Shown: positions 1 through 64,000 of the stretch, piece after piece
How positions within the stretch are numbered: the first letter of the stretch is position 1
How the letters are laid out: each line of letters starts with the position of its first letter
DNA from: an uncultured Pelagibacteraceae bacterium
GTDB lineage: Bacteria > Pseudomonadota > Alphaproteobacteria > Pelagibacterales > Pelagibacteraceae
DNA length: 64,000 nt
Direction of reading: 5' to 3'
Assembly (NCBI GenBank): GCA_902623495.1
Contig: CACNTW010000001.1
Location: forward strand, 1-64,000
Program-made: the position numbers and the translations under genes
The notes under the pieces: generated by a model
What the model was told of the DNA's origin: nothing
Seen by the model: the letters and a program-made list of their open reading frames with translations, nothing else
Databases searched by the model: none

Positions 1-1
1 A

Positions 2-604
2 AAAATTATTGTAACATCTAATATAAAAATTGAAAATTTATATAAAGATGGGTTGCAAAGAGATCAATTCAAACCTTTTATAAAAATAATGCAAAAGCAA
101 TCATTTGAATATCAATTAAATATAGATGATGATTATAGAAAGTCCAAAGGCAATAAAACTCAAAGATATTACTCACCTTTAAATCAAGAAAACAATTTTA
201 AAATAAACAAATTATTTAGAGTGATGACTAAAGATAAGGTTTTAAAAGAAAAGATTTTAAACATCAAAGGAAGAAAATTTATTTTAAAAAATTTTTATGA
301 TGGAATTGTTCGATTAACTTTTAAAGAAGTATGTGATAAAAATTTAGGATCAGAAGATTATATTAAAATAGTAAAAAATTGTCTTTTTATAGTTATGGAA
401 AATGTACCAGCATTTAATGATTTAAATTCAAATCAACAACAAAGATTTATTACTTTTTTAGATATCGTGTATGATCAAAATATACCTATGGCCATTAGTG
501 CAGAACAAAATATTGATAAACTCACATCATCAAGGTTATTGGAAAAACCATTTAAGCGTACAATTAGCCGATTATTTGAACTAACATCTAAAAAGAATTT
601 ATGA
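2..604 (+). CDS. zapE: Cell division protein ZapE / AFG1-like ATPase, 5' truncated by window edge
   Basis: The reading frame is open from base 2, so the apparent TTG start at 53 is internal and only the C-terminal ~200 residues are present. The visible part begins with a sensor-like segment ending in TSN, followed by the YKDGLQRDQFKPFI signature of the AFG1/ZapE family. The later LLEKPFKRTISRLFEL tail also fits the family C-terminus. ZapE is a cytoplasmic P-loop ATPase associated with FtsZ and division under stress; the Walker A and B motifs would lie upstream of the window. Its stop overlaps the ATG of yjbQ (ATGA), which suggests a shared transcript. The family call is firm from the QRDQF motif region. 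Confidence 0.85.
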   Translation, partial: KIIVTSNIKIENLYKDGLQRDQFKPFIKIMQKQSFEYQLNIDDDYRKSKGNKTQRYYSPLNQENNFKINKLFRVMTKDKVLKEKILNIKGRKFILKNFYDGIVRLTFKEVCDKNLGSEDYIKIVKNCLFIVMENVPAFNDLNSNQQQRFITFLDIVYDQNIPMAISAEQNIDKLTSSRLLEKPFKRTISRLFELTSKKNL

Positions 605-1020
605 GACAAGAATTTTTTAATCTTGAACTTAAAACAAATGGTCAAAAATTATATGAATTTACCGATCAAACCATAGACTGGATAAATAAAAATAATTTTA
701 ATAATGGTATTTTAAATTTAAGCATACAGCACACTAGTGCATCTTTAATTGTTCAAGAAAATGCTGATCCTGATGTTCAATCAGATTTAATTAATTATTT
801 TGATAAAATTGCTCCAATGGATAATAAATTATATATTCATACAATAGAAGGTAAGGACGATATGCCAGCTCATATAAAGTCAGCTTTAACTAACAATCAA
901 ATATCCCTCAGTATAAAAAACAAACAACTTTTGCTGGGAACTTGGCAAGGAATTTACCTTTTTGAACATAGGTTAGCTTCTACAAAAAGGCTGATTATTC
1001 ATCATTTTATTGGAGATTAA
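601..1020 (+). CDS. yjbQ: YjbQ family protein (UPF0047)
   Basis: This 139-residue protein has the usual UPF0047 length. It shows the family blocks SIQHTSASLIVQENADP (residues ~42-58), a DDMPAHIKSAL block (~88-98) and a C-terminal LLLGTWQGIYLFEHR block. The conserved His and Asp/Glu residues in these blocks form the putative active site. Homologues have a reported weak thiamine-phosphate synthase activity, but the physiological role is unsettled. The ATG overlaps the zapE stop codon. It converges with the photolyase gene, whose end overlaps it by four bases, leaving no room for a terminator. Confidence 0.9.
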   Translation: MRQEFFNLELKTNGQKLYEFTDQTIDWINKNNFNNGILNLSIQHTSASLIVQENADPDVQSDLINYFDKIAPMDNKLYIHTIEGKDDMPAHIKSALTNNQISLSIKNKQLLLGTWQGIYLFEHRLASTKRLIIHHFIGD

Positions 1021-2435
1021 TTTTTTAAAGTTTGAAATGCTTTGAGAGCTGCATTTCTGGCTTCTTCATGTACAACTATTGGAGAAGGGTAATCAGAACC
1101 AATTTTAGTTTTTATAGCTTCTTGATATTTTGTTTCCATTTCCCATGGTTTATGAATAAATTTACTTGGAACTCTCTCAAGTTCAGGTACCCATTTTTTT
1201 ACATACAAACCTTGTTTATCAAATTTTTCACCCTGCAATATAGGATTAAAAATTCTAAAATAAGGGGCTGCATCTGCACCACAGCCAGCAACCCATTGCC
1301 ATTGTGCAACATTGTTTGCTTCATTAAAATCTAACAAACAATTTCTAAAATGTTTTTCACCCTCTTTCCAATTAATTCTTAAATGTTTTACAAGAAAAGA
1401 ACCAACTACCATTCTAATTCTATTATGCATCCAACCTGTTTCATAAAGTTGCCTCATCCCAGCATCAACAATTGGGTATCCAGTCATACCATTTTTCCAA
1501 GCTTTCAAATTTTTTGCATTTTTATCCCATGGAAATTTATCAAATTCTTTTCTTAAATTACCTTTTAGCATTTCAGGGAAATAATTAATTAAACTATGTG
1601 AAAATTCTCTCCAGCCTAATTCATTTAGATATTTTTTAACACTAATATTTTTTGATTTATATTTATAACATTTGTCCCAAATGTTACTTACATGTATTTG
1701 TCCATTTCTAATGAATGGCGAAAGTTTTGATGAACCATTTATAGCTGGATAATCTCTGTCAACTCCATATTTCAACATTCTATTTTCAACAAACTCATTT
1801 AAATATTTTTCGGATTGTTTTTCTGTTGGGTCCCAATATTTTTCAAATTTTTTATACCAATTTTTCTTTGGTAAAATTTGATCTGGAACATTATTATTTT
1901 TGAATAATTTTATTTTGCTCTTAACTTTTTTTACTTTTAATGTTTTGTTTGGGATACTATCTAAGTAAATTTGCTCTCCAACTCTCCAAAATGGACTATA
2001 AACTTTATAAGGGCTTCCATCATCTTTTGTAACATTATTATATTCATTAAGAACATTTCCTTTAAAGCATTTTGAAAGTATTTTGTTTTTTTCAAAAATT
2101 TTAATGAGATCATTATCTAACTTTAATTGAGATGGCTCATATATTTTATTCCAAAATATAGAAATTTCTTGTTTGCCTTTGACTTTACTAAAAAAAGTTA
2201 TCTCATCAGAAAATACTAATTCTAATTCAATATTGTATTTAATTAATTCATCTTTAAAATTAATTAAAGATTTATTTACCCACCATTTTTGAGCTTCTCT
2301 AACATCATCAAAATTTTCCTTGTTATAAATATATAATGCTGTGACAGTATCGTAATTATTTGTTGCATAAGATAATGCAGTATTATTTTTTATTCTAAAA
2401 TCGTCTCTTATCCAAACAACAGCTTTTTTTGACAT
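1017..2435 (-). CDS. phrB: Deoxyribodipyrimidine photolyase (CPD photolyase / cryptochrome family)
   Basis: At 472 residues this is a normal length for a class I photolyase. The N-terminus (KAVVWIRDDFRIKNNTAL) is the antenna-domain Rossmann start. The FAD-binding helical domain carries TGYPIVDAGMRQLYETGW, WMHNRIRMVVGSFLVKHL and NVAQWQWVAGCGADAAPYFR, the diagnostic FAD and lesion-contacting blocks. It repairs UV cyclobutane pyrimidine dimers using blue light, which fits a surface-ocean bacterium. It is the last gene of the minus-strand run, 5 bases after the PLP enzyme. A cryptochrome without repair activity cannot be ruled out from sequence, but the repair-type motifs favour photolyase. Confidence 0.93.
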   Translation of the reverse strand: MSKKAVVWIRDDFRIKNNTALSYATNNYDTVTALYIYNKENFDDVREAQKWWVNKSLINFKDELIKYNIELELVFSDEITFFSKVKGKQEISIFWNKIYEPSQLKLDNDLIKIFEKNKILSKCFKGNVLNEYNNVTKDDGSPYKVYSPFWRVGEQIYLDSIPNKTLKVKKVKSKIKLFKNNNVPDQILPKKNWYKKFEKYWDPTEKQSEKYLNEFVENRMLKYGVDRDYPAINGSSKLSPFIRNGQIHVSNIWDKCYKYKSKNISVKKYLNELGWREFSHSLINYFPEMLKGNLRKEFDKFPWDKNAKNLKAWKNGMTGYPIVDAGMRQLYETGWMHNRIRMVVGSFLVKHLRINWKEGEKHFRNCLLDFNEANNVAQWQWVAGCGADAAPYFRIFNPILQGEKFDKQGLYVKKWVPELERVPSKFIHKPWEMETKYQEAIKTKIGSDYPSPIVVHEEARNAALKAFQTLKN

Positions 2436-2440
2436 ATAAT

Positions 2441-3574
2441 TTACTTTCTGCCTTTAGATAGCAATTGTTTATAAAGTTTTACATCTGCATTACCTTCGCA
2501 TCCAATAACTAAAACGTTAGATTTTTCGTTAAGATTTATTAATTTCTTTGTTTTAGGATTATTACAGAGACTTATAAGACTGATAATTCCTGGCGTAGCA
2601 CATTCACCACCTATTATTGATCTTTTACTCAGTTTCTTGTCTTTAAGCATTGCAACAGTTTTAGGAACTTTTGAGTCATTTACAGTGACACAACAATTAC
2701 TAGCCTTTTTTAATATATGCCAAGGTATGAGAGACATTTCATTGCATGACATACCACCCATTATACTTTCTTTTTTTATTTTAATTTTTTTTAAACTTTT
2801 GCTTTTTATGCTTTGAAGTACACAATCAGCTCCATCAGGTTCAACTATTATTATTTTAGGAATTCTCTTGAAATATTTTGCAACTCCTGCAACTACACCT
2901 GCTGCCATGCCACCAACGCCAGCTTGAAGGAATATATGTGTAATATAATGCGTAGTTTGTTTTGAAATTTCTTTAATCATAATTGAATAACCAGCCATAG
3001 TTAGCAAAGGAACATAACTATAATTCTTCGTAGATACATCTTGAACAATATTCCAATTATTCTTTTTTGATAATTTTTTACACTCGTTTAATGAGTTTTC
3101 GTAATTACCTTTTACTCGAATTACATCAGCTCCAAATTTTTCAATTTCTTTTACTCTTGCTTCACTTACATATTGACTAACAAATATTTTACATTGTAAA
3201 CCCAATCTTTGAGCGCCCCAAGCAACTGATCTACCATGATTTCCAGCTGTTGCAGATGATATTATTATATTTTTTTTCCTTTTAGATATTTTTTCTACAG
3301 CATATGCTCCACCTAAAGCTTTAAATGATTTTAAATGAAATCTTTTCGACTCATCTTTGTAAAAAATATTATTAAGTTTTAAATTTTTGTTTAGTTTCTC
3401 TAATTTTAATAATGGTGTTTTTTTATAGTTTTTCCACTTAGATATAGAATTAAACGCGTCAGTGATTATTTTTGACGAAATGATATTTAAAATATGGTTT
3501 CGATTAAAATTATAATTTTTATTCGATATAAATTTTGCAAGTTTCCATTTTCTATAACTATCAAAGCTTTTCAC
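2441..3574 (-). CDS. PLP-dependent diaminopropionate ammonia-lyase-like protein (fold type II)
   Basis: This 377-residue fold-type II PLP enzyme has the Schiff-base lysine in RFHLKSFKALGGAYAV (K85), the SSATAGNHGRSVAWGAQ substrate loop (~106-122), and the glycine-rich phosphate loop LQAGVGGMAAGVVAG. The combination resembles diaminopropionate ammonia-lyase (YgeX/DpaL), which converts 2,3-diaminopropionate to pyruvate and ammonia; threonine or serine dehydratase-like activity is the alternative. The start is a GTG one base after the gmaS stop, so the two are almost certainly co-transcribed. It may feed amino-nitrogen into the adjacent ammonium/glutamine block. The family is sure; the substrate is inferred. 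Confidence 0.72.
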   Translation of the reverse strand: MKSFDSYRKWKLAKFISNKNYNFNRNHILNIISSKIITDAFNSISKWKNYKKTPLLKLEKLNKNLKLNNIFYKDESKRFHLKSFKALGGAYAVEKISKRKKNIIISSATAGNHGRSVAWGAQRLGLQCKIFVSQYVSEARVKEIEKFGADVIRVKGNYENSLNECKKLSKKNNWNIVQDVSTKNYSYVPLLTMAGYSIMIKEISKQTTHYITHIFLQAGVGGMAAGVVAGVAKYFKRIPKIIIVEPDGADCVLQSIKSKSLKKIKIKKESIMGGMSCNEMSLIPWHILKKASNCCVTVNDSKVPKTVAMLKDKKLSKRSIIGGECATPGIISLISLCNNPKTKKLINLNEKSNVLVIGCEGNADVKLYKQLLSKGRK

Positions 3575-3575
3575 T

Positions 3576-4901
3576 TTAACAGTCTAGAGTATTCTGTCTT
3601 TCCCATTTTGTAATTGGTTTGGACTTATCAAATTTTTCGTTATCATTAAAATCTTTTAATTCCGAAGTCCTTAACTTGACATAACTTTTAATTACTTCTT
3701 TTCCAAATGCTTTATTCATTTCTTTATTATTTTCAATTTTATCAAGAGAATCTTTTAGTTCATTTGGTAATTTAGAAAGGTTTGGATATTTTTTATAATC
3801 CTCATACATATTACAAAAAAGAGGTTTGCCAGGATTAATTCTTTTATTTAATCCCTCCATTCCTGCAGCTAATACACTAGCTTGAAGTAAATAAGGATTT
3901 GCGGATCCATCCATAAGTCTTAATTCAAATCTTCCTGGATCAGGAACCCTTATCATATGTGTACGGTTATTTCCTGTATATGATATACTACTTGGAGACC
4001 ATGTGGCACCAGATTTTGTTGGTGCAGCATTTATTCGTCTGTAACTATTTATTGTTGGATTAAAAAAAGTAGATAAGGATGAAGCATGTTTCATGATGCC
4101 TCCTAAAAAGTTATAAGCTGTCTTGCTTAGCCCAAGCTTATCATGTTTATCAAGAAAGATATTTTTCTTTCCTTTCCATAAAGAAATATGTGCATGACAT
4201 CCGTTACCAGTTAAATTTTCAAAAGGTTTTGGCATAAATGTTGCTCTCAAATCATGCTTTTCTGCAATAGTTTTAACCATAAATTTAAAAAAAGTGTGTC
4301 TATCAGCAGTTTTTAGACAATCTGAATAATCCCAATTCATTTCAAATTGCCCATTAGCATCTTCGTGGTCATTTTGATAAGGACCCCATCCCATTTCAAT
4401 CATACAATCACAAATTTCTTTTATAAGCTCATATCTCCTCATTAATGAAGACTGGTCATAACAAGGTTTAGATTGAGTATCTCTATTATCAGCAATTGTG
4501 TTCCCATCAGGAGAAATCAAAAAATACTCACACTCCACACCTGACTTCATGCTGTATCCTAATTCAGATAATTTTTTTATTTGTTTTTTTAACATCACTC
4601 TTGGTGAAGCATCGACTGGTTTACCATTCATCCATAAATCCGAAGCCAACCAACCAACTTCTTTATTCCATGGTAGTTGAATTAAACTGTCAGGATCAGG
4701 TATTGCAAACATATCAGAGTCAGCTGGCGTCATATCTAACCAAGCTGCAAATCCAGCAAATCCAGCACCATTTGCTTGCATATCTTTTATCGCATGAGCA
4801 GGAACCAATTTTGATCTTAATACACCAAATAAATCTACAAAACTTATTAAAAAATATTTAATTTTTTTTTGTTTTGAAATTTTAAATAAATTTTTTGCCA
4901 T
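3576..4901 (-). CDS. gmaS: Type III glutamine synthetase family; probable gamma-glutamylmethylamide synthetase
   Basis: This 441-residue GlnT/GmaS-type enzyme has the N-terminal block DLFGVLRSKLVPAHAI, then GAGFAGFAAWLDMTPADSDM and PDPDSLIQLPWNKEVGWLA, all typical of the type III/GMAS family and distinct from GlnA. The catalytic core contains ECEYFLI (~122-128), NGCHAHISLW (the ammonia/glutamate loop) and the NPYLLQASVLAAGMEG block. GMAS ligates methylamine to glutamate with ATP as the first step of the N-methylglutamate pathway. Amt and mgsABC lie within 6 kb on the same strand, which supports methylamine over plain ammonia as substrate. It is paired with the downstream PLP enzyme and preceded by a 54-residue membrane protein. 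Confidence 0.78.
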   Translation of the reverse strand: MAKNLFKISKQKKIKYFLISFVDLFGVLRSKLVPAHAIKDMQANGAGFAGFAAWLDMTPADSDMFAIPDPDSLIQLPWNKEVGWLASDLWMNGKPVDASPRVMLKKQIKKLSELGYSMKSGVECEYFLISPDGNTIADNRDTQSKPCYDQSSLMRRYELIKEICDCMIEMGWGPYQNDHEDANGQFEMNWDYSDCLKTADRHTFFKFMVKTIAEKHDLRATFMPKPFENLTGNGCHAHISLWKGKKNIFLDKHDKLGLSKTAYNFLGGIMKHASSLSTFFNPTINSYRRINAAPTKSGATWSPSSISYTGNNRTHMIRVPDPGRFELRLMDGSANPYLLQASVLAAGMEGLNKRINPGKPLFCNMYEDYKKYPNLSKLPNELKDSLDKIENNKEMNKAFGKEVIKSYVKLRTSELKDFNDNEKFDKSKPITKWERQNTLDC

Positions 4902-4918
4902 CTAATAACGTAACACAA

Positions 4919-5083
4919 TTATTTAAAAAATGATAAAAAGAAATCTTTGTAATAAATTAAATTTACACCAATAATAATTAATATTGCTATAATTACTCCA
5001 TACTTTGCTTTTGGCCATGCAAGACGTGCCATTTTGCTAGGAGTTTTATTTTCATTTTGATTATTTTCTTCAGAATTTTGCAT
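4919..5083 (-). CDS. Small single-pass membrane protein (54 aa)
   Basis: I do not recognise this protein. It has a polar Asn/Glu-rich N-terminus, a basic stretch (KMARLAWPKAKYG, ~18-29), one hydrophobic helix (~28-45) and a short aromatic/basic tail. I place the start at the ATG at 5083 because the alternative GTG at 5101 lies inside a terminator hairpin. It sits 17 bases upstream of gmaS on the same strand and downstream of the Amt unit, so it may be the first gene of the gmaS transcript. The length, single helix and position suggest a small accessory membrane peptide, but no function can be assigned. Confidence 0.6.
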   Translation of the reverse strand: MQNSEENNQNENKTPSKMARLAWPKAKYGVIIAILIIIGVNLIYYKDFFLSFFK

Positions 5084-5084
5084 T

Positions 5085-5121
5085 AAAAAAAAAGAGGGCA
5101 CAGTATTTCATGCGCCCTCTT
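5085..5121 (-). terminator. Rho-independent terminator after the Amt / 73-aa gene pair
   Basis: On the minus strand an 8-bp GC-rich stem (AAGAGGGC / GCCCTCTT, arms 5114-5121 and 5092-5099) with a 14-base loop is followed by a run of T residues (5093-5085). It begins 7 bases past the stop of the 73-residue protein, and separates the Amt unit from the 54-aa/gmaS/PLP unit. Confidence 0.85.
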
Positions 5122-5128
5122 AAAAGTT

Positions 5129-5350
5129 TTAACCGTCTGTTATATTGCTTTTCCAGTCGTTAGCACTTGGTTTTTTTCTGACAATTGCATTCATCTTACC
5201 ATCTTCTTGTTTAGATGAAATAACATGCCAGCCAACCCAAATAAGAATTGCTATTATAACTAGCACTCCTTCCGAACCAACACCTGGATAGACAGATCCT
5301 TGTACCTCAGAGGCACTTAAATGATCTATCCAATTTGATACTGTTGCCAT
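5129..5350 (-). CDS. Small single-pass membrane protein downstream of Amt (73 aa)
   Basis: I do not recognise a named family. The protein has an N-terminal soluble stretch, one hydrophobic helix (GVLVIIAILIWVGWHVI, ~28-44) and a basic polar tail containing RKKPSANDWK. A strong Shine-Dalgarno (AGGAGGT) precedes its ATG. It lies 13 bases downstream of amt on the same strand and is followed directly by a rho-independent terminator, so it is the last gene of an amt transcript. The context suggests a membrane partner or regulator of the ammonium transporter; this is inference only. No glnK/PII gene is found next to amt. Confidence 0.7.
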   Translation of the reverse strand: MATVSNWIDHLSASEVQGSVYPGVGSEGVLVIIAILIWVGWHVISSKQEDGKMNAIVRKKPSANDWKSNITDG

Positions 5351-5363
5351 TTACATACCTCCT

Positions 5364-6764
5364 TTATCTACTGGCCGAGACTACAGCTTTTTCGTCTTCT
5401 TTAGCCTCTTCCATAATTGTATAGTCAAGTCCTGCAAGTTCTACTTCTCTTGGTATTCTTAATTTACCCATTCCGTGAAGAACTTTTGCAATTATATATC
5501 CAGGAAGCATACCTAGTACAAAAAACATTATTATTGCGCCGATAAACATTCCAAGAGGATTAATTGCTGCATAATTAGTTCCATCCCACATAGCTCCAAC
5601 ACTGTATCCAGATGAAGGATAACCATTTAAAACGAAACCACATATTACAAGACCAACAAATCCAGCATAACCATGAACAGCTACCGCTCCAACTGCATCG
5701 TCGATTTTATATTTTTTCTCGACCCAGTAATGCATTTTGTAAGCTATAACTACTCCGATCATACCGATTATCATTGATTGTATTGGATGATATAAATCAT
5801 TACCTGCAGATGCACATATTATTCCCGCAAGTCCTGATGAATAAGTCCAGAAAGGATCTCCCTTCGAGACCACATACCCAGCTAACAACCCTCCAGATAA
5901 CGACATTAAAAAGTTCATCGTTATTCCACTAAGTGTGGTGGGAGTTAGGTAGATGTTCGTTGCAGTAAAGAAAGTTACACCTTCCATACCATATTCAGGT
6001 CCAAGATCATAAATCGGAACATTACATGCAGCGTAAAAGCCCCAAAAACCTGTATAGATTAAGAATAATCCAACAGTCACTAACCAAGGATTTCTTGGTC
6101 CAATGTTTCTTGGTTCTCCGCTAGATGAAAATTTTCCAATTCTTGGTCCTAAAACAATTAGAACACCTAAGGCAAAACCTCCGGCAATTGCATGAATTAC
6201 TCCAGAAGCATAAGCATCGTGATATCCTAATATTTTTAACATCCATCCATCAAAATGCCATCCCCATGAAGCATCTATTGTCCAGAAAACAGATCCAATT
6301 GCAATTGCAAGTATTCCAAATGCAAAAGTAGTTATCCTTTCAATAACCGCTCCAGATACAATTGAAGCTGCAGTCCATGAAAATAATAAAAAGGCTGCCC
6401 AGAAGACACCCATTATATGATCATTAAGATTTACGGCCATCAATGCATTTGTAGGATTAGCAAGATCATTTCCACCAAATCCACCTCCAAGAACTAGACC
6501 AGTACTTTCGGTCATAATCGAAGGAGCTAATCCGGGTCCTGTTGGAAATGCCCAGTATATCCACCAACCAAAGAAAAACCATGTGACTGTTACCAGTGGT
6601 ATCAGCATTGTATTTTTCATAAGAGTGTGTTGGTGATGTTTGTAACGAGATGCCCCAACTTCATACATACAGAATCCCACGTGGATCAAAAACATAAGAA
6701 CCACAGTTACCCAATAGTAAAATTCTGTAAATAAGGTTGTGAGAGCACCTAATTGATCAGTCAT
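5364..6764 (-). CDS. amt: Ammonium / methylammonium transporter (Amt family)
   Basis: This 466-residue polytopic membrane protein has the Amt fold and about 11-12 hydrophobic helices. The twin pore histidines are present in GVIHAIAGGFALG and in VGAVAVHGYAGFVG. The phenylalanine-gate and recruitment-site region is represented by WTAASIVSGAVIERITTF. The family conducts ammonium or methylammonium across the inner membrane. Location next to gmaS and mgsABC suggests that methylamine-derived nitrogen, or recapture of leaked ammonium, is the purpose. It is followed by a 73-residue membrane protein and a terminator. No PII gene is adjacent, which is unusual among bacterial amt loci. Confidence 0.93.
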   Translation of the reverse strand: MTDQLGALTTLFTEFYYWVTVVLMFLIHVGFCMYEVGASRYKHHQHTLMKNTMLIPLVTVTWFFFGWWIYWAFPTGPGLAPSIMTESTGLVLGGGFGGNDLANPTNALMAVNLNDHIMGVFWAAFLLFSWTAASIVSGAVIERITTFAFGILAIAIGSVFWTIDASWGWHFDGWMLKILGYHDAYASGVIHAIAGGFALGVLIVLGPRIGKFSSSGEPRNIGPRNPWLVTVGLFLIYTGFWGFYAACNVPIYDLGPEYGMEGVTFFTATNIYLTPTTLSGITMNFLMSLSGGLLAGYVVSKGDPFWTYSSGLAGIICASAGNDLYHPIQSMIIGMIGVVIAYKMHYWVEKKYKIDDAVGAVAVHGYAGFVGLVICGFVLNGYPSSGYSVGAMWDGTNYAAINPLGMFIGAIIMFFVLGMLPGYIIAKVLHGMGKLRIPREVELAGLDYTIMEEAKEDEKAVVSASR

Positions 6765-6792
6765 ATTTCTCTCTCCTATTAATAGTTAATAG

Positions 6793-6821
6793 ACTCTATG
6801 AAATTTTTTTTACGCTGACAA
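6793..6821 (-). promoter_or_regulatory. Candidate sigma70-type promoter for amt
   Basis: On the minus strand a TTGTCA (-35) and TAGAGT (-10) are separated by 17 bases, with the -10 about 29 bases upstream of the amt start codon; a GGAGAG ribosome site lies before the ATG. The match is moderate and in AT-rich DNA such matches arise by chance. Confidence 0.35.
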
Positions 6822-6880
6822 TTTTATTTTATTTATAAAAAGTAGAAGTTAATAATTATTTTATCAACTTGAAATTGAAA

Positions 6881-7291
6881 TTAGAATTTTAAATATGCTT
6901 TTTTAAGGTCAACCAGAGGATGATTCGGGGACATTTGAAACTTTACCAATAATTCTCTAGCTATCATATCTCTATCCTGCTGATTATTAGGTAATTTTAT
7001 TTTACTTGGTATCGTTACCCAACCGTTAGCATTTCTATCGAATACAGCAGGTCTATTTTCTTCATATCCCATATGAACATCTTCTAACCAATTAAGATCA
7101 TCCCAACCCATAGCTTCTATATATTTTTTTAAAAATGGAGTGAGTCGACTATAGTCAGGCAAAAGATTAACGTCATATCGATAACCAATTGTTTGGCCAA
7201 TCATTTTTTCTCTAGCAGTCTCTTTTTTCTTTCCTAATTGACCTTTGATCTCTTTTGATTTGACTTTTTTCTTACCTTTTTTCTTTGGCAT
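6881..7291 (-). CDS. Conserved-looking hypothetical protein, lysine-rich N-terminus (136 aa)
   Basis: I do not recognise the family. The first ~30 residues are extremely Lys-rich and probably disordered. The rest is a compact, Trp/Tyr-containing domain with IGYRYDVNLLPDYSRLTPFL, an IEAMGWDDLNWLEDV segment and a VWVTIPSKIKL-like strand region. There are no Cys pairs, membrane helices or signal peptide. It starts 8 bases downstream of mgsC on the same strand, so it appears to be the fourth gene of the mgs operon. It might be an accessory or assembly factor for the glutamate-synthase-like complex. A coding origin is supported by packing and composition; its role is unknown. Confidence 0.65.
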   Translation of the reverse strand: MPKKKGKKKVKSKEIKGQLGKKKETAREKMIGQTIGYRYDVNLLPDYSRLTPFLKKYIEAMGWDDLNWLEDVHMGYEENRPAVFDRNANGWVTIPSKIKLPNNQQDRDMIARELLVKFQMSPNHPLVDLKKAYLKF

Positions 7292-7299
7292 ATTTGCTA

Positions 7300-8691
7300 T
7301 TAGATTTTATGGAAATCTTTAACTCCTACTGTATGATTTGTTCCTGCAAGAGGCACTTTAGCTAAAGCAGACGCCTCCATTGTTAATGCAGCCATATCTT
7401 CTGGTTCTAGCGAGTGAATATTTGTTTTTCCACATGCTCTAGCCAACAATTGAGCCTCCAATGTCATCGCATGCAAGTAATTATAAACTCTTAATGCTGC
7501 ATCATCAGGATTTAATCTTTTTCTTAATTTTGGATCTTGAGTAGCTACTCCTACTGGACATCTACCAGTATGACAGTGATAGCAATGACCTGCGGGAACA
7601 CCCATTTCTTTTTCAAAATTAGATTCTGGTATTTCTTTATTGCAATTTAATGCCACCATTGCGCCTGTTCCGATTGCAATTGCGTCTGCACCAAGTGCTA
7701 AAGCTTTAGCCATATCTGCTCCATCTCTAACACCACCTGCATAAATTAAAGTTACCTTTCCAGTTTTACCTACATCATCCAAAGCTCTTCTTGCTTCTCT
7801 AATTCCTGCTATTCCTGGGATACCTGTGTTTGCAGCTGCAATGTGTGGTCCAGCACCTGTTGAACCTTCCATTCCATCAAGATAAATTGAATCTGGATCA
7901 CATTTTGCTGCCATCCTTACATCATCATACACTTTAGCTGCTCCAAGTTTTAATTGAATTGGCACCTTGTTTTTTGTTAATTCTCTAAGCTCTTGAACTT
8001 TTAAAGCTAAATCATCTGGACCCAGCCAATCAGGATGTCTTGCTGGAGATCTTTGATCAATACCTGCAGGTAGCGATCTCATTTCTGCAACTTGGTCAGT
8101 AACTTTTTGACCCATCAAATGACCACCCATTCCAACTTTTTGTCCTTGTCCAATAAATACCTCAATTCCATCAGCTAGTTGTGCATGGTGTGGGTTAAAA
8201 CCGTATCTTGATTGTATGCACTGATAAAACCATTTTTCTGAATATCTTCTCTCATCTGGTATCATTCCACCTTCACCAGAACATGTTGCGCTACCAGCCA
8301 TTGTAGCACCTCTAGCTAATGCAGTTTTTGCTTCATAAGATAAAGCTCCAAAACTCATTCCCGTAATGTAAACTGGAATATCAAGTTCAATTGGATTTTC
8401 ACATCTTGGACCAATAATAGTTTTGGTCTCACATTTTTCTCTGTAACCTTCAATAACAAATCTTGTTAATGTACCTGGCAAGAAAACTAGATCATCGAAA
8501 GTAGGTATCTTTTTCATCAAAGCCATTCCTCTCATTCTGTATCTTCCTAATTCCGCTTTGATATGAATGTCGTCCATAACCTCTGGAGTAAAAATAGCGT
8601 TGTGTCCTAACAAACTTTTGTTTCTTGAAGCTATTCCATTACCATTAGAATGTCCGTTTGACTTTCCATTACCATTTTTTTTCTTTGCCAT
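7300..8691 (-). CDS. mgsC: N-methylglutamate synthase-like subunit C (FMN-binding glutamate synthase domain)
   Basis: This 463-residue protein matches the FMN/Fe-S domain of glutamate synthase large subunits (GlxD/MgsC). It shows ITGMSFGALSYEAKTAL, TCSGEGGMIPDERRYS, QLKLGAAKVYDD, the FMN phosphate loop IYAGGVRDGADMAKALALGA and the iron-sulphur cluster motif CYHCHTGRCPVGVATQ. The very N-terminus is a low-complexity Gly/Asn/Lys tract before LLGHNAIFTPEV. In the indirect methylamine pathway this subunit transfers methylamine from gamma-glutamylmethylamide to 2-oxoglutarate to give N-methylglutamate. It abuts mgsB (no intergenic base). A bacterial GlxD with another amide donor is the alternative. 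Confidence 0.82.
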   Translation of the reverse strand: MAKKKNGNGKSNGHSNGNGIASRNKSLLGHNAIFTPEVMDDIHIKAELGRYRMRGMALMKKIPTFDDLVFLPGTLTRFVIEGYREKCETKTIIGPRCENPIELDIPVYITGMSFGALSYEAKTALARGATMAGSATCSGEGGMIPDERRYSEKWFYQCIQSRYGFNPHHAQLADGIEVFIGQGQKVGMGGHLMGQKVTDQVAEMRSLPAGIDQRSPARHPDWLGPDDLALKVQELRELTKNKVPIQLKLGAAKVYDDVRMAAKCDPDSIYLDGMEGSTGAGPHIAAANTGIPGIAGIREARRALDDVGKTGKVTLIYAGGVRDGADMAKALALGADAIAIGTGAMVALNCNKEIPESNFEKEMGVPAGHCYHCHTGRCPVGVATQDPKLRKRLNPDDAALRVYNYLHAMTLEAQLLARACGKTNIHSLEPEDMAALTMEASALAKVPLAGTNHTVGVKDFHKI

Positions 8692-9546
8692 TTAAATTGC
8701 TCCTTTTTTTTCTGTAGGTTCAAGAGCATCGTAATTCCAAAGTTTTTTTCCTGCTACAACTTTGGTCATCTTAGAAACATCGAAGTTTTCTCCGATCTCC
8801 GCAACCTTTAATTTTCTTTTAAGCCAGTCTTGATCTGAATCAGTTAACTCAGCTTCGACAGCATCACTACCAAATGATCCAATTTTTCCACCTACAAAAA
8901 TTGTCCCATCATACATAGAGTCTCCTAAATTTATTCCAACATCTCCAAGAATAATAATTCGCCCTCTCTGCATCATAAAACCCGTAAAAGCACCAGCATC
9001 TCCACCAATAATTATTGTTCCACCTTTTTGATCAATTCCTGTTCTGGCACCTACGCTTCCTTTGCATATCAGATCTCCACCTCTAATTGCCGCACCAAAA
9101 CATGAACCTGCATTTTTTTCAATTACTACTTTTCCTGCCATCATATTTTCTGCACATGACCATCCCACTCTTCCATTAATTCTAACTATAGGACCATCCA
9201 TTGATCCACATCCAAAGTATCCTAAGCTACCTTCAAATATTAAATTTAATTTATTGAGAATTCCAACCCCCAAACTATGTTTCCCTTGAGGGTTTTTTAT
9301 TACAATTGTTCCGTATCCATCTTTCATTAATTCATCAATTTTTTTATTTGCTTCACGACAATCCATGTTCTTAACGTCAATTTCAGTTCTTTTGTTAAAA
9401 TCTACATCATATGTCCCAAAGTAATAAAAATTCTCAGCCTCATCTGGATTAAAAAATTTTTGTTGTGTTTTTCCAGTTAAGACTTCTGTATGAAGTCCCA
9501 TTGATTGAGCTTTACTTTTTTTTTCTGATGTTTTTAAATTTGCCAT
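8692..9546 (-). CDS. mgsB: N-methylglutamate synthase-like subunit B (GXGXG domain)
   Basis: This 284-residue protein is essentially the C-terminal GXGXG right-handed beta-helix domain of glutamate synthase as a stand-alone polypeptide. Repeated Gly-rich turns are seen from about residue 120 to 225 (for example FEGSLGYFGCGSMDGPIVRI, then IIIGGDAGAFTGFMMQRG and FVGGKIGSFG). In GltS this domain is structural and links the amidotransferase and synthase sites. It overlaps the end of mgsA by 13 bases and abuts mgsC, so the three subunits are translationally coupled. The order (A, B, C in transcription) matches glxBCD/mgsABC operons. Confidence 0.82.
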   Translation of the reverse strand: MANLKTSEKKSKAQSMGLHTEVLTGKTQQKFFNPDEAENFYYFGTYDVDFNKRTEIDVKNMDCREANKKIDELMKDGYGTIVIKNPQGKHSLGVGILNKLNLIFEGSLGYFGCGSMDGPIVRINGRVGWSCAENMMAGKVVIEKNAGSCFGAAIRGGDLICKGSVGARTGIDQKGGTIIIGGDAGAFTGFMMQRGRIIILGDVGINLGDSMYDGTIFVGGKIGSFGSDAVEAELTDSDQDWLKRKLKVAEIGENFDVSKMTKVVAGKKLWNYDALEPTEKKGAI

Positions 9547-10475
9547 ACTTTAACTTCTCCATCAAAAGGATCATAAGTTTCGATTTCTTGTGGTAATATT
9601 GATCTTATTGCAATTTCCTCTGACCCCATTGCAACTAAATCATCAGACTCATACAATACTAGTGGTTTTGCAGCCATTGTATCTTTCGCCATTCCTAAAC
9701 TATCTTTTGTAGCAACAAAATAAGTAAATACCCCATCTAAACCGACGAGAGACTCTTTCATTCCCTCTTCTAATGTAGCTCCATTTCTCATTTTTTCTGC
9801 AAGATATACAGCGATTAATTCCGAGTCACATTCTGACATAAATCTCATGCCCTTGTTTTCCAATACTCTTCTATTATTCCAATAGTTTGTTAATTGTCCA
9901 TTATGAACAACTGACACATCGCTAAAAGGATAACCCCAAAATGGGTGAGCAGATTTAATATCCACTCCCGACTCTGTTGCCATCCTAGCATGACCAATTG
10001 CATGTGTCCCAACAACTTTATCTAAATTATATCTGTTACAAACAACTTCAGCGTTTCCTAGATCTTTAATTACTTCTAGAGATTTTCCCATAGATAATAT
10101 TTCTACACCTTCAACACTTTCTATTTTTTGAGAAAATTCCATTAAATCTTTGTCATACTGAATTTCATATCGTAATGAATAAGGAAGAATTCTATCTTCT
10201 TTTATCACCTTAGCACCTAGCTCAGAAAGATAAGAATCAACAATTTTTTTTCTTTCATCATAAACTGATACATCTTCTTTTACTGAAGAGCTTCCCTCTG
10301 CAACATTTTCACCAACCTTAAATCGCATGATGAAATTTTCTCCATCAGTTTTTCCATACAAAGCATATCCAGTTGAGTCCTCACCCCTATGCTTTAGTGC
10401 TTGAAGCATTCCTTGGAGTTCAAAACCTACATTTGATGTATTTCCTCTATGAATTAATCCTGCTATTCCGCACAT
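9534..10475 (-). CDS. mgsA: N-methylglutamate synthase-like subunit A (class II glutamine amidotransferase)
   Basis: This 313-residue Ntn-type amidotransferase has the nucleophile Cys2 in MCGIAGLIHRG, followed by LKHRGEDSTGY. The conserved HARMATESG and PFSDVSVVHNGQLTNYW motifs, and CDSELIAVYL, match GATase II enzymes. In the methylamine pathway this subunit would cleave gamma-glutamylmethylamide and release methylamine into the complex tunnel. It lies 17 bases downstream of a glutamine-synthetase-like gene and overlaps mgsB. Amidophosphoribosyltransferase is excluded because no PRTase domain follows. Confidence 0.83.
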   Translation of the reverse strand: MCGIAGLIHRGNTSNVGFELQGMLQALKHRGEDSTGYALYGKTDGENFIMRFKVGENVAEGSSSVKEDVSVYDERKKIVDSYLSELGAKVIKEDRILPYSLRYEIQYDKDLMEFSQKIESVEGVEILSMGKSLEVIKDLGNAEVVCNRYNLDKVVGTHAIGHARMATESGVDIKSAHPFWGYPFSDVSVVHNGQLTNYWNNRRVLENKGMRFMSECDSELIAVYLAEKMRNGATLEEGMKESLVGLDGVFTYFVATKDSLGMAKDTMAAKPLVLYESDDLVAMGSEEIAIRSILPQEIETYDPFDGEVKVWQI

Positions 10476-10492
10476 ATAATTTCCTTATTAAA

Positions 10493-11962
10493 TTATGGTA
10501 AACAATCCAGATAAGTATCAAGATCCCATTGTGTTGTTGCACCTAAAAATTTTTCCCACTCATCTCGTTTGTACCAATTAAATACTTTATACATCTCATC
10601 TGGCATTGATGATTTTATAACATCATCTTCCGCCAATCTATCTAAAGCCTCACCTAAACTTAGTGGAAGTTTTTTAACATCTTTACCAGCTTTTTGAGCT
10701 TCATATATATTTCTAGACTCAGGTTTAGCTGGTTTCATTTTTTTAGATATTCCCTCATCACAAGCTTTAAGTAATGCAGCACCTAATAAATATGGATTAT
10801 GCATAGAGTCAACTGATCTGTACTCAAATCTACCTGGAGCAGATACTCTTAGACCGCATGTTCTATTTTGATAACCCCAGTCAGCATATACTGGTGCCCA
10901 AAAACCTTGATCCCATAATCTTCTATATGAGTTCACTGTCGAAGAACCAATTGCTGTTAAAGCCGGTAAGTGTTTCATTATCCCTGCAATTGATTGTAAT
11001 CCAATCTTTCCAGGCAATTGCATATCTTTAGTGTCAGGCATAAAAGTATTAGTTCCACCGGATACATAACTAAAGACTTCTTCTACACCTGGAAGTTTTT
11101 TGTTACCCAATTTGTTTACTGATACTTTTCCACCTTTCCACAAAGACATGTTGGTGTGACATCCACTTGCTGAAACTCCCATAAATGGTTTAGTCATAAA
11201 GCAAGCTATAAGATTATGTTCTCTTGCTACTTGAGCACAAATTTGTCTATACGTAGATAATCTATCAGCATTTCTTAAAACATTATCAAATGTCCAGTTA
11301 AGCTCTAATTGACCAGGAGCATCTTCATGATCACCTTGGATCATATCAAGACCCATCGCTTTTGCATATTCAATAACCTTCATAAACACAGGTCTTAATG
11401 ATTCAAATTGATCAATATGATAACAGAAAGGTTTTGAGAAACCTTGACCAGTTGGAGTTCCGTCAGGATTTTTTGTTAACCACATCATTTCAGGCTCTGT
11501 TCCAACTCTTAATTCTAATCCATGTTTCTTTTTGAACTCATTCATGAAAATTCTAAGATTACCTCTGCAGTCACTTGTTAAATGACCACCTGGATTTTTT
11601 CTTTCTTCTCTATTTCTAAAACATGTAACAAAAACTCTTCCAACTCTCTTATCCCAAGGCAATTGAACAAAAGTTTCTGGATCAGGTATTCCTACCAATT
11701 CCATAGCTTCTGGACCATAACCAATATAATTATTATGACGATCTAAAAATAAGTTTGCTGTTGCTCCATAAACCAATTGAAAACCTTTTTCTGCAGTTCT
11801 TTCCCAGTGGTCTGCTGGTATTCCTTTTCCAACAACTCTTCCAGTTACTGAAATAAATTGATAATAGATATAAGTAATTCCTAATTCGTTTATTTTTTCT
11901 CTAACTTTTTTGACGAGTTTAGCTCTACCTGGTTGGTTTACATGTTTTTCAAGATCCGTCAT
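10493..11962 (-). CDS. Glutamine synthetase family protein adjacent to mgsABC
   Basis: This 489-residue glutamine synthetase homologue is different from the type III enzyme at 3576-4901. It carries PDPETFVQLPWDKRVGRVF, RVGTEPEMMWL (metal-binding Glu cluster), QGDHEDAPGQLELNW, ASGCHTNMSLWKGG, SSTVNSYRRLWDQGFWAP, and a HNPYLLGAALLKAC block. It is the first gene of the unit with mgsABC, so it may supply the gamma-glutamyl amide consumed by MgsA. Whether it or the 3576 protein is the true GMAS in this strain cannot be settled here; by motif I favour the latter. A strong Shine-Dalgarno (AAGGGGGAAG) precedes its ATG. Confidence 0.85.
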   Translation of the reverse strand: MTDLEKHVNQPGRAKLVKKVREKINELGITYIYYQFISVTGRVVGKGIPADHWERTAEKGFQLVYGATANLFLDRHNNYIGYGPEAMELVGIPDPETFVQLPWDKRVGRVFVTCFRNREERKNPGGHLTSDCRGNLRIFMNEFKKKHGLELRVGTEPEMMWLTKNPDGTPTGQGFSKPFCYHIDQFESLRPVFMKVIEYAKAMGLDMIQGDHEDAPGQLELNWTFDNVLRNADRLSTYRQICAQVAREHNLIACFMTKPFMGVSASGCHTNMSLWKGGKVSVNKLGNKKLPGVEEVFSYVSGGTNTFMPDTKDMQLPGKIGLQSIAGIMKHLPALTAIGSSTVNSYRRLWDQGFWAPVYADWGYQNRTCGLRVSAPGRFEYRSVDSMHNPYLLGAALLKACDEGISKKMKPAKPESRNIYEAQKAGKDVKKLPLSLGEALDRLAEDDVIKSSMPDEMYKVFNWYKRDEWEKFLGATTQWDLDTYLDCLP

Positions 11963-12029
11963 TCTTCCCCCTTTGAATTTTCAGATCAAAAAGGTAACTG
12001 AAAAAAAAACGTTTGTCTACTTAGATAAA

Positions 12030-13358
12030 TTAGCTCCAAGGAAACGGACTGTTCGATGTGGGATGAAGTTTTCCTTTTTCATATCTATCGAATCTAAACG
12101 GTTTTAATAATTCACTTTCATGACCTAAAATTTCTTGTGCAACAAGGTGCCCAACACCTATCATTTTATAACCATGATTTGCATCTGCAATCATGTAAAC
12201 ATTTTCAAAAAATCTATCGAATATTGGGAATGAGTCTGGTGTCAAACAACCCAATCCTCCTGATGGTCCCTTTCTATACAGATGAGATTTACCAACAAAA
12301 CGTTTCTGAATATGTGCAAGTGCTGAAGTCCACATATCAGAAAATTTATCAGTGGTTTGATATTCTGGAGAATCTATCCCATACGGATCAACATTAACTT
12401 CATCAAAATGTTTTTGAACAATGTAAGGTGATGTTCCACCTTGAACTCCCAATCCTTCAATATCAGGTTTATAATAAATACCCCATAAGTCTTCTGTAAT
12501 TATTTTACCATCTTTATCAGAATAAAGCGGTGCATCTGTATCAACATGAATTACTGGAGGCGCTTTACCTTCATTAGTTTTTAAATAATCTGCATCTACA
12601 CCTAATACACCTTCTTGTAAAAACCAGTACTTCCACATTTCAACTTCATGCATTTTTCCATTTTTAGTATCTTTTATGTTAGTAGTTTTTGGCAACTCCA
12701 ACATATTCCAAAAATCTCTTACCCATGGTCCTGCTCCAATAACTACCTGATCACAATCAATTGTACCTTTGTCTGTAACTACGCCAGTAATTGCATTGCT
12801 GTTGCTCCCTCTTTTAAAACCTGTAACCTTTACTCCTTTATGAACGTTTACACCGTTTGAATTTGCTTTTTTCTCTAGTGCTTTAATTGAATCCTTATTA
12901 AATGCATATCCACCTTTTTTTTCATGCAAGACTGATGTAATACCTTTTGCTTGCCAATCACTAAAAATTCCTTGCATATATTGCATGCAATCTTTTTCAC
13001 CTTCTATAAATTCTGATTCATATCCAATTGCTTTTTGTTGTTCATAAATACTTGCAACATCTTTATGCATTACTTCCGGAGAAATTTGCATATAGCCAAC
13101 AGCATTATATTTAAATGCCTCTGGATCACTTTCCCAAACACTAACTGAATGAGCCATTAATTCTCTCATTGCTGGTTGAAAATAATTATTTCTAACAACT
13201 CCACATGCAATTCCACTTGCACCTGCAGCAGTGTCTTTTTTTTCTAGGACAACTACATCGTTTGGATTTTTATATTTTTCGGAAAGTTTCCAAGCAGTAC
13301 TTAACCCGTGAATTCCTCCACCAATTATTACAACTTTTGCTTTTGTCGGTAACGACAT
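12030..13358 (-). CDS. FAD-dependent oxidoreductase (DadA / sarcosine oxidase beta-like)
   Basis: This 442-residue flavoprotein of the D-amino-acid/sarcosine oxidase superfamily has the dinucleotide fold KVVIIGGGIHGLSTAWKLSE (residues ~8-27) and the ATG motif-like AGASGIACGVVRNNYFQPAM. The C-terminal DANHGYKMIGVGHLVAQEIL block binds FAD. It acts on secondary or tertiary amines in related families. It has no GcvT domain, so it cannot itself pass one-carbon units to THF as DMGDH does. It lies 67 bases upstream of the glutamine synthetase gene and 89 bases after the regulator, all on the minus strand. A dimethylamine, sarcosine or N-methylglutamate substrate is plausible but unproven. Confidence 0.75.
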   Translation of the reverse strand: MSLPTKAKVVIIGGGIHGLSTAWKLSEKYKNPNDVVVLEKKDTAAGASGIACGVVRNNYFQPAMRELMAHSVSVWESDPEAFKYNAVGYMQISPEVMHKDVASIYEQQKAIGYESEFIEGEKDCMQYMQGIFSDWQAKGITSVLHEKKGGYAFNKDSIKALEKKANSNGVNVHKGVKVTGFKRGSNSNAITGVVTDKGTIDCDQVVIGAGPWVRDFWNMLELPKTTNIKDTKNGKMHEVEMWKYWFLQEGVLGVDADYLKTNEGKAPPVIHVDTDAPLYSDKDGKIITEDLWGIYYKPDIEGLGVQGGTSPYIVQKHFDEVNVDPYGIDSPEYQTTDKFSDMWTSALAHIQKRFVGKSHLYRKGPSGGLGCLTPDSFPIFDRFFENVYMIADANHGYKMIGVGHLVAQEILGHESELLKPFRFDRYEKGKLHPTSNSPFPWS

Positions 13359-13447
13359 GAACGAACTTTAATTTTTTAGCAAAGGAAAGAATATAATAAT
13401 TTTTATATATAATTTATATAAATTCTAAATATTAGTGTGAATTTTAT

Positions 13448-13798
13448 TTAAAAACTCAAATTTTTCAGAGTTTTCAAATATTCGTTAAATTCATTAACAA
13501 AATTCTGTGTAGGTAAAACGTACTTTTTTCTATGGTCATTTCCGGTTTTTTCGAGGTAAAAAAATTCTTTATCACAAGCTTCTTTGATCATGAGTGCAGA
13601 TTTGGGTCTAGAGGTTTTGAAAAGTCTAGTCTTAAGTTCTTCGACAGATAAGTTTTCATTTAATTTATAGGAATTCATCACAATTAACATCATGTGATAA
13701 TGTGAAGGAGACTTTCTGAAAAAGTAATTACTGGATGTATGGGACAGTTTCATTTGATCTTCCCAAAATTCCAGTAAATCCTTTGATGATTTTGACAT
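13448..13798 (-). CDS. Small winged-helix transcriptional regulator (MarR-like), co-transcribed with tdm
   Basis: This 116-residue protein has the size and pattern of a MarR-type winged helix. It has an N-terminal dimerisation helix, a helix-turn-helix region around ENLSVEELKTRLFKTSRPKS (~47-66), a recognition-helix-like SALMIKEACDKEFF and a beta-wing with charged tip (KTGNDHRKKYVLP, ~89-101). Its ATG overlaps the tdm stop (TAATG), so it is translated from the tdm transcript. A nearby 14-bp palindrome between tdm and tmoX is a natural candidate operator. The family call is from fold pattern, not a diagnostic motif. It may sense TMAO or a product, which is inference. Confidence 0.65.
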   Translation of the reverse strand: MSKSSKDLLEFWEDQMKLSHTSSNYFFRKSPSHYHMMLIVMNSYKLNENLSVEELKTRLFKTSRPKSALMIKEACDKEFFYLEKTGNDHRKKYVLPTQNFVNEFNEYLKTLKNLSF

Positions 13799-16137
13799 TA
13801 AGATTTTACACGTGTTTTTTGAGGATCGTAATGCGGGAAACCAACAACTTTAGCAGGTATTCTTTTTTGATGTCCATCAATTTTACCGACTTCAACGTTC
13901 ATACCTATTTCTGAATGACCTACATCAATTCTGCACAAAGCAATATTTTTATTCAAAGTAGGAGATAGACATCCGCTTGTAACTACGCCAACTTGGGATC
14001 TTCCAATGTGAACGCAATCACCGTGATTAGCTTTTTCTTTGCCTACAAGTTCTAATCCAACTAATTTCTTTTGCGGATTTTCTTTTCTCTTTATTAATGC
14101 TTCTTTACCAATGAAATCTGCTGTTTTTGTTTTTAAAGGAACCGTAAATCCAACACCAGCTTCAAAAGGGTCAACTTGGCCGTCAAATTCATTACCAAAT
14201 AATATTAGTCCAGCTTCAATTCTTAATAAATCTAATGCTCCAAAACCGGCAGGTATTAATCCTTCATCTTTACCAGCTTCCATAAGCACATCCCAAACCG
14301 CTGGTGCATCAGAAGGATGACACCATATTTCATATCCTAACTCGCCTGTATATCCAGTTCTAGAAACCATTAATGGAATTCCGCTAAGCTCTTTTACTCT
14401 GCAGATTGTAAACCTAAACCATTGCAATTCTGAAATAGAAGGTTGTGTTGGTGGAGTAAAAATAAACTTTTCTAAAATTTTTCTACTATTTGGTCCTTGT
14501 AGAGAAATATTATTTATTTGATCGGTAGAGTTCTTAACTAAAACATTAAATTTTTTCTTTTTTGCCTGTTCTTTTAACCATTCACCTGCGTATTCATCAC
14601 CACATACCCATCTAAATCCATGATCACTCATTTTTAACAATGTTCCATCATCAAACATAGATCCATTTTCATAACACATCGAAGAATAAACAATTTGTCC
14701 AACTGACAATTTTTTAACATTTCTAGTTAAAGTATAGTCCATCAATTCTTCCGCATCTGGACCTAATATTTCAAATTTTCTTAAAGAAGATAAATCAATT
14801 AAAACTGCTTTTTCTCTACACGCTGTATATTCATTTACTACTCCGTGTTTAGTGTAATCATTGGGCAGCCAATATCCTCTAGCATCAACAAAGTTTCTTG
14901 TTAACTTAGAAGTTCTCTCATGAAATCCTGTGTTTTTTGTTAGTTTTAATTCTGAGTCTGGTTTCATTCTAAATGCAAAAGATTTTGTAAATTCTCTTTT
15001 TTTTTCATAAGTTCTAACAAAAATATCTGTAGGGTTCCATGAATTACATGGATCTATATCACTTGGACAGGCTGATGTTCCGCAGGTTAAATCTTTTAAA
15101 GCTCTTAATATTACATAATCTCCAGGTCTAGCAAATGATTCATCAGAAAGCACAGTATTTAAACCTCCTGCCGAAGTATTAAAAAATAAATTTATAGCGT
15201 GCCATCCTTTTTGTCTATTAACGCCAAAATTTTCCATAGCACCACTTAAATTATCTGAACAATTTGGATGCCCAAAATAACCAGCATCTTCGTAATACTT
15301 TGATGTACAAGCAAGATTAAAAGTATCATGTCTTCCAACAGTATCTCTTATCACCTCTACTAAAGGTTCATGATCTGTATCATAAAATTTTGAATATAAT
15401 CCTGGTCCTGGAAAAGTATTACCCATAAAGGTTCTGGTTGTTTGCCAATCTAAACCTTTCTCTATACCTTTACCTAATTTAGCTGTATCAAAAGCAACGA
15501 AATCTGAACATTGTCTACCAGTTGGACAAATTATTTGAATATAATCTCCTTCTTTAACTTCAAAAGAAATCGCTGATTGTTTTGCAATATTTTTTTCGTC
15601 TAATGGATCAAAAATTGGATCTGGAATTATTCTATGTTCTTTATAATCAACAATATTATTTCTTTTAATAAATAAAGTTAATTCTGTTGGTGGATTTTGT
15701 TCATGAACCAACATATCATTTCCAGGGGCAGAAAAAATACAATAACATTTATCTTTTGAACTTATTTTAATTTTTTCTCCTGGTGGTGTGTCTTTATCAA
15801 AAAGGATTGAAGATTTAGATTTTGCAATTTTAAGATTTCTTTTTTCTAGTTGACGCAATGCAATTTTTGAACTCTCTTCATTTCTATTTAAAATTTTTAT
15901 TATATCATCTCCTGATTTAGATGATTTTAAATTTAAAATCGATGGATCTGAATTTCCATCAGAATTAAAAACAACTATTTCGCAAATTTGATTTCCTTCA
16001 TTATTAATAATTTCAATTTCATCATCTGGAAAAATCTGAACTCCTGTAAGTCCACCACCGTTAATTACATATCTTTCAACCCCAGGTGGTAAAACATTTA
16101 AACCAGGTTCATTTATTCTTAAATTTTCTTCTAACAT
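13798..16137 (-). CDS. tdm: Trimethylamine N-oxide demethylase (Tdm)
   Basis: This 779-residue protein has a duplicated DUF1989-type N-terminal half (~1-370) and a GcvT/THF-binding C-terminal half (~410-779), the specific architecture of TMAO demethylase. The second DUF1989 module contains CSDFVAFD (D212), RHDTFNLACTSKYY (C277), FGHPNCSDNLSGAMENFG (C293) and SACPSDIDPC (C357). The Cys spacings of 16 and 64 residues match, as I recall, the zinc-ligand cysteines of characterised Tdm. The C-terminal part has SRTGYTGELGYEIW and GALDLLRIEAGLILFG, typical THF-binding aminomethyltransferase motifs. Tdm converts TMAO to dimethylamine and formaldehyde, with THF taking the formaldehyde. It is divergent from the TmoX-type transporter. 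Confidence 0.9.
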   Translation of the reverse strand: MLEENLRINEPGLNVLPPGVERYVINGGGLTGVQIFPDDEIEIINNEGNQICEIVVFNSDGNSDPSILNLKSSKSGDDIIKILNRNEESSKIALRQLEKRNLKIAKSKSSILFDKDTPPGEKIKISSKDKCYCIFSAPGNDMLVHEQNPPTELTLFIKRNNIVDYKEHRIIPDPIFDPLDEKNIAKQSAISFEVKEGDYIQIICPTGRQCSDFVAFDTAKLGKGIEKGLDWQTTRTFMGNTFPGPGLYSKFYDTDHEPLVEVIRDTVGRHDTFNLACTSKYYEDAGYFGHPNCSDNLSGAMENFGVNRQKGWHAINLFFNTSAGGLNTVLSDESFARPGDYVILRALKDLTCGTSACPSDIDPCNSWNPTDIFVRTYEKKREFTKSFAFRMKPDSELKLTKNTGFHERTSKLTRNFVDARGYWLPNDYTKHGVVNEYTACREKAVLIDLSSLRKFEILGPDAEELMDYTLTRNVKKLSVGQIVYSSMCYENGSMFDDGTLLKMSDHGFRWVCGDEYAGEWLKEQAKKKKFNVLVKNSTDQINNISLQGPNSRKILEKFIFTPPTQPSISELQWFRFTICRVKELSGIPLMVSRTGYTGELGYEIWCHPSDAPAVWDVLMEAGKDEGLIPAGFGALDLLRIEAGLILFGNEFDGQVDPFEAGVGFTVPLKTKTADFIGKEALIKRKENPQKKLVGLELVGKEKANHGDCVHIGRSQVGVVTSGCLSPTLNKNIALCRIDVGHSEIGMNVEVGKIDGHQKRIPAKVVGFPHYDPQKTRVKS

Positions 16138-16169
16138 TTTAAATCAATGATTACTTATGTTTAAGAATA

Positions 16170-16183
16170 AATCAGTACTGATT
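16170..16183. promoter_or_regulatory. Perfect 14-bp palindrome, candidate operator between tdm and tmoX
   Basis: AATCAGTACTGATT is a perfect inverted repeat in the 141-base divergent intergenic region; one mismatch out from each end the symmetry resumes for two more bases. It lies about 35 bases upstream of the tdm start codon and about 35 bases upstream of the candidate tmoX -35 element. The length suits a MarR-type dimer, and a MarR-like protein is encoded in the tdm operon. Confidence 0.55.
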
Positions 16184-16216
16184 AATTGTATATATAAATT
16201 TTAGTACCAACTTCTG

Positions 16217-16245
16217 TTGACTGTAAGATTAAATTTAAGGATAAT
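16217..16245 (+). promoter_or_regulatory. Sigma70-type promoter for tmoX
   Basis: TTGACT (16217-16222) and GATAAT (16240-16245) are separated by exactly 17 bases, each one mismatch from consensus. The -10 lies about 33 bases upstream of the tmoX ATG, and an AGAGGAG ribosome site sits 7 bases before that ATG. This is the best promoter match I found in the window. Confidence 0.65.
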
Positions 16246-16278
16246 TAAACACTTAATATATTAAGAGAGGAGAAATAA

Positions 16279-17223
16279 ATGAAGAAACTTTTATCAATAA
16301 TTTCTGCTTTTTTGATTACATTTGCTCTAAGTTTTACAGGTGCGAATGCAGATAAAAGCGGAGTTGTTAAGATCCCAACACACAATTGGTCAAGTCAATT
16401 AGTTGGAGCTGAAGTTGTTGGTGAATTGCTAAAAATGGTAGGTGAGAAAGTAGAGTATATTAATATGGACTCACAAGCAGTATACCAAGCAATGGCAGAC
16501 GGTGATATTGATCTAGTTCATGAAATTTGGGAAGGTGCGTTTGGAGCATCTTATGAAAAAGCAAAAGCTGGTGGTGGAATTGAAGAAATTCTTACTCACG
16601 ATGCTGTAACTAGAGAGGACTGGTGGTATCCAAACCATGTTGAAAAACTTTGTCCTGGTCTTCCAGATTGGAAAGCTCTAAATAAATGTGCAGATCTTTT
16701 TGCAAGAGCAGACTCTGGAGGTAAGGGAGTGTTTATCGGTGGCCCTGTTGATTGGTTAAAACATGATGCTGAAAAAGTTGAGGCTCTAGGAATGAACTTC
16801 ATGGTTAAAAATGCAGGTTCTGCAGATGCAATTTGGGCTGAATTAGATGCAGGTGTAGCGCAAGGAAAAGCTGTAGTTGTTTTTAACTGGTCACCAAATT
16901 TCATCGGTGCAAAATATCCAGGTAAGTTTGTTGAGTTTCCTAAACACGATCCAGCTTGTACAAAGGATCCTTCATGGGGAATCAATAAAACTGCACTTTA
17001 TGATTGTGGAAACCCAGCAAGTGGTTATTTAAAATTAGCAGTCAATGCTGATTTCAAAAAAAATCATCCTGCGGGATATAAGTTGTTGAAACAGATGAAT
17101 TTTTCTGGTCCAGACATTGACAAAATGGCGAACTACAAGGACACGGATGGTTTAGAAGTATCAGCAGCTGCTCAAAAATGGTTAGATGATCACAAATCTA
17201 AATGGAGCAATTGGATTAAATAA
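16279..17223 (+). CDS. tmoX: Periplasmic substrate-binding protein, glycine betaine/TMAO type (TmoX-like)
   Basis: This 314-residue OpuAC/ProX-family protein has a clear signal peptide (KKLLSIISAFLITFALSF, cleavage likely after GANA, ~24). The mature protein begins VKIPTHNWSSQLVGAEVVGE and contains several Trp/Tyr segments suited to a quaternary-amine aromatic cage (HEIWEGAFG, REDWWYPNHVEK, FNWSPNFIGAKYPG). It also has two Cys pairs. Divergence from tdm and linkage to an ATPase and a double permease indicate TMAO uptake, with glycine betaine and other betaines possible since SAR11 systems of this type can be multifunctional. A terminator directly follows the gene. Confidence 0.82.
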   Translation: MKKLLSIISAFLITFALSFTGANADKSGVVKIPTHNWSSQLVGAEVVGELLKMVGEKVEYINMDSQAVYQAMADGDIDLVHEIWEGAFGASYEKAKAGGGIEEILTHDAVTREDWWYPNHVEKLCPGLPDWKALNKCADLFARADSGGKGVFIGGPVDWLKHDAEKVEALGMNFMVKNAGSADAIWAELDAGVAQGKAVVVFNWSPNFIGAKYPGKFVEFPKHDPACTKDPSWGINKTALYDCGNPASGYLKLAVNADFKKNHPAGYKLLKQMNFSGPDIDKMANYKDTDGLEVSAAAQKWLDDHKSKWSNWIK

Positions 17224-17240
17224 TTTTTAGTCTATTTATA

Positions 17241-17281
17241 AACGAACCGACATAATCTTAAGTCGGTTCGTTTTTTTTTTA
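17241..17281 (+). terminator. Rho-independent terminator between tmoX and tmoV
   Basis: A 10-bp perfect stem (ACGAACCGAC at 17242-17251 with GTCGGTTCGT at 17262-17271), a 10-base loop and a run of ten T. It lies inside the transporter operon, 18 bases past the binding-protein stop and about 33 bases before the ATPase start, so it probably limits read-through to set binding protein in excess of transporter. Confidence 0.93.
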
Positions 17282-17313
17282 TTTTATGTTAAGCTCTCTT
17301 AAATTTTTTTATT

Positions 17314-18342
17314 ATGGATGATCAAATCAAAATTTCATGTTCAAATATTTGGAAATTATATGGAGAAAATCCAGAAAAGTTTTTAAAAGAAAATAATAAT
17401 AATCCATCAACCGAACAACTAAAATCAAATAAATATATACCTGCGGTTAGAGATGCATCTATCGATGTAAAAACTGGAGAAATATTGGTTATTATGGGAT
17501 TGAGTGGATCTGGTAAGTCAACATTATTAAGATGTATGTCTAAACTTATTCAACCAACTGATGGTCAAGTTTTTTTTGAGGGTAAAGATTTATTAAAAGC
17601 TACCGATAAAGAGTTAATCGAAATAAGAAGACATAAAATGGGAATGGTATTTCAGCATTTTGCTTTATTACCTCACAGAACAGTTTTACAAAATGTTGCA
17701 TTTCCTTTAGAGGTGCAAGGAATAGAGCCTATTAAAAGAGAAGATAGAGCAAAAGAGGTCATTAAATTAGTTGGTCTTGAGGGTAGAGAAAAATATTATC
17801 CTAGAGAACTTTCGGGAGGTCAACAACAAAGAGTTGGACTAGCAAGGTCTTTAGCAGTTGAACCAGATGTTTGGTTTTTAGATGAACCTTTTTCAGCTTT
17901 AGATCCATTGATTAGAAAAGAGATGCAAAACGAGTTTTTGAGACTTCAAAATATGCTTAAAAAGACAATTGTTTTTATAACCCATGATTTTGACGAAGCT
18001 ATACGATTGGCTGATAGAATAGCAATAATGTACGAAGGATTAATAGTCCAAGTAGGCACTCCTGAAGAATTAATCACAAAACCAGCTACTGATTATGTTG
18101 CAGAATTTACAAAAGATATTCCTAGATCTAAGTTATTAAACGCTGAAAGTGTTATGAATAATGAGGATAAAAAACTCTATGATAATACTGTTAACTGTAA
18201 AGAAAAGATTGAAAAAATCGCATCAAAAGTTTTAAAATCCGAAGGATCTTACTCTGTTATTGATGAAAATAAAAAAGTTATTGGTTCATTAAGCAAAAAA
18301 GAAATAATCAAAGCTTTATTTGCAGAAGATAAGAATGAATAA
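17314..18342 (+). CDS. tmoV: Glycine betaine/TMAO ABC transporter ATP-binding protein (TmoV/ProV-like)
   Basis: This 342-residue ATPase of the ProV/OpuAA class has Walker A GLSGSGKST (~68-76), Q-loop VFQHFALLPHRT, signature LSGGQQQRVGLARSL, Walker B VWFLDEPFSALDP and the switch His in FITHDFDEA. The first ~45 residues precede the core and contain the NIWKLYG start typical of ProV proteins. The C-terminal ~80 residues after the ATPase core would be a single regulatory module, shorter than a classic tandem CBS pair. It is 33 bases downstream of the intra-operon terminator and overlaps the start of the permease gene. It drives import of TMAO or betaine. Confidence 0.88.
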   Translation: MDDQIKISCSNIWKLYGENPEKFLKENNNNPSTEQLKSNKYIPAVRDASIDVKTGEILVIMGLSGSGKSTLLRCMSKLIQPTDGQVFFEGKDLLKATDKELIEIRRHKMGMVFQHFALLPHRTVLQNVAFPLEVQGIEPIKREDRAKEVIKLVGLEGREKYYPRELSGGQQQRVGLARSLAVEPDVWFLDEPFSALDPLIRKEMQNEFLRLQNMLKKTIVFITHDFDEAIRLADRIAIMYEGLIVQVGTPEELITKPATDYVAEFTKDIPRSKLLNAESVMNNEDKKLYDNTVNCKEKIEKIASKVLKSEGSYSVIDENKKVIGSLSKKEIIKALFAEDKNE

Positions 18343-20347
18343 AATTAAAACCATTTTTAAGGGAAAATTTTTATTTATTTTTGGACCATTCTTTTTGTTA
18401 TGGTTGCTTCGTTATATTGTTCCTAATTATACGATTTCATCTAAAACACCACATTGGGCTTATATACCTCCAAAAAGTTGCTTGGGAGGATGCGGATCAA
18501 TAGATGGATTTATACCTTTTGTAGATTGGACAAACGCATTAATTCAATTTCTAAGAAAGTATGAAATTTTCGGTTTGTTTACTTTTAGAGATTTCACAAG
18601 AGGTATAGCAAACTACGTCGATAAATTTTTAGATTTTACAGAAGCAGTCTTGCATAAAGGTTTTCCAAGCTACGAAATAGGACCTTTACCGTGGATATTT
18701 ATAATAACTCTTACAGTAATATTAGGTTTTTATTTGAGAGGTTGGAGATTGGCATTGTTGGGTGGAACATGTTTTGCGTACTTAATATTATTTAGTAAAC
18801 GGGGAATATGGGAATTATCAATGAAATCTTTAGCAGCCATTTCTGTCTCTGCACCTTTGGCTGCATTAATAGGATTGTGTTTGGGTATACTTGCGGTCAA
18901 GAGAAAAAAATTTGCAAACTTTCTATGGCCAATGTTAAATATTTTACAATCATTGCCTCATTTTTCTTATTTAATACTAGTAGTTATATTTGTTGGAATA
19001 GGGACTAAAGCTGGAGTAATTGCTACTGTAATATTTGCATTTCCACCAATGGCTAGATTAACTATTTTAGGATTACAAAATATATCACAAGAAATAAAAG
19101 AAGCTGGGGTAATGGCTGGTTGCACAAAGTGGCAAATGCTGTTCAAAGTTGAAATTCCGGCAGCTAGATCTCCAATTATGCTGGGAATAAATCAAGTTAT
19201 AATGCAATGCCTTGCAATGATAGTTATAGCAGCATTTATTGGACAACCTGGTTTAGGTCATGACTTGTTAATTAGATTACAAGGCTTAAGGTTAGGTGAG
19301 GCTTTTGAAATTGGTGTTGCAGTTGTTTTGATCGCAATTACACTTGATAGGTATAGTCAAGCTTTAGCATTAAAAGAACCAGAACGAAGAGAGGGAAATT
19401 TTGTAAAGAGAAATCCATATTTGTGTGCAACTTTTTTTGCAATTATAATTTGCTCTATCTTAGTTTTTCTTTTTCCATTTTTTAATGAATATCCAAAGGA
19501 GTTAACAGTTTCAGCATCTGTATATTTAGATAATGCCATTAAATCATTTACAAGATCTTTGTTTGTACCGTTAGGAATATTTAGAGATTGGATGTTAATA
19601 TATTTTTTGATGCCCCTTAAAGCTGTATTTCAATCTATGCCATGGACTGGAGTAATTTTATTTGTTGGAGCAATTGGTTGGAAGCTTGGTAAAATGAGAC
19701 TAGCATTAACAGTTATGTTATTCGTATTTTTTATAGCATCATCTGGTTATTGGGTAAGAGCAATGATTACTTTATATATGGTATTTGCATCATTAGTAAT
19801 ATGTGCACTTATTGGAATTCCTTTGGGGATATGGGCATCAAAGAAAGAGAGCAGAACAAAGTTAGTTTTAAATATTTGTGATATTTTTCAAACATTCCCA
19901 TCATTTATTTATCTACTTCCAGCAATAATGCTATTTCAAATAAGTGATGTTTCAGCAATATTTGCAATAGTTATATATTCCTCAATACCAATGATAAGAT
20001 ATACTGTTTTTGGATTAAGAAATGTTCCACAACAAATTATAGAGGCATCTATAACCTCTGGATGTACAGAAAGACAATTATTATGGAAAGTAAAAATGCC
20101 TTTAGCCTTTCCAGAAATTATACTAGGTGCAAATCAAACATTAATGTTTGCTTTATTTATGGTAATGATAGCTGGATTTATTGGAACTGTTGACTTGTCG
20201 CAAGAAATATTTAGAGCATTGTCTTTTAGTGATGGGGGCAAAGGTTTAATAATAGGATTGTGTGTCGCATTTATAGGTTTGACTGCAGATAGATTGTTAG
20301 TTGAATGGTCAAATCAAATGAAGAAAAAATTAGGATTTATCAACTAG
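18335..20347 (+). CDS. tmoW: Fused double permease of the glycine betaine/TMAO ABC transporter (TmoW-like)
   Basis: About 670 residues with two ProW-type membrane modules in one chain. The EAA-like cytoplasmic loops are QEIKEAGVMAGCTKWQMLFK (~255-275) and QQIIEASITSGCTERQLLWK (~575-595). I use the ATG at 18335, which overlaps the tmoV stop, instead of the TTG at 18320. An N-terminal helix, then a ~90-residue extracytoplasmic segment rich in Trp and containing CLGGCG, precedes the first core. Fusion of two permease halves lets one polypeptide form the whole channel. Its stop overlaps the next gene (TAGTG), extending the operon. Confidence 0.85.
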   Translation: MNKIKTIFKGKFLFIFGPFFLLWLLRYIVPNYTISSKTPHWAYIPPKSCLGGCGSIDGFIPFVDWTNALIQFLRKYEIFGLFTFRDFTRGIANYVDKFLDFTEAVLHKGFPSYEIGPLPWIFIITLTVILGFYLRGWRLALLGGTCFAYLILFSKRGIWELSMKSLAAISVSAPLAALIGLCLGILAVKRKKFANFLWPMLNILQSLPHFSYLILVVIFVGIGTKAGVIATVIFAFPPMARLTILGLQNISQEIKEAGVMAGCTKWQMLFKVEIPAARSPIMLGINQVIMQCLAMIVIAAFIGQPGLGHDLLIRLQGLRLGEAFEIGVAVVLIAITLDRYSQALALKEPERREGNFVKRNPYLCATFFAIIICSILVFLFPFFNEYPKELTVSASVYLDNAIKSFTRSLFVPLGIFRDWMLIYFLMPLKAVFQSMPWTGVILFVGAIGWKLGKMRLALTVMLFVFFIASSGYWVRAMITLYMVFASLVICALIGIPLGIWASKKESRTKLVLNICDIFQTFPSFIYLLPAIMLFQISDVSAIFAIVIYSSIPMIRYTVFGLRNVPQQIIEASITSGCTERQLLWKVKMPLAFPEIILGANQTLMFALFMVMIAGFIGTVDLSQEIFRALSFSDGGKGLIIGLCVAFIGLTADRLLVEWSNQMKKKLGFIN

Positions 20348-21306
20348 TGAAAGAAATATTAATAATAGGTGGAGGAGCAATGGGATCGGCTTTTACTTTT
20401 CCATGTATTGATAATAGAAACAAAGTAATAATAACAGAGCCATATAATAAAGTTTTTATTAAGAATTTATCTTCAAATAATAAATATCATTCGAGTTTGA
20501 AAAAAAATTTACCTAGTAAGCTAAAATATAAAAAATATTCAACAAACTTATTAAAAAAAAAATATGATTTAGTTGTTGTTGCTTTAAGTTTATCAGGAAT
20601 AAAATTTATAAGTGAAGAATTCAAACAATCAAAAATCAAAAGTCCAGTTCTAATTCTTACTAAAGGCTTAAAGTATGATAAAAAAAAGCAAAAAATTTAT
20701 ACTATTTCTGAAGATATAAAAAAAAATAATAAAAATATAAATATATCTGTCTTAAAAGGGCCTTGTTTAGCAAAAGAACTTTCTAATAAAAAACTAACAA
20801 GCGTTGTTGTTGCTAATAAAAATATAAAAACTGCAAAGAATATATGCAAAATGATTTCTACAAAATATTACATAACAGAGACTTCAAAAGATATTATTGG
20901 AATAGAAATTTGCTCAGCAATAAAAAATATTTATTCTATGATAATTGGAGCTGGAGATAGTTTAAATATGTCCTCAAGTTTATTCAAAAAATCTATTAAT
21001 GAGATGATATATATTACTAAATATTTTAAAGGAAAAATTGATACCACTCTTGGATTAGCTGGAGTTGGAGATCTATACGTCAGTGCTGCTGGAGGTAGAA
21101 ATAGTAAAATGGGAGGGTACTTGGGGCAAGGCTATACATTTAATAATGCCAAAAGAAAATTTATGCCAAATGAAACTGTTGAGGGAGAGCAACTTGCAAG
21201 AGAAATTGCTCCATTTATACTAAAAAAAATCCAACAAAAAAAAATCCCTTTGATGATAAAATTAATTAAATCTATAATTAACGATAAAAAATTAATATTA
21301 AATTAA
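20347..21306 (+). CDS. Glycerol-3-phosphate dehydrogenase-like NAD(P) oxidoreductase (GpsA family)
   Basis: About 319 residues from a GTG that overlaps the tmoW stop; the upstream ATG at 20305 lies inside tmoW and is less likely. The N-terminal Rossmann motif reads EILIIGGGAMGSAFTF, unlike the GAGAWG of housekeeping GpsA. Family landmarks include LTKGLKYD, VLKGPCLAKEL, the catalytic-lysine region CSAIKNIYSMIIGAGD and LAGVGDLYVSAAGGRNSKMG. It probably oxidises or reduces a phosphorylated three-carbon compound such as glycerol 3-phosphate. Position between a betaine transporter and a glycoside transporter suggests a role in using the aglycone of the imported glycoside. It is more divergent and Lys-rich than expected of the essential gpsA. 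Confidence 0.72.
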   Translation: MKEILIIGGGAMGSAFTFPCIDNRNKVIITEPYNKVFIKNLSSNNKYHSSLKKNLPSKLKYKKYSTNLLKKKYDLVVVALSLSGIKFISEEFKQSKIKSPVLILTKGLKYDKKKQKIYTISEDIKKNNKNINISVLKGPCLAKELSNKKLTSVVVANKNIKTAKNICKMISTKYYITETSKDIIGIEICSAIKNIYSMIIGAGDSLNMSSSLFKKSINEMIYITKYFKGKIDTTLGLAGVGDLYVSAAGGRNSKMGGYLGQGYTFNNAKRKFMPNETVEGEQLAREIAPFILKKIQQKKIPLMIKLIKSIINDKKLILN

Positions 21307-21308
21307 AA

Positions 21309-22394
21309 ATGGCGAGTATTAAAATAGATAAAGTAAATAAATATTTTGGAAGTACACATGTTATCAAAGATGTTTCTCTTGATATAAAGAGCGAGTCTTT
21401 TACTGTTCTAGTAGGACCAAGTGGTTGTGGTAAATCTACAATTTTAAGAATGATTGCTGGTTTAGAAGAAATCAACTCTGGCACAATATCTATTGATGAT
21501 AAAGTTGTTAACGATCTACCACCTAAAGAAAGAAATATTGCAATGGTATTTCAATCTTATGCTCTTTATCCGCATATGACAGTTTTTGATAATATGGCTT
21601 TTGGCTTAAAGATTGAAAAAAAATCAAAAGAAGAGATAGAGCAAAGAGTAATGGAGGCTGCTAAAATTCTACAAATAGAAGAGTATCTTGAACGAAAACC
21701 CAAACAATTATCTGGAGGACAACGTCAAAGAGTAGCTATAGGTAGAGCTATTACGAGAAAACCGAAAGTTTTTTTATTCGACGAACCATTATCTAACTTA
21801 GATGCAGCATTAAGAGTACAAATGAGAGTAGAATTAGCAAAATTACATGATCAACTTAATGCAACAATGATCTATGTAACTCATGATCAGACTGAAGCAA
21901 TGACACTCGCAAATGATATCGTTGTATTAGATCAAGGGATAGTTTCACAAAAGGGATCACCCATGAACCTATATAATAACCCAGATAATTTATTTGTTGG
22001 TGGTTTTATTGGATCTCCAAAAATGAATTTTATAGATAGTAAAATTTTAAGTAAAAGTTCAAAAAGTTCTGAAGTAGATATAATGGGGACTGGAAAGTTA
22101 AATGTACCAAAAATTTCTGAAAATACTCAAGAAGGGGACAGTATAAAAATTGGTATAAGACCAGAGCATTTGATATTAAATGCAAAAACAGATTCATTAT
22201 GGGAAAGTAAAGTCTTCGTTGTAGAAAAATTAGGGTCAGGAACATACTTATATTTAGAGAAAGAGGGAGATCCTCTTGTTGTACAAACTGATGGGGACAC
22301 GAATATTAAAGTAGGTGATACTGTCAAAATAGGTTTTGATCCATTTCGTTGCCATTTATTTGATAATAAAGGTATCTCTTTTAAAAATTCCTAA
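21309..22394 (+). CDS. Sugar-type ABC transporter ATP-binding protein (MalK/UgpC family)
   Basis: This 361-residue CUT1-type ATPase has Walker A GPSGCGKST, Q-loop VFQSYALYPHMTV, signature LSGGQRQRVAIGRAI, Walker B VFLFDEPLSNLDA and H-loop YVTHDQTEA. The C-terminal ~120 residues form the OB-fold (TOBE) domain with IGIRPEHLIL and DPFRCHLFD. It starts two bases after the GpsA-like gene stop, so the string is one operon. The two permeases and binding protein follow. Related ATPases serve maltose, glycerol-3-phosphate, trehalose or glucosylglycerol; the substrate here is inferred from the downstream hydrolase. Confidence 0.9.
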   Translation: MASIKIDKVNKYFGSTHVIKDVSLDIKSESFTVLVGPSGCGKSTILRMIAGLEEINSGTISIDDKVVNDLPPKERNIAMVFQSYALYPHMTVFDNMAFGLKIEKKSKEEIEQRVMEAAKILQIEEYLERKPKQLSGGQRQRVAIGRAITRKPKVFLFDEPLSNLDAALRVQMRVELAKLHDQLNATMIYVTHDQTEAMTLANDIVVLDQGIVSQKGSPMNLYNNPDNLFVGGFIGSPKMNFIDSKILSKSSKSSEVDIMGTGKLNVPKISENTQEGDSIKIGIRPEHLILNAKTDSLWESKVFVVEKLGSGTYLYLEKEGDPLVVQTDGDTNIKVGDTVKIGFDPFRCHLFDNKGISFKNS

Positions 22395-22506
22395 ATCAAT
22401 CTCAGGTAGTATTGTGCAAATTACATACTTGTTATTCTTCTTTTAAATGTTCATTATGTGTTAATTTTTAAATAACTTTAGAAAACACGAAAAAAGAGGG
22501 GAATAT

Positions 22507-23835
22507 ATGTTTAAAAATATATTAATAACAATCTCTGCAATAGCTTTTGTTTTTAATTCAATTGCATTTGCAGATATCAAATTCTGGACTACAGAAACTC
22601 AACCAGCAAGGATGGCTAAGCAAGAAGAGATGGCAAAAGCCTTTGAAGCCAAAACTGGAATTGGAGTTGAAGTTATTCCTATTGATGAAAAAGATCTAGG
22701 AACAAGAGCTACAGCTGCAGCGGCAGCAGGAGATCTTCCAGATGTAATTTATCATACACTTCAGTATGTATTACCATGGGCTGAAGCAGGAATTTTAGAC
22801 GTCGATGCAAATAATGATATTGTTAATTCACTTGGAAAGAAAACTTTTGCTCCTGGTGCTTTAAAGATGGCTAAAAAAGGTGGCAAAATTGCTGCTGTGC
22901 CAGTAGATGGCTGGACTCAAATGGTCGTTTACAGAAAAGATTTATTTGCAGCTGCTGGTTTAGAACCACCAACAACTTATGCAAATATAGAGAAAGCAAT
23001 AGACGCTTTATCTAGCAGCGAGATGTTCGGATTTGTTGCGGCAACTAAAACTGATGAAAACTTTATGAGTCAGGTTTTGGAACATGTTATGCTTGCAAAT
23101 GGTGTAAACATTGTAAAAAAGGGTGGAACAAAAAAACAAGGAAGAGCTTTAAAAAATTCTTTACAGTTTTATAAAAAATTAGCTAAAGCTAGTCCTCCAG
23201 GAGAACTTTATTGGAAACAATCAAGAGAACTTTACTTTGCTGGTAAAACACCAATGATAATATGGTCACCATTTATCATGGATGAATTAGCTGGTTTAAG
23301 AGACTCAGCTCCGCCGACAATTAATAGTGATCCTACATCACCTGAATTAGCATCCAAAACTGGTTTTATAACTAATTTTAGTGGACCAAATAATAAAAAA
23401 GGTGCAGCTTGGGCAGATGTTAGATACTTTGGTGTAACTGCAGATGCAGACACTGATGAAGCTAAACAGTTTATTCTTTATTCAATGGATGAAGGATACA
23501 CAAGTACTTTATCTATAGCACCAGAAGGTAAGTTCCCTGTAAGAAGAGGTAATGCAAGTGATTCAAATGCATTCACAACAGCTTGGAGTAAACTGCCAGT
23601 AGGTGTTGATAGAAAAGCTCCTTTAACAGATCTATATTCAGCAGATGTAATTAATAATATAGTTGCTGGTTTAGATACTGCTAATAGATGGGGTGTTAAA
23701 GAAGGTGAACTATCTAGAGCATCTAAAATTATTAACAATAAGTTTATAAATAGAATCACTAGACAATATATTGACGATCAATTGACGCTAGATGAAGCAG
23801 TAGATGAAATTAATACTGTGCTAGCTAACTTCTAG
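22507..23835 (+). CDS. Extracellular solute-binding protein, sugar/glycoside type (family 1)
   Basis: This 442-residue exported binding protein has a signal peptide (N-terminal helix, ending AIAFA at ~21) and a cluster B/MalE-type mature chain starting DIKFWTTETQPARMA. Landmarks include AAAAAGDLPDVIYHTLQYVLPWA, VPVDGWTQMVVYRKDLFAAAGL and the late Trp-containing NRWGVKEGELSRA. A GAGGGG-type ribosome site precedes the ATG after a 112-base leader for which I can offer no firm promoter. A terminator follows the stop codon. Substrate is probably a neutral glycoside osmolyte or disaccharide because a GH63-like enzyme is encoded in the same operon. Confidence 0.88.
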   Translation: MFKNILITISAIAFVFNSIAFADIKFWTTETQPARMAKQEEMAKAFEAKTGIGVEVIPIDEKDLGTRATAAAAAGDLPDVIYHTLQYVLPWAEAGILDVDANNDIVNSLGKKTFAPGALKMAKKGGKIAAVPVDGWTQMVVYRKDLFAAAGLEPPTTYANIEKAIDALSSSEMFGFVAATKTDENFMSQVLEHVMLANGVNIVKKGGTKKQGRALKNSLQFYKKLAKASPPGELYWKQSRELYFAGKTPMIIWSPFIMDELAGLRDSAPPTINSDPTSPELASKTGFITNFSGPNNKKGAAWADVRYFGVTADADTDEAKQFILYSMDEGYTSTLSIAPEGKFPVRRGNASDSNAFTTAWSKLPVGVDRKAPLTDLYSADVINNIVAGLDTANRWGVKEGELSRASKIINNKFINRITRQYIDDQLTLDEAVDEINTVLANF

Positions 23836-23850
23836 TAATTTAAATTATTA

Positions 23851-23886
23851 AAAAAAGCGGGTAATATTAATTATCCGCTTTTTTTT
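23851..23886 (+). terminator. Rho-independent terminator abutting the permease start codon
   Basis: A 14-bp stem (AAAAAAGCGGGTAA with TTATCCGCTTTTTT, one G-T wobble) and a 6-base loop run straight into a T tract that ends at the ATG of the next gene (23887). Because the hairpin occupies the place where a ribosome site should be, it may affect both transcription and translation of the permease. Confidence 0.88.
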
Positions 23887-25146
23887 ATGAGTTCAAAACT
23901 TGCAAAAATTGAAAAAAGAACAGCTTATCTTTTAATATTACCATCAGTTCTTTTAGTATTTTCTATAATTTTATTTCCAATATTTTCTAATATTTGGATA
24001 AGTTTTAAAAATGTAGAACTTAAAGATTTAAGAATTCCAGAACCAAGAGCAAAAAAATTAGTAAAATTAATTAAGGATAATCCAAATCAAATAAAAGTAA
24101 TTTATAAATTAAGAAATAGTTCTCTTACACAAGAAATTACTAATGTAAAATTTAAAGATAAATATCCAGATAGTATAGAACCAATAGATTTAGATAATAA
24201 ATGTCAATTTAAATCAAATTTACTTAAATGTGAATTAGGTAATTGGCCAAAAAAATACCGAGAAAATTTAGAAATAGTTTTTCAAAATACTAATAATGAA
24301 GAAATTTCTAAGAAGGAAATAAAATCTTACAAACCTAAATTATCAGGTAAATCACAAAATATATTACTAACTTATGAATTTACTTTAAATAATTTTAAAA
24401 AAGTAATCAAAGATAAAGCTTTCATAGATCTATTATCAACAACTTTTTATTATACTTTTTTTGGAACCATAGGCGCAATAGTTTTTGGAATTTTGGCTGC
24501 ACAAATGGTTAATCAAAAATTTTTTGGAAGAACATTTATGAGAAGTGTTCTTTTATTTCCTTATGTTGCACCAGTTGTTGCTCTTGCTTATACCTGGGAA
24601 CTTTTACTTGATCCAACAAGTGGAACGTTAAATAATTTATTAATTAATTATCAAATTATTGATGGACCAATAAATTTACTAGGACAAAAATACGTAACTT
24701 TAAATATCCTTGGTTTCGATTTTAAATTAAGGTTAGCATTAACAACTGTAATAATTTTTGAAATTTGGAGATATTTTCCTCTAGCGTTTTTATTTATTCT
24801 TGCTCGTCTTCAGGCAGTCCCTAAAGAACTTTATGAAGCAGCTGATGTTGATGGTGCAAATCCTATTCAAAAATTTCTTAATATTACTTTGCCCCAGATA
24901 TTAGCAGTGATTTCAATTCTATTTATGATTAGATTTATTTGGAATTTTAATAAATTTGAAGACATCTTCTTACTTACTGGCGGGGCATCAGGTACAAGAA
25001 CATTACCAATAAATGTATATCAACAAGGTTTTTCAATCGGGGATATAGGTATGGGTTCTGCAGTTTCTATTGTGATTGTAGTGTTTCTATTAATTTTTAT
25101 GTTTATCTATTTTAAACTTTTAGGAAAAAGAGCTGATGAAAATTAA
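23887..25146 (+). CDS. Sugar-type ABC transporter permease 1, with large N-terminal insertion
   Basis: This 419-residue CUT1-type permease has a first helix at ~13-37, then a hydrophilic stretch of ~115 residues (~40-155), and then the five-helix core. The cytoplasmic EAA loop reads YEAADVDGANPIQKFLNITL. The final part contains LLTGGASGTRTLPINVYQQG, typical of MalF/UgpA-like proteins. Ordinary UgpA proteins are about 290-300 residues, so the extra domain between helix 1 and the core is notable and would be periplasmic. The ATG touches the upstream terminator T tract and has no ribosome site; no other in-frame start is close. It overlaps the next permease by 11 bases. Confidence 0.85.
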   Translation: MSSKLAKIEKRTAYLLILPSVLLVFSIILFPIFSNIWISFKNVELKDLRIPEPRAKKLVKLIKDNPNQIKVIYKLRNSSLTQEITNVKFKDKYPDSIEPIDLDNKCQFKSNLLKCELGNWPKKYRENLEIVFQNTNNEEISKKEIKSYKPKLSGKSQNILLTYEFTLNNFKKVIKDKAFIDLLSTTFYYTFFGTIGAIVFGILAAQMVNQKFFGRTFMRSVLLFPYVAPVVALAYTWELLLDPTSGTLNNLLINYQIIDGPINLLGQKYVTLNILGFDFKLRLALTTVIIFEIWRYFPLAFLFILARLQAVPKELYEAADVDGANPIQKFLNITLPQILAVISILFMIRFIWNFNKFEDIFLLTGGASGTRTLPINVYQQGFSIGDIGMGSAVSIVIVVFLLIFMFIYFKLLGKRADEN

Positions 25147-26329
25147 AAATATATTCACTTATTGTTTTATTTCATCATTATTTTTGTTTTCATTAATTTG
25201 TATTTGGAAAATCTTAGTTACATTACAAGGAATTGAATTAACAAATTTTAATTTTAATAAATTATTTACCTTTGGAATAGTTCTATGTTTAATAAATCTT
25301 TTAATTGGAAAAAAATTAAATTTAAATATTAAAATTACTATACTTGCTCTTTTATTTTCTATCTTTGATTATTTTATCTCTATAAATTTACCAATTTGGT
25401 ACAGTTTTGGCATATTCTTAATATCATTATTTTTTTTCAATAATATTAAAGATTACGACAAAAACTTTTTGTCAAAAAATCATTCTTCTCAAAAATTATT
25501 CTTTAATTTTTTAACATTGTTTGGAATTACACTGTTTTCTTTTGTAATTCTTTTTCCTTTTTATATGATGTTAATTACAAGCTTCAAAACTCAAGCATTA
25601 TTATTATTAAACCCCTTAGACTTTAGTATTAATTTTGCCCGAGGTTTACCAGAATTATTCAAGTCTTATTTTGTAGTATTCAAAGATTACAATTTCGGAA
25701 GATATATGCTGACGAGTACAATTGTCTCTTTAGGAACTGTAATTATAACATTAATTTTTGCAATTCCAGCTGCTTATGCAGTTGCAAGACTTAACTTTTT
25801 TGGGAAAAATTTTTTATCAACATCCATATTGATAATCTATTTGTTTCCAGCAATAGTTTTGGTGATACCTTTGTATACAATTTTTAGTCAACTAGGTTTA
25901 AGAAATTCTATTGAAGGTTTACTAATAGTTTATACAGCTACAACTCTACCTGTAGCAATTTATATGCTGCAGGGTTACTTCAAAAGTATACCAAAAGAAC
26001 TTGAAGAAGCTGGCATAATAGACGGTCAAAATTGGCTTGGTATAATTTTTAAAATTATACTTCCGCTAAGTTTGCCTGCAATATCATCGGTAGCCTTGTA
26101 TGTATTTATGATAGCTTGGAATGAATTTTTATTTTCGTTAATGTTTTTAGATAGACCTAATACATTTACATTATCAAGAGCAATTCAGTTTCTTAATGTT
26201 GGAGCTGAAACTCCTAGACAATATTTGATGGCAGGGTCTGTAGTAGTAACATTACCTATTTTAATAATTTTTGTTTACTTTGAAAAATATTTAGTAAGTG
26301 GTCTTACCGCAGGAAGTGTCAAAGGATAA
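25136..26329 (+). CDS. Sugar-type ABC transporter permease 2, with extra N-terminal helices
   Basis: This 397-residue permease contains a normal MalG/UgpE core from about residue 125 (FNFLTLFGITLFSFVILFPF, then MLITSFK) and the EAA loop LEEAGIIDGQNWLGIIFKII. The last helix is followed by YLVSGLTAGSVKG, the typical MalG C-terminus. The first ~120 residues add about four hydrophobic helices not found in the ~280-residue family standard. Its start overlaps the preceding permease gene by 11 bases and its stop abuts the hydrolase ATG. Both permeases of this transporter are therefore enlarged at the N-terminus. Confidence 0.85.
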   Translation: MKIKNIFTYCFISSLFLFSLICIWKILVTLQGIELTNFNFNKLFTFGIVLCLINLLIGKKLNLNIKITILALLFSIFDYFISINLPIWYSFGIFLISLFFFNNIKDYDKNFLSKNHSSQKLFFNFLTLFGITLFSFVILFPFYMMLITSFKTQALLLLNPLDFSINFARGLPELFKSYFVVFKDYNFGRYMLTSTIVSLGTVIITLIFAIPAAYAVARLNFFGKNFLSTSILIIYLFPAIVLVIPLYTIFSQLGLRNSIEGLLIVYTATTLPVAIYMLQGYFKSIPKELEEAGIIDGQNWLGIIFKIILPLSLPAISSVALYVFMIAWNEFLFSLMFLDRPNTFTLSRAIQFLNVGAETPRQYLMAGSVVVTLPILIIFVYFEKYLVSGLTAGSVKG

Positions 26330-27597
26330 TGTCAAATAGAATAGAAGAGGCAAAAAAAATATTGTTGGGTAACAGAAAAAAAGGTTACACTCTTCCTACT
26401 AATAATAAACTTTATCCGGCTCAATGGAATTGGGACTCAGCTTTTATAGCTCTTGGGTACTCCTATTTTAATATAGATTATGCTTTAGAGGAAATAGAAA
26501 CATTACTTGAAGGTCAATGGGATGATGGGATGGTGCCCCATATTCTATTTCATGATAAGGATACATCTTATTTTCCTAATCATACTACTTGGAAATGTGG
26601 AAAAAACATACCATCATCAGGAATTACTCAGCCACCTGTGCTAGCCATTGTATTAAAGAAAATTATAGAAAATAATAAACTTAATGCTGATCAAGATTCT
26701 AGAATTTTAAAAATTCTTAAAAAAATAAAAAAATTTCATGAATGGTTTATAAAATTTAGAGATCCTAATAAAACCGGATTAGTATCTATTTTGCATCCAT
26801 GGGAAAGCGGTTATGATAATTCACCAATTTGGGATGAACCTATGAATAATATATCAGTAGATAAAGAGCTTAATTATCAAAGAAGAGATTTAGAAGTCTC
26901 AAATTCTGATGAAAGACCTCTTAAAATAGATTATGACAGATATGTTACTATAAGAGATCAATTTAGAGATGTTAATTATGACCCTTATAAACTTTATGAA
27001 CTGTCAATATTTAATGTAGTTGATGTTGGATTTAATTCACTTTTTTTAAAAGCAAATAAAGATTTAATTGAGCTGTTAAATAAATTTAAATTAAATTTTG
27101 AAGAAATTGAATTATTTATTGCAAAAAGTGAAAGTGAAATAATTAAATTATATAATCATGATATTGACGAATTTATTTCTAGAGATTTAAATACCAATAA
27201 AGATATTTTAATACCTTCGATTACAAACTACTTTACTTTAATTGCGGATTTAAAAAATAATAAATTAAATAATAAAATAATAAATAATCTAAAAAATCAC
27301 AATTTAAATGAGAAATATTTTTTTTCTACTATAAAACCTGATCATGAAAGTTTTGAAGAGAAAAGATATTGGCGAGGTCCTGTATGGATAAATTGCAACT
27401 GGTTAATTTATCAAGGTATAAAAAACAAAGATAAAGAGTATTCAATTAAAATTAAAAATGAAACAATATCTTTAATTGAAAATAAAGGATTTCACGAATA
27501 CTATAGTTGTAAAGATGGATCAGTTATGGGTGCAAATAATTTTTCTTGGAGTGCTGCTTTATACTTAGACCTAGTAAATAAAAAAAATGAAATTTAA
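26329..27597 (+). CDS. GH63-like (alpha/alpha)6 glycosidase, probable glucosyl/mannosylglycerate hydrolase
   Basis: This 422-residue cytoplasmic protein (no signal peptide) shows blocks of clan GH-G enzymes: YPAQWNWDSAFIALGY (~29-44), EGQWDDGMVPHILF (~61-74), HPWESGYDNSPIWDEPM (~155-171) and RYWRGPVWINCNWLIYQGI (~341-359). Together these resemble bacterial mannosylglycerate/glucosylglycerate hydrolases of family GH63 more than processing alpha-glucosidase I or trehalase. It would split an imported glycoside into sugar and glycerate or glycerol. It overlaps both neighbours (ATG at the permease stop; its end overlaps the dehydrogenase start by 11 bases). Trehalase or glucosylglycerol hydrolase activity remains possible. 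Confidence 0.72.
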   Translation: MSNRIEEAKKILLGNRKKGYTLPTNNKLYPAQWNWDSAFIALGYSYFNIDYALEEIETLLEGQWDDGMVPHILFHDKDTSYFPNHTTWKCGKNIPSSGITQPPVLAIVLKKIIENNKLNADQDSRILKILKKIKKFHEWFIKFRDPNKTGLVSILHPWESGYDNSPIWDEPMNNISVDKELNYQRRDLEVSNSDERPLKIDYDRYVTIRDQFRDVNYDPYKLYELSIFNVVDVGFNSLFLKANKDLIELLNKFKLNFEEIELFIAKSESEIIKLYNHDIDEFISRDLNTNKDILIPSITNYFTLIADLKNNKLNNKIINNLKNHNLNEKYFFSTIKPDHESFEEKRYWRGPVWINCNWLIYQGIKNKDKEYSIKIKNETISLIENKGFHEYYSCKDGSVMGANNFSWSAALYLDLVNKKNEI

Positions 27598-28744
27598 TTG
27601 GAATTATCCGACCACAATTTGGGTTGGAGAGAACAGAATTCAAGATCTAAGCCTAGCATGTAAAAATCTAAAAATCGATAAACCATTATTTGTCACAGAT
27701 AAGGATTTAATTAATCTAAAAATGGTTCAAGATATTATTTTAGATTTAAAAAAAACCTTTAATCATCTTCAAGTGTTTTCAAATTTTTCAGGTAATCCTG
27801 TAGGCGAGAATGTGGAAGAGGGAGTAGGGGAGTTTAAAAAATTAGGTTGTGATGGAGTTATTGCATTTGGTGGTGGCAGCGGTCTTGATGTAGGTAAAGC
27901 TATTGCTTTTATGTCAGGACAGTCTAGACCAATATGGGATTTTGAAGATATAGGTGATTATTGGAAAAGAGCAGATGAAACTAACATTGCACCTATCATT
28001 GCTGTACCCACTACAGCAGGGACAGGATCAGAAACTGGAAGAGCATCAGCTATAATCAATAAACAAACAGGTATAAAAAAAATTATTTTCCACCCGAAAT
28101 TTTTACCTTCAATTGTAATTTTAGATCCTAATTTAACTTTAGATCTTTCTCCAAGATTGACTGCAGCAACAGGTATGGATGCTTTGGCACACAATTTAGA
28201 AGCCTTTTGTGCACCAGGATTCCACCCGATGGCTGATGGAATTGCGATTGAGGGAATGAAGTTAATTAAAAACTCATTAATTAAAGCAGTTAAGAACGGT
28301 AAAGATTTAAATGCTAGAGCAGAATTATTAGCTTCAGCTAGTATGGGTTCTACCGCTTTTCAAAAAGGGCTTGGTGCTATTCATTCTTTAAGCCACCCTA
28401 TCAATGCACAATTTAATGTTCACCACGGTTTATCAAATGCTATCTTTATGCCTTATGTATTAACTTTTAACAAAGATATGATTGAAAAAAGGATAATTTC
28501 TATATGTGATTATCTCGAACTCGATAAAAGTTTTGATAGTTTTTTAAAGTGGATTTTAGAACTAAGAAAAGAATTAAATATACCGCATAAATTATCAGAA
28601 ATTGTTGATGTAAATAAAATAAATTTAGACCAGTTATCAGTTATGGCATTAGAAGATCCTTCAACTTCTACCAATCCAAGGACAATGAGCAAGGATGACA
28701 TGAAAGCACTTTATGAACATAGTATTTCAGGTAAATTATTTTAA
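27587..28744 (+). CDS. Iron-containing alcohol dehydrogenase
   Basis: This 385-residue group III metal-dependent alcohol dehydrogenase has the NAD-binding GGGSGLDVGKAIAF (~96-109), the substrate loop VPTTAGTGSETGRASAII, and metal ligands in GMDALAHNLEAF and in LGAIHSLSHPINAQFNVHHG. The family reduces or oxidises small alcohols, aldehydes and keto acids. Its tight coupling to the hydrolase suggests action on the released aglycone (for example glycerate, hydroxypyruvate or tartronate semialdehyde). It overlaps the hydrolase gene by 11 bases and touches the amidotransferase gene by one. The substrate cannot be read from sequence. Confidence 0.85.
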   Translation: MKFNWNYPTTIWVGENRIQDLSLACKNLKIDKPLFVTDKDLINLKMVQDIILDLKKTFNHLQVFSNFSGNPVGENVEEGVGEFKKLGCDGVIAFGGGSGLDVGKAIAFMSGQSRPIWDFEDIGDYWKRADETNIAPIIAVPTTAGTGSETGRASAIINKQTGIKKIIFHPKFLPSIVILDPNLTLDLSPRLTAATGMDALAHNLEAFCAPGFHPMADGIAIEGMKLIKNSLIKAVKNGKDLNARAELLASASMGSTAFQKGLGAIHSLSHPINAQFNVHHGLSNAIFMPYVLTFNKDMIEKRIISICDYLELDKSFDSFLKWILELRKELNIPHKLSEIVDVNKINLDQLSVMALEDPSTSTNPRTMSKDDMKALYEHSISGKLF

Positions 28745-29526
28745 TGAAAAGAATTCTTATAGTTGAAGGTAATCTTAGAGAAGAAAATCAAAGCTTTACT
28801 GATGGTGGAATTAAAACTCACACTGAAAGTTTAAAAGACAGTATCAGTTATTTTACAGATCAATTAGATATTGATGTTGTTAATCCTTCTTCAGATGAAA
28901 ACATTAAAGAAGTAGCTAAAGATTTAACTAAATATCATGGAATGATATGGGGTGGTAGTAGTTTAAATATTTACAATGATACTCCAGAAATAAGAAGACA
29001 AATAAATTTTATGAGGGAATGCCAAAAGAATATAAAAAATATATTCGCAATATGTTGGGGAATGCAAGTTGCTGTGACCGTTGCTGGTGGTGAAGTAAAG
29101 AAATGCCCCAATGGTGCTCACAGAGGAATAGCTCATGATGTAGAAATAAATGAAAACGGACTTAAACACCCACTTTATAAAAATAAAAATAAAAAATTTA
29201 ATACTCCTGCGTTTAATTTTGATGAAGTTGTAAAATTACCCGAGGGCTCTACATTACTTTCATCAAACCCAATAAATAAAGTCATGGGTATAAATTTTAA
29301 AGTTGGTTCAACAAATATATGGGGAATTCAATATCACCCAGAGATAACCTATGCCAAAATGATAAGCTTAATTCATTTTAGGAGAGATCGACTATTAGAA
29401 AAAAAAGCCTTTATTGACCAAATGGAAATAGACTCTCACGTAAAAATTATAGAGGATGAAAATAAAATTTCTAATAAAGATGCAAGAATGAGAGAATTAG
29501 AAAATTGGCTAAATAATTTAAATTAG
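28744..29526 (+). CDS. Class I glutamine amidotransferase-like protein
   Basis: This 260-residue stand-alone GATase has the nucleophile in [16 protein letters not shown] (C104) and the His/Glu pair in [14 protein letters not shown] (H198, E200). The [16 protein letters not shown] segment resembles GMP-synthase-like amidotransferase homologues that hydrolyse gamma-glutamyl compounds. No synthetase partner is encoded next to it. The ATG overlaps the alcohol dehydrogenase stop (TAATG), so it belongs to the glycoside operon, yet the chemistry would suit the gamma-glutamyl amide block elsewhere in this window. It converges on fhs with a four-base overlap. Function unresolved. Confidence 0.78.
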
Positions 29527-31202
29527 AACAAGCCTTCTATTTCACCTTTTTCATTAAGCTTAATAGAGTCTGCTGCAGGAACTCTTGGAAGTCCAGGCAT
29601 TGTCATAATGGCTCCACATATAACAACAATAAATTCTGCACCTGAAGATAATCTTACTTCTCTAATTGGTAATGAGTGACCTGTTGGAGCACCTTTTGCA
29701 TTTGGATCAGTAGAAAAACTATATTGTGTTTTAGCTACACATATCGGTAAATTTCCATAACCTGCTTCTTCAAAAGATTTTAATTGATCCTTTATTTTAC
29801 TGTCTGCAACAACTTCGTTTGCTCGATAAATTTCTTTTGCAACAGTCTCAACTTTTTTCAACAAAGGTGTTTTTTCATCATATAAAAATTTAAAATTTGC
29901 TTTTTTTTGATCAATTAAATCTACAACATGTGCGGCAAGTTCTTTTGTTCCTTCACCACCGTTTGACCAATGAGTACATAAAGTAGCTTTTACTCCCATA
30001 TTATCACAAGCATTTATTAACTCTTTTACTTCATTCTCAGTATCAGCAACAAAATGATTAACAGCAACCGCTACCGGTAAACCAAATTTTTTTACGTTTT
30101 CAATGTGTCTTTCTAAATTTACTAAACCTTTTTTTAACGCATCTACATTTTCATTTTTTAAATCATCTTTAGCTACACCACCGTGCATTTTTAATGCTCT
30201 AATTGTTGCAACAATAACTACACACTCAGGATTTAAATTTGATTTTCTACATTTAATATCTAGAAATTTTTCTGCTCCCAGGTCTGCTCCAAATCCAGCT
30301 TCAGTTACAACATAATCAGCTAGTTTTAAACCTGCTTTAGTTGCTATCACAGAGTTACATCCATGTGCAATATTTGCAAAAGGACCACCATGAATAATGG
30401 CAGGGTTATTTTCTAAAGTTTGAGTTACATTAGGTCTAATTGCTTCCTTTAACAAAACAGTCATTGGTCCATGAGCATTTAAATCTTTTGCAAAAATAGG
30501 CTTTCTATCTCTAGTATAAGCAACTGTAATATTACCTATTCTCTTTTCCAAATCTTCAAGATCATTTGCTAAACAAAAGATAGCCATTATCTCAGATGCC
30601 ACTGTAATATCAAAACCGTCTTCTCTTGGAAAACCATTAGCAACTCCTCCTAAATTAATATTGATAGCTCTTAAAGATCTATCATTCATATCCATAACTC
30701 TTCTCCAAACTACTCTTCTTACATCTATGTTTAATTTATTTCCCCAATAAATATGATTATCAATTAACGCTGACAATAAATTGTGAGCAGATGTAATTGC
30801 ATGGAAATCCCCCGTAAAATGTAAATTGATTTGTTCCATTGGAACAACTTGAGCATATCCTCCACCTGCTGCTCCACCTTTCATTCCAAATGAAGGACCT
30901 AAACTAGGTTCACGTAAACACACTATAGAATTTTTACCAATTTTATTTAATCCATCATTTAAACCAACTGACGTAGTAGTTTTTCCCTCACCTGCAGGAG
31001 TTGGAGTAATAGCAGTAACTAAAATTAATTTTCCATTTTGTTTATCTTTTAAACTATCTAAATATTCTAAATTTATTTTAGCAATATGACGTCCCATAGG
31101 ACTAAAAGCACTTGGTTCGTCTGGAACATTAATTTTACCCAAAATCTCATTTATGGGTTTCATTTTTGCTTCTCGTGCAATTTGGATATCTGATTTTGAC
31201 AT
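29523..31202 (-). CDS. fhs: Formate--tetrahydrofolate ligase
   Basis: This 559-residue monofunctional FTHFS is a full-length member. It has the P-loop-like [16 protein letters not shown] (~66-81), [20 protein letters not shown], the folate-side motif [20 protein letters not shown] and the C-terminal [20 protein letters not shown]. It interconverts formate plus THF plus ATP with 10-formyl-THF. In this context it can recover ATP from, or assimilate, formate made from methyl groups. It is divergent from the sarcosine oxidase operon across 121 bases, so the two may be co-regulated. FolD and PurU are not in the window. Confidence 0.96.
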
Positions 31203-31323
31203 AAATTTAATTACTTATTAATGAGCAGAATTACTATCCTTTTTTGTCACGTATTTAAACATCTAAAAAATATATATAAAAAAAATTAGCAAAAACTTAT
31301 ATTTAATTTTATAAAACTTACGG

Positions 31324-32580
31324 ATGCAGAAATATTCAGTATTTAGTCTAATCAAAAACGCTTTCTCCAATCACCAAAATTGGGAAGTTGCTTGGAAAGA
31401 TCCAACACCAAAAAGTGAATATGATGTAGTCATCATCGGAGGTGGAGGACACGGTCTTGCTACTGCATATTATTTAGCAAAAGAACATAATATTAGAAAT
31501 GTAGCTATCATTGAGAAAGGCTGGATTGGTGGTGGAAATGTTGGTCGAAATACAACGATCATAAGATCAAATTTTATGTACGATGCTAATGCAAGATTTA
31601 ATGAATTTGGAATGGATTTATGGAGAAACTTAAGTCAAGAACTGAACTTTAATGTGATGTTTTCTCCAAGGGGAATAATAAACTTAGCCCATTCAGATGC
31701 TCAAATGAATGCATATGCTCGAAGAGGAAACTCTATGAGATTAAATGGAATAGATGCAAAGTTATTGGATAGAGACGAAGTTAAAAAATTAATTCCAATG
31801 GCTGACTTTAGTGATGAAGTACGTTTCCCAATTTTTGGAGGCTTAATGCAACCAAGCGCTGGTACAGCAAGACATGACGCTGTTGCTTGGGGATATGCGC
31901 GTCAAGCAGATGATATGGGAGTAGATATAATACAACACTGTGAGGTCAATGGTTTTGATGTTGTTAACGGAAAGATAAAAGGAATAAGAACTTCAAGAGG
32001 AGATATTAAAGCAAAAAAAGTTGGATTATGTGTTGCGGGTAGCACAAATATATTAGCTGAAAAATTAAATATGACACTGCCAATAGAAACTCATGTACTG
32101 CAAGCTTGTGTTTCAGAACCTGTAAAACCATTATTAGACGGAGTAGTAACTTTTGGTGCAGGCCACTTTTATATAAGTCAATCAGATAAAGGTGAGATGG
32201 TAATGGGTGGTGATCTTGATGGATATAATAGTTATGCTCAAAGAGGCAACTTGCCAACTATACAACATGTATTGACAGGTGGCTTAGCTTTGTTTCCATT
32301 TTTAAGTAGATTAAAAATGTTAAGGACATGGGGAGGAATCATGGATATGTCTATGGATGGTTCTCCAATAATTGATAAAACTCATATTGAAGGTTTATAT
32401 TTAAATTGCGGATGGTGTTATGGAGGTTTTAAATCAACTCCTGTCTCAGGTTGGACATTTGCTCATACAATTGCACAAGATCAAGTTCATGAATTAAATT
32501 CAGAATTAAGATTAAATAGATTTTCTACAGGCCATCTTTTAGATGAAAAAGGTTTAGGAACTAAAACCTGGATTGGTTAA
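31324..32580 (+). CDS. soxB: Heterotetrameric sarcosine oxidase beta subunit (or N-methylglutamate dehydrogenase MgdA)
   Basis: This 418-residue flavoprotein has the FAD motif YDVVIIGGGGHGLATAYYLA (~37-56) and GGGNVGRNTTIIRSNF. The C-terminal LYLNCGWCYGGFKSTPVSGW block closes the FAD site. In the four-subunit enzyme, beta carries FAD and covalent FMN and oxidises the N-methyl group. The gene order B-D-A-G is shared by sarcosine oxidase and NMG dehydrogenase, which are homologous. Since gmaS and mgsABC are in the same window, either or both substrates are plausible. The start is an ATG 121 bases from the divergent fhs start. Confidence 0.9.
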   Translation: MQKYSVFSLIKNAFSNHQNWEVAWKDPTPKSEYDVVIIGGGGHGLATAYYLAKEHNIRNVAIIEKGWIGGGNVGRNTTIIRSNFMYDANARFNEFGMDLWRNLSQELNFNVMFSPRGIINLAHSDAQMNAYARRGNSMRLNGIDAKLLDRDEVKKLIPMADFSDEVRFPIFGGLMQPSAGTARHDAVAWGYARQADDMGVDIIQHCEVNGFDVVNGKIKGIRTSRGDIKAKKVGLCVAGSTNILAEKLNMTLPIETHVLQACVSEPVKPLLDGVVTFGAGHFYISQSDKGEMVMGGDLDGYNSYAQRGNLPTIQHVLTGGLALFPFLSRLKMLRTWGGIMDMSMDGSPIIDKTHIEGLYLNCGWCYGGFKSTPVSGWTFAHTIAQDQVHELNSELRLNRFSTGHLLDEKGLGTKTWIG

Positions 32581-32583
32581 AAA

Positions 32584-32853
32584 ATGTTATACATCAAATG
32601 TCCTTATTGCGGTTTAAGAGCACAAAAAGAATTTTCATATGGAGGTGATGCAACTGTAAAAAGACCTAATATAAATGAAGAAGTATCAAGTGAAGATTGG
32701 GATAATTTTGTTTATATGAGAAAAAGTCCAAGAGGGAAGCATATAGAGTTATGGCAACATATAGCTGGATGTAGACAATGGATTAAGGTGCAAAGAGACA
32801 CCGCAACACATGAAATTTTCCAAACAGCAAAAGTCACAGAAGAAATAAGATGA
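32584..32853 (+). CDS. soxD: Sarcosine oxidase delta subunit (zinc-binding)
   Basis: This 89-residue protein is the normal size for the delta subunit. Zinc ligands are visible as C6, C9 (KCPYCGLR), H59 and C63 (LWQHIAGCRQWIKVQRDT). It also has the family stretch DWDNFVYMRKSPRGKHIELW. It is a structural subunit binding Zn in the heterotetramer. It lies three bases after soxB and overlaps soxA by four (ATGA), so coupling is tight. Confidence 0.93.
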   Translation: MLYIKCPYCGLRAQKEFSYGGDATVKRPNINEEVSSEDWDNFVYMRKSPRGKHIELWQHIAGCRQWIKVQRDTATHEIFQTAKVTEEIR

Positions 32854-35846
32854 GCCAACCATTTAGATTAAATAAAGAGGGATTAATTAATCGAAACAAA
32901 AAAATATCTTTTACTTTTAATGGTAAAAAATTATTTGGATATGAAGGTGATACAATTGCATCTGCTTTGATTGCAAATGGAATACACCTAGTTGGTAGAA
33001 GTTTTAAGTATCATAGACCTAGAGGATTTTTTGGTGCAGGAGTAGAGGAGCCAAACGCAAAGCTTCAAGTAGAATTCAATGGTCATTCAGAACCCAATGT
33101 TAATGCAACAGAAATGGAGCTTGTTGAAGGTTTATCGGCAACGAGCCAAAATTGTTGGCCATCAGTAAATTTTGATATCGGTGCAATTAATAATTTTTTA
33201 AAAATGTTTTTCCCTGCTGGTTTTTATTACAAAACATTTATGTGGCCTAAAAGTTTTTGGTATAAAATTTATGAGCCTTTCATCAGAAAAGCTGCAGGAT
33301 TAGGGGTTGCTTCAATAGAAAAAGATAAAGAAAGATACGAACATAAATTTGAGTATTGTGATCTATTGGTTACTGGATCTGGACCATCTGGATTAGCAAG
33401 CGCTTATGCTGCTGCAAAAAATGGAGCAAAAGTAATTTTAGCTGAGGATAAACCAAGATTTGGAGGAACACTTTTAACCGATGATGTAAGCATCGATAAC
33501 TTATCAGGAAAAGATTGGGCGGAAAAAATAATTACTGAATTAAAATCTATGCCTAATGTCACTGTAAAAAATAGATCTCAAGTTTTTGGTTACTATGATC
33601 ATAACATGCTGGTAATGTTTGAGAGAGTTAGTGATCATTTAGAGAAAAAATCAAAATTCACCCCAAGACAAAGACTTTGGTATATTAGAGCCAAAGAAAC
33701 AATTTTATCAACTGGTTCAATTGAAAGACCGATTGTATTTGGTAATAATGATACCCCGGGAATTTTTTTATCAGCAGCTGCGAAAGAATATATGAAAGTC
33801 TTCGGAGTATTGGTTGGAAAGAAACCTTTAATATTTACAAATAACGATAGCGCATATGAAACAGCTTTAGAGTTCAAAAAAAATAATGTTGAACCAATTA
33901 TATTAGATACAAGAGAAGAACATTCATCAGAATTAATTGATGAAGCTAAATCAAAGGGAATTGATATAAGATTTTCTCACGGTGTTATTGTTGCTAATGG
34001 ATACAAAAAAGTTAAATCTGCAAAAATTGGTAAACTGAATAAAGATAAAAATTCTTTTGAGAAAATTGAAACTATAGAATGTGATTGCATTTGCGTGTCT
34101 GGATTTTGGACACCATCTGTTCATTTAGCATCACAATCAGGAAATAAACTTAAGTATGAAGAAAAAATTGATGCATTTATTCCAGATAAGAAAAAACAAC
34201 ATGAGACATCAGTCGGTGCAGCAAATGGATCATTTACATTAGAAGAAAGTTTAAAACATGGTTTTGAAAATGGTTCAAATCTTTCCGCAAAAATTACAGA
34301 AACTAAAACTGAAATTACAATTCCAAATGTAAATGAAAAGAAATATGGAGCTCATGATAAATTTTGGTGTATGCCGTTACCTAAAAATGAAAATCCAAAA
34401 AGATTTGTTGACTTTCAAAATGATGTATCTGTCTCTGATATAGAAATCGCACTAAGAGAAGGTTACAGATCAATAGAGCATGTCAAAAGATATACAACTC
34501 TTGGAATGGCAACAGATCAAGGCCGTACAAGTAATTTAAATGGTCTTCAGTTGGTATCTAATATAGAAAATAAAATAGTTCCTGAAGTAGGACACACAAC
34601 ATTTAGACCACCTTTCACACCAATTACAATCGGGACAATAGTTGGTCGTGAAGTAGGTATGGAATATATGCCGACAAGAAAAACCCCAATGCATGAATGG
34701 CATGAGAAAAATAATGCTGTTTTTGTCGATGCAGGTGCCTGGAAGAGACCTCGATATTACAAACAAGGAAATGAAACTTTATTTGAAGCTTCAAAGAGAG
34801 AGGCAAAAAATGTTAGAGAGAACGTTGGTATCTGTGATGTAACAACATTAGGAAAAATTGATATCAAAGGTTCAGACGCAGCAGAATTTTTAAATAGAGT
34901 TTATACAAATGCTTGGATGAAATTACCTGTTGGAAAAGCAAGATATGGATTAATGCTCAGAGAAGATGGAATTGTGATGGATGATGGAACAACAACAAGG
35001 ATTTCAGAAAATCATTATCATATGACCACTACAACTGCACAAGCTGCAAATGTTTTATCTCATTTAGAATATTATCTTCAAATTGTTTGGCCAGAATTAA
35101 ACGTAAATGTTGTCTCTACAACTGAGCAATGGGCAGGAGCTGCAATTGCTGGACCTAAATCTAGAGACATGTTATCAAAATTATATCCAGACCTAGACGT
35201 ATCAAATGATGCTTTGCCTTTTATGGGCTATAGAGAAGCAGAATTTTTTGGTGTTCCATCAAGAATTTTTAGAATTTCATTTTCTGGTGAGCTTGCATAT
35301 GAGATTAATGTCAAATCAGATCATGGTATGTTCATGTGGGAGAAAATGATGGAAGTAGGAAAAGAATTTGGAAATCAGCCTTACGGAACTGAAGCTTTAT
35401 CAACATTAAGAATTGAAATGGGTCACGTTGCAGGACCAGAATTAGATGGCCGAACAATCCCATCAGATGTTTCACTAAATGGATTAGTTTCAAAGAAAAA
35501 AGATTTTATTGGCAAAAATTCTTTAGGAAGAAAAGCATTTAATGTTGAGAGTAGACAAAAAATTGTTGGACTTATTCCAATTGATAGAAAGTCTAGTATT
35601 CCTGAAGGATCCCATATTGTTCAAGATCAGAATGCAAAATTACCAAACCCTAAACTTGGTCACGTTTCTTCTTCTTGTTGGAGTGTAGAAAATAATAATC
35701 CATTTTCCCTAGCAATTATGAAAGATGGAAAAAACATGATAGGTAAAAAGTTTTTTGCGGTATCACCATTAAAAAATAAATCAATTGAAGTAGAAGTTAT
35801 ATCTTCACATTATGTTGACCCAGAAGGAAAAAGAGTTAGATCATGA
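32850..35846 (+). CDS. soxA: Sarcosine oxidase alpha subunit
   Basis: This 998-residue multidomain alpha subunit has a 2Fe-2S-fold-like N-terminal domain (~1-110, FNGKKLFGYEGDTIASALIA), an NAD-binding domain with LLVTGSGPSGLASAYAAAKN (~170-190), and a C-terminal THF-binding GcvT domain (~610-998) with ISFSGELAYEINVKSD and GTEALSTLRIEMGHVAGPEL. It moves the oxidised methyl group to THF as 5,10-methylene-THF while regenerating the amine product. Full length, no frameshift. It overlaps soxG by four bases. Confidence 0.94.
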   Translation: MSQPFRLNKEGLINRNKKISFTFNGKKLFGYEGDTIASALIANGIHLVGRSFKYHRPRGFFGAGVEEPNAKLQVEFNGHSEPNVNATEMELVEGLSATSQNCWPSVNFDIGAINNFLKMFFPAGFYYKTFMWPKSFWYKIYEPFIRKAAGLGVASIEKDKERYEHKFEYCDLLVTGSGPSGLASAYAAAKNGAKVILAEDKPRFGGTLLTDDVSIDNLSGKDWAEKIITELKSMPNVTVKNRSQVFGYYDHNMLVMFERVSDHLEKKSKFTPRQRLWYIRAKETILSTGSIERPIVFGNNDTPGIFLSAAAKEYMKVFGVLVGKKPLIFTNNDSAYETALEFKKNNVEPIILDTREEHSSELIDEAKSKGIDIRFSHGVIVANGYKKVKSAKIGKLNKDKNSFEKIETIECDCICVSGFWTPSVHLASQSGNKLKYEEKIDAFIPDKKKQHETSVGAANGSFTLEESLKHGFENGSNLSAKITETKTEITIPNVNEKKYGAHDKFWCMPLPKNENPKRFVDFQNDVSVSDIEIALREGYRSIEHVKRYTTLGMATDQGRTSNLNGLQLVSNIENKIVPEVGHTTFRPPFTPITIGTIVGREVGMEYMPTRKTPMHEWHEKNNAVFVDAGAWKRPRYYKQGNETLFEASKREAKNVRENVGICDVTTLGKIDIKGSDAAEFLNRVYTNAWMKLPVGKARYGLMLREDGIVMDDGTTTRISENHYHMTTTTAQAANVLSHLEYYLQIVWPELNVNVVSTTEQWAGAAIAGPKSRDMLSKLYPDLDVSNDALPFMGYREAEFFGVPSRIFRISFSGELAYEINVKSDHGMFMWEKMMEVGKEFGNQPYGTEALSTLRIEMGHVAGPELDGRTIPSDVSLNGLVSKKKDFIGKNSLGRKAFNVESRQKIVGLIPIDRKSSIPEGSHIVQDQNAKLPNPKLGHVSSSCWSVENNNPFSLAIMKDGKNMIGKKFFAVSPLKNKSIEVEVISSHYVDPEGKRVRS

Positions 35847-36421
35847 AAAATGTTTCTGCACTAGAAAATATTCATAAACATGGATTGTTTGGTAACCACG
35901 ATAGCAAAGATGAGTTAATACATATTAAAGAAATCAAAGATGTTTTGATTTATCAAATTGTTAAATATAAAAAATCTTCAATTAGTATTGATAAAATAAA
36001 AATAGATAATTTAAATTTACCTGAGACACTCTTGGTATCTTCAAATACTAATACAAGAATTTTATGGATGGGACCTGATAATTGGTTAGTCGTTTCAAAA
36101 AATAAAGAAATAGAAAAATCTATTTTAGAGAGCTTAAGTCATGATGATTTTGCATTAACAGATCTATCTCATTCAAGAACAATACTTGAATTAGAAGGTT
36201 CTTTGGTAGATGAAGTATTGAAAAAAGGTTGTCCGTTAAATTTAGATGGTCTTGATGAAGGAAAATGTTCTAATTCTGCTTTTCATGCAATTACAATAAC
36301 TATTGATTTTATTAGTTCAAATCCAAGAAAAGTAAGAATATTTGCTTTAAGAAGTTTTGGTGAATCTCTTTATCATTCAATAACTGATGCTTGTTTAGAA
36401 TTTGGCTATAAAGCTGAATAA
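35843..36421 (+). CDS. soxG: Sarcosine oxidase gamma subunit
   Basis: This 192-residue protein matches the weakly conserved gamma subunit (SoxG), which is a GcvT-like fold without catalytic residues. Supporting features are RILWMGPDNWLVVSKN, the TDLSHSRTILELEG stretch and KGCPLNLDGLDEGKCSNSAFH. It holds the complex together. Identification rests mostly on those blocks and on its place as fourth gene of the B-D-A-G operon, overlapping soxA by four bases. The convergent BT1 transporter gene ends four bases away. Confidence 0.88.
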   Translation: MKNVSALENIHKHGLFGNHDSKDELIHIKEIKDVLIYQIVKYKKSSISIDKIKIDNLNLPETLLVSSNTNTRILWMGPDNWLVVSKNKEIEKSILESLSHDDFALTDLSHSRTILELEGSLVDEVLKKGCPLNLDGLDEGKCSNSAFHAITITIDFISSNPRKVRIFALRSFGESLYHSITDACLEFGYKAE

Positions 36422-36424
36422 AAA

Positions 36425-38041
36425 TTATTCTGAAGTTTTAAATTTAGTTTTTTGAATTATAACCACAAACACAATTGGAATTATTAAAGTTACAAGCGTT
36501 ACTGTTATCAACAATATACCTAGATCTGAATAATCTGCAGTTGTAAGAATAGCGTTTGTTACCTTATCTTTTACCTCTCTAGTAATAACATAAATTTCAT
36601 TTAAATATTTAGTCCCTAAAGCACTTGCTGATAAAGCAAGATTTGTAAAAGATGCGAATACTGCAAAGAAAGTTGCTTTTAAGTGCGAAGGCGCATTTTT
36701 AGCAATCCATGCAAGCAAAGGTATCATTGAGACTTGTCCCAAAGGTGACTCAAGTGCAGTATTTAATATTGCAATAAACTTGGCATCAACAACTCCATTA
36801 GTAATTGATGATGTCCAATTATGAAATCCATAATACATTCCCACACTTGGTAAAAACAAAATGGCGCCTGCAACAGATAAAATCACTATTATTCTAGCTA
36901 TTGAGTTGTTTGCCATAAATGGTCTTAATAAAATAATACCAACAAGCGTTAAAACTGAAGCTATAAGAGATAATACTGAAAAAAATTGTTCATTGAATTC
37001 AAGTACATCAATTTCAAACCACGATAAACCTGGACCAGGTCCTGGCATTGCTCTAAAAATAAAAATTATTATTGCTGTGCCTACAACAGTAAGTCTTAAA
37101 TCCTGAGGAAGTTCCTTAACTAATTTATTCATTAAAAATAGAATAATTGCCATTGAACCTACGAAAACAATTTCTTGAGCAAAAGGCACTTTGAATGATC
37201 CAATACCTAAAGTGAAAATAACAAAAACCAAGCTTCCACCTAATATCCACCAGTTTACTTCAGTTTTCTCTGAAGGAGCATAATCTTGATCACCTTCTAA
37301 ACCTTGTTCAATAAGTTTTCTTTTCTTTTGATTTTTTAGATATGAAGCAAGAAATATTCCTAGTACAGATACAATTGGAATAATTAAAGCATATATATAA
37401 ATTGAACCGTATAAACTTATCTTATCTGTTTGTTCAAGTTCGTCTACTCCTTTAAAGAGAATTACATTGGCTAAAGCAACTAAAACAGTTCCACCAATTA
37501 TAGCAAATCTTCCAAGAGTTTGCATTGTTGTATGCATAAGTTTGATTTCATCTCTTGAAAATTTATTTCCAGTGTCATCAACTAAAGGAACTGCTTCTAC
37601 AGTCATCGCATCAGCTACAACATCTTGCACAACATAACCAATCGGAGCAAGCAAAACACTGATCACAAACCATGTTTCTACTGAAAGAATTGATGACATC
37701 CACTCAGTATGAATTATTAAACCGTACATTATAATTAAACTTAATGAGATTAAGGATGCTCCTACAAAAACCATGTAATTTTTTTTATTCCAGATTAGAT
37801 CAACAAGATGACCCAAAGGCATCTTCAATGCCCATGGAATTCCAGCCCAAAAACCCAGTCCAGCAAGAAAAGCAGCAGATAAGTTTAGATAGTCTTTAAC
37901 GAAAAAAGTTCCAACAATACCTGTTAGTCCTGAAATACCAGCAGCAAGATAAATCATCAATGGTGGGAGATAGGTCCACTTAAACTGTCTTCCTAAATCT
38001 ATTAGAGTACTATCTATAAATCTCAAAATTTTATTACTCAT
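36425..38041 (-). CDS. BT1 / folate-biopterin transporter family membrane protein
   Basis: This 538-residue polytopic protein has about 12 or more hydrophobic segments. It shows GIPWALKMPLGHLVDLIWNKK (~66-86), a loop between early helices, then GYVVQDVVADAMTVEAVPLV, which corresponds to the QDVxxDA signature of the BT1 superfamily within the MFS. BT1 proteins move folates, pterins or related compounds. The position converging on the THF-dependent sarcosine oxidase operon makes a folate or pterin substrate attractive, but general MFS function (e.g. amino acids) is possible. It is first of a run with the next two minus-strand genes only loosely spaced from it. Confidence 0.75.
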   Translation of the reverse strand: MSNKILRFIDSTLIDLGRQFKWTYLPPLMIYLAAGISGLTGIVGTFFVKDYLNLSAAFLAGLGFWAGIPWALKMPLGHLVDLIWNKKNYMVFVGASLISLSLIIMYGLIIHTEWMSSILSVETWFVISVLLAPIGYVVQDVVADAMTVEAVPLVDDTGNKFSRDEIKLMHTTMQTLGRFAIIGGTVLVALANVILFKGVDELEQTDKISLYGSIYIYALIIPIVSVLGIFLASYLKNQKKRKLIEQGLEGDQDYAPSEKTEVNWWILGGSLVFVIFTLGIGSFKVPFAQEIVFVGSMAIILFLMNKLVKELPQDLRLTVVGTAIIIFIFRAMPGPGPGLSWFEIDVLEFNEQFFSVLSLIASVLTLVGIILLRPFMANNSIARIIVILSVAGAILFLPSVGMYYGFHNWTSSITNGVVDAKFIAILNTALESPLGQVSMIPLLAWIAKNAPSHLKATFFAVFASFTNLALSASALGTKYLNEIYVITREVKDKVTNAILTTADYSDLGILLITVTLVTLIIPIVFVVIIQKTKFKTSE

Positions 38042-38044
38042 AAA

Positions 38045-38485
38045 TTATTCTGTTAAATTTAATAATATTAATCCATTTTGTTTAGTTTCTTTACACCAAA
38101 GTTCATAACTTTCACAAACTCTCCACAAATGATCAAATGCTCTTTGAGATAATTCCAAAGGAAAGTGACTTTTTGCATAATATAATTTTGGGATTTTCAT
38201 TAATTGTTTAATCATAGTATCTTTTTGTATTTGTAAAAGTCTTATAGTTTCTTGATTAATCTTTTTTTTTGTAGATTTATCTATGTAGTCATTGCTTTCA
38301 AGTTCTTTAAACCACTTATCATGAAAATTTCCTGAACTAATTTCATTATAATCTTCTGATGCAATAAATATTTCAAAAGCTTGAATATTAGTTAAATTTG
38401 GATTTTTAATCTTGATTTCATATATCTTTCGATAAATAATTTCAGCAACATATAATACAAATGGTCTAGATTTATCAGTTTCCAA
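38045..38485 (-). CDS. Hypothetical protein (146 aa)
   Basis: I do not recognise this family. It is a predicted all-alpha, soluble, highly charged protein: an N-terminal helix VLYVAEIIYRKIYEIKIKNP, a central Lys/Glu region with KWFKELESNDYIDKSTKKK, and a C-terminal helix DHLWRVCESYELWCKET with Trp/Cys residues. There is no signal peptide or membrane helix. It lies three bases upstream of the BT1 transporter gene and 10 bases after the GNAT gene on the same strand, so it is part of a small minus-strand operon. Coding status is supported by packing. Confidence 0.6.
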   Translation of the reverse strand: METDKSRPFVLYVAEIIYRKIYEIKIKNPNLTNIQAFEIFIASEDYNEISSGNFHDKWFKELESNDYIDKSTKKKINQETIRLLQIQKDTMIKQLMKIPKLYYAKSHFPLELSQRAFDHLWRVCESYELWCKETKQNGLILLNLTE

Positions 38486-38495
38486 ACTAAACTCC

Positions 38496-38966
38496 TCAAA
38501 TATCTACTGAATAATAACACGAATTAGGATCATCTTTATAGTGCGCAAAAGGCCCACACTCTTTAAAACCAAAACTTTTAAAAAGTTTTCTAGCAGGTGC
38601 AAAAAAATCACCTGCACCAGTTTCGACACTTAGTTTAGTAATTCCTATTTGTTTAGATTTTTCAATAAGATGTGAAATTATTTTTCCACCATATTTTTTA
38701 TTTCTAAATTTATCTGAAACTCTTATAGATTTAAATTCTCCATGCGTTTCATCAAATAATTTTAAAGCTCCACAACCAATTAATTCATTATTTTCCCACA
38801 AACTCCAGAATTTTATACTTGGATTCTTTAATCCAGGTATATCTAATACATGCGAACTCCCCTCAGGAGAAACTGATCTCAATTCAATAAAATGCTTAGT
38901 TAGCAACTCATTTACTTGCGGATCATCAAAATTATTTTCTATTGATTTCATAGTTTTGAAAAACAT
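38496..38966 (-). CDS. GNAT family N-acetyltransferase
   Basis: This 156-residue protein has the GNAT acetyl-CoA loop KFRNKKYGGKIISHLIEKSK (Q/R-x-x-G-x-G/A-like, ~82-101), preceded by the beta-bulge strand ELIGCGALKLFDETHGEFKS, and the late SVETGAGDFFAPARKLFKSF block typical of small PhnO/ElaA-like enzymes. It transfers an acetyl group to an amine of an unknown small molecule or protein. An alternative start at the second methionine would shorten it by five residues. Substrate unknown. Confidence 0.85.
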   Translation of the reverse strand: MFFKTMKSIENNFDDPQVNELLTKHFIELRSVSPEGSSHVLDIPGLKNPSIKFWSLWENNELIGCGALKLFDETHGEFKSIRVSDKFRNKKYGGKIISHLIEKSKQIGITKLSVETGAGDFFAPARKLFKSFGFKECGPFAHYKDDPNSCYYSVDI

Positions 38967-39002
38967 ATAATCTAAATTTAGATTAAACCAAGAAAATTAA
39001 AT

Positions 39003-39626
39003 ATGTGTGGAAGATACGTAATAACTAGCCCAGTTACAAAAACAAAAAAACTTGTCAAGTCAGCTATACAAGTTGAAGATAATGAAAATTATAATGCACA
39101 CCCATTTCAAAAATTACCTGTGATTAAAAAATATAATAATGGAAATACTCTAGAAAATTTAAAGTGGGGAGTAGTACCTAGTTGGGCTAAGCAAAAAGAT
39201 TTTAAACCTTTAATAAATGCAAGACTAGAAACTATTGATGAAAAAGTGTCTTTTAAAAAATTAATTCGATTACATAGATGTGTAGCTGTAGCAGATGGTT
39301 TTTATGAATGGAAAAGAGAAAAAGAAAATAAAACACCTTATTATTTTTTAAGAGAGGATAAAAAGCTTATGTATTTAGCGGCTATTTATGACAATGATCA
39401 ATTTTGTTTAATAACCGAGGATGCAGATGAAAATATTAAAGAAATACATCATAGACAGCCTGTTATAATTAATGAAAATGATGTTAATAGATATTTAAAT
39501 CTTGAATTAACAGGATCGAGTTTTCTGAAAGAGTGTAAAAAAACGAAATTAAACTTTCATGAAGTTTCAAAAGAAGTTAACAAACCCACAAATAATAATA
39601 TTTCTTTGATACAAACTATATCTTAA
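39003..39626 (+). CDS. SOS response-associated peptidase (SRAP / HMCES-YedK family)
   Basis: This 207-residue SRAP protein has the catalytic Cys2 in MCGRYVIT, the NARLETIDEK segment (Asn of the active site), the DGFYEWKRE motif with the conserved Glu, and HHRQPVII with the catalytic His. SRAP proteins crosslink to and protect abasic sites in single-stranded DNA, and can self-reverse. The gene is monocistronic, with minus-strand genes on both sides, and complements the photolyase in DNA damage tolerance. Confidence 0.93.
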   Translation: MCGRYVITSPVTKTKKLVKSAIQVEDNENYNAHPFQKLPVIKKYNNGNTLENLKWGVVPSWAKQKDFKPLINARLETIDEKVSFKKLIRLHRCVAVADGFYEWKREKENKTPYYFLREDKKLMYLAAIYDNDQFCLITEDADENIKEIHHRQPVIINENDVNRYLNLELTGSSFLKECKKTKLNFHEVSKEVNKPTNNNISLIQTIS

Positions 39627-39628
39627 AA

Positions 39629-40672
39629 CTATTTTTCTATAGTTGTTAAATGTCCCATTTTTCTTTTAGCTTTAACTTCTTTTTTTAAATAATCATAAAA
39701 AAATTCATTTTCTTTAAATTTTTTATTTTTATATTCTAATATTTCTTCACCAATCAAATTAAGCATTTTTGCATTATAAATTTTTTTTGTTTCTAATTTT
39801 TCAAGTCCACATACAGCTCTGATATGATTTTCAAATTGGCTAATGTTGTGTGAATTTATAGTTAGGTGTCCAGAATTATGCACTCTTGGTGCAACTTCAT
39901 TAGCATATAAATTATTATTTTTATCTATAAAGAATTCAACACACATAGTACCAATATAATCAAGCTCTTCCGCCACTGTTTTTGCCCAGTCCAATGCTTT
40001 ATTTTTAATTTCATCACTTATATCAGCGGGAATTTTGGAGTGTTTTAAAATCTGGTCTTCATGATAATTTTCAATTGGATCATAAATTTCATATTTTTGG
40101 TGACCAAATCTTGTAACCACTACTGAAATTTCTTTTTTTAAATTTACTATTTTTTCTAAGATGTAACCTTTTGAAAAATCAAAATCTTCATTTAAATCAT
40201 TTGCATTATTTATTTTATATTGGCCCTTTCCATCATAACCAAGTGTACAAGTTTTCAATAAACCAGGCATTAATCTATCGTTTATCTTTATATCATCTAA
40301 ATCTTTTATGCTTACAAACTGTGTTGTAGTTATATTATTTTTATTTAAAAACTCTTTTTCAGTCATTCTATTTTGAATTAATTTATTTATTTCGGGGCTT
40401 GGTAATACAGATTTGGTTTCATTAATTTTTTTTAATATATCATATGGGATATTTTCAAACTCATAAGTAACAAGATCCACTTTTTCTAAAAAGTTATTGA
40501 TAATATTTATGTCTTGGTAGTCTCCATAAATAAATTCATCTGCAAAATTGATTGCGGGTGCATCTTTATCATCTGATAAAATAACCGTTTTAATATTAAG
40601 TTTTTTTGCTGCAGATGCTAATAGACTTCCTAATTGTCCTCCACCTATTATTCCTAGATCAGGTTTAGACAT
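39629..40672 (-). CDS. purK: N5-carboxyaminoimidazole ribonucleotide synthase
   Basis: This 347-residue ATP-grasp enzyme begins LGIIGGGQLGSLLASAAKKL, the PurK N-terminal signature. ATP-grasp landmarks are LKTCTLGYDGKGQYKI and IGTMCVEFFIDKNNNLYANEV, followed by the VHNSGHLTINSHNISQFENH block. It makes N5-CAIR from AIR, bicarbonate and ATP in de novo purine synthesis. It follows purE by three bases on the same strand. Purine synthesis consumes 10-formyl-THF, linking it to the one-carbon enzymes here. Confidence 0.96.
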   Translation of the reverse strand: MSKPDLGIIGGGQLGSLLASAAKKLNIKTVILSDDKDAPAINFADEFIYGDYQDINIINNFLEKVDLVTYEFENIPYDILKKINETKSVLPSPEINKLIQNRMTEKEFLNKNNITTTQFVSIKDLDDIKINDRLMPGLLKTCTLGYDGKGQYKINNANDLNEDFDFSKGYILEKIVNLKKEISVVVTRFGHQKYEIYDPIENYHEDQILKHSKIPADISDEIKNKALDWAKTVAEELDYIGTMCVEFFIDKNNNLYANEVAPRVHNSGHLTINSHNISQFENHIRAVCGLEKLETKKIYNAKMLNLIGEEILEYKNKKFKENEFFYDYLKKEVKAKRKMGHLTTIEK

Positions 40673-40675
40673 TAA

Positions 40676-41170
40676 TTACTTTGGTTTTTTTTTTACTTTT
40701 GATGTTTGTTTTTTTCGCCAATTTAAAAGTGTTTTTTTTACATTGTTATCATACGTAGCTATAATTGAAGCAGCATATAAACCAGCATTGATTGCACCAT
40801 CTTCTCCAATAGCAACTGTACCAACAGGAATTCCTTTTGGCATTTGAGCAATTGATAGTAGGCTGTCTAAACCTTTTAACTTTTTACTTTCAATGGGAAC
40901 ACCTATGACTGGAATTCTAGTTATAGCAGCAATCATACCAGGTAAATGTGCTGATCCTCCGGCCCCAGCAATAATAATAGAAATATTATTATTTTCTGCT
41001 TTCTTTGCATAGGTATAAAGTCTATCAGGCGTTCTGTGTGCAGAGACGATATTTGTCTCATAATTAACTTTTAAAATCTTAAGAACTTTTAAACAATTTT
41101 TCATTGTTTTGTAATCAGACTGACTGCCCATTACAATTGATACTTTATGTGATTTTTTTTTGTATTTCAT
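40676..41170 (-). CDS. purE: 5-(carboxyamino)imidazole ribonucleotide mutase
   Basis: This 164-residue class I PurE has the nucleotide-binding MGSQSDYKTMKNC (~14-26), SAHRTPDRLYTYAK (~43-56), AGAGGSAHLPGMIAAIT and IPVIGVPIESK. It rearranges N5-CAIR to CAIR. A Lys-rich tail extends about 12 residues beyond the standard end (KKQTSKVKKKPK). It is upstream of purK in a two-gene operon and divergent from the M19-like module. Confidence 0.96.
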   Translation of the reverse strand: MKYKKKSHKVSIVMGSQSDYKTMKNCLKVLKILKVNYETNIVSAHRTPDRLYTYAKKAENNNISIIIAGAGGSAHLPGMIAAITRIPVIGVPIESKKLKGLDSLLSIAQMPKGIPVGTVAIGEDGAINAGLYAASIIATYDNNVKKTLLNWRKKQTSKVKKKPK

Positions 41171-41274
41171 GAAACCAATATCAATTTACAGATATTTCCC
41201 TTAAATTGCAATTTTTAGCTAAGGACAGTTTAAGTTAGTGACAATCATAATAATAATAATAGTGTATACCAAAT

Positions 41275-42243
41275 ATGAATTATCGAATTGATAATCTTCA
41301 GTATTGTAATTGGTCTAGAGAAATCTTTGAAATAAATAATAAAGCTGGATTAAATGCGGTTCACGTAACGTTAGTTTATCATGAAGACTACGATGAATTA
41401 CAACAAAGAATACATGAGTGGAATAAACATTTTGAAGAAAATAAAGATCTTATATTTCTAGGCAATAACTACAATGATATTACAAAAGCAAAAGAAGAAA
41501 ACAAAACTGCAATTTTTTTTGGATTTCAAAATTGTTCTCCAATTGAAGATGACATAGGTCTTATAGAAAAAGTACATTCACAAGGTTGTCGATTTATGCA
41601 ATTAACTTATAACAACCAATCATTATTAGCCACTGGATGTTATGAAAAAAATGATAGCGGAGTTACTAATTTTGGAAAAGAGGCTATTAAAGAAATGAAT
41701 AGAGTAGGTATCGTTGTTGACATGTCTCATTCAGCAGAGAAAAGTACACTTGATGCAATTGAAATTAGCCAAAAACCAATTGCAATCACTCATGCAAATC
41801 CTACTTTTTGGTTTGAAGCTAAAAGAAATAAATCTACAGAATTATTAAAAGTTTTATCTGATAGTGGAGGAATGTTAGGTTTATCATTGTATGCTCACCA
41901 TTTAAAAGATGGAACAAATTGTAAAATAGAAAGTTTTTGTGAAATGGTTGCAAGAACAGTTGAAATTATGGGTATTGATAATGTTGGAATAGGATCAGAC
42001 TTATGTTTGAACCAACCAGACAGTGTAGTTGAGTGGATGAGAAATGGAACTTGGTCAAAATCAAAAAATTTTGGTGAAGGCAGTAAAGATAAACCTGGTT
42101 TTCCAAAACAACCAGATTGGTTTTTGGATGCAAGAGGATTTAATAATATAAACACAGAACTAAAAAATAAAGGTTTTCACGAAGAAGAGATAAATAAGAT
42201 ACTTGGCAATAACTGGTTTAATTTTTATAAAGGAATTAATTAA
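41275..42243 (+). CDS. M19 dipeptidase-like amidohydrolase lacking the N-terminal HxD metal motif
   Basis: This 322-residue protein aligns by pattern with peptidase M19 (renal-dipeptidase family): FFGFQNCSPIEDD (metal Glu region), VVDMSHSAEKSTLDAI and ITHANP (later His ligands), and NVGIGSDLC (Asp region). The N-terminal DxHxD element of active dipeptidases is replaced by RIDNLQYCNWSREIFEIN, so a key His-x-Asp pair is absent. Similar M19-like proteins sit beside dimethylglycine-catabolism genes in pseudomonads, as far as I recall. The gene opens a tight four-gene unit. I predict an altered substrate or metal set rather than ordinary dipeptidase activity. Confidence 0.78.
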   Translation: MNYRIDNLQYCNWSREIFEINNKAGLNAVHVTLVYHEDYDELQQRIHEWNKHFEENKDLIFLGNNYNDITKAKEENKTAIFFGFQNCSPIEDDIGLIEKVHSQGCRFMQLTYNNQSLLATGCYEKNDSGVTNFGKEAIKEMNRVGIVVDMSHSAEKSTLDAIEISQKPIAITHANPTFWFEAKRNKSTELLKVLSDSGGMLGLSLYAHHLKDGTNCKIESFCEMVARTVEIMGIDNVGIGSDLCLNQPDSVVEWMRNGTWSKSKNFGEGSKDKPGFPKQPDWFLDARGFNNINTELKNKGFHEEEINKILGNNWFNFYKGIN

Positions 42244-43895
42244 TGCAAGTTCCACTAAGAGATCCTAAAATTGTAATGAAACTTTCTAGGCTTGGATCGT
42301 TTCATCAATCTAAATTATCTTTTCTAAGATCATTTTTAAATGAGTTCAAAGATTGGAAATATAACAGAGATTTGTTTGACTTGAATGATAGGGGATATGG
42401 AGTAGCTATTTATTCATTTTCAAAAGATAAAAAAACATATTCTTTAGTTTGTTTTGCTAATGAGCTTAAAGATGAGGAAAGATCTGATAGAGTAATAGCA
42501 ACTAAATGGGATGCTGCATTTGCTTTGTATGATGGCATTCCTTCAAAAATTGATATTGATAGACTTTCACAAAATGTCCCTAAACAAGAAGTAGGTAGAC
42601 TTTCTTATAAAGAACTAACTCTCTCAAGAGCAAATAGATCAGTTAGAGCATTTAATTATGTGGTTGAGTGTTTATCAAAAGGTATCCAGCCAAATACTAA
42701 TGAGCTTTCAAAAGTTGGATATTTGTACAGAACAACTGCAGTATATGGCTCAGGAAAATTTGGATTAGCAGACAGGTTTAGAATTAAAAATAGAGATGAA
42801 ATAAATGGTCCTTTTAGATTGGAAATGATGTTGGTTTATCTTGTAAGACAATTCACTTTCGATCAAGTAAATCATATAGCAAAACATAAAAATCCTAAAG
42901 ATGCTGTAGAACTGAACTTGGATATTTGCAGAAATTTAGGAATTGGTAATTCAACTGGATTGGGAATGGCACCATTTATTGTAAACCACCCTTCATTGTT
43001 AAATAATTGGATTCTAGCTAAAGAAACAGCTTTAAAAAAAATAAGAGAAATAGAAAAAGTATCAGAAGAAGAGTTTAAAATTTTTTACAACTGTTTAACA
43101 AAATCTTTAAAAAATGTAACTTCATGGAATACTGATAGTGAATATCAAAAGAAGAAAATTGAGAATTTAATTAATGATTTACAAAATTTAATCAATTATT
43201 TGAAAGACAATATTCATAAATCAAATTTTTATATATTCGACAAATTATACAATTGGGCGGAGGAAAATTTATCCGAAGAAGGAGTTGAGTATTTGGTTTC
43301 TATAATGATGGAACCATATAATAAAATAACCGATCCTTTGATTTCTCAAATGAGTTCAGACGAGGATAGTAGTTTTAATATACCTGTAGACAGAACTATA
43401 AATGACCTAAGAGAAATAATTGAAAAAAATTATTCAGATATTTTAAAAATTGATTTTTCAAAAAATGAAAACAATAAAAAATTTTGGTTCATTTCAAAAA
43501 ATAAAGAAGAACCTAGGATTGGAGATCGGTTTGAAGATAATGGCTCAGAACTTGAGCAGCCTACAGCTATTGCTAGAGATATTAAAAAACTTTATGAAAC
43601 TATTTTTACATTAAAAAACAGCTTAAAGATTGGCAATTTTCTAGTACAGAACAATGATTTAAGACATATTGTAAGAAGAGTGTTTATAACAGAGAAATAT
43701 CCATATTCTGAAATTCAAGATAACACCATTGGCTCAAAATTAGTTCCTATTGATATGTTAAGACTTAAACTATCTTTTTTTGGGGCGGTAAAGTTTGATC
43801 CAAGATCTGATAAATGGTTAAGGATTTGTATGTTTCAAGGAGCTCCATTACCAAATGAACTGAATTCATTTAATCAATATTGGATATATAACTAA
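42243..43895 (+). CDS. Conserved-looking hypothetical protein (550 aa), module with M19-like and DUF3726 genes
   Basis: I do not recognise the family. It is a soluble, mixed alpha/beta protein with no signal peptide. Distinct stretches include RDLFDLNDRGYGVAIYSF (~45-62), a domain with SRANRSVRAFNYVVECLSKG (~128-147), GSGKFGLADRFRIKNRDE (~168-185), LGIGNSTGLGMAPFIVNHP (~230-248), and a C-terminal part with RDLRHIVRRVFITEKYPYS-like sequence. The first half is less Lys-rich and more patterned than its surroundings, suggesting strong conservation. Its ATG overlaps the M19-like stop (TAATG), so it is translationally coupled. An enzyme of an unknown catabolic step is my best guess. Confidence 0.7.
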   Translation: MQVPLRDPKIVMKLSRLGSFHQSKLSFLRSFLNEFKDWKYNRDLFDLNDRGYGVAIYSFSKDKKTYSLVCFANELKDEERSDRVIATKWDAAFALYDGIPSKIDIDRLSQNVPKQEVGRLSYKELTLSRANRSVRAFNYVVECLSKGIQPNTNELSKVGYLYRTTAVYGSGKFGLADRFRIKNRDEINGPFRLEMMLVYLVRQFTFDQVNHIAKHKNPKDAVELNLDICRNLGIGNSTGLGMAPFIVNHPSLLNNWILAKETALKKIREIEKVSEEEFKIFYNCLTKSLKNVTSWNTDSEYQKKKIENLINDLQNLINYLKDNIHKSNFYIFDKLYNWAEENLSEEGVEYLVSIMMEPYNKITDPLISQMSSDEDSSFNIPVDRTINDLREIIEKNYSDILKIDFSKNENNKKFWFISKNKEEPRIGDRFEDNGSELEQPTAIARDIKKLYETIFTLKNSLKIGNFLVQNNDLRHIVRRVFITEKYPYSEIQDNTIGSKLVPIDMLRLKLSFFGAVKFDPRSDKWLRICMFQGAPLPNELNSFNQYWIYN

Positions 43896-43903
43896 AGTAA
43901 TTA

Positions 43904-44512
43904 ATGAGAAGTTATAGTGAAATTGACACGATTGTTAAACGTTCAACAAAAGCGAAAGGTTTCTCCTGGGGAGTTGCAGAAGAAATAGGAAAGAACATCA
44001 AGCAACTCGAGTTATTTGGTTTACCAGGAATAAAACATATAAACCAATATTTTAAGATTTTTAATAATGAGAAGTTTGAAAATTGCCAATCTTTTAACAA
44101 AAGCAACAGACCTCAAAACTTTTACTGTCCAATTAAACTTGGATTAAGTTTTTTTGATCAATCTATCTCTATCCAAGAACTAAATGATATAGAAATTGAA
44201 AAAATGGCTTACCCATTGATATTTTTGCCGTTTGTCAGCAGATCTTCGGAAATAACAGGAAAGAGAATTTTTTTAAAGATAGATCAAAAAGAATTTTTAT
44301 TAAATTTCAATCAATCAATTTATTCAAATTATTTAAGTAGTGAGGTTGTAGAAAAAGCCGATGTAATTAAAATCCAATTCTTAGAAAACAAGAATAATTT
44401 TTCCGACGAAGATTGGAAAGAATTAACAAAATTATCTGAAAACACATTTGTTGAAGAAACAGATGAATTAAAACAAAAAACTGCAGGAGCAGGATTAACA
44501 GATAATGACTGA
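43904..44512 (+). CDS. DUF3726 family protein
   Basis: This 202-residue protein starts MRSYSEIDTIVKRSTKAKGF and has SWGVAEEIGKNIKQLELFGL, the N-terminal block I associate with DUF3726 proteins of marine alphaproteobacteria. The middle is variable, and a segment IEKMAYPLIFLPFVSRSSE (~96-114) gives a hydrophobic core. No catalytic motif is evident. It lies 8 bases after the 550-residue gene and overlaps the zinc-ribbon ORF by 8 bases. The function is unknown; the constant pairing with the two upstream genes is the useful clue. Confidence 0.7.
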   Translation: MRSYSEIDTIVKRSTKAKGFSWGVAEEIGKNIKQLELFGLPGIKHINQYFKIFNNEKFENCQSFNKSNRPQNFYCPIKLGLSFFDQSISIQELNDIEIEKMAYPLIFLPFVSRSSEITGKRIFLKIDQKEFLLNFNQSIYSNYLSSEVVEKADVIKIQFLENKNNFSDEDWKELTKLSENTFVEETDELKQKTAGAGLTDND

Positions 44513-44672
44513 TAACTTTGAATATAAATCGGACAAATCAGATAAAAATGAATTAAATGATATTTGTGATGAATGTAAAAAAGAAGATGAGACAGTAACT
44601 CAAAATTTAATACTCACAGGATATAAACTTTGTAACTCCTGCAGAACATCAAAAACTTTATTTCCACTTTAA
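44505..44672 (+). CDS. Small zinc-ribbon protein (55 aa)
   Basis: A short ORF starting at the ATG that overlaps the end of the DUF3726 gene (ATGACTGA, 8-base overlap). The N-terminal ~18 residues are acidic and polar. Two CxxC knuckles follow, C21-x2-C24 (ICDECKK) and C43-x2-C46 (LCNSCRT), spaced 18 residues apart, which is a rubredoxin/zinc-ribbon arrangement. Such proteins bind Zn or Fe and act in transcription or redox steps. It fills space exactly to the convergent Yip1 gene. The four cysteines in a 55-residue frame make chance unlikely. Confidence 0.7.
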   Translation: MTDNFEYKSDKSDKNELNDICDECKKEDETVTQNLILTGYKLCNSCRTSKTLFPL

Positions 44673-45214
44673 ATATTCGTACTAATAGGTAACGAATTAA
44701 TTTTTGTCATTACGAAAGAAATTGTCAAAAAAGAAATAATTAAAAAAGACAAAAATACAATTCCAAATGCTTTTAAATTTGATTTTAAATTTAAAATATG
44801 TCGTGTTGCAATGATTAATGAAGCAAAAATCCAAAATTGGGTAAGAAAAATAATTAAAAGCACTAATTCTGGCGTGACAGCAAAAAATCTTATTAGTCCT
44901 GGAGCATGTGCGTACCCAACGGCTATAAGGACTCTTTTAAATGGAATTTTTCTATCTTTATCAGGAAAAATTTTAACTCCAATTACAAATATAAAAATTG
45001 CCCATACCAGCCAAGTTAATAATGCTGTTAAACCAGATATACCAACAGACGTTTTAACAATTGTGTTCGCTGCAATAGCACCAGCAACCCCATCTAAAAT
45101 CATGATAAGAATTGCAAAATAAATTCCAGCTTCTCCATAATATCTTGGAGTTCTATAAAGAGTTTTATCAAGCTTTAACGATTTAAAAACAATATCTAAA
45201 AACTGAGCAAACAT
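44669..45214 (-). CDS. Yip1 domain membrane protein
   Basis: This 181-residue protein has about five hydrophobic helices after an N-terminal amphipathic stretch (FAQFLDIVFKSLKLDKTLYR). The pattern FKRVLIAVGYAHAPGLIRFF matches the Yip1-domain signature (a helix with YA..P in the middle). Yip1-domain proteins in bacteria have no fixed function. The start codon overlaps the stop of a 35-residue ORF upstream by one base, and its end overlaps the convergent zinc-ribbon ORF. Confidence 0.8.
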   Translation of the reverse strand: MFAQFLDIVFKSLKLDKTLYRTPRYYGEAGIYFAILIMILDGVAGAIAANTIVKTSVGISGLTALLTWLVWAIFIFVIGVKIFPDKDRKIPFKRVLIAVGYAHAPGLIRFFAVTPELVLLIIFLTQFWIFASLIIATRHILNLKSNLKAFGIVFLSFLIISFLTISFVMTKINSLPISTNI

Positions 45215-45321
45215 TAATTATCTTTATTTTTTTTTTGCGCCTTATATGAAACGATTAATGGGAATATTATTAGAGCAATAGCGATTATAATGCAAACAAC
45301 TATGAAAAAGGTTTTCGTCAT
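45214..45321 (-). CDS. Tiny membrane peptide (35 aa)
   Basis: MTKTFFIVVCIIIAIALIIF is the start; one transmembrane helix (~4-25) is followed by a short basic tail. The stop overlaps the Yip1 gene start (TAATG), so translation would be coupled. An inverted repeat ends one base from the start codon. Short hydrophobic ORFs can be spurious, but the overlap with the next gene and clean single-helix pattern favour a real small membrane protein. Confidence 0.45.
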   Translation of the reverse strand: MTKTFFIVVCIIIAIALIIFPLIVSYKAQKKNKDN

Positions 45322-45322
45322 A

Positions 45323-45349
45323 TTTAGGGGGAATTAAATTCCCCCTAAA
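45323..45349. terminator. Strong inverted repeat between the DmdA-like gene and the 35-aa ORF
   Basis: TTTAGGGGGAATT pairs with AATTCCCCCTAAA around a single central A, giving at least a 9-bp stem with a 9-base loop. It lies 10 bases past the stop of the minus-strand gene at 45360-46715. On the minus strand the stem is followed by TAAATATG, not a full T tract, so it is a weak terminator or an mRNA-stabilising/regulatory hairpin in front of the small ORF. Confidence 0.55.
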
Positions 45350-45359
45350 AAAATTTTTA

Positions 45360-46715
45360 TCACTTACTGACTACTTCTCTTGTATTTGCGTTGTAAGATT
45401 CTGTAAATGGAATATCAACTACAACTGCATCAACTGGTTCCCCAGGTTTATCAGAATATTTTTCTGGTAGATGGACTTTAAATTTCGATCCAACCTTACC
45501 TCTTGGAAAACCATTTGCATTTAGCGTGCCATCAAATGGAACATATCCCATAGCAATATTTTTCCCCTTTTCTGGGTGATACCATGGAGAAGTTATAAAT
45601 CCTACAGGCTCACTGCCGTTTTCTGAAATTAACCAAAAATCTGGAGCATATTCTTCAATAGGTTTTCCTCCTAATTCAAGTCCAACTAATTGAAGTTTGT
45701 AAGGTTTATGACCTGCTTTTAAATCAGCTTTCATTTTCTCGAGAGCTTTTTTACCAATGTAATCTGCTTTTTTGTTCCATTCACCTTTACCAGATAAAGA
45801 AACTTGATATCCAAGATTACATTGAAATGGATTATGCTCATGATCCATATCTTGTCCCCATGAAAGAATTCCAGCTTGTATCCTTCTATGGTGTGCAGGA
45901 GCAATTACCATTAAGTTATGTTTTTTACCTGCTTCAAGAACAGCATTCCACATATCTTCGGCATATAAAGTTGCTTCTCTTAAATATATTTCAAATCCAG
46001 ACTCGCCTGAAAAACCTGTTTGAGAAATTATACAACTTCTTCCACCAACTTTTGCAGAAGCCAATCCATAAAAAGGCATGTTATCAATATCAACTTCACT
46101 TCCACAAAGATCTTTCATCAAAGCTTTTGCTTTAGGACCTTGAATTTGTACAGGACAAGCATCTATTTCATTAATTTGAACATTAAACCTTTCATCTGCA
46201 TTTACTCCTTGCAGATATAATCCTATATCACTATCTGATAAACTAAACCAAAATTCATCTTTAGAAATTCTTAAAAGAATAGGATCATTTAATACTCCTC
46301 CATAAGAATTACACAAAATTACATATCTTCCTCTCATTGGAGAAATTTTTGTAGCATCTCTTGTAATTACATAATCAACAAATTTTTCTGCATCTGGTCC
46401 TTTAACTTGTATTTGTCTTTCAACTGCAACATTCCACATTGTTACATGGTTTTTAATTGCTTCGTACTCAACCATTGCACCACCATCTTCAGGTTTAACA
46501 TAACCTCTTGGATGATAAATTCTGTTATAAACAGTTGCTCTCCAACATCCTGCTTTCATAGATAAATGCCAGTATGGAGATTTCCTTACTCTTGTTGATA
46601 TTAGCATCTCAACTTTAGTAGGTCCGCTTTGCCTTAAATTGTATGGTACTTTTCTATCAGACTGATCTACTGATGTTGTATGTCTTAGTTTACTATAGTC
46701 AAATTCATTAGACAT
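45360..46715 (-). CDS. DmdA-like tetrahydrofolate-dependent methyltransferase (GcvT family)
   Basis: This 451-residue GcvT-type protein has blocks close to the DMSP demethylase clade: MWNVAVERQIQVKGPDAEKF (~93-112), a VLNDPILLRISKDEFWFSLS stretch, ADERFNVQINEI region, PVQIQGPKAKALMKDL, ISQTGFSGESGFEIYLRE and RRIQAGILSWGQDMDHEHNPF. DmdA in SAR11 is about 370 residues; this one has an extra ~60 at the N-terminus (SVDQSDRKVPYNL region) and a longer tail. The product would be 5-methyl-THF, and a MetF-like gene overlaps upstream by 8 bases. The methyl donor is unknown; glycine-cleavage T protein itself is excluded by its shorter family length and different motifs. Confidence 0.8.
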   Translation of the reverse strand: MSNEFDYSKLRHTTSVDQSDRKVPYNLRQSGPTKVEMLISTRVRKSPYWHLSMKAGCWRATVYNRIYHPRGYVKPEDGGAMVEYEAIKNHVTMWNVAVERQIQVKGPDAEKFVDYVITRDATKISPMRGRYVILCNSYGGVLNDPILLRISKDEFWFSLSDSDIGLYLQGVNADERFNVQINEIDACPVQIQGPKAKALMKDLCGSEVDIDNMPFYGLASAKVGGRSCIISQTGFSGESGFEIYLREATLYAEDMWNAVLEAGKKHNLMVIAPAHHRRIQAGILSWGQDMDHEHNPFQCNLGYQVSLSGKGEWNKKADYIGKKALEKMKADLKAGHKPYKLQLVGLELGGKPIEEYAPDFWLISENGSEPVGFITSPWYHPEKGKNIAMGYVPFDGTLNANGFPRGKVGSKFKVHLPEKYSDKPGEPVDAVVVDIPFTESYNANTREVVSK

Positions 46716-47436
46716 AGTTATTCTCCTTCAACCACTTGTTAGTTTCCTTCAAGCCGCCGAATGTATAAATGTGGAAATAATCAGTATGCGATTTAACTTT
46801 CCCAATTAAATCATTAGGGTCTTTAGGTTTCAATAAATCTAACGCCTTACTAAAATTAGATTTAAGAAAGTTAATGGAATTTTTTGCCCCTACAATATTA
46901 GCAAATTTAATTAAGCTAGATATTTTCATTGGCCCAGTTATTCCAACATGAACTGGTATTGTTTGTTTTGAGATAAAATCTATAATAGGCTGAGTATCCA
47001 TTAGCCATTGTGTAACTATATAATCAGCATAAGGCTTTTTATCTATCATAGCTTTTTCTAAATCAGAGTCGGATATATCAGGACTCCCCTCGGGATGTCC
47101 AGCAATTCCAATCTTGATGCCATCAAAAAACCCTGTCTCTAACATTTGATATGAGCTATCAAATTTTCCGATCGGGTCACGACTTCCACCTATCACCAAG
47201 ACCTGCTTAACACCCAAATCTTTACATCTAGAAACATAATCTTTTAGCTGATTTTCATCATTTATTGACCTTGCTGGGAAGTGAGGAACTGGATTAAATC
47301 CCTCTTTAACTAACTCTCCAGATTGTTGAGCAGTTTCTTTATAATCACCTCCAGGTAGCATTGTAACATAAACATCTTTTACCTTAGGCAATGTACTTAA
47401 ATCAGTTTTAGGACCTATTTCTAAAGAAAAATTCAT
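46708..47436 (-). CDS. Methylenetetrahydrofolate reductase-like protein (short MetF family)
   Basis: About 242 residues from an ATG at 47436; the TTG two codons upstream is less likely. It shows the MetF TIM-barrel landmarks in compressed form: VYVTMLPGGDYKETAQQSGE, FNPVPHFPARSI (the V-P-H motif), VKQVLVIGGSRDP and KIGIAGHPEGSPD, then ADYIVTQWLMDTQ. It is about 50 residues shorter than standard MetF (~290-300). Overlap with the DmdA-like gene suggests that it oxidises the 5-methyl-THF made there, or acts as a dedicated partner. A reducing direction for methionine synthesis is the alternative. Confidence 0.8.
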   Translation of the reverse strand: MNFSLEIGPKTDLSTLPKVKDVYVTMLPGGDYKETAQQSGELVKEGFNPVPHFPARSINDENQLKDYVSRCKDLGVKQVLVIGGSRDPIGKFDSSYQMLETGFFDGIKIGIAGHPEGSPDISDSDLEKAMIDKKPYADYIVTQWLMDTQPIIDFISKQTIPVHVGITGPMKISSLIKFANIVGAKNSINFLKSNFSKALDLLKPKDPNDLIGKVKSHTDYFHIYTFGGLKETNKWLKENNYV

Positions 47437-47540
47437 AACCAAATTCTTAATTGTTTTATATTCCGTGTCTATAAAAATATTAAACAGCTGAACACATTGT
47501 AACCCATTGTCATGATCCGAAAATTTAATTAAATTTAGTC

Positions 47541-48758
47541 ATGGAAAATAAATTATCTCAAATTACAGAATTATTCTCCAAAACAAGACAGCAAACGCTA
47601 TCTCTGTGCGAAAACTTAGAGGCTGAGGATATGGTCATACAGCCCAGCAAAAATGTTAGCCCACTTAAGTGGCATCTTGGTCACACCACATGGTTCTTCG
47701 AAAAATTCATCTTGTCAGAATTAGATGATAGTTACAAACCTTTTAACAAAGATTACAATTACATATTTAATTCATATTATAATTCTGTGGGTGAGTACAA
47801 TCCTCGAAATAAGAGAGGTTCACTAAATAGACCCATCTTAAAAGATGTTGTAAAATATAGACACTATGTAACTGAAAATATTATTGATTTTTTAAAAAGG
47901 ACAAAAAATAACAGGACATCATTTTTAGTTGAACTAGGTTCAAATCACGAACAACAGCATCAAGAATTAATGTTAATGGATATTAAAAATATTTTTTACA
48001 ACAATCCATTGATGCCGACTTATAATTCTAACGATGATAAACCAACTGCTAAAGAAGAAAATGAATTGACATTAGAAACTAGTAAAAAATTTAAATATGG
48101 AAATAACGAGGATATTTTTTGTTACGATAACGAATTACCAGTATCAGAAACACAATTAGATCCTTTTAAAATATATTCATTTGTTACTAATGGAGAGTGG
48201 AAAGAATTTATTAATGATGGAGGATATAAAAACCATGAGTATTGGTTATCTGATGGATGGGATTTTGTAAATAATAACAAATTACAAAAACCAATGTATT
48301 GGATAGATAATAATAATTATTTTACATTAAACGGTGTAAAAAAAATTGATAATGAAAAGCCAGTTTCTCATATAAGTTTCTATGAAGCAGATGCATTTGC
48401 AAGATATAAAAACAAAAGATTACCAACTGAATTTGAACTAGAGTATTTTTTAAAACAATCTGAGAAAAAAGGTAATTTTTTAGAAAATAAAATTTTCCAT
48501 GAAGTGGAAGAAAAAGCAGACGATGTTTACGGAAATTTATGGGCTTGGACAAGTAGTAATTACACACCTTACAAAAAATATAAACCTTATGAAGGAAATC
48601 TAGGAGAATATAATAATAAGTTCATGTGTAATCAGTTTGTCTTAAAAGGTGGCTCACATTCTACGTCTATTAATCATGTCAGAGCATCTTATAGAAATTT
48701 CTTTTACCCAAGTGATACTTGGCAGTTTTGTGGTGTCAGACTAGCTGATGACATCTAG
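47541..48758 (+). CDS. egtB: Ergothioneine biosynthesis protein EgtB (sulfoxide synthase)
   Basis: This 405-residue protein has an N-terminal DinB-like helical domain and a C-terminal FGE-sulfatase/formylglycine-type domain (~170-400). Candidate iron ligands are H48 (WHLGHTTWFFEK) and H136, H140 (GSNHEQQHQELMLMDI), matching the three-histidine facial triad of EgtB. The end shows LKGGSHSTSINHVRASYRNF and CGVRLADD, typical of the family. EgtB joins a thiol (gamma-glutamylcysteine or cysteine) to hercynine with O2. It overlaps egtD (TAGTG). OvoA would also contain a C-terminal methyltransferase, which is absent here. Confidence 0.9.
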   Translation: MENKLSQITELFSKTRQQTLSLCENLEAEDMVIQPSKNVSPLKWHLGHTTWFFEKFILSELDDSYKPFNKDYNYIFNSYYNSVGEYNPRNKRGSLNRPILKDVVKYRHYVTENIIDFLKRTKNNRTSFLVELGSNHEQQHQELMLMDIKNIFYNNPLMPTYNSNDDKPTAKEENELTLETSKKFKYGNNEDIFCYDNELPVSETQLDPFKIYSFVTNGEWKEFINDGGYKNHEYWLSDGWDFVNNNKLQKPMYWIDNNNYFTLNGVKKIDNEKPVSHISFYEADAFARYKNKRLPTEFELEYFLKQSEKKGNFLENKIFHEVEEKADDVYGNLWAWTSSNYTPYKKYKPYEGNLGEYNNKFMCNQFVLKGGSHSTSINHVRASYRNFFYPSDTWQFCGVRLADDI

Positions 48759-49720
48759 TGACTAATTTAAAATTAATAAACATAAACAATCAAATTCAAG
48801 ATGATAAAAAATTAATCTTACAAGGATTATTAAATAAAAAACAAAAATATTTACTACCTAAATATTTTTATGATGAGAAAGGTTCAAAGTTATTTAATAA
48901 AATTACAAACCTTAAAGAATATTACCCAACAAACAAAGAGTTAGAAATACTAGGTAGTTCACAAAAAGAGATAAGAAAGAAATTACCAATCAATTCAACA
49001 ATTGTAGAATTTGGTAGTGGCTCAAATAAAAAAATTAATAAATTTATAAATTCATTAAGTGAACCCAAAGAATATATTCCTATAGATATTAGTAAGGAAT
49101 ATTTGTTTGAAAATGCATCGATAATTGCAAAAAAATTCTCAGATTTAAAGGTAACAGCAATATGTGCCGACTTTAGTCAGACCAATAGATTAAATAAAAT
49201 TTTAAAAAATAAAAAAAAAATAGTCAGTTTTTTTCCAGGATCGACAATAGGAAATTATTTACCCAAAAATGCAAAAAAAATATTAAAAAATTTTTCAAAA
49301 ATTATAGGCAAAAATTCTTATTTAGTAATCGGGGTTGATTTAATCAAAAATAAGAAAACTCTTGAAAATGCTTACAACGATAAATCGGGAGTTACAGCAA
49401 AATTTAATAAAAATATATTAAATGTAGTAAACAAAATTTGTAATTCAAAATTTCAAACTAAAGATTTTGAACATAAAGCATTCTACAATTTAAAAAAAAA
49501 TAGAATTGAAATGCATCTTATTTCGAAAAAAAATTTCACGTTAAAAATTAATAAAAAGAATATTAAATTTACTAAAGATGAAATCATTCATACTGAAAAT
49601 TCTCATAAATATTCAAAAAATAACTTTGTTAAATTAGTTAATAAATCTGGCTTTAAAGTCTTAAAATATTTTACTGATAAAAAAAATTATTTTGGAGTTT
49701 TTTTATTAAAAGTGAAGTAA
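48758..49720 (+). CDS. egtD: L-histidine N-alpha-methyltransferase EgtD
   Basis: This 320-residue SAM-dependent enzyme has YLLPKYFYDEKGSKLFNKIT (~31-50), the SAM loop VEFGSGSNKKINKFI (~83-97), YIPIDISKEYL and the diagnostic SFFPGSTIGNYLPKNA. It trimethylates histidine to hercynine, the betaine precursor of ergothioneine. The GTG start overlaps the EgtB stop. The C-terminal two thirds are extremely Lys/Asn-rich, in line with the genome. EgtE/EgtC are not next to it, so the C-S lyase step must be encoded elsewhere or be nonspecific. Confidence 0.9.
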   Translation: MTNLKLININNQIQDDKKLILQGLLNKKQKYLLPKYFYDEKGSKLFNKITNLKEYYPTNKELEILGSSQKEIRKKLPINSTIVEFGSGSNKKINKFINSLSEPKEYIPIDISKEYLFENASIIAKKFSDLKVTAICADFSQTNRLNKILKNKKKIVSFFPGSTIGNYLPKNAKKILKNFSKIIGKNSYLVIGVDLIKNKKTLENAYNDKSGVTAKFNKNILNVVNKICNSKFQTKDFEHKAFYNLKKNRIEMHLISKKNFTLKINKKNIKFTKDEIIHTENSHKYSKNNFVKLVNKSGFKVLKYFTDKKNYFGVFLLKVK

Positions 49721-49728
49721 GTTTTATC

Positions 49729-50358
49729 ATGGCGCAAAAAGACGTAGGTAATAAAATTCCCATTTATAAGTTAAAAGACACCGATCAAGTAATGAAATAT
49801 TACGATGAGTGGGGTGATGGTAATAAATATGACAAGGATATGGTCGATTGGAATTACACAGGACCAAAAGAAACAACAAAAGTATTTTCAGAATTTCAGA
49901 AAAATAAAGATGCAAAAATTTATGATGCTGGTTGTGGTACTGGATTGGTCGGTGTTGAATTAAAAAAACATGGTTTTAAAAATTTTCATGGGGCAGATCT
50001 TTCGAAAAAGTTATTAGAATTGGTACCGAATGATCTTTATGAAGAGCTTGAACAAGTAGACTTGAATAAACCCATTAATAAAAAAGATGACGAATATGAC
50101 TCTGTTATGTGCGTTGGTACATTTACTTTTGGACATGTCAAGCCACCAGCTTTGGAGGAATTTATCAGGATTACAAAGAATGATGGATTTATCTGTTTTA
50201 CTATAAATGAGGGAATACATGAAGAATATGGTTTTGATAAAAAAATTGAACAACTTAAACAGCAAAATAAATGGAAAGAAATAAAATTTTTTAAGTCAGA
50301 TTACATTGCAAGTAAAGATGTAAATGCTTGGTTAGGGTTATATCAAGTGATAAAGTAA
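49729..50358 (+). CDS. Class I SAM-dependent methyltransferase
   Basis: This 209-residue protein has the SAM motif I KIYDAGCGTGLVGVEL (~63-78), motif II-like FHGADLSKKLLELVP and a motif III-like YDSVMCVGTFTFGHVKP. The N-terminus VMKYYDEWGDGNKYDKD resembles small-molecule methyltransferases of the UbiE/WBSCR27 type. It follows egtD by 8 bases and precedes the Rieske gene by three, so all are one transcript. The substrate is unknown; an amine or betaine would suit the neighbourhood. Confidence 0.85.
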   Translation: MAQKDVGNKIPIYKLKDTDQVMKYYDEWGDGNKYDKDMVDWNYTGPKETTKVFSEFQKNKDAKIYDAGCGTGLVGVELKKHGFKNFHGADLSKKLLELVPNDLYEELEQVDLNKPINKKDDEYDSVMCVGTFTFGHVKPPALEEFIRITKNDGFICFTINEGIHEEYGFDKKIEQLKQQNKWKEIKFFKSDYIASKDVNAWLGLYQVIK

Positions 50359-50361
50359 GCC

Positions 50362-51537
50362 ATGTCAGAAATTTACAATATTATAGATAAACAAAAGTTA
50401 GATATTGTATCGAAACCAATTAGTGAAGCTCATGGTTTACCAAATGAATGTTACATCAGTAAAGAATATACTTTAATTGAAAGAAAAAAATTATTTGAAG
50501 ATAAGTGGATAGTAATAGGAGTAGGAAGTTCAATTCCAGATGCAGGGGATGTAAAACCAATTGATTTACTTGGAATACCTTTGCTTATTGTTAGAACAAA
50601 AAATAAAGAAATAAAAGTTTTTCATAATATTTGTAGTCATAGAGGAGTTAAATTAGTTAAAGAAGCTGGCAAAATTAGAAATGTTATGAGGTGCTCATAT
50701 CATTCATGGTCATATGACTTAGAGGGAAAATTAATTGCTACACCTCACATAGGAGGCATGAATATTCATCAAACACCTGAATTTGATAAATCAAAAAGTA
50801 ATTTAAAAGAGATAAGATCATATATTTGGTTAGATCTAATTATGATTAATATTAACAACAATGAAACTTCATTTGAGGATTACATTAGTCCTTTAAGTGA
50901 AAGATGGGCAAAATTTTGGCCTTTGAAAGATAGAGAATTAATTTATCATGCAAATGATTATGGTTATTTTAAATTAGATGCAAAATGTAATTGGAAATTT
51001 GCAATTGAAAATTATTGTGAGAGCTATCATTTGCCTTGGGTACATCCAGGTTTAAATTCTTATTCAAAATTAGAGGATCACTATCATATTCAAGGACTGC
51101 CAAATCGTTTCGCTGGACAAGGAACAGTTGTTTACAATCCAAGATTTGAAGGAAATGAAAAGTTTCCTTGTTTCCCTAACTGGCCGAAAGATAAAGAAAA
51201 TATAGCTGAGTACGTAGCACTTTTTCCTAACGTAATGTTAGGAATTCACAAAGATCATTATTATGCTTATTGGTTAGAGCCAATCAATCATGAGTTTACA
51301 ATAGAACATATGGAAATTTATTATGTAGGAGATGAAGCAGCAAATTCAACAAAATATAAATCCCTAAGACAAAAAAATCACAAACAATGGGAAGATATTC
51401 AAAAAGAAGATGTAGATATAATTCAAAGTATGCAAATAGGTAGAAACTCTCCAGCTTATAATGGTGGTAATTTTTCTCCAAAGATGGACAATCCTACACA
51501 TCATTTTCATAAGTGGGTTGCTGGTAATTTAATTTAA
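50362..51537 (+). CDS. Rieske non-heme iron oxygenase alpha subunit (betaine/carnitine demethylase-like)
   Basis: This 391-residue terminal oxygenase has the Rieske ligands C91, H93 (ICSHRGVKLV) and C111, H114 (CSYHSWSYDLEGK). The mononuclear iron site appears as NYCESYHLPWVHPG (N217, E220, H223, H228). The size and HR..SYHSW context fit quaternary-amine demethylases such as glycine betaine (GbcA), stachydrine or carnitine monooxygenases, but aromatic-ring substrates use the same fold. No reductase is adjacent; a 2Fe-2S ferredoxin is encoded 3 kb downstream. The location 5 kb before dmgdh suggests production of dimethylglycine from betaine (inference). Confidence 0.85.
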   Translation: MSEIYNIIDKQKLDIVSKPISEAHGLPNECYISKEYTLIERKKLFEDKWIVIGVGSSIPDAGDVKPIDLLGIPLLIVRTKNKEIKVFHNICSHRGVKLVKEAGKIRNVMRCSYHSWSYDLEGKLIATPHIGGMNIHQTPEFDKSKSNLKEIRSYIWLDLIMININNNETSFEDYISPLSERWAKFWPLKDRELIYHANDYGYFKLDAKCNWKFAIENYCESYHLPWVHPGLNSYSKLEDHYHIQGLPNRFAGQGTVVYNPRFEGNEKFPCFPNWPKDKENIAEYVALFPNVMLGIHKDHYYAYWLEPINHEFTIEHMEIYYVGDEAANSTKYKSLRQKNHKQWEDIQKEDVDIIQSMQIGRNSPAYNGGNFSPKMDNPTHHFHKWVAGNLI

Positions 51538-51552
51538 AGTTAAAACCTAAAA

Positions 51553-51963
51553 ATGAAAATTATATTAATTATGGGACTTCCAGGCGCAGGGAAAACTACA
51601 TTAGCTGATGAACTTGCTCCCTTATTGAATGCAAAAAGATTAAATGCAGATGAAGTAAGAAAAGCTGCAAACGATTGGGATTTTTCAGAAGAGGGAAGAA
51701 CAAGACAAGCAAAAAGAATGGCTGACTTTGCATTAAAATTAAAAGATGAAGGAAATTATGTGATTGCGGATTTTATTTGCCCAACTCCAAAGGCAAGAAG
51801 TTTATTTCCTGCAGATTATGTAGTTTGGGTAGATACTATAAAAGAAGGTAGGTTTGATGACACTAATAAAATGTTTGTTAAACCAGAAAAATATGATTTT
51901 CATGTTACATCGCAAGATGCTAAGTCTTGGGCACCAAAGATTTTAAAGGAGATAAAAAAATGA
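51553..51963 (+). CDS. Miniature APS-kinase-like P-loop kinase
   Basis: This 136-residue protein starts MKIILIMGLPGAGKTTLADE (Walker A ~8-16), then RLNADEVRKAANDWDFSEEG and IADFICPTPKARSL, which mirror the DGD-N-R and FISP segments of adenylylsulfate kinase. It is about 40-60 residues shorter than true CysC and lacks the longer APS-binding lid. No sulfate adenylyltransferase gene is nearby. It overlaps the next gene by four bases (ATGA) and the pair probably acts together. A kinase for another small hydroxylated or sulfated metabolite is a likely alternative. Confidence 0.7.
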   Translation: MKIILIMGLPGAGKTTLADELAPLLNAKRLNADEVRKAANDWDFSEEGRTRQAKRMADFALKLKDEGNYVIADFICPTPKARSLFPADYVVWVDTIKEGRFDDTNKMFVKPEKYDFHVTSQDAKSWAPKILKEIKK

Positions 51964-52334
51964 CGTATCAATGGGACAATAAAAAACCAACTGCTCAAAT
52001 GTTAGGAAGATGGCAACCGTTTCATGATGGTCACTATACTCTATTTAAGGAAATTATAAAAAAAACAGGACAAGTATGTATTCAAATTAGAGATGTACAA
52101 GGTGTTGATGATAATCCATTTGATTTTGAAACAGTTAAGAAAAATATTGAAGAAAAACTTAATCCAGAGTTTGAGGGCAGGTTCAAAATTATGCTTGTCC
52201 CTAATATTACAAATATTTGTTATGGAAGAGGTGTTGGATATAAAATTGAAGAAATAGTTTTGTCTGAAGAAATCCAAAAAATTTCAGCAACTAAAATTAG
52301 AGCCAAGATGAGAGAAGAAGGTAAATTAAAATAA
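51960..52334 (+). CDS. Nucleotidyltransferase of the cytidylyltransferase (HxGH) fold
   Basis: About 124 residues from the ATG that overlaps the kinase stop; the earlier in-frame methionine at 51927 is inside the kinase gene. The adenylyl/cytidylyltransferase signature reads LGRWQPFHDGHYTLFKEII (HDGH in place of HxGH, ~9-27), and the late ISATKIRAKMREEGK resembles the ISxTxIR signature. It probably activates the product of the kinase by attaching AMP or CMP. The fused-like gene order kinase-nucleotidyltransferase is compact and may be a two-step activation pathway of unknown product. Confidence 0.72.
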   Translation: MTYQWDNKKPTAQMLGRWQPFHDGHYTLFKEIIKKTGQVCIQIRDVQGVDDNPFDFETVKKNIEEKLNPEFEGRFKIMLVPNITNICYGRGVGYKIEEIVLSEEIQKISATKIRAKMREEGKLK

Positions 52335-53108
52335 GTGACTGTAAAAATAAATAAAGTATCACCGGGTGTTAAAAGAGTTTTAATTAATGATCCAAAAACT
52401 TATAATTCCTTATCATACAATACTCTTTCGTCTTTATTAAAAGCATTCAAAAAATTAGATAACGATAAAGAAACTAGAGTTATTATTTTAGAAGGGGCTG
52501 GCAAAGGATTTAGTGCAGGTCACAATTTAAAAGAGGTAAGAGGTATAAAAAATAGATCTAATCATCTAAAACTGTTTAAACTTTGTTCAAAACTTATGAT
52601 GCAAATTGTTGAAGGAAACAAACCAGTGATAGCTAAAGTACATGGAGCAGCTTACGCAGCTGGATGTCAATTAGCAGCAAGTTGTGATCTTGCATATAGT
52701 ACAAACTCAGCAACATTTGCTACACCTGGAGTAAAAATTGGATTATTTTGCAGTACTCCAATGGTCGCTGTCAGTCGAAAAATCAGTAGAAAAAGAATGA
52801 TGGAAATGCTACTTACCGGTGATCCAATTAGTGCAAAATATGCAAAGGAAATTGGATTAATTAATGATCATTACAGTCCAAAAACTTTGAATAAAAAAGT
52901 TTTAGATATTGCAAAAAAAATATCTTCAAAATCAAATTTAACCATCAAAATAGGTAAAAAAGGTTTTTATAAACAATTAGAAATGCCATTAGGTAAAGCT
53001 TATGATTACACAAGTAAGATGATGACACTTAATATGTCATCTTATGATGCCAAAGAGGGTATTAGTGCTTTTATTGAAAAAAGAAATCCAAGTTGGAAAA
53101 ACAAATAA
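52335..53108 (+). CDS. Enoyl-CoA hydratase/isomerase (crotonase) family protein
   Basis: This 257-residue crotonase has the oxyanion-hole blocks GAGKGFSAGHNLKEVRG (~54-70) and KVHGAAYAAGCQLAASCDLAYS (~98-119). The GTG start directly follows the previous stop. It lacks the classic paired Glu-Glu of true hydratase in the second block (it has a GCQLAASCD pattern), so isomerase or hydrolase-type chemistry is possible. It closes the egtB-to-crotonase string, 60 bases before the SBP56 gene. Confidence 0.85.
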   Translation: MTVKINKVSPGVKRVLINDPKTYNSLSYNTLSSLLKAFKKLDNDKETRVIILEGAGKGFSAGHNLKEVRGIKNRSNHLKLFKLCSKLMMQIVEGNKPVIAKVHGAAYAAGCQLAASCDLAYSTNSATFATPGVKIGLFCSTPMVAVSRKISRKRMMEMLLTGDPISAKYAKEIGLINDHYSPKTLNKKVLDIAKKISSKSNLTIKIGKKGFYKQLEMPLGKAYDYTSKMMTLNMSSYDAKEGISAFIEKRNPSWKNK

Positions 53109-53168
53109 CCATTAAGTTGAAGTCACTTAAAAAAAAGTTTAAGTTGTAATCAAAGGAGAAAATCAATC

Positions 53169-54521
53169 ATGGATGGATGCTGTGGTCCTGGATATGCTAG
53201 TCCTGCAGAAGCAATAAAAGCGCCAAAAGAAAAGCTTTTATATACAATAGCTATCTACACAGGGACGGGAATACAAAAACCAGACTATTTAGCAACTGTC
53301 GATGTTGATCCTCAAAGCCCCACATATTCTAAAGTAATTCATAGACTTGAAATGCCAGGTATTGGTGATGAATTGCATCACATGGGATGGAATGCATGTT
53401 CTTCTTGCCATGGTGACTCAAACATGAGCAGAAAATATTTATTAGTTCCAGGTGTTAGATCAAATAATATTTATGTTGTTGATACTGCATCCGATCCTAG
53501 AGCTCCAAAAATACATAAAGTAGTAGATGGATCTGAAATAAAGAAAAAAACTAATTTATCAGGACCACATACAGTTCATTGCCTAGGTTCTGAAATTATC
53601 ATTTCTTTTCTTGGAGACGCTCGAGGAGAAGCACCAGGAGGATATTTACATTTGAATAAAGATTTTGAAATTGTAGGTAGATGGGAAAATTCAATGGGAG
53701 ACATACCTTTTAGTTATGACTTCTGGTACCAACCAAGACATAATGTGATGGTTAGTTCTGAATGGGCGGCTCCTAATACTTTTATGCCTGGATTTGATTT
53801 AGAGGAAGTTGGTCATTTGAAATATGGTAGACGACTTCATGTCTGGGATTTTAAAAAAAAAGAGCCAGTTCAAACAATGTATTTAGGTGAAGATGGTTTA
53901 ATACCATTAGAAGTAAAATTTATGCATAATCCCGACAGTAGTCATGGATTTTGCGGTGCAGCGCTAAGCGCAAATGTAATTCATTTTTGGAAATCAAAAG
54001 AGGGAAAATGGGAATGGGAAAAAATAATTGATGTTGAAAATGAACCACATCCTGATTGGCCAATCCCTGTACCTGGAGTTATGTCAGCGATATTAGTTTC
54101 AATGGATGATAAATATCTCTATATAAATAATTGGCTTCATGGAGATATGAGGCAATATGATATTTCAGATCCGCACAAACCTAAATTAACTGGTCAAGTT
54201 TGGATGGGTGGATTGTTAGGAAAGGCTCCAGAAGTAAACGGTGTCAAAATTGCTGGTGGACCTCAAATGTATCAATTATCCTTAGATGGTAAAAGAATGT
54301 ATGTAACAACATCATTATTTTCTACATGGGATAATCAATTTTATCCTGAAATAAGAAAGCAGGGTGGAGCAATGATTATGATTGATTGTGATGTTGAAAA
54401 TGGTGGGATGAAAATTAATAAAGATTTTATTGTTGATTTTGGTAAAGAACCAAATGGACCTAGTAGGTGCCATGAAAGTAGATATCCAGGTGGAGATTGC
54501 ACAAGCGACATCTGGCTATGA
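53169..54521 (+). CDS. mtoX: Selenium-binding protein 56 family; probable methanethiol oxidase
   Basis: This 450-residue SBP56 homologue begins with the family signature MDGCCGPGYASPAEAIKAP and contains NACSSCHGDSNMSRKYLLVP, RLHVWDFKKKEPVQ, LVSMDDKYLYINNWLHGDMRQY and GGPQMYQLSLDGKRMYVTTS. The family folds as a beta-propeller, and bacterial members oxidise methanethiol to formaldehyde, sulfide and peroxide using copper. SAR11 makes methanethiol from DMSP, which would fit. There is no signal peptide on this frame although many bacterial MtoX are periplasmic. A good AAAGGAGAAAAT ribosome site precedes the ATG. The 2Fe-2S protein overlaps its end (ATGA). Confidence 0.88.
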   Translation: MDGCCGPGYASPAEAIKAPKEKLLYTIAIYTGTGIQKPDYLATVDVDPQSPTYSKVIHRLEMPGIGDELHHMGWNACSSCHGDSNMSRKYLLVPGVRSNNIYVVDTASDPRAPKIHKVVDGSEIKKKTNLSGPHTVHCLGSEIIISFLGDARGEAPGGYLHLNKDFEIVGRWENSMGDIPFSYDFWYQPRHNVMVSSEWAAPNTFMPGFDLEEVGHLKYGRRLHVWDFKKKEPVQTMYLGEDGLIPLEVKFMHNPDSSHGFCGAALSANVIHFWKSKEGKWEWEKIIDVENEPHPDWPIPVPGVMSAILVSMDDKYLYINNWLHGDMRQYDISDPHKPKLTGQVWMGGLLGKAPEVNGVKIAGGPQMYQLSLDGKRMYVTTSLFSTWDNQFYPEIRKQGGAMIMIDCDVENGGMKINKDFIVDFGKEPNGPSRCHESRYPGGDCTSDIWL

Positions 54522-54883
54522 CAAAGATTACAATCTCAAACAGAAATAACAGTGCATTTGAAGTCAGTGGAAAAAAACCTTTATTAAACGAATTAAGAGA
54601 TCAAGGTGTCGATCTTCCATACGGATGTCAGTATGGGGGATGTATTACATGTGCAGCTAAACTAATTAATGGAGAAGTAGATCAACGTTCTCAAGTTGCT
54701 TTAAACAATAGACAAATCAATGATGGATATATTATTTTATGTGTTGCTAAAGCAAAAACAGATTGCACAATTGAGATAGGAGTTGAAAGTCATGATAAAT
54801 TGTATCGAAATCCTTTCCTAGATCCTTTAGAACCTCATGAATTAAAAGCAGATATCGCGAGTAAAAAGGAAGAAAAAAAATAA
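54518..54883 (+). CDS. 2Fe-2S plant-type ferredoxin
   Basis: About 121 residues from the ATG at 54518, which overlaps the SBP56 stop; the earlier in-frame methionine at 54497 lies within that gene. Cluster ligands are visible as C-x4-C-x2-C in YGCQYGGCITCAAKLING with a fourth Cys in YIILCVAKAKTDC. This is a plant-type fold. It could accept electrons from or donate to an oxygenase such as the Rieske protein upstream, or serve the SBP56 oxidase. The C-terminal ~25 residues are charged and probably disordered. Confidence 0.9.
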   Translation: MTKITISNRNNSAFEVSGKKPLLNELRDQGVDLPYGCQYGGCITCAAKLINGEVDQRSQVALNNRQINDGYIILCVAKAKTDCTIEIGVESHDKLYRNPFLDPLEPHELKADIASKKEEKK

Positions 54884-54885
54884 AC

Positions 54886-55335
54886 ATGAACCACAACGAA
54901 CCTTATAGCGCTGAATATTTAAAAGATATTTTAAGCTCAGTTAAGACAATTGCTATGGTTGGTGCTAGTCCAGATAAAACTAAATTTAGTTATGGTGTGC
55001 TAAGAGTTTTGCATGAAACTGGTTATGACATGATACCTGTAAATCCTAAACCAGGTATAAAGGAAATTAGAAATTTAAAAGTTTATCCAAATTTATCTGC
55101 TATCGATAGACCTGTTGATATGGTTGAAGTATTTAGAAAATCTGAGGATCTTTATGGAATTGCTGAAGAGGCAATATCAATTGGAGCAAAAGTATTATGG
55201 GGACAAATAGGTGTAATTAATCATGATGCAGCAAAAATTGCTGAAGATGCAGGTTTAAAAGTAGTTATGAATAGATGTCCAAAAATTGAACTCTTCAGAC
55301 CATTTTGGAAACCGCGACTAGATCTTAAAATTTAA
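54886..55335 (+). CDS. CoA-binding domain protein (YccU-like), copy 1
   Basis: This 149-residue protein has the CoA-binding Rossmann start VKTIAMVGASPDKTKFSYGV (~18-37), VNPKPGIKEIRNLKVYPNLS and the MVEVFRKSEDLYGIAEEAI and AKVLWGQIGVINHDAA blocks. It is a stand-alone version of the CoA-binding domain of acyl-CoA synthetases. The role in bacteria is unknown. It follows the ferredoxin by two bases, and a paralogue starts eight bases later, so this looks like a tandem duplication. Confidence 0.88.
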   Translation: MNHNEPYSAEYLKDILSSVKTIAMVGASPDKTKFSYGVLRVLHETGYDMIPVNPKPGIKEIRNLKVYPNLSAIDRPVDMVEVFRKSEDLYGIAEEAISIGAKVLWGQIGVINHDAAKIAEDAGLKVVMNRCPKIELFRPFWKPRLDLKI

Positions 55336-55343
55336 ATCAAATT

Positions 55344-55769
55344 ATGGATACAACACTTTTAGATGAAAAAATAAAAGAACTATATTTAAGTTATAGGACG
55401 ATAGCAATTGTTGGAGCAAGCCCAGACTCAAAAAAAACTTCCAATATAATAATGAAATATTTAAGAAATACAGGTTACAAAGTTTTTCCTGTTAATCCAG
55501 TAACAGATAATAAAATTATACATGGTGAACCAGTTTATAAAAAACTAACGGATATTAAAGATCATGTTGGAATTGTTAATGTTTTTAGACCTAGTGAGGA
55601 GGCTGAGGAAATAGCAAAACAAACAATAGAAATTGGTGCAAATGTATTATGGTTGCAATTAGGAATTCACAACGAAAATGCAGCTAAATTAGTCTCTCAA
55701 AATAAAATTTATTATATCTCTAATAAATGTATTAAAAACGAATACGATAGATTATTCAAAACTATATAA
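55344..55769 (+). CDS. CoA-binding domain protein (YccU-like), copy 2
   Basis: This 141-residue paralogue of the preceding gene carries YRTIAIVGASPDSKKTSNII (~17-36), VFPVNPVTDNKIIHGEPVYK, GIVNVFRPSEEAEEIAKQTI and ANVLWLQLGIHNENAAKLV. The two copies keep the same block order but differ widely in sequence, so the duplication is old. It ends 66 bases before the DUF4864 gene. The pair may form a heterodimer. Confidence 0.87.
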   Translation: MDTTLLDEKIKELYLSYRTIAIVGASPDSKKTSNIIMKYLRNTGYKVFPVNPVTDNKIIHGEPVYKKLTDIKDHVGIVNVFRPSEEAEEIAKQTIEIGANVLWLQLGIHNENAAKLVSQNKIYYISNKCIKNEYDRLFKTI

Positions 55770-55835
55770 TATCAAATTATTAAGTGTGATATTAAGACCT
55801 TTTATTTCATTTTAAATTTAAGATAAATTTAAAAC

Positions 55836-56297
55836 ATGAAATTCAAAATTTTATTTTTTTTAATTACATTTTTTTATTTTAATTCTTCATTTGCCGATGT
55901 TTTAAAACCAAGTGTGAATATAGATCCAAAACAAGTTGTTTTAATTCAATTAAAGGCATTAATGAAAAATGACAGTCCATATAAAGATAGAGGGATTGAG
56001 CAAACATGGGAGTTTGCACATCCAAATAATCAAAGGATGACAGGTCCATTAGATAGATTTAAAAGAATGTTAAAAGGGGCTTCATACTCGATGCTGATTG
56101 ATCACAAAGAAAATACAGTAACTGAAATTTACAAATCAAGTGCAATGGCAACTTATGAAGTTGTTGTCTTGGATAAGGACAAACAATATTTTAAATTTAA
56201 ATGGAAAGTTGAAAAGAATAATAAAGAAGGCAATCTTTTAGATTGCTGGCTAACAACAGCGGTTTCACAACCAATACCAATGGGATCATCAATATAA
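55836..56297 (+). CDS. Exported DUF4864 domain protein
   Basis: This 153-residue protein has a Phe/Leu-rich signal peptide (~1-20, ending SSFA) and a compact domain with IEQTWEFAHPNNQRMTGPLD (~58-77), and FKWKVEKNNKEGNLLDCWLT. The pattern resembles DUF4864 (cystatin/SnoaL-like fold, periplasmic). Function unknown. The stop codon overlaps the start of a small membrane-protein gene. Confidence 0.75.
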   Translation: MKFKILFFLITFFYFNSSFADVLKPSVNIDPKQVVLIQLKALMKNDSPYKDRGIEQTWEFAHPNNQRMTGPLDRFKRMLKGASYSMLIDHKENTVTEIYKSSAMATYEVVVLDKDKQYFKFKWKVEKNNKEGNLLDCWLTTAVSQPIPMGSSI

Positions 56298-56500
56298 TGA
56301 AAAAGCCTCCAATGTATATTAGGTACGCAATTCTAATGTTTATATTATGCTTTCCAACAATTTCATCTACTCAACTTGGGTGGTATTTTTGGGGAAGTGA
56401 AGTTGGGATTAATATTGGCATGGTAGTAGGTACAATTTCCGTTATAGTTGCCGCTTATTTAATGTTCAGAATGGGCTGGCGTGACGCAGATGATGAATAA
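56297..56500 (+). CDS. Small two-helix membrane protein (67 aa)
   Basis: I place the start at the ATG at 56297 overlapping the previous stop (TAATG); a longer in-frame version from 56243 would run inside the neighbour. Two hydrophobic helices (~7-27 and ~36-56) flank a GWYFWGSEVGIN loop and the C-terminus is acidic. I do not recognise the family. It lies 46 bases before the DMGDH gene, on the same strand. It may be a small subunit of a membrane complex; this is a guess from location alone. Confidence 0.6.
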   Translation: MKKPPMYIRYAILMFILCFPTISSTQLGWYFWGSEVGINIGMVVGTISVIVAAYLMFRMGWRDADDE

Positions 56501-56546
56501 TAGAATTTTGTTTCGTTAGTAATTAAAATTTAGTAGGAATCTGAGA

Positions 56547-58979
56547 ATGAAATCCAAAGCAAAAGTTGTTGTAGTTGGTGGTGGAGTAGTAGGGGTTAGC
56601 GCACTCTATCACTTAGCAAAAAAAGGTTGGTCAGATGTTGCTTTAATTGAAAGAAAAGAACTAACATCAGGTTCAACTTGGCATGCAGCGGGCTTATTAC
56701 CACTATTTAATATGAGTTATTCTGTAGGACAACTTCATAAGTATGCTGTCAATTTATATAAAACTTTAGAGGAAGAGACAGGTAAAAATGTAGGTTTCAG
56801 CGTTGTATCAAATATTAGATTAGCAAGCACTAAAGATAGAATGGATGAATACTTTCAATACGCAGGTGTTGCTCAAACAATAGGTGTTGATGTAAAATTT
56901 TTAACTCCAGACCAAGTTAAGGAAATCTGGCCATTATGTAATACATCAGATTTAGTAGGTGCAATACAACACCCTGAAGATGGATATATTCAACCAGCAG
57001 ATTTAACACAAGCTCTTGCTACAGGCGCAAGAAATAGAGGAGCAGAAATTTATAGAAATACAAATGTTGTTGGAATGAAACAAACCAAAGATGGTTGGGT
57101 TGTTGAAACAGATAAAGGATCTATAGAGTGTGAACATATTATTTCTTGTTCAGGAAATTTTGCAAGACAAACTGGAAAGATGGTTGGTTTAGATATTCCA
57201 GTAATCCCAGTAGAACATCAATACATTGTTACTGAACCTCATCCAGAAATTCAAAAAAGAAAAAAAGATGGACTACCAGAGATGGGAGTTTTAAGAGATA
57301 GTGATAGCAGATGGTACATGAGAGAAGAAGCAGGTGGATTAATTTTAGGACCATATGAAGATGGAGCACCAGCTTGTTATGTAGATGGACCATCAAAAGA
57401 TTCTGAATATGAATTATTTCAGGAAGATTTGGATAGATTGGCTCCACACATTGAAGGTGCAATACATAGAGTCCCTGCGTTTGGAGAGGTAGGAGTTAAG
57501 AAAGTTTATAACGGTGCAATTTGTTATACACCTGATGGTAACCCAATTGTTGGTCCTGCTTGGGGATTGAAAAATTTTTGGATAAATGAAGGTCATAGTT
57601 TTGGTATCACTGCAGCAGGTGGAGCAGGATGGCAACTTGCTGAATGGATTGTAGATGGTGAACCCACAATTGATATGCTTGGTGTTGAACCAAGAAGGTA
57701 TGGAGATTATTGCTCTAAATCATATTTAAAAGCTAAAAATGAAGAAGCCTACAGTCACGTTTTCATAACCCACTTTCCTGATGAAGAAAGACCAGCAGCA
57801 AGACCATTAAGAACAGCGCCATGTTATGACAGAATGAAAAATTTAGGAGCAGTGTTTGGTCAAAAATTTGGATGGGAACGACCTAATTTTTTTGCAACTG
57901 ATGGAATGGAGCAAAAAGATGATTGGTCATTTAGAAGATCAAAATGGTTCAATGCAATGGAAAAAGAATGCAAAAATGTAAAAGAAAATGTTGGTCTTTT
58001 GGATATGACTGCATTTGCAAAATGTAGAATTAAAGGACCTGGTGCTGAGGAATTTTTAGATAATTTAGTTGCAAACAAATTACCAAAAAAAGTTGGAAGA
58101 ATTAATTTATGTCATGCTTTAAATACTAAAGGCGGAGTTCATTCTGAATTTACTATTATGAGAGAGTCACATGATAGCTTTTATTTAGTATCAGCAGGAG
58201 CTTTCCAAAGATTAGATCATGATTGGATTTTAAAATGGATGCCTTCAGACGGTTCAGTGCAGTTTGAAAATTTAACTAATAGTAATGGAGTTTTGGTTGT
58301 TTCAGGTCCAAAAGCAAGAGAGTTAATGCAAAGAGTTTCAAAAGATGATTTTTCAAATGAAAACTTTAAATGGCTAAGTGCAAAAATGGTTGATGTAGGG
58401 TACGCACCAGTAAATGCTATGAGAGTTAATTTTGTTGGTGAATTAGGATGGGAACTTCATCATCCAATTGAATATCAAAATCACATTTTTGATAAACTTA
58501 TGGAAGCAGGACAAGATCTTGGACTAAAGCCATATGGTATTAGAGCAATGAATAGTTTGAGAGTAGAAAAATCGTATAAATTGGTTGGAACAGAACTATC
58601 AATAGAATACTCACCTTATGAAAGTGGTCTTGATAGATTTATACATCCTAATAAAGGAAGTTTTATTGGACTTGAAGCATTAAACAAGTGGAGAGAAAAA
58701 GGTTTTGATAACAAACTTGTTACCTTGGAGGTTCATAATCCAAAAGATGCAGATGTATTAGGCAACAATCCAATTTATGAAAATGGAAGTGTTATAGGAA
58801 GAGCTACAGGAGGAGATTTTGGTTTTAGAATTGGAAAATCATTAGCATTAGGTATGGTTAAACCAGAATTAGCAAATGTTGGACAAAAACTTAAAATTGA
58901 AATATTAGGTGAGAAATATGATGCTACAATTTTAGATGAAAGTCCTTACGATCCAGAAAACAATTTATTAAGAGCTTAA
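56547..58979 (+). CDS. Dimethylglycine dehydrogenase-like (FAD oxidoreductase plus GcvT domain)
   Basis: This 810-residue flavoprotein has the FAD fold [19 protein letters not shown] (~5-23), [14 protein letters not shown], and the ~420-residue oxidoreductase domain ending [20 protein letters not shown]. The C-terminal half is a THF-binding GcvT module with [36 protein letters not shown] and [19 protein letters not shown]. It oxidises an N-methyl group and passes it to THF. ETF subunits and ETF-QO follow directly, which identifies electron acceptors for a dehydrogenase not an oxidase. Dimethylglycine is the expected substrate; sarcosine or another methylamine is possible. Confidence 0.88.
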
Positions 58980-59728
58980 TGAAAATATTAGTCGCAGTTA
59001 AAAGAGTTATTGATTACAACGTTCAAATAAGAGTTAAAGAAGATGGTTCTGGTGTTGTTACTGACAACGTTAAAATGTCAACAAATCCACCAGATGATAA
59101 TGCAATAGAAGAAGCAGTAAAAATTAAAGAGGCTGGCAAAGCTAAAGAAATAGTTGCAATTACAATCGGTGAAGAAAAAGCTCAAGAAACTGTTAGAAAA
59201 GCATTAGCTGTTGGAGCGGATAGGGGAATACATGTCAAAGTTGATAATGTGATTGAGCCATTAGCAGTTTCAAAAATTTTGAAAAAAATTGTAGAAAAAG
59301 AAAATCCTGATTTGGTGTTTATGGGAAAACAAGCAATTGACGATGATTGTAATCAAACTGGTCAGATGCTTGCAGCTTTATTAAATTGGCCTCAAGCAAC
59401 TTTTGCATCGAAAATTGAAGTTAAAGATAATGCATTAGAAGTAACTCGTGAAATTGATGAAGGTTTAGAAACTATTGAAGTAAATGTTCCAGCTATTGTT
59501 ACATGTGATTTAAGACTAAATGAACCAAGATATGCTTCGCTTCCAAATATTATGAAAGCGAAGAAAAAACCAATAGAACAGTTAAATGCTTCAGATTTAG
59601 GAGTTGATATTAATCCTAGAATCGAACAAATTAAAGTTGAGGAACCACCAAAAAGAAAAGCTGGAATAAAAGTCGCTAGTGTAGAAGAATTAGTGCAAAA
59701 ATTAAAAAATGAGGCTAAGGTAATTTAA
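58979..59728 (+). CDS. etfB: Electron transfer flavoprotein beta subunit
   Basis: This 249-residue EtfB starts [20 protein letters not shown] and contains [16 protein letters not shown] (AMP-binding region), [20 protein letters not shown] and the late signature [20 protein letters not shown]. It forms a heterodimer with EtfA and takes electrons from the DMGDH-like flavoprotein. The ATG overlaps the dehydrogenase stop (TAATG), and etfA starts without a gap. Confidence 0.96.
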
Positions 59729-60682
59729 ATGTCAGTATTATTAATTGCAGAACATAATAATAAAGAGGTTAGACCATTTACCTATAATGCTATAACTGCA
59801 GCTTCTCAAATAAATGAGGATCTTCATGTTTTGGTTTTAGGTCATCAAGCTGATGATGTTGCAAAATCTTTATCTGAAGTTCCAAATGTAAAAAAAGTTA
59901 TTCACGTTGATAATAAAATTTATGAAAACTACATTGCTGAAAATTATACAGCAGCAATAATTAAGCATGCAGAAAGTTATTCACATATTGTAAGCTCAGC
60001 AAATACATTTGGCAAAAATTTAATGCCAAGAATTGCAGCATTACTAGATACTTCGCAAGTGAGCGATATAATTAAAGTTATTTCTGAGGATACTTTTTTA
60101 AGACCAATTTATGCAGGAAATGCTTTTGCTACGGTTAAAAGTAATGACAAAAAAAAATGTGTTACTATTAGACCGACGTCGTTTGACCCTGCTGATAAGA
60201 GTGGTGGATCTGCTGAAATTACAAAATCTGATCCAGCAGAAGCTAGTTCATCAACTAAATTTCTAAAGAAAGAAGAAGTTAAGTCAGACAGACCAGAGCT
60301 TGGAACAGCTAGAATAGTTATTTCTGGTGGCAGAGGAATGCAAAATGGCGAAAATTTCAAATTAATAAGTGATATTGCGGATAAACTTAATGCAGCAATT
60401 GGTGCATCTAGAGCAGCAGTTGATGCAGGTTATATTACGAATGATCATCAAGTAGGACAAACGGGTAAAGTGGTAGTCCCAGATTTATATATTGCAGTTG
60501 GAATTTCAGGTGCGATACAGCACTTAGCAGGAATGAAAGAAAGCAAAGTTATTGTGGCTATAAATAAAGACGGTGAAGCTCCAATTTTTAGTGTCGCAGA
60601 TTACGGATTAGAAGCAGATCTTTTTGAGGCTCTTCCTCAGTTTTTGTCAGAATTGAACAAATTAAACACTATACAAAAATAG
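59729..60682 (+). CDS. etfA: Electron transfer flavoprotein alpha subunit
   Basis: This 317-residue EtfA begins [20 protein letters not shown] and has the C-terminal FAD-binding domain with [40 protein letters not shown] and VQKIIV-type [20 protein letters not shown] as [11 protein letters not shown]. It carries the FAD of the ETF. It lies directly between etfB and ETF-QO in the dehydrogenase operon, so this ETF is probably dedicated to the methylated-amine branch. Confidence 0.96.
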
Positions 60683-60706
60683 CAAATACTGTAAGAAATT
60701 ATCATT

Positions 60707-62326
60707 ATGTCCAGAGAAGTGATGGAATACGATGTTGTCATCGTAGGTGGCGGACCATCAGGACTTTCAACTGCAATTAAATTAAAGCAGTTAAATCCAG
60801 ATATTAATGTCTGCCTTTTAGAGAAAGCATCTGAAATAGGTGCACACATTTTATCAGGGAACGTGTTTGAAACACGTGCTTTAGACGAACTAATACCTAA
60901 TTGGAAAGAATTAGATGCTCCCATTAAAACAAAAGTTACAAAAGAAAAATTTTTATTTTTAGGAAAACAAAAATCATTAAGTTGGCCAACATGGCTGCTT
61001 CCTAAGGTTCAACAAAATCATAACAATTATATTATAAGTCTTGCAAATCTTTGTAGATGGTTAGCAGAGAAGGCTGAAGGATTAGGAGTTGAAATATTCC
61101 CAGGATTTCCAGCAAGTGAAGTTTTATATAATGATGATGGATCAGTTAAAGGTATTGCAACTCAAGATATGGGTATCGACAAAGAGGGAAATAAAAAAGA
61201 TACTTATGAACCAGGAATGGAATTACATGCAAAAGTTACAGTCTTTGCAGAAGGATGCAGAGGTCACTTAGGAAAAGAATTAATTAAGAAGTTTGAGTTG
61301 GATAAAGGTAAAAATCCTCAACAATATGGAATTGGTTTTAAAGAAATTTGGGAGATAGATGAAAAAAATCATACAGAAGGTTTAGTAATGCATACTGCTG
61401 GATGGCCTTTAGACAATAACACCTACGGTGGAAGTTTTATGTATCATGCAGAAAATAAACAAGTTTTTCTTGGTTACGTAATTGGATTAGATTACCAAAA
61501 TCCTCATCTCTCACCTTTCGATGAATTCCAAAGATTTAAAACTCATCCAGATATAAAAAAAATAATTGAAGGTGGAAAAAGAATTACTTATGGCGCAAGA
61601 GCTTTAATTGAGGGAGGTATACAGAGTTTACCTCAGATGTTTATGCCAGGTGCTTTGTTAGTTGGATGTGACGCGGGAACGTTAAATATGCCTAAAATAA
61701 AAGGGTCTCATACTGCAATGAAAAGTGGAATGATCGCTGCAGAAACAATTTATGAGCATCTTACAAAAAATATAAATTTATCTACATATGAACAAAAATT
61801 TAAAGAAAGTTGGGTTTACAAAGAATTATATGAGGCGAGAAATGTAAAACCAAGTTTCTCTTGGGGTTTAATTGTAGGTATATTATTTACTGGAATTGAC
61901 CAGATTTTATTTAGAGGAAAGCTTCCTTTCACATTAAAGCATAAACACGCTGATCATGAAGCTTTAAAACCAGCAGATAAAATGCCAAAAATTGACTATC
62001 CTAAGCCTGATAACGTTATTACTTTTGATAAAACTAGTTCGGTTTATTTAACAGGTACAATTCATGATGATAATCAGCCAGTCCACTTAAAACTTAAAGA
62101 TCCAGATTTGCCAATAAAATATACTTTAGAAAAATTTGATGAGCCTGCACAAAGATATTGTCCAGCAGGAGTTTATGAAGTTCAAGAAGTAAATTCTGTT
62201 CAAAAATTTGTAATAAATGCACAAAATTGCATACATTGTAAAACTTGTGATATTAAAGAGCCATCTCAAAATATTACTTGGGTCACACCAGAAGGCGGAG
62301 GTGGACCTAAATACGGAAATATGTAA
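60707..62326 (+). CDS. etfD: Electron transfer flavoprotein-ubiquinone oxidoreductase
   Basis: This 539-residue ETF-QO has the FAD motif DVVIVGGGPSGLSTAIKLKQ (~8-27), GCRGHLGKELIKKF, the membrane-contact segment, and a C-terminal 4Fe-4S module with RYCPAGVYEVQEV and NCIHCKTCDIKEPSQNITWV, ending PEGGGGPKYGNM. It passes electrons from ETF into the quinone pool. It starts 24 bases after etfA and completes the DMGDH to quinone route. The convergent DUF2237 gene abuts its stop. Confidence 0.96.
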   Translation: MSREVMEYDVVIVGGGPSGLSTAIKLKQLNPDINVCLLEKASEIGAHILSGNVFETRALDELIPNWKELDAPIKTKVTKEKFLFLGKQKSLSWPTWLLPKVQQNHNNYIISLANLCRWLAEKAEGLGVEIFPGFPASEVLYNDDGSVKGIATQDMGIDKEGNKKDTYEPGMELHAKVTVFAEGCRGHLGKELIKKFELDKGKNPQQYGIGFKEIWEIDEKNHTEGLVMHTAGWPLDNNTYGGSFMYHAENKQVFLGYVIGLDYQNPHLSPFDEFQRFKTHPDIKKIIEGGKRITYGARALIEGGIQSLPQMFMPGALLVGCDAGTLNMPKIKGSHTAMKSGMIAAETIYEHLTKNINLSTYEQKFKESWVYKELYEARNVKPSFSWGLIVGILFTGIDQILFRGKLPFTLKHKHADHEALKPADKMPKIDYPKPDNVITFDKTSSVYLTGTIHDDNQPVHLKLKDPDLPIKYTLEKFDEPAQRYCPAGVYEVQEVNSVQKFVINAQNCIHCKTCDIKEPSQNITWVTPEGGGGPKYGNM

Positions 62327-62701
62327 TTAAGATAAATCGATTGCAAACTTTTTTAAGGTTTCAATTGGAATAAGCTTTAAAGTGTTTTTATGAGTTTTTT
62401 TTAAATAAATTGGACATCCTTTTCCAGCTTCTAAAGCTCGAGCATACCAGCCTGCACACACGCACCAACTATCTCCATCTTTTAAACCTGGAAAACCAAA
62501 CTCAGGATGAGGTGTAATTAAATCATTGCCTGCTTCTTTACACCATTCTAAAAATTCAGTATTTACTTTTGCACAAACAGTGTGCACACCATGATCATTT
62601 TCATCTGTATTGCAACATCCGTCTCTATACCATCCTGTTAAAGGATCATTTGAACATAACTCTAAGTCTTCGTCTAAAACGTTTTTTTGTTTATCAGCCA
62701 T
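62327..62701 (-). CDS. DUF2237 family protein
   Basis: This 124-residue protein has the typical DUF2237 blocks: CSNDPLTGWYRDGCCNTDEN (~16-35), DHGVHTVCAKVNTEFLEWCK (~36-55), and GDSWCVCAGWYARALEAGKG with several conserved Cys residues. The function is unknown; the cysteines suggest metal or thiol chemistry. It overlaps the oxygenase gene by eight bases and abuts ETF-QO convergently. Confidence 0.9.
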   Translation of the reverse strand: MADKQKNVLDEDLELCSNDPLTGWYRDGCCNTDENDHGVHTVCAKVNTEFLEWCKEAGNDLITPHPEFGFPGLKDGDSWCVCAGWYARALEAGKGCPIYLKKTHKNTLKLIPIETLKKFAIDLS

Positions 62702-63302
62702 GAAACAATCTTGTTAATTTTTTATCAATATCTATGTTAAAAGAAAATGATCTTCTTTCACCATCAGATTTAAATGGATATGCAGTATGCATTAAATTAT
62801 TTGGGAATAAGATAAGATCACCAACTCTTGGTTTATGATTAAATATAGAATTATTTAAAAAAGATTTAGAACCATAAATAAAATCAATTGTTCCGTTAGT
62901 TTTAATTTTTTTATGTCCCTTTGTTAAATTGTTTGGAATTTTTAAATAACCAACTCCAGAAACATTGCCATCATGAAAATGTACAGGGTTATAATCATTT
63001 TTAAATTGTCTTACGACCCATAAATTCTTAATTTTAATATTTTTTGACTTCTTATTAAGATTTTTTTTTAAATATTGATTTACACTTTTAAAAATAAAAC
63101 TTTTTAAATTTTTTTTAATAAATTTATTTTTTAATTCGATTTCTTGCTCAACTTGACCTACTAACTTTTTTGAGTAGTCATTTGATTTCAATTTTTTTTT
63201 ATCTTTGATAATACTTTCAACTTCATCATTAATTTTTTTTACCAAATTTAATGGAATTTTAACAACAGCAATTTTTGGTCCAAACGGACTTAAAACTTTC
63301 AT
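62694..63302 (-). CDS. Putative 2-oxoglutarate/Fe(II) oxygenase
   Basis: About 202 residues from the ATG at 63302 (the upstream ATG at 63380 lies within hisI and would prefix only Lys-rich sequence). The double-stranded beta-helix iron site is visible as PVHFHDGNVSGVGYLKIP (H-x-D) and FPNNLMHTAYPFKSDGERRS (distal His and Arg for 2-oxoglutarate). This matches the TIGR02466-like putative oxygenase group found in marine bacteria and phages. The substrate is unknown. It follows hisI by seven bases. Confidence 0.8.
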   Translation of the reverse strand: MKVLSPFGPKIAVVKIPLNLVKKINDEVESIIKDKKKLKSNDYSKKLVGQVEQEIELKNKFIKKNLKSFIFKSVNQYLKKNLNKKSKNIKIKNLWVVRQFKNDYNPVHFHDGNVSGVGYLKIPNNLTKGHKKIKTNGTIDFIYGSKSFLNNSIFNHKPRVGDLILFPNNLMHTAYPFKSDGERRSFSFNIDIDKKLTRLFHG

Positions 63303-63309
63303 TAATTTT

Positions 63310-63798
63310 TTATATTTTTGTTGGATTAGGTTGTCCTTTATAAACAACTTCTGGATCAAATTTTTTTTCTTCTTCTTCAAATTTCATTTCGATTTGTCTT
63401 GCATTATCAATTTTACCCAAAGGAACAGATCTGTAAAAACAGGATCTGTAACCAACGTGGCAACTAGAACCTTCGCCAATATCTACAGTCATCCACACTG
63501 CATCTTGATCATCATCAATTCGAATCTCTTTTACTTTTTGAACAAACCCACTTGTTTTTCCTTTATGCCAAATTGATTGCCTTGATCTGCTCCAGTAATG
63601 TGCTTCTTTGGTTTCAATAGTTAACTTGAAGGCTTCGACATTCATATACCCATGCATTAATATTTCTTTTGTTTTTGAGCATGTTGTAATGACTGGAATC
63701 AATCCATCATTGTCGAATTTAGGAGATAAAAGCTTGCCTTCTTCTATTTCTGCTACATTTTCTCTTTTTTTAAACATATATGTGGAATTATCTAACAT
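63310..63798 (-). CDS. hisI: Phosphoribosyl-AMP cyclohydrolase
   Basis: This 162-residue HisI has the zinc and catalytic blocks HGYMNVEAFKLTIETKEAHY, WSRSRQSIWHKGKTSG (~71-86) and VDIGEGSSCHVGYRSCFYRS (~103-122, two metal cysteines). The Lys-rich C-terminus exceeds the bacterial norm by about 25 residues. It hydrolyses PR-AMP to ProFAR in histidine synthesis. Histidine is also the substrate of EgtD 14 kb away, but the link is only metabolic. It is divergent from folE. Confidence 0.95.
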   Translation of the reverse strand: MLDNSTYMFKKRENVAEIEEGKLLSPKFDNDGLIPVITTCSKTKEILMHGYMNVEAFKLTIETKEAHYWSRSRQSIWHKGKTSGFVQKVKEIRIDDDQDAVWMTVDIGEGSSCHVGYRSCFYRSVPLGKIDNARQIEMKFEEEEKKFDPEVVYKGQPNPTKI

Positions 63799-63855
63799 AA
63801 TAATAAATATAATAAATATTTTAAAATTAAGGTTTTATATATATAAAAGCACGTC

Positions 63856-64000
63856 ATGAAATTAGTAAAAAACGAAAACGAAAAAAAAATTAACGAAGTA
63901 ACAGACAAGGAAGCTGAAGAAGCTTTCGTTAAAATTCTTAAGTGGTTAGGTGAAGATCCTACCAGAGAAGGTTTATTGGAAACTCCAAAAAGAGTAACAA
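63856..64000 (+). CDS. folE: GTP cyclohydrolase I, 3' truncated by window edge
   Basis: An open frame from an ATG at 63856 to the end of the window encodes an acidic/lysine-rich N-terminus and then [20 protein letters not shown], the N-terminal FolE signature, and continues RVT at the edge. It makes dihydroneopterin triphosphate, the first step of tetrahydrofolate synthesis, fitting the folate-rich neighbourhood. The catalytic zinc residues lie beyond the window. Confidence 0.93.

Follow-up and report, generated by a model that had tools for sequence, protein, structure and literature searches.

What do four tightly packed genes of an uncultured Pelagibacteraceae bacterium encode, and do they belong together? 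The locus lies in the window, by which we mean the whole stretch analyzed: 64,000 nucleotides of the forward strand of contig CACNTW010000001.1 (positions 1-64,000; assembly GCA_902623495.1). An earlier note had described it as a translation-coupled module of an M19-like protein, an unrecognized protein of 550 residues (here U550), a DUF3726 protein and a zinc ribbon, and had suggested an undescribed catabolic or cofactor step. We rechecked the open reading frames against the letters, and the four genes and their three junctions were as claimed (Table 1): the M19 and U550 genes meet in TAATG (42241-42245), an 8-base gap (43896-43903) separates U550 from DUF3726, and the DUF3726 gene overlaps the 55-codon frame by 8 bases (44505-44512). 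An Rfam scan of the window returned no match at the gathering score.

Table 1 Location of the coupled genes and of the SoxBAG-like genes in the window
Feature	Position	Strand	Description
M19-like protein	41275..42243	+	322 aa; atypical clade of the M19 fold
U550	42243..43895	+	550 aa; no family relatives detected; found constantly with the M19 clade and DUF3726
DUF3726 protein	43904..44512	+	202 aa; Pfam match; probably a shortened remote Ldh_2 relative without the SHG histidine
CxxC..CxxC (zinc-ribbon-like) ORF	44505..44672	+	55 aa; overlaps the DUF3726 end; add-on of close relatives
SoxB-like subunit	31324..32580	+	sarcosine oxidase / N-methylglutamate dehydrogenase family; may act downstream as a partner
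SoxA-like subunit	32850..35846	+	close relatives adjoin the trio at L234 and L241, loci of other SAR11 genera
SoxG-like subunit	35843..36421	+	82.4 bits, under the cut-off of 143.95

Among 398 Pseudomonadota genomes, U550 and the window-type M19 clade, whose boundary was set after a gap between 456 and 299 bits had been seen, occurred in an identical set of 29 (hypergeometric probability 1e-44, uncorrected for relatedness). DUF3726 was present in 27 of these 29 genomes and in none of the remainder. The genes are also neighbors: M19 lay within 3.5 kb of 31 of the 33 U550 genes, and a DUF3726 Pfam match within 120 bases downstream of 29, the other four having a DUF3726-type neighbor by BLAST cluster (L134, L137 and L138) or by profile (L136). 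No M19 gene of the window-type clade was found near U550 at loci L121 and L138. One Mesorhizobium chain fuses U550 with DUF3726, and the trio recurs in Rhodobacterales, rhizobia and gammaproteobacteria, with U550 and its partner also in a haloarchaeon. M19, U550 and DUF3726 are thus a real module. At some loci (e.g., L135, L140 and L147), the M19 genes lie beneath long frames of the opposite strand.

The fourth gene behaved differently. The zinc-ribbon-like frame, for which Pfam gave only a ZZ match below the cut-off, was found at 82 of 96 SAR11 loci and at none of the 11 from other SAR11 genera; it is an add-on seen only in close relatives, outside the conserved trio. The proposed co-conservation of four genes holds for M19, U550 and DUF3726 and is not supported for the zinc ribbon beyond close relatives.

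The M19-like protein resembles Peptidase_M19 members such as renal dipeptidase in its family score (240.8 bits; cut-off 26) and in the two His, the Arg and the Asp of the site, but the His-x-Asp and bridging Glu present there are missing. Its match begins at profile position 44, and the strand where the N-terminal His-x-Asp is expected reads D-N-L-Q-Y (D-x-L-Q-Y in 26 of the 27 aligned rows, D-x-L-Q-C in one). A nearby H36-E-D38 is out of place; 3 of the 27 rows share it, and in the rest the Asp is replaced by N, T, S, G or V, while the outlier L136 carries an unrelated H-F-D. The bridging Glu, in a column aligned with a Glu of 3id7, is Gln in every row. Because the His-x-Asp and the bridging Glu are lost in all 27 rows, with an intact metal site in none, ordinary dipeptidase activity is doubtful, as the earlier note had argued. 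With its binuclear site broken, the protein may be no hydrolase. By contrast with the lost residues, H152, H173, R184 and D242, which we take to be the second-site His pair, the Arg and the distal Asp, are invariant in all 27 rows together with Q85 and C122; E37 and C222 are also kept. The nearest solved protein is the amidohydrolase 2i5g, presumably PA5396.

The DUF3726 protein matched PF12525 at 65.8 bits (gathering cut-off 22.1), and the literature searched yielded no mention of the name. Several comparisons pointed toward the Ldh_2 dehydrogenases (PF02615). The window protein had no Pfam match to this family, and the haloarchaeal partner reached 36.2 bits, under the cut-off of 38.8 (E 4.8e-9). 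DUF3726-type profiles matched YiaK at 4.4e-4 and 5.3e-4, and of the 20 rows ranking next with an Ldh profile, 17 were DUF3726, while hhalign gave probabilities of 51.7, 42.3 and 6.7. Neither profile A3 alone nor the haloarchaeal protein alone matched the PDB. The predicted structure, of pLDDT only 50, retrieved nothing in Foldseek at E <=0.001, and in structure comparison with this model VIA reached at best Z 4.4 (rmsd 5.5, 163 aligned). When columns were matched by eye, the His of S-H-G, presumably the catalytic His of Ldh_2, was His in 1 of 26 DUF3726 rows compared with 10 of 11 Ldh rows. The remote similarity to Ldh_2 enzymes (YiaK, sulfolactate, ureidoglycolate, delta1-piperideine-2-carboxylate reductase) covers N- and C-terminal parts; those enzymes have ~335 residues and the SHG His, whereas the DUF3726 protein is shorter and has lost it. 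We consider DUF3726 to be probably a shortened, remote relative of the Ldh_2 dehydrogenases that lacks the usual His.

U550 remained as unrecognized as the earlier note had found it. Pfam gave nothing real (best E 0.42), the best E of the PDB profile search was 0.099, the predicted structure (pLDDT 54.5) had no Foldseek match at E <=0.001, the Ldh profile did not match, and no relatives were found in viral contigs. Judged by these searches, U550 is a family without a detectable relative. Kinship with RpoB was considered and rejected: the similarity is confined to residues 356-490, with 19-26% identity, and we treated it as chance. Such weak matches (E 1.6e-5 to 8e-4) occurred in 6 of 60 SAR11-family genomes otherwise without a match, in three further genomes of the family beside true matches, and at 8.7e-4 in G380; in two of three such loci inspected, the strand that was read carried a long frame recognized as RpoB. 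These rows were left out of the U550 counts.

The trio's neighbors elsewhere include LysR, RidA, aldehyde dehydrogenase (ALDH), BCCT transporter and Ldh genes. In 32 surveyed loci, M19 was found in 30, ALDH in 17, BCCT in 14 plus one betaine ABC transporter, RidA in 11 and Ldh in 7. The ALDH of these operons is closest, below the cut-off, to 2,5-dioxovalerate/alpha-ketoglutaric semialdehyde dehydrogenases. Across 97 SAR11 loci, the roseobacter-type ALDH had a match in 2, and Ldh and BCCT in none. In 5 of the 11 loci from other SAR11 genera the trio is closely preceded by betaine ABC genes, and in 3 of the 11 an ALDH follows within ~1 kb downstream. This SAR11 ALDH shares only 32% identity with the operon ALDH, and its best score, below the cut-off, is to betaine-aldehyde dehydrogenase; contig 3 of the window's genome encodes an ALDH 63% identical to it. 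The window holds mgsABC- and gmaS-like genes. Some copies of the trio sit beside tamA/tamB-like and YcjX-like (DUF463) genes, with no ALDH or transporter match in the stretch examined. The linkage to betaine transporters agrees with the catabolic half of the step first suggested; for a cofactor role we found no evidence.

A further link involves SoxA. In Ruegeria TM1040, G115 and Roseateles, the SoxA genes close to the operon form one clade (100/100) with three SoxA beside gmaS/mgs genes of the N-methylglutamate pathway, apart from sarcosine oxidases linked to glyA or serine ammonia-lyase. Within it, only the Roseateles SoxA falls in the subclade of gmaS-linked genes; those of TM1040 and G115 belong to a sister subclade in which no member was seen beside gmaS. 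Placement of the window SoxA with this N-methylglutamate dehydrogenase (Mgd) clade was unsupported (60/96), and SoxA was linked to the trio in 1 of the 32 loci. Mgd takes part in homarine catabolism, according to a 2026 paper (PMC13390433).

Gene co-occurrence and order, the residue losses, the likely remote homology of DUF3726, the linked betaine-transporter and ALDH genes, and the few Mgd-clade loci lead us to favor, with some confidence, the view that the three proteins serve, either as subunits or as successive enzymes, one set of steps that breaks down a quaternary N-methylated amino-acid betaine; the likeliest substrate is homarine (N-methylpicolinate), which would be converted to N-methylglutamate. 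The betaine would enter through a BCCT or betaine ABC transporter, and U550 and DUF3726 would attack and open the N-methylpyridinium ring. Hydrolysis of the ring-opened intermediate by the rebuilt M19 protein could then free the one surplus carbon; ALDH would oxidize the C5 aldehyde, and the imine would be handled by RidA and, at loci that have one, an Ldh-type reductase. Finally, a SoxBDAG-type N-methylglutamate dehydrogenase would yield glutamate, passing the methyl carbon to tetrahydrofolate.

If the trio does act on homarine, its operon is probably the homarine catabolic operon homABCDER, reportedly described by Ferrer-Gonzalez et al. (2026, Nat Microbiol 11:1531) in taxa including Rhodobacterales and SAR11; we match the two by gene arrangement and by the reported name and taxa. 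Several roseobacters have a LysR gene with ALDH, M19, BCCT, U550 and DUF3726, that is, five genes and a regulator, as the operon name suggests; these would be the hom genes, and the involvement of Mgd may also be alike. Operon copies in roseobacters include TM1040_RS02320-02340 and PGA1_RS19000-19015. The window differs in having no LysR, ALDH or BCCT beside the trio, and LysR was likewise absent near the trio in 16 SAR11 loci. Since the operon was probably published in 2026, "undescribed" is doubtful for the operon but fair for the enzymology. In the paralogous trios on S. meliloti pSymB and Aminobacter pAA02, a U550 relative, a small partner and an M19 gene line up with an ABC transporter and RidA; they differ in having an IclR regulator, another gene order and a U550 only 24-27% identical to that of the window. 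We dropped trigonelline as the substrate of the S. meliloti paralogue because growth on it is lost with pSymA, as stated in one study (PMC4207669), while the paralogous trio is on pSymB.

It is conceivable, though rather unlikely, that the catabolic role is right and homarine wrong, the substrate being another betaine or N-methyl compound such as dimethylglycine, carnitine, proline betaine or N-methylproline. The sister M19 clade (six loci; 34-36%, or ~35%, identical to the window M19), typified by a P. aeruginosa cluster whose locus names are presumably PA5396-PA5401 (M19, DUF5943, DgcA, DgcB, Etf), likewise lacks His-x-Asp and has Gln for the bridging Glu, and it carries DUF5943 and DgcA/DgcB-like genes in place of U550 and DUF3726. 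The DUF5943 and DgcA/DgcB-like genes belong to dimethylglycine demethylation, according to a published account (PMC12093977). Around the Mesorhizobium operon are found genes for glycine betaine ABC transport, the trimethylamine methyltransferase family and an FAD oxidoreductase, and the paralogous trios come with other transporters and succinate-semialdehyde dehydrogenase. However, the window-type M19 clade stands sharply apart from the PA5396-like proteins (456 versus 299 bits), and the Mgd-clade linkage, in few loci, points to N-methylglutamate rather than sarcosine. None of DUF5943, DgcA and DgcB was among the genes around the window trio.

We find it improbable that the trio regulates or matures neighboring enzymes, its two decayed folds serving as binding or sensing subunits with no catalysis on a betaine. 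Loss of both the M19 metal site and the expected DUF3726 His would suit such a role, as would the copies beside tamA/tamB-like genes, but the strict conservation of the remaining M19 residues looks like a working site, and metabolic neighbors recur. That the three genes are accidental neighbors in a streamlined genome is scarcely credible, even though the compactness of SAR11 genomes and the likewise conserved order of purE/purK and dmdA would fit it. It is refuted by the co-occurrence seen in the survey of 398 genomes, and against it stand also the presence of the trio in Rhodobacterales, rhizobia and gammaproteobacteria, that of U550 and its partner in a haloarchaeon, and the two-member fusion.

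Returning to homarine catabolism, we tentatively raise a more specific possibility, namely that U550, DUF3726 and M19 make up one enzyme complex of a new kind, which would dearomatize and open N-methylpyridinium rings with no recognizable flavin or oxygenase. It would combine a protein without known relatives with two decommissioned folds, one from a dipeptidase that has lost the binuclear metal site and one from a dehydrogenase that lacks the catalytic His and some of the chain, and paralogous complexes in rhizobia and haloarchaea might serve other betaines.

Plankton is rich in homarine and other betaines, and SAR11 is a main ocean consumer of small osmolytes. If the trio is the ring-opening step, U550, present in 18 of 60 sampled family members, would tell which SAR11 can eat homarine, and the trio would offer a three-protein reaction open to in vitro test. 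The likely link between DUF3726 and Ldh_2, together with the rebuilt M19 site, would present two enzyme folds altered in step with one unrecognized protein, and the trio may account for the consumption of a compound common in plankton.

The earlier note had described four coupled genes in the window, and both the genes and their junctions were borne out on the window sequence; the Pelagibacteraceae (SAR11) genome assembly comprises 31 contigs (1.26 Mb in total). A family search of the window proteins gave Pfam matches for the M19-like (M19) and DUF3726 proteins, no match above chance for the 550-residue protein (U550), and for the 55-residue four-cysteine ORF a ZZ match alone, under the ZZ cut-off.

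We surveyed co-occurrence in 398 Pseudomonadota genomes. U550 matched 30, of which 29 were kept, because the match in genome G380 was a chance match to RpoB and was dropped. DUF3726 occurred in 27 genomes, each among these 29, and in none of 14 named control genomes. The M19 profile at E 1e-60 matched 60 genomes; a gap in its scores sets 31 matches at or above 456 bits apart from a remainder at 299 bits or below, and the 31 fell in exactly the 29 U550 genomes. M19 of the window clade lay within 3.5 kb of 31 of the 33 U550 genes, once on the opposite strand and once downstream of U550. A DUF3726 Pfam match followed within 120 bases on the same strand in 29/33, and the remaining four had a DUF3726-type neighbour by BLAST cluster (loci L134, L137 and L138) or profile (L136, 3.7e-56). 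In Mesorhizobium, U550 and DUF3726 are fused into a single 814-residue protein. U550 proper was present in 18 of 60 SAR11-family genomes; 6 of the 24 passing E 0.001 had an RpoB-like match only and were excluded. Among 97 Pelagibacteraceae loci, chosen by U550 and several of them short, M19 was found in 97, DUF3726 in 95 and the small ORF in 83. By genus, four of the five loci from the window's genus carried the small ORF, against 0 of 11 from other SAR11 genera. Thus, wide co-conservation holds for M19, U550 and DUF3726, which share genomes and adjacency, and the small ORF is confined to close relatives among the loci surveyed. This trio is a real, widely kept three-protein module, predicted to be catabolic, in which two enzyme folds are stripped of their usual sites and the third protein belongs to an unknown family.

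The M19-like protein had been said to lack the N-terminal His-x-Asp (HxD) zinc ligands, and HxD is indeed replaced throughout 27 aligned rows, by L-Q-Y or, in one row, L-Q-C. The bridging Glu is Gln in 27/27, and E37, C122, H152, H173, R184, C222 and D242 are invariant. The closest solved protein is 2i5g ('amidohydrolase'; E 5.7e-83), which we take to be PA5396 of Pseudomonas aeruginosa. HxD and the bridging Glu are likewise lost in six survey genes of the sister, PA5396-like clade (L243–L248); therefore, the classical zinc pair was lost across the larger group, within which the window's M19 clade forms its own branch. Some of these six genes lie beside DUF5943 or DgcA/DgcB-like genes in putative dimethylglycine clusters (Pfam matches identified DgcA/DgcB-like neighbours at two of the loci and DUF5943 at two). 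Such a 'pepD' stands ahead of dgcAB in both Vibrio natriegens and P. aeruginosa (PMC12093977).

DUF3726 and Ldh_2 likely share common ancestry. The gene after a haloarchaeal U550 encodes a 317-residue protein matching Ldh_2 at E 4.8e-9, just below the cut-off. Profile A7, made from DUF3726-type partners with this protein left out, recovers it at 2.1e-13, and DUF3726 proteins of SAR11 and other alphaproteobacteria at 4e-11 to ~1e-8. When DUF3726-type profiles were searched against the PDB, Ldh_2 enzymes came first, YiaK being matched at 4.4e-4 with the haloarchaeal row and 5.3e-4 without it, over the N-terminal part and, with that row included, also the last helix. In the reverse search of 4,599 open frames (136 of them DUF3726) with an Ldh profile, DUF3726 proteins ranked right after real Ldh, filling 17 of the 20 rows that come next with 7 distinct proteins, whose individual E-values run from 0.11 to 0.78; the printed 4e-24 for this ranking overstates it, because rows include repeat copies of one gene. 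Profile–profile comparison was weaker (probability 51.7, 42.3 and 6.7). The top four VIA-align rows for a poor DUF3726 model (pLDDT 50) were all Ldh_2-type enzymes, the best at Z 4.4 (rmsd 5.5, 163 aligned), where rows within 1 count as tied and unrelated ones score up to 3.6. In a column matched by eye, the S-H-G motif His is present in 1/26 DUF3726 rows versus 10/11 Ldh rows, and dehydrogenase activity of the DUF3726 protein is unlikely.

Outside SAR11, the annotated plasmid of Ruegeria TM1040 carries LysR, ALDH, M19, BCCT, U550, DUF3726 and Ldh genes, and annotated plasmids with comparable sets are known from Mesorhizobium, Sulfitobacter, Roseateles, Phaeobacter, Aminobacter and Pseudomonas; in Paracoccus, M19 adjoins RidA without U550. 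Neighbours in the 32 other U550 survey loci were M19 (30), ALDH (17), BCCT (14, plus one betaine ABC), RidA (11), LysR at at least 40% (8), Ldh (7) and SoxA (1). In some alphaproteobacteria (L135, L138, L140 and L147), U550-DUF3726 adjoins tamA/tamB-like and YcjX-like genes, with no ALDH or transporter match in the 20-kb stretch covered. Distant paralogues of U550 with a small partner are present on pSymB of S. meliloti (L251), in Aminobacter (L253) and in a haloarchaeon (L252), with other regulators and transporters. Since the paralogous trios of pSymB and Aminobacter pAA02 have different neighbours, the trio may act on several substrates. For the S. meliloti paralogue, trigonelline is contradicted by PMC4207669.

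Betaine ABC genes lie directly upstream of the trio in 5 of the 11 other-genus SAR11 loci (L232, L233, L234, L236 and L240), and ALDH follows at ~1 kb or less in L233, L237 and L239 and at ~3.5 kb in L232 and L234. This ALDH shares 32% identity with the roseobacter operon enzyme; its top family is betaine-aldehyde dehydrogenase, yet under cut-off. Contig 3 of the window's genome encodes an ALDH with 63% identity to it. In L234 and L241, the SoxB/SoxA genes close to the trio are 74–89% like those in the window. The trio in SAR11 is a short form of a wider, putative betaine operon.

Elsewhere in the window, the GcvT-family and MTHFR-like genes are likely the SAR11 DmdA pair, and the pair following them is presumably EgtB/EgtD-like, of ergothioneine type.

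Locations of features in the window and in compared loci
Feature	Location	Remark
gmaS-like gene	window 3576-4901	56%; methylated-amine block 3576-16137
mgsC/B/A-like genes	window 7300-10475	methylated-amine block
Second glutamine-synthetase-III-like gene	window 10493-11962	methylated-amine block
TMAO demethylase	window 13798-16137	methylated-amine block
ABC transporter permease genes, then glucosylglycerate-hydrolase-like and iron alcohol dehydrogenase-like genes	window 22507-28744	every match under NCBIfam cut-off
SoxB/SoxA	window 31324-35846	
M19	window 41275-42243 (+)	
U550	window 42243-43895 (+)	
DUF3726	window 43904-44512 (+)	
Small four-cysteine ORF	window 44505-44672 (+)	
GcvT-family gene	window 45360-46715	239.5, far below the NCBIfam DmdA cut-off of 410
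MTHFR-like gene	window 46708-47442	with the GcvT-family gene
Pair encoding FGE-sulfatase/DinB_2 and histidine-specific methyltransferase domains	window 47541-49720	near dmdA-like gene
Rieske ring-hydroxylating oxygenase alpha subunit	window 50362-51537	
Second SoxA-like gene in the window's genome (L216)	G000:C1:202120-205089	49% identity to window copy
Distant paralogous U550 set	L251 11944-15390	M19 present
Distant paralogous U550 set	L253 9956-13364	M19 present
Distant paralogous U550 set	L252 10091-12621	

A clue to the product comes from SoxA. The copies near the operon in TM1040, genome G115 and Roseateles form one 100/100 group with SoxA of gmaS/mgs loci (L208, L213 and L214), separate from those next to glyA or serine ammonia-lyase (L206, L212 and L211); inside it, the gmaS-linked rows take in the Roseateles copy, and the sister half those of TM1040 and G115. 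From its placement we read this clade as a putative N-methylglutamate dehydrogenase (Mgd) branch; SAR11 SoxA copies are placed at 60/96 support, and of the two in the window's genome (window copy and L216) either may be the sarcosine oxidase and the other Mgd. Ferrer-Gonzalez et al. reportedly described in 2026 a homABCDER operon that occurs in Rhodobacterales and SAR11, among others, and yields N-methylglutamate. PMC13390433, citing Ferrer-Gonzalez et al. 2026, places Mgd in homarine catabolism. Not counting the N-methyl group, homarine contains six carbons and N-methylglutamate contains five, and therefore one carbon must leave; conversion of homarine to N-methylglutamate with one carbon lost would fit the operon's ALDH type, RidA and nearby folate genes. 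Against this homarine reading, SoxA linkage is rare (1/32 survey loci), the other operon genes are absent beside the trio in the window, the SAR11 ALDH belongs to another subfamily, and the paralogous trios have different neighbours. The wider betaine operon is probably the homarine one. The operon is probably already in print, and what may stay new is the enzymology of the trio.
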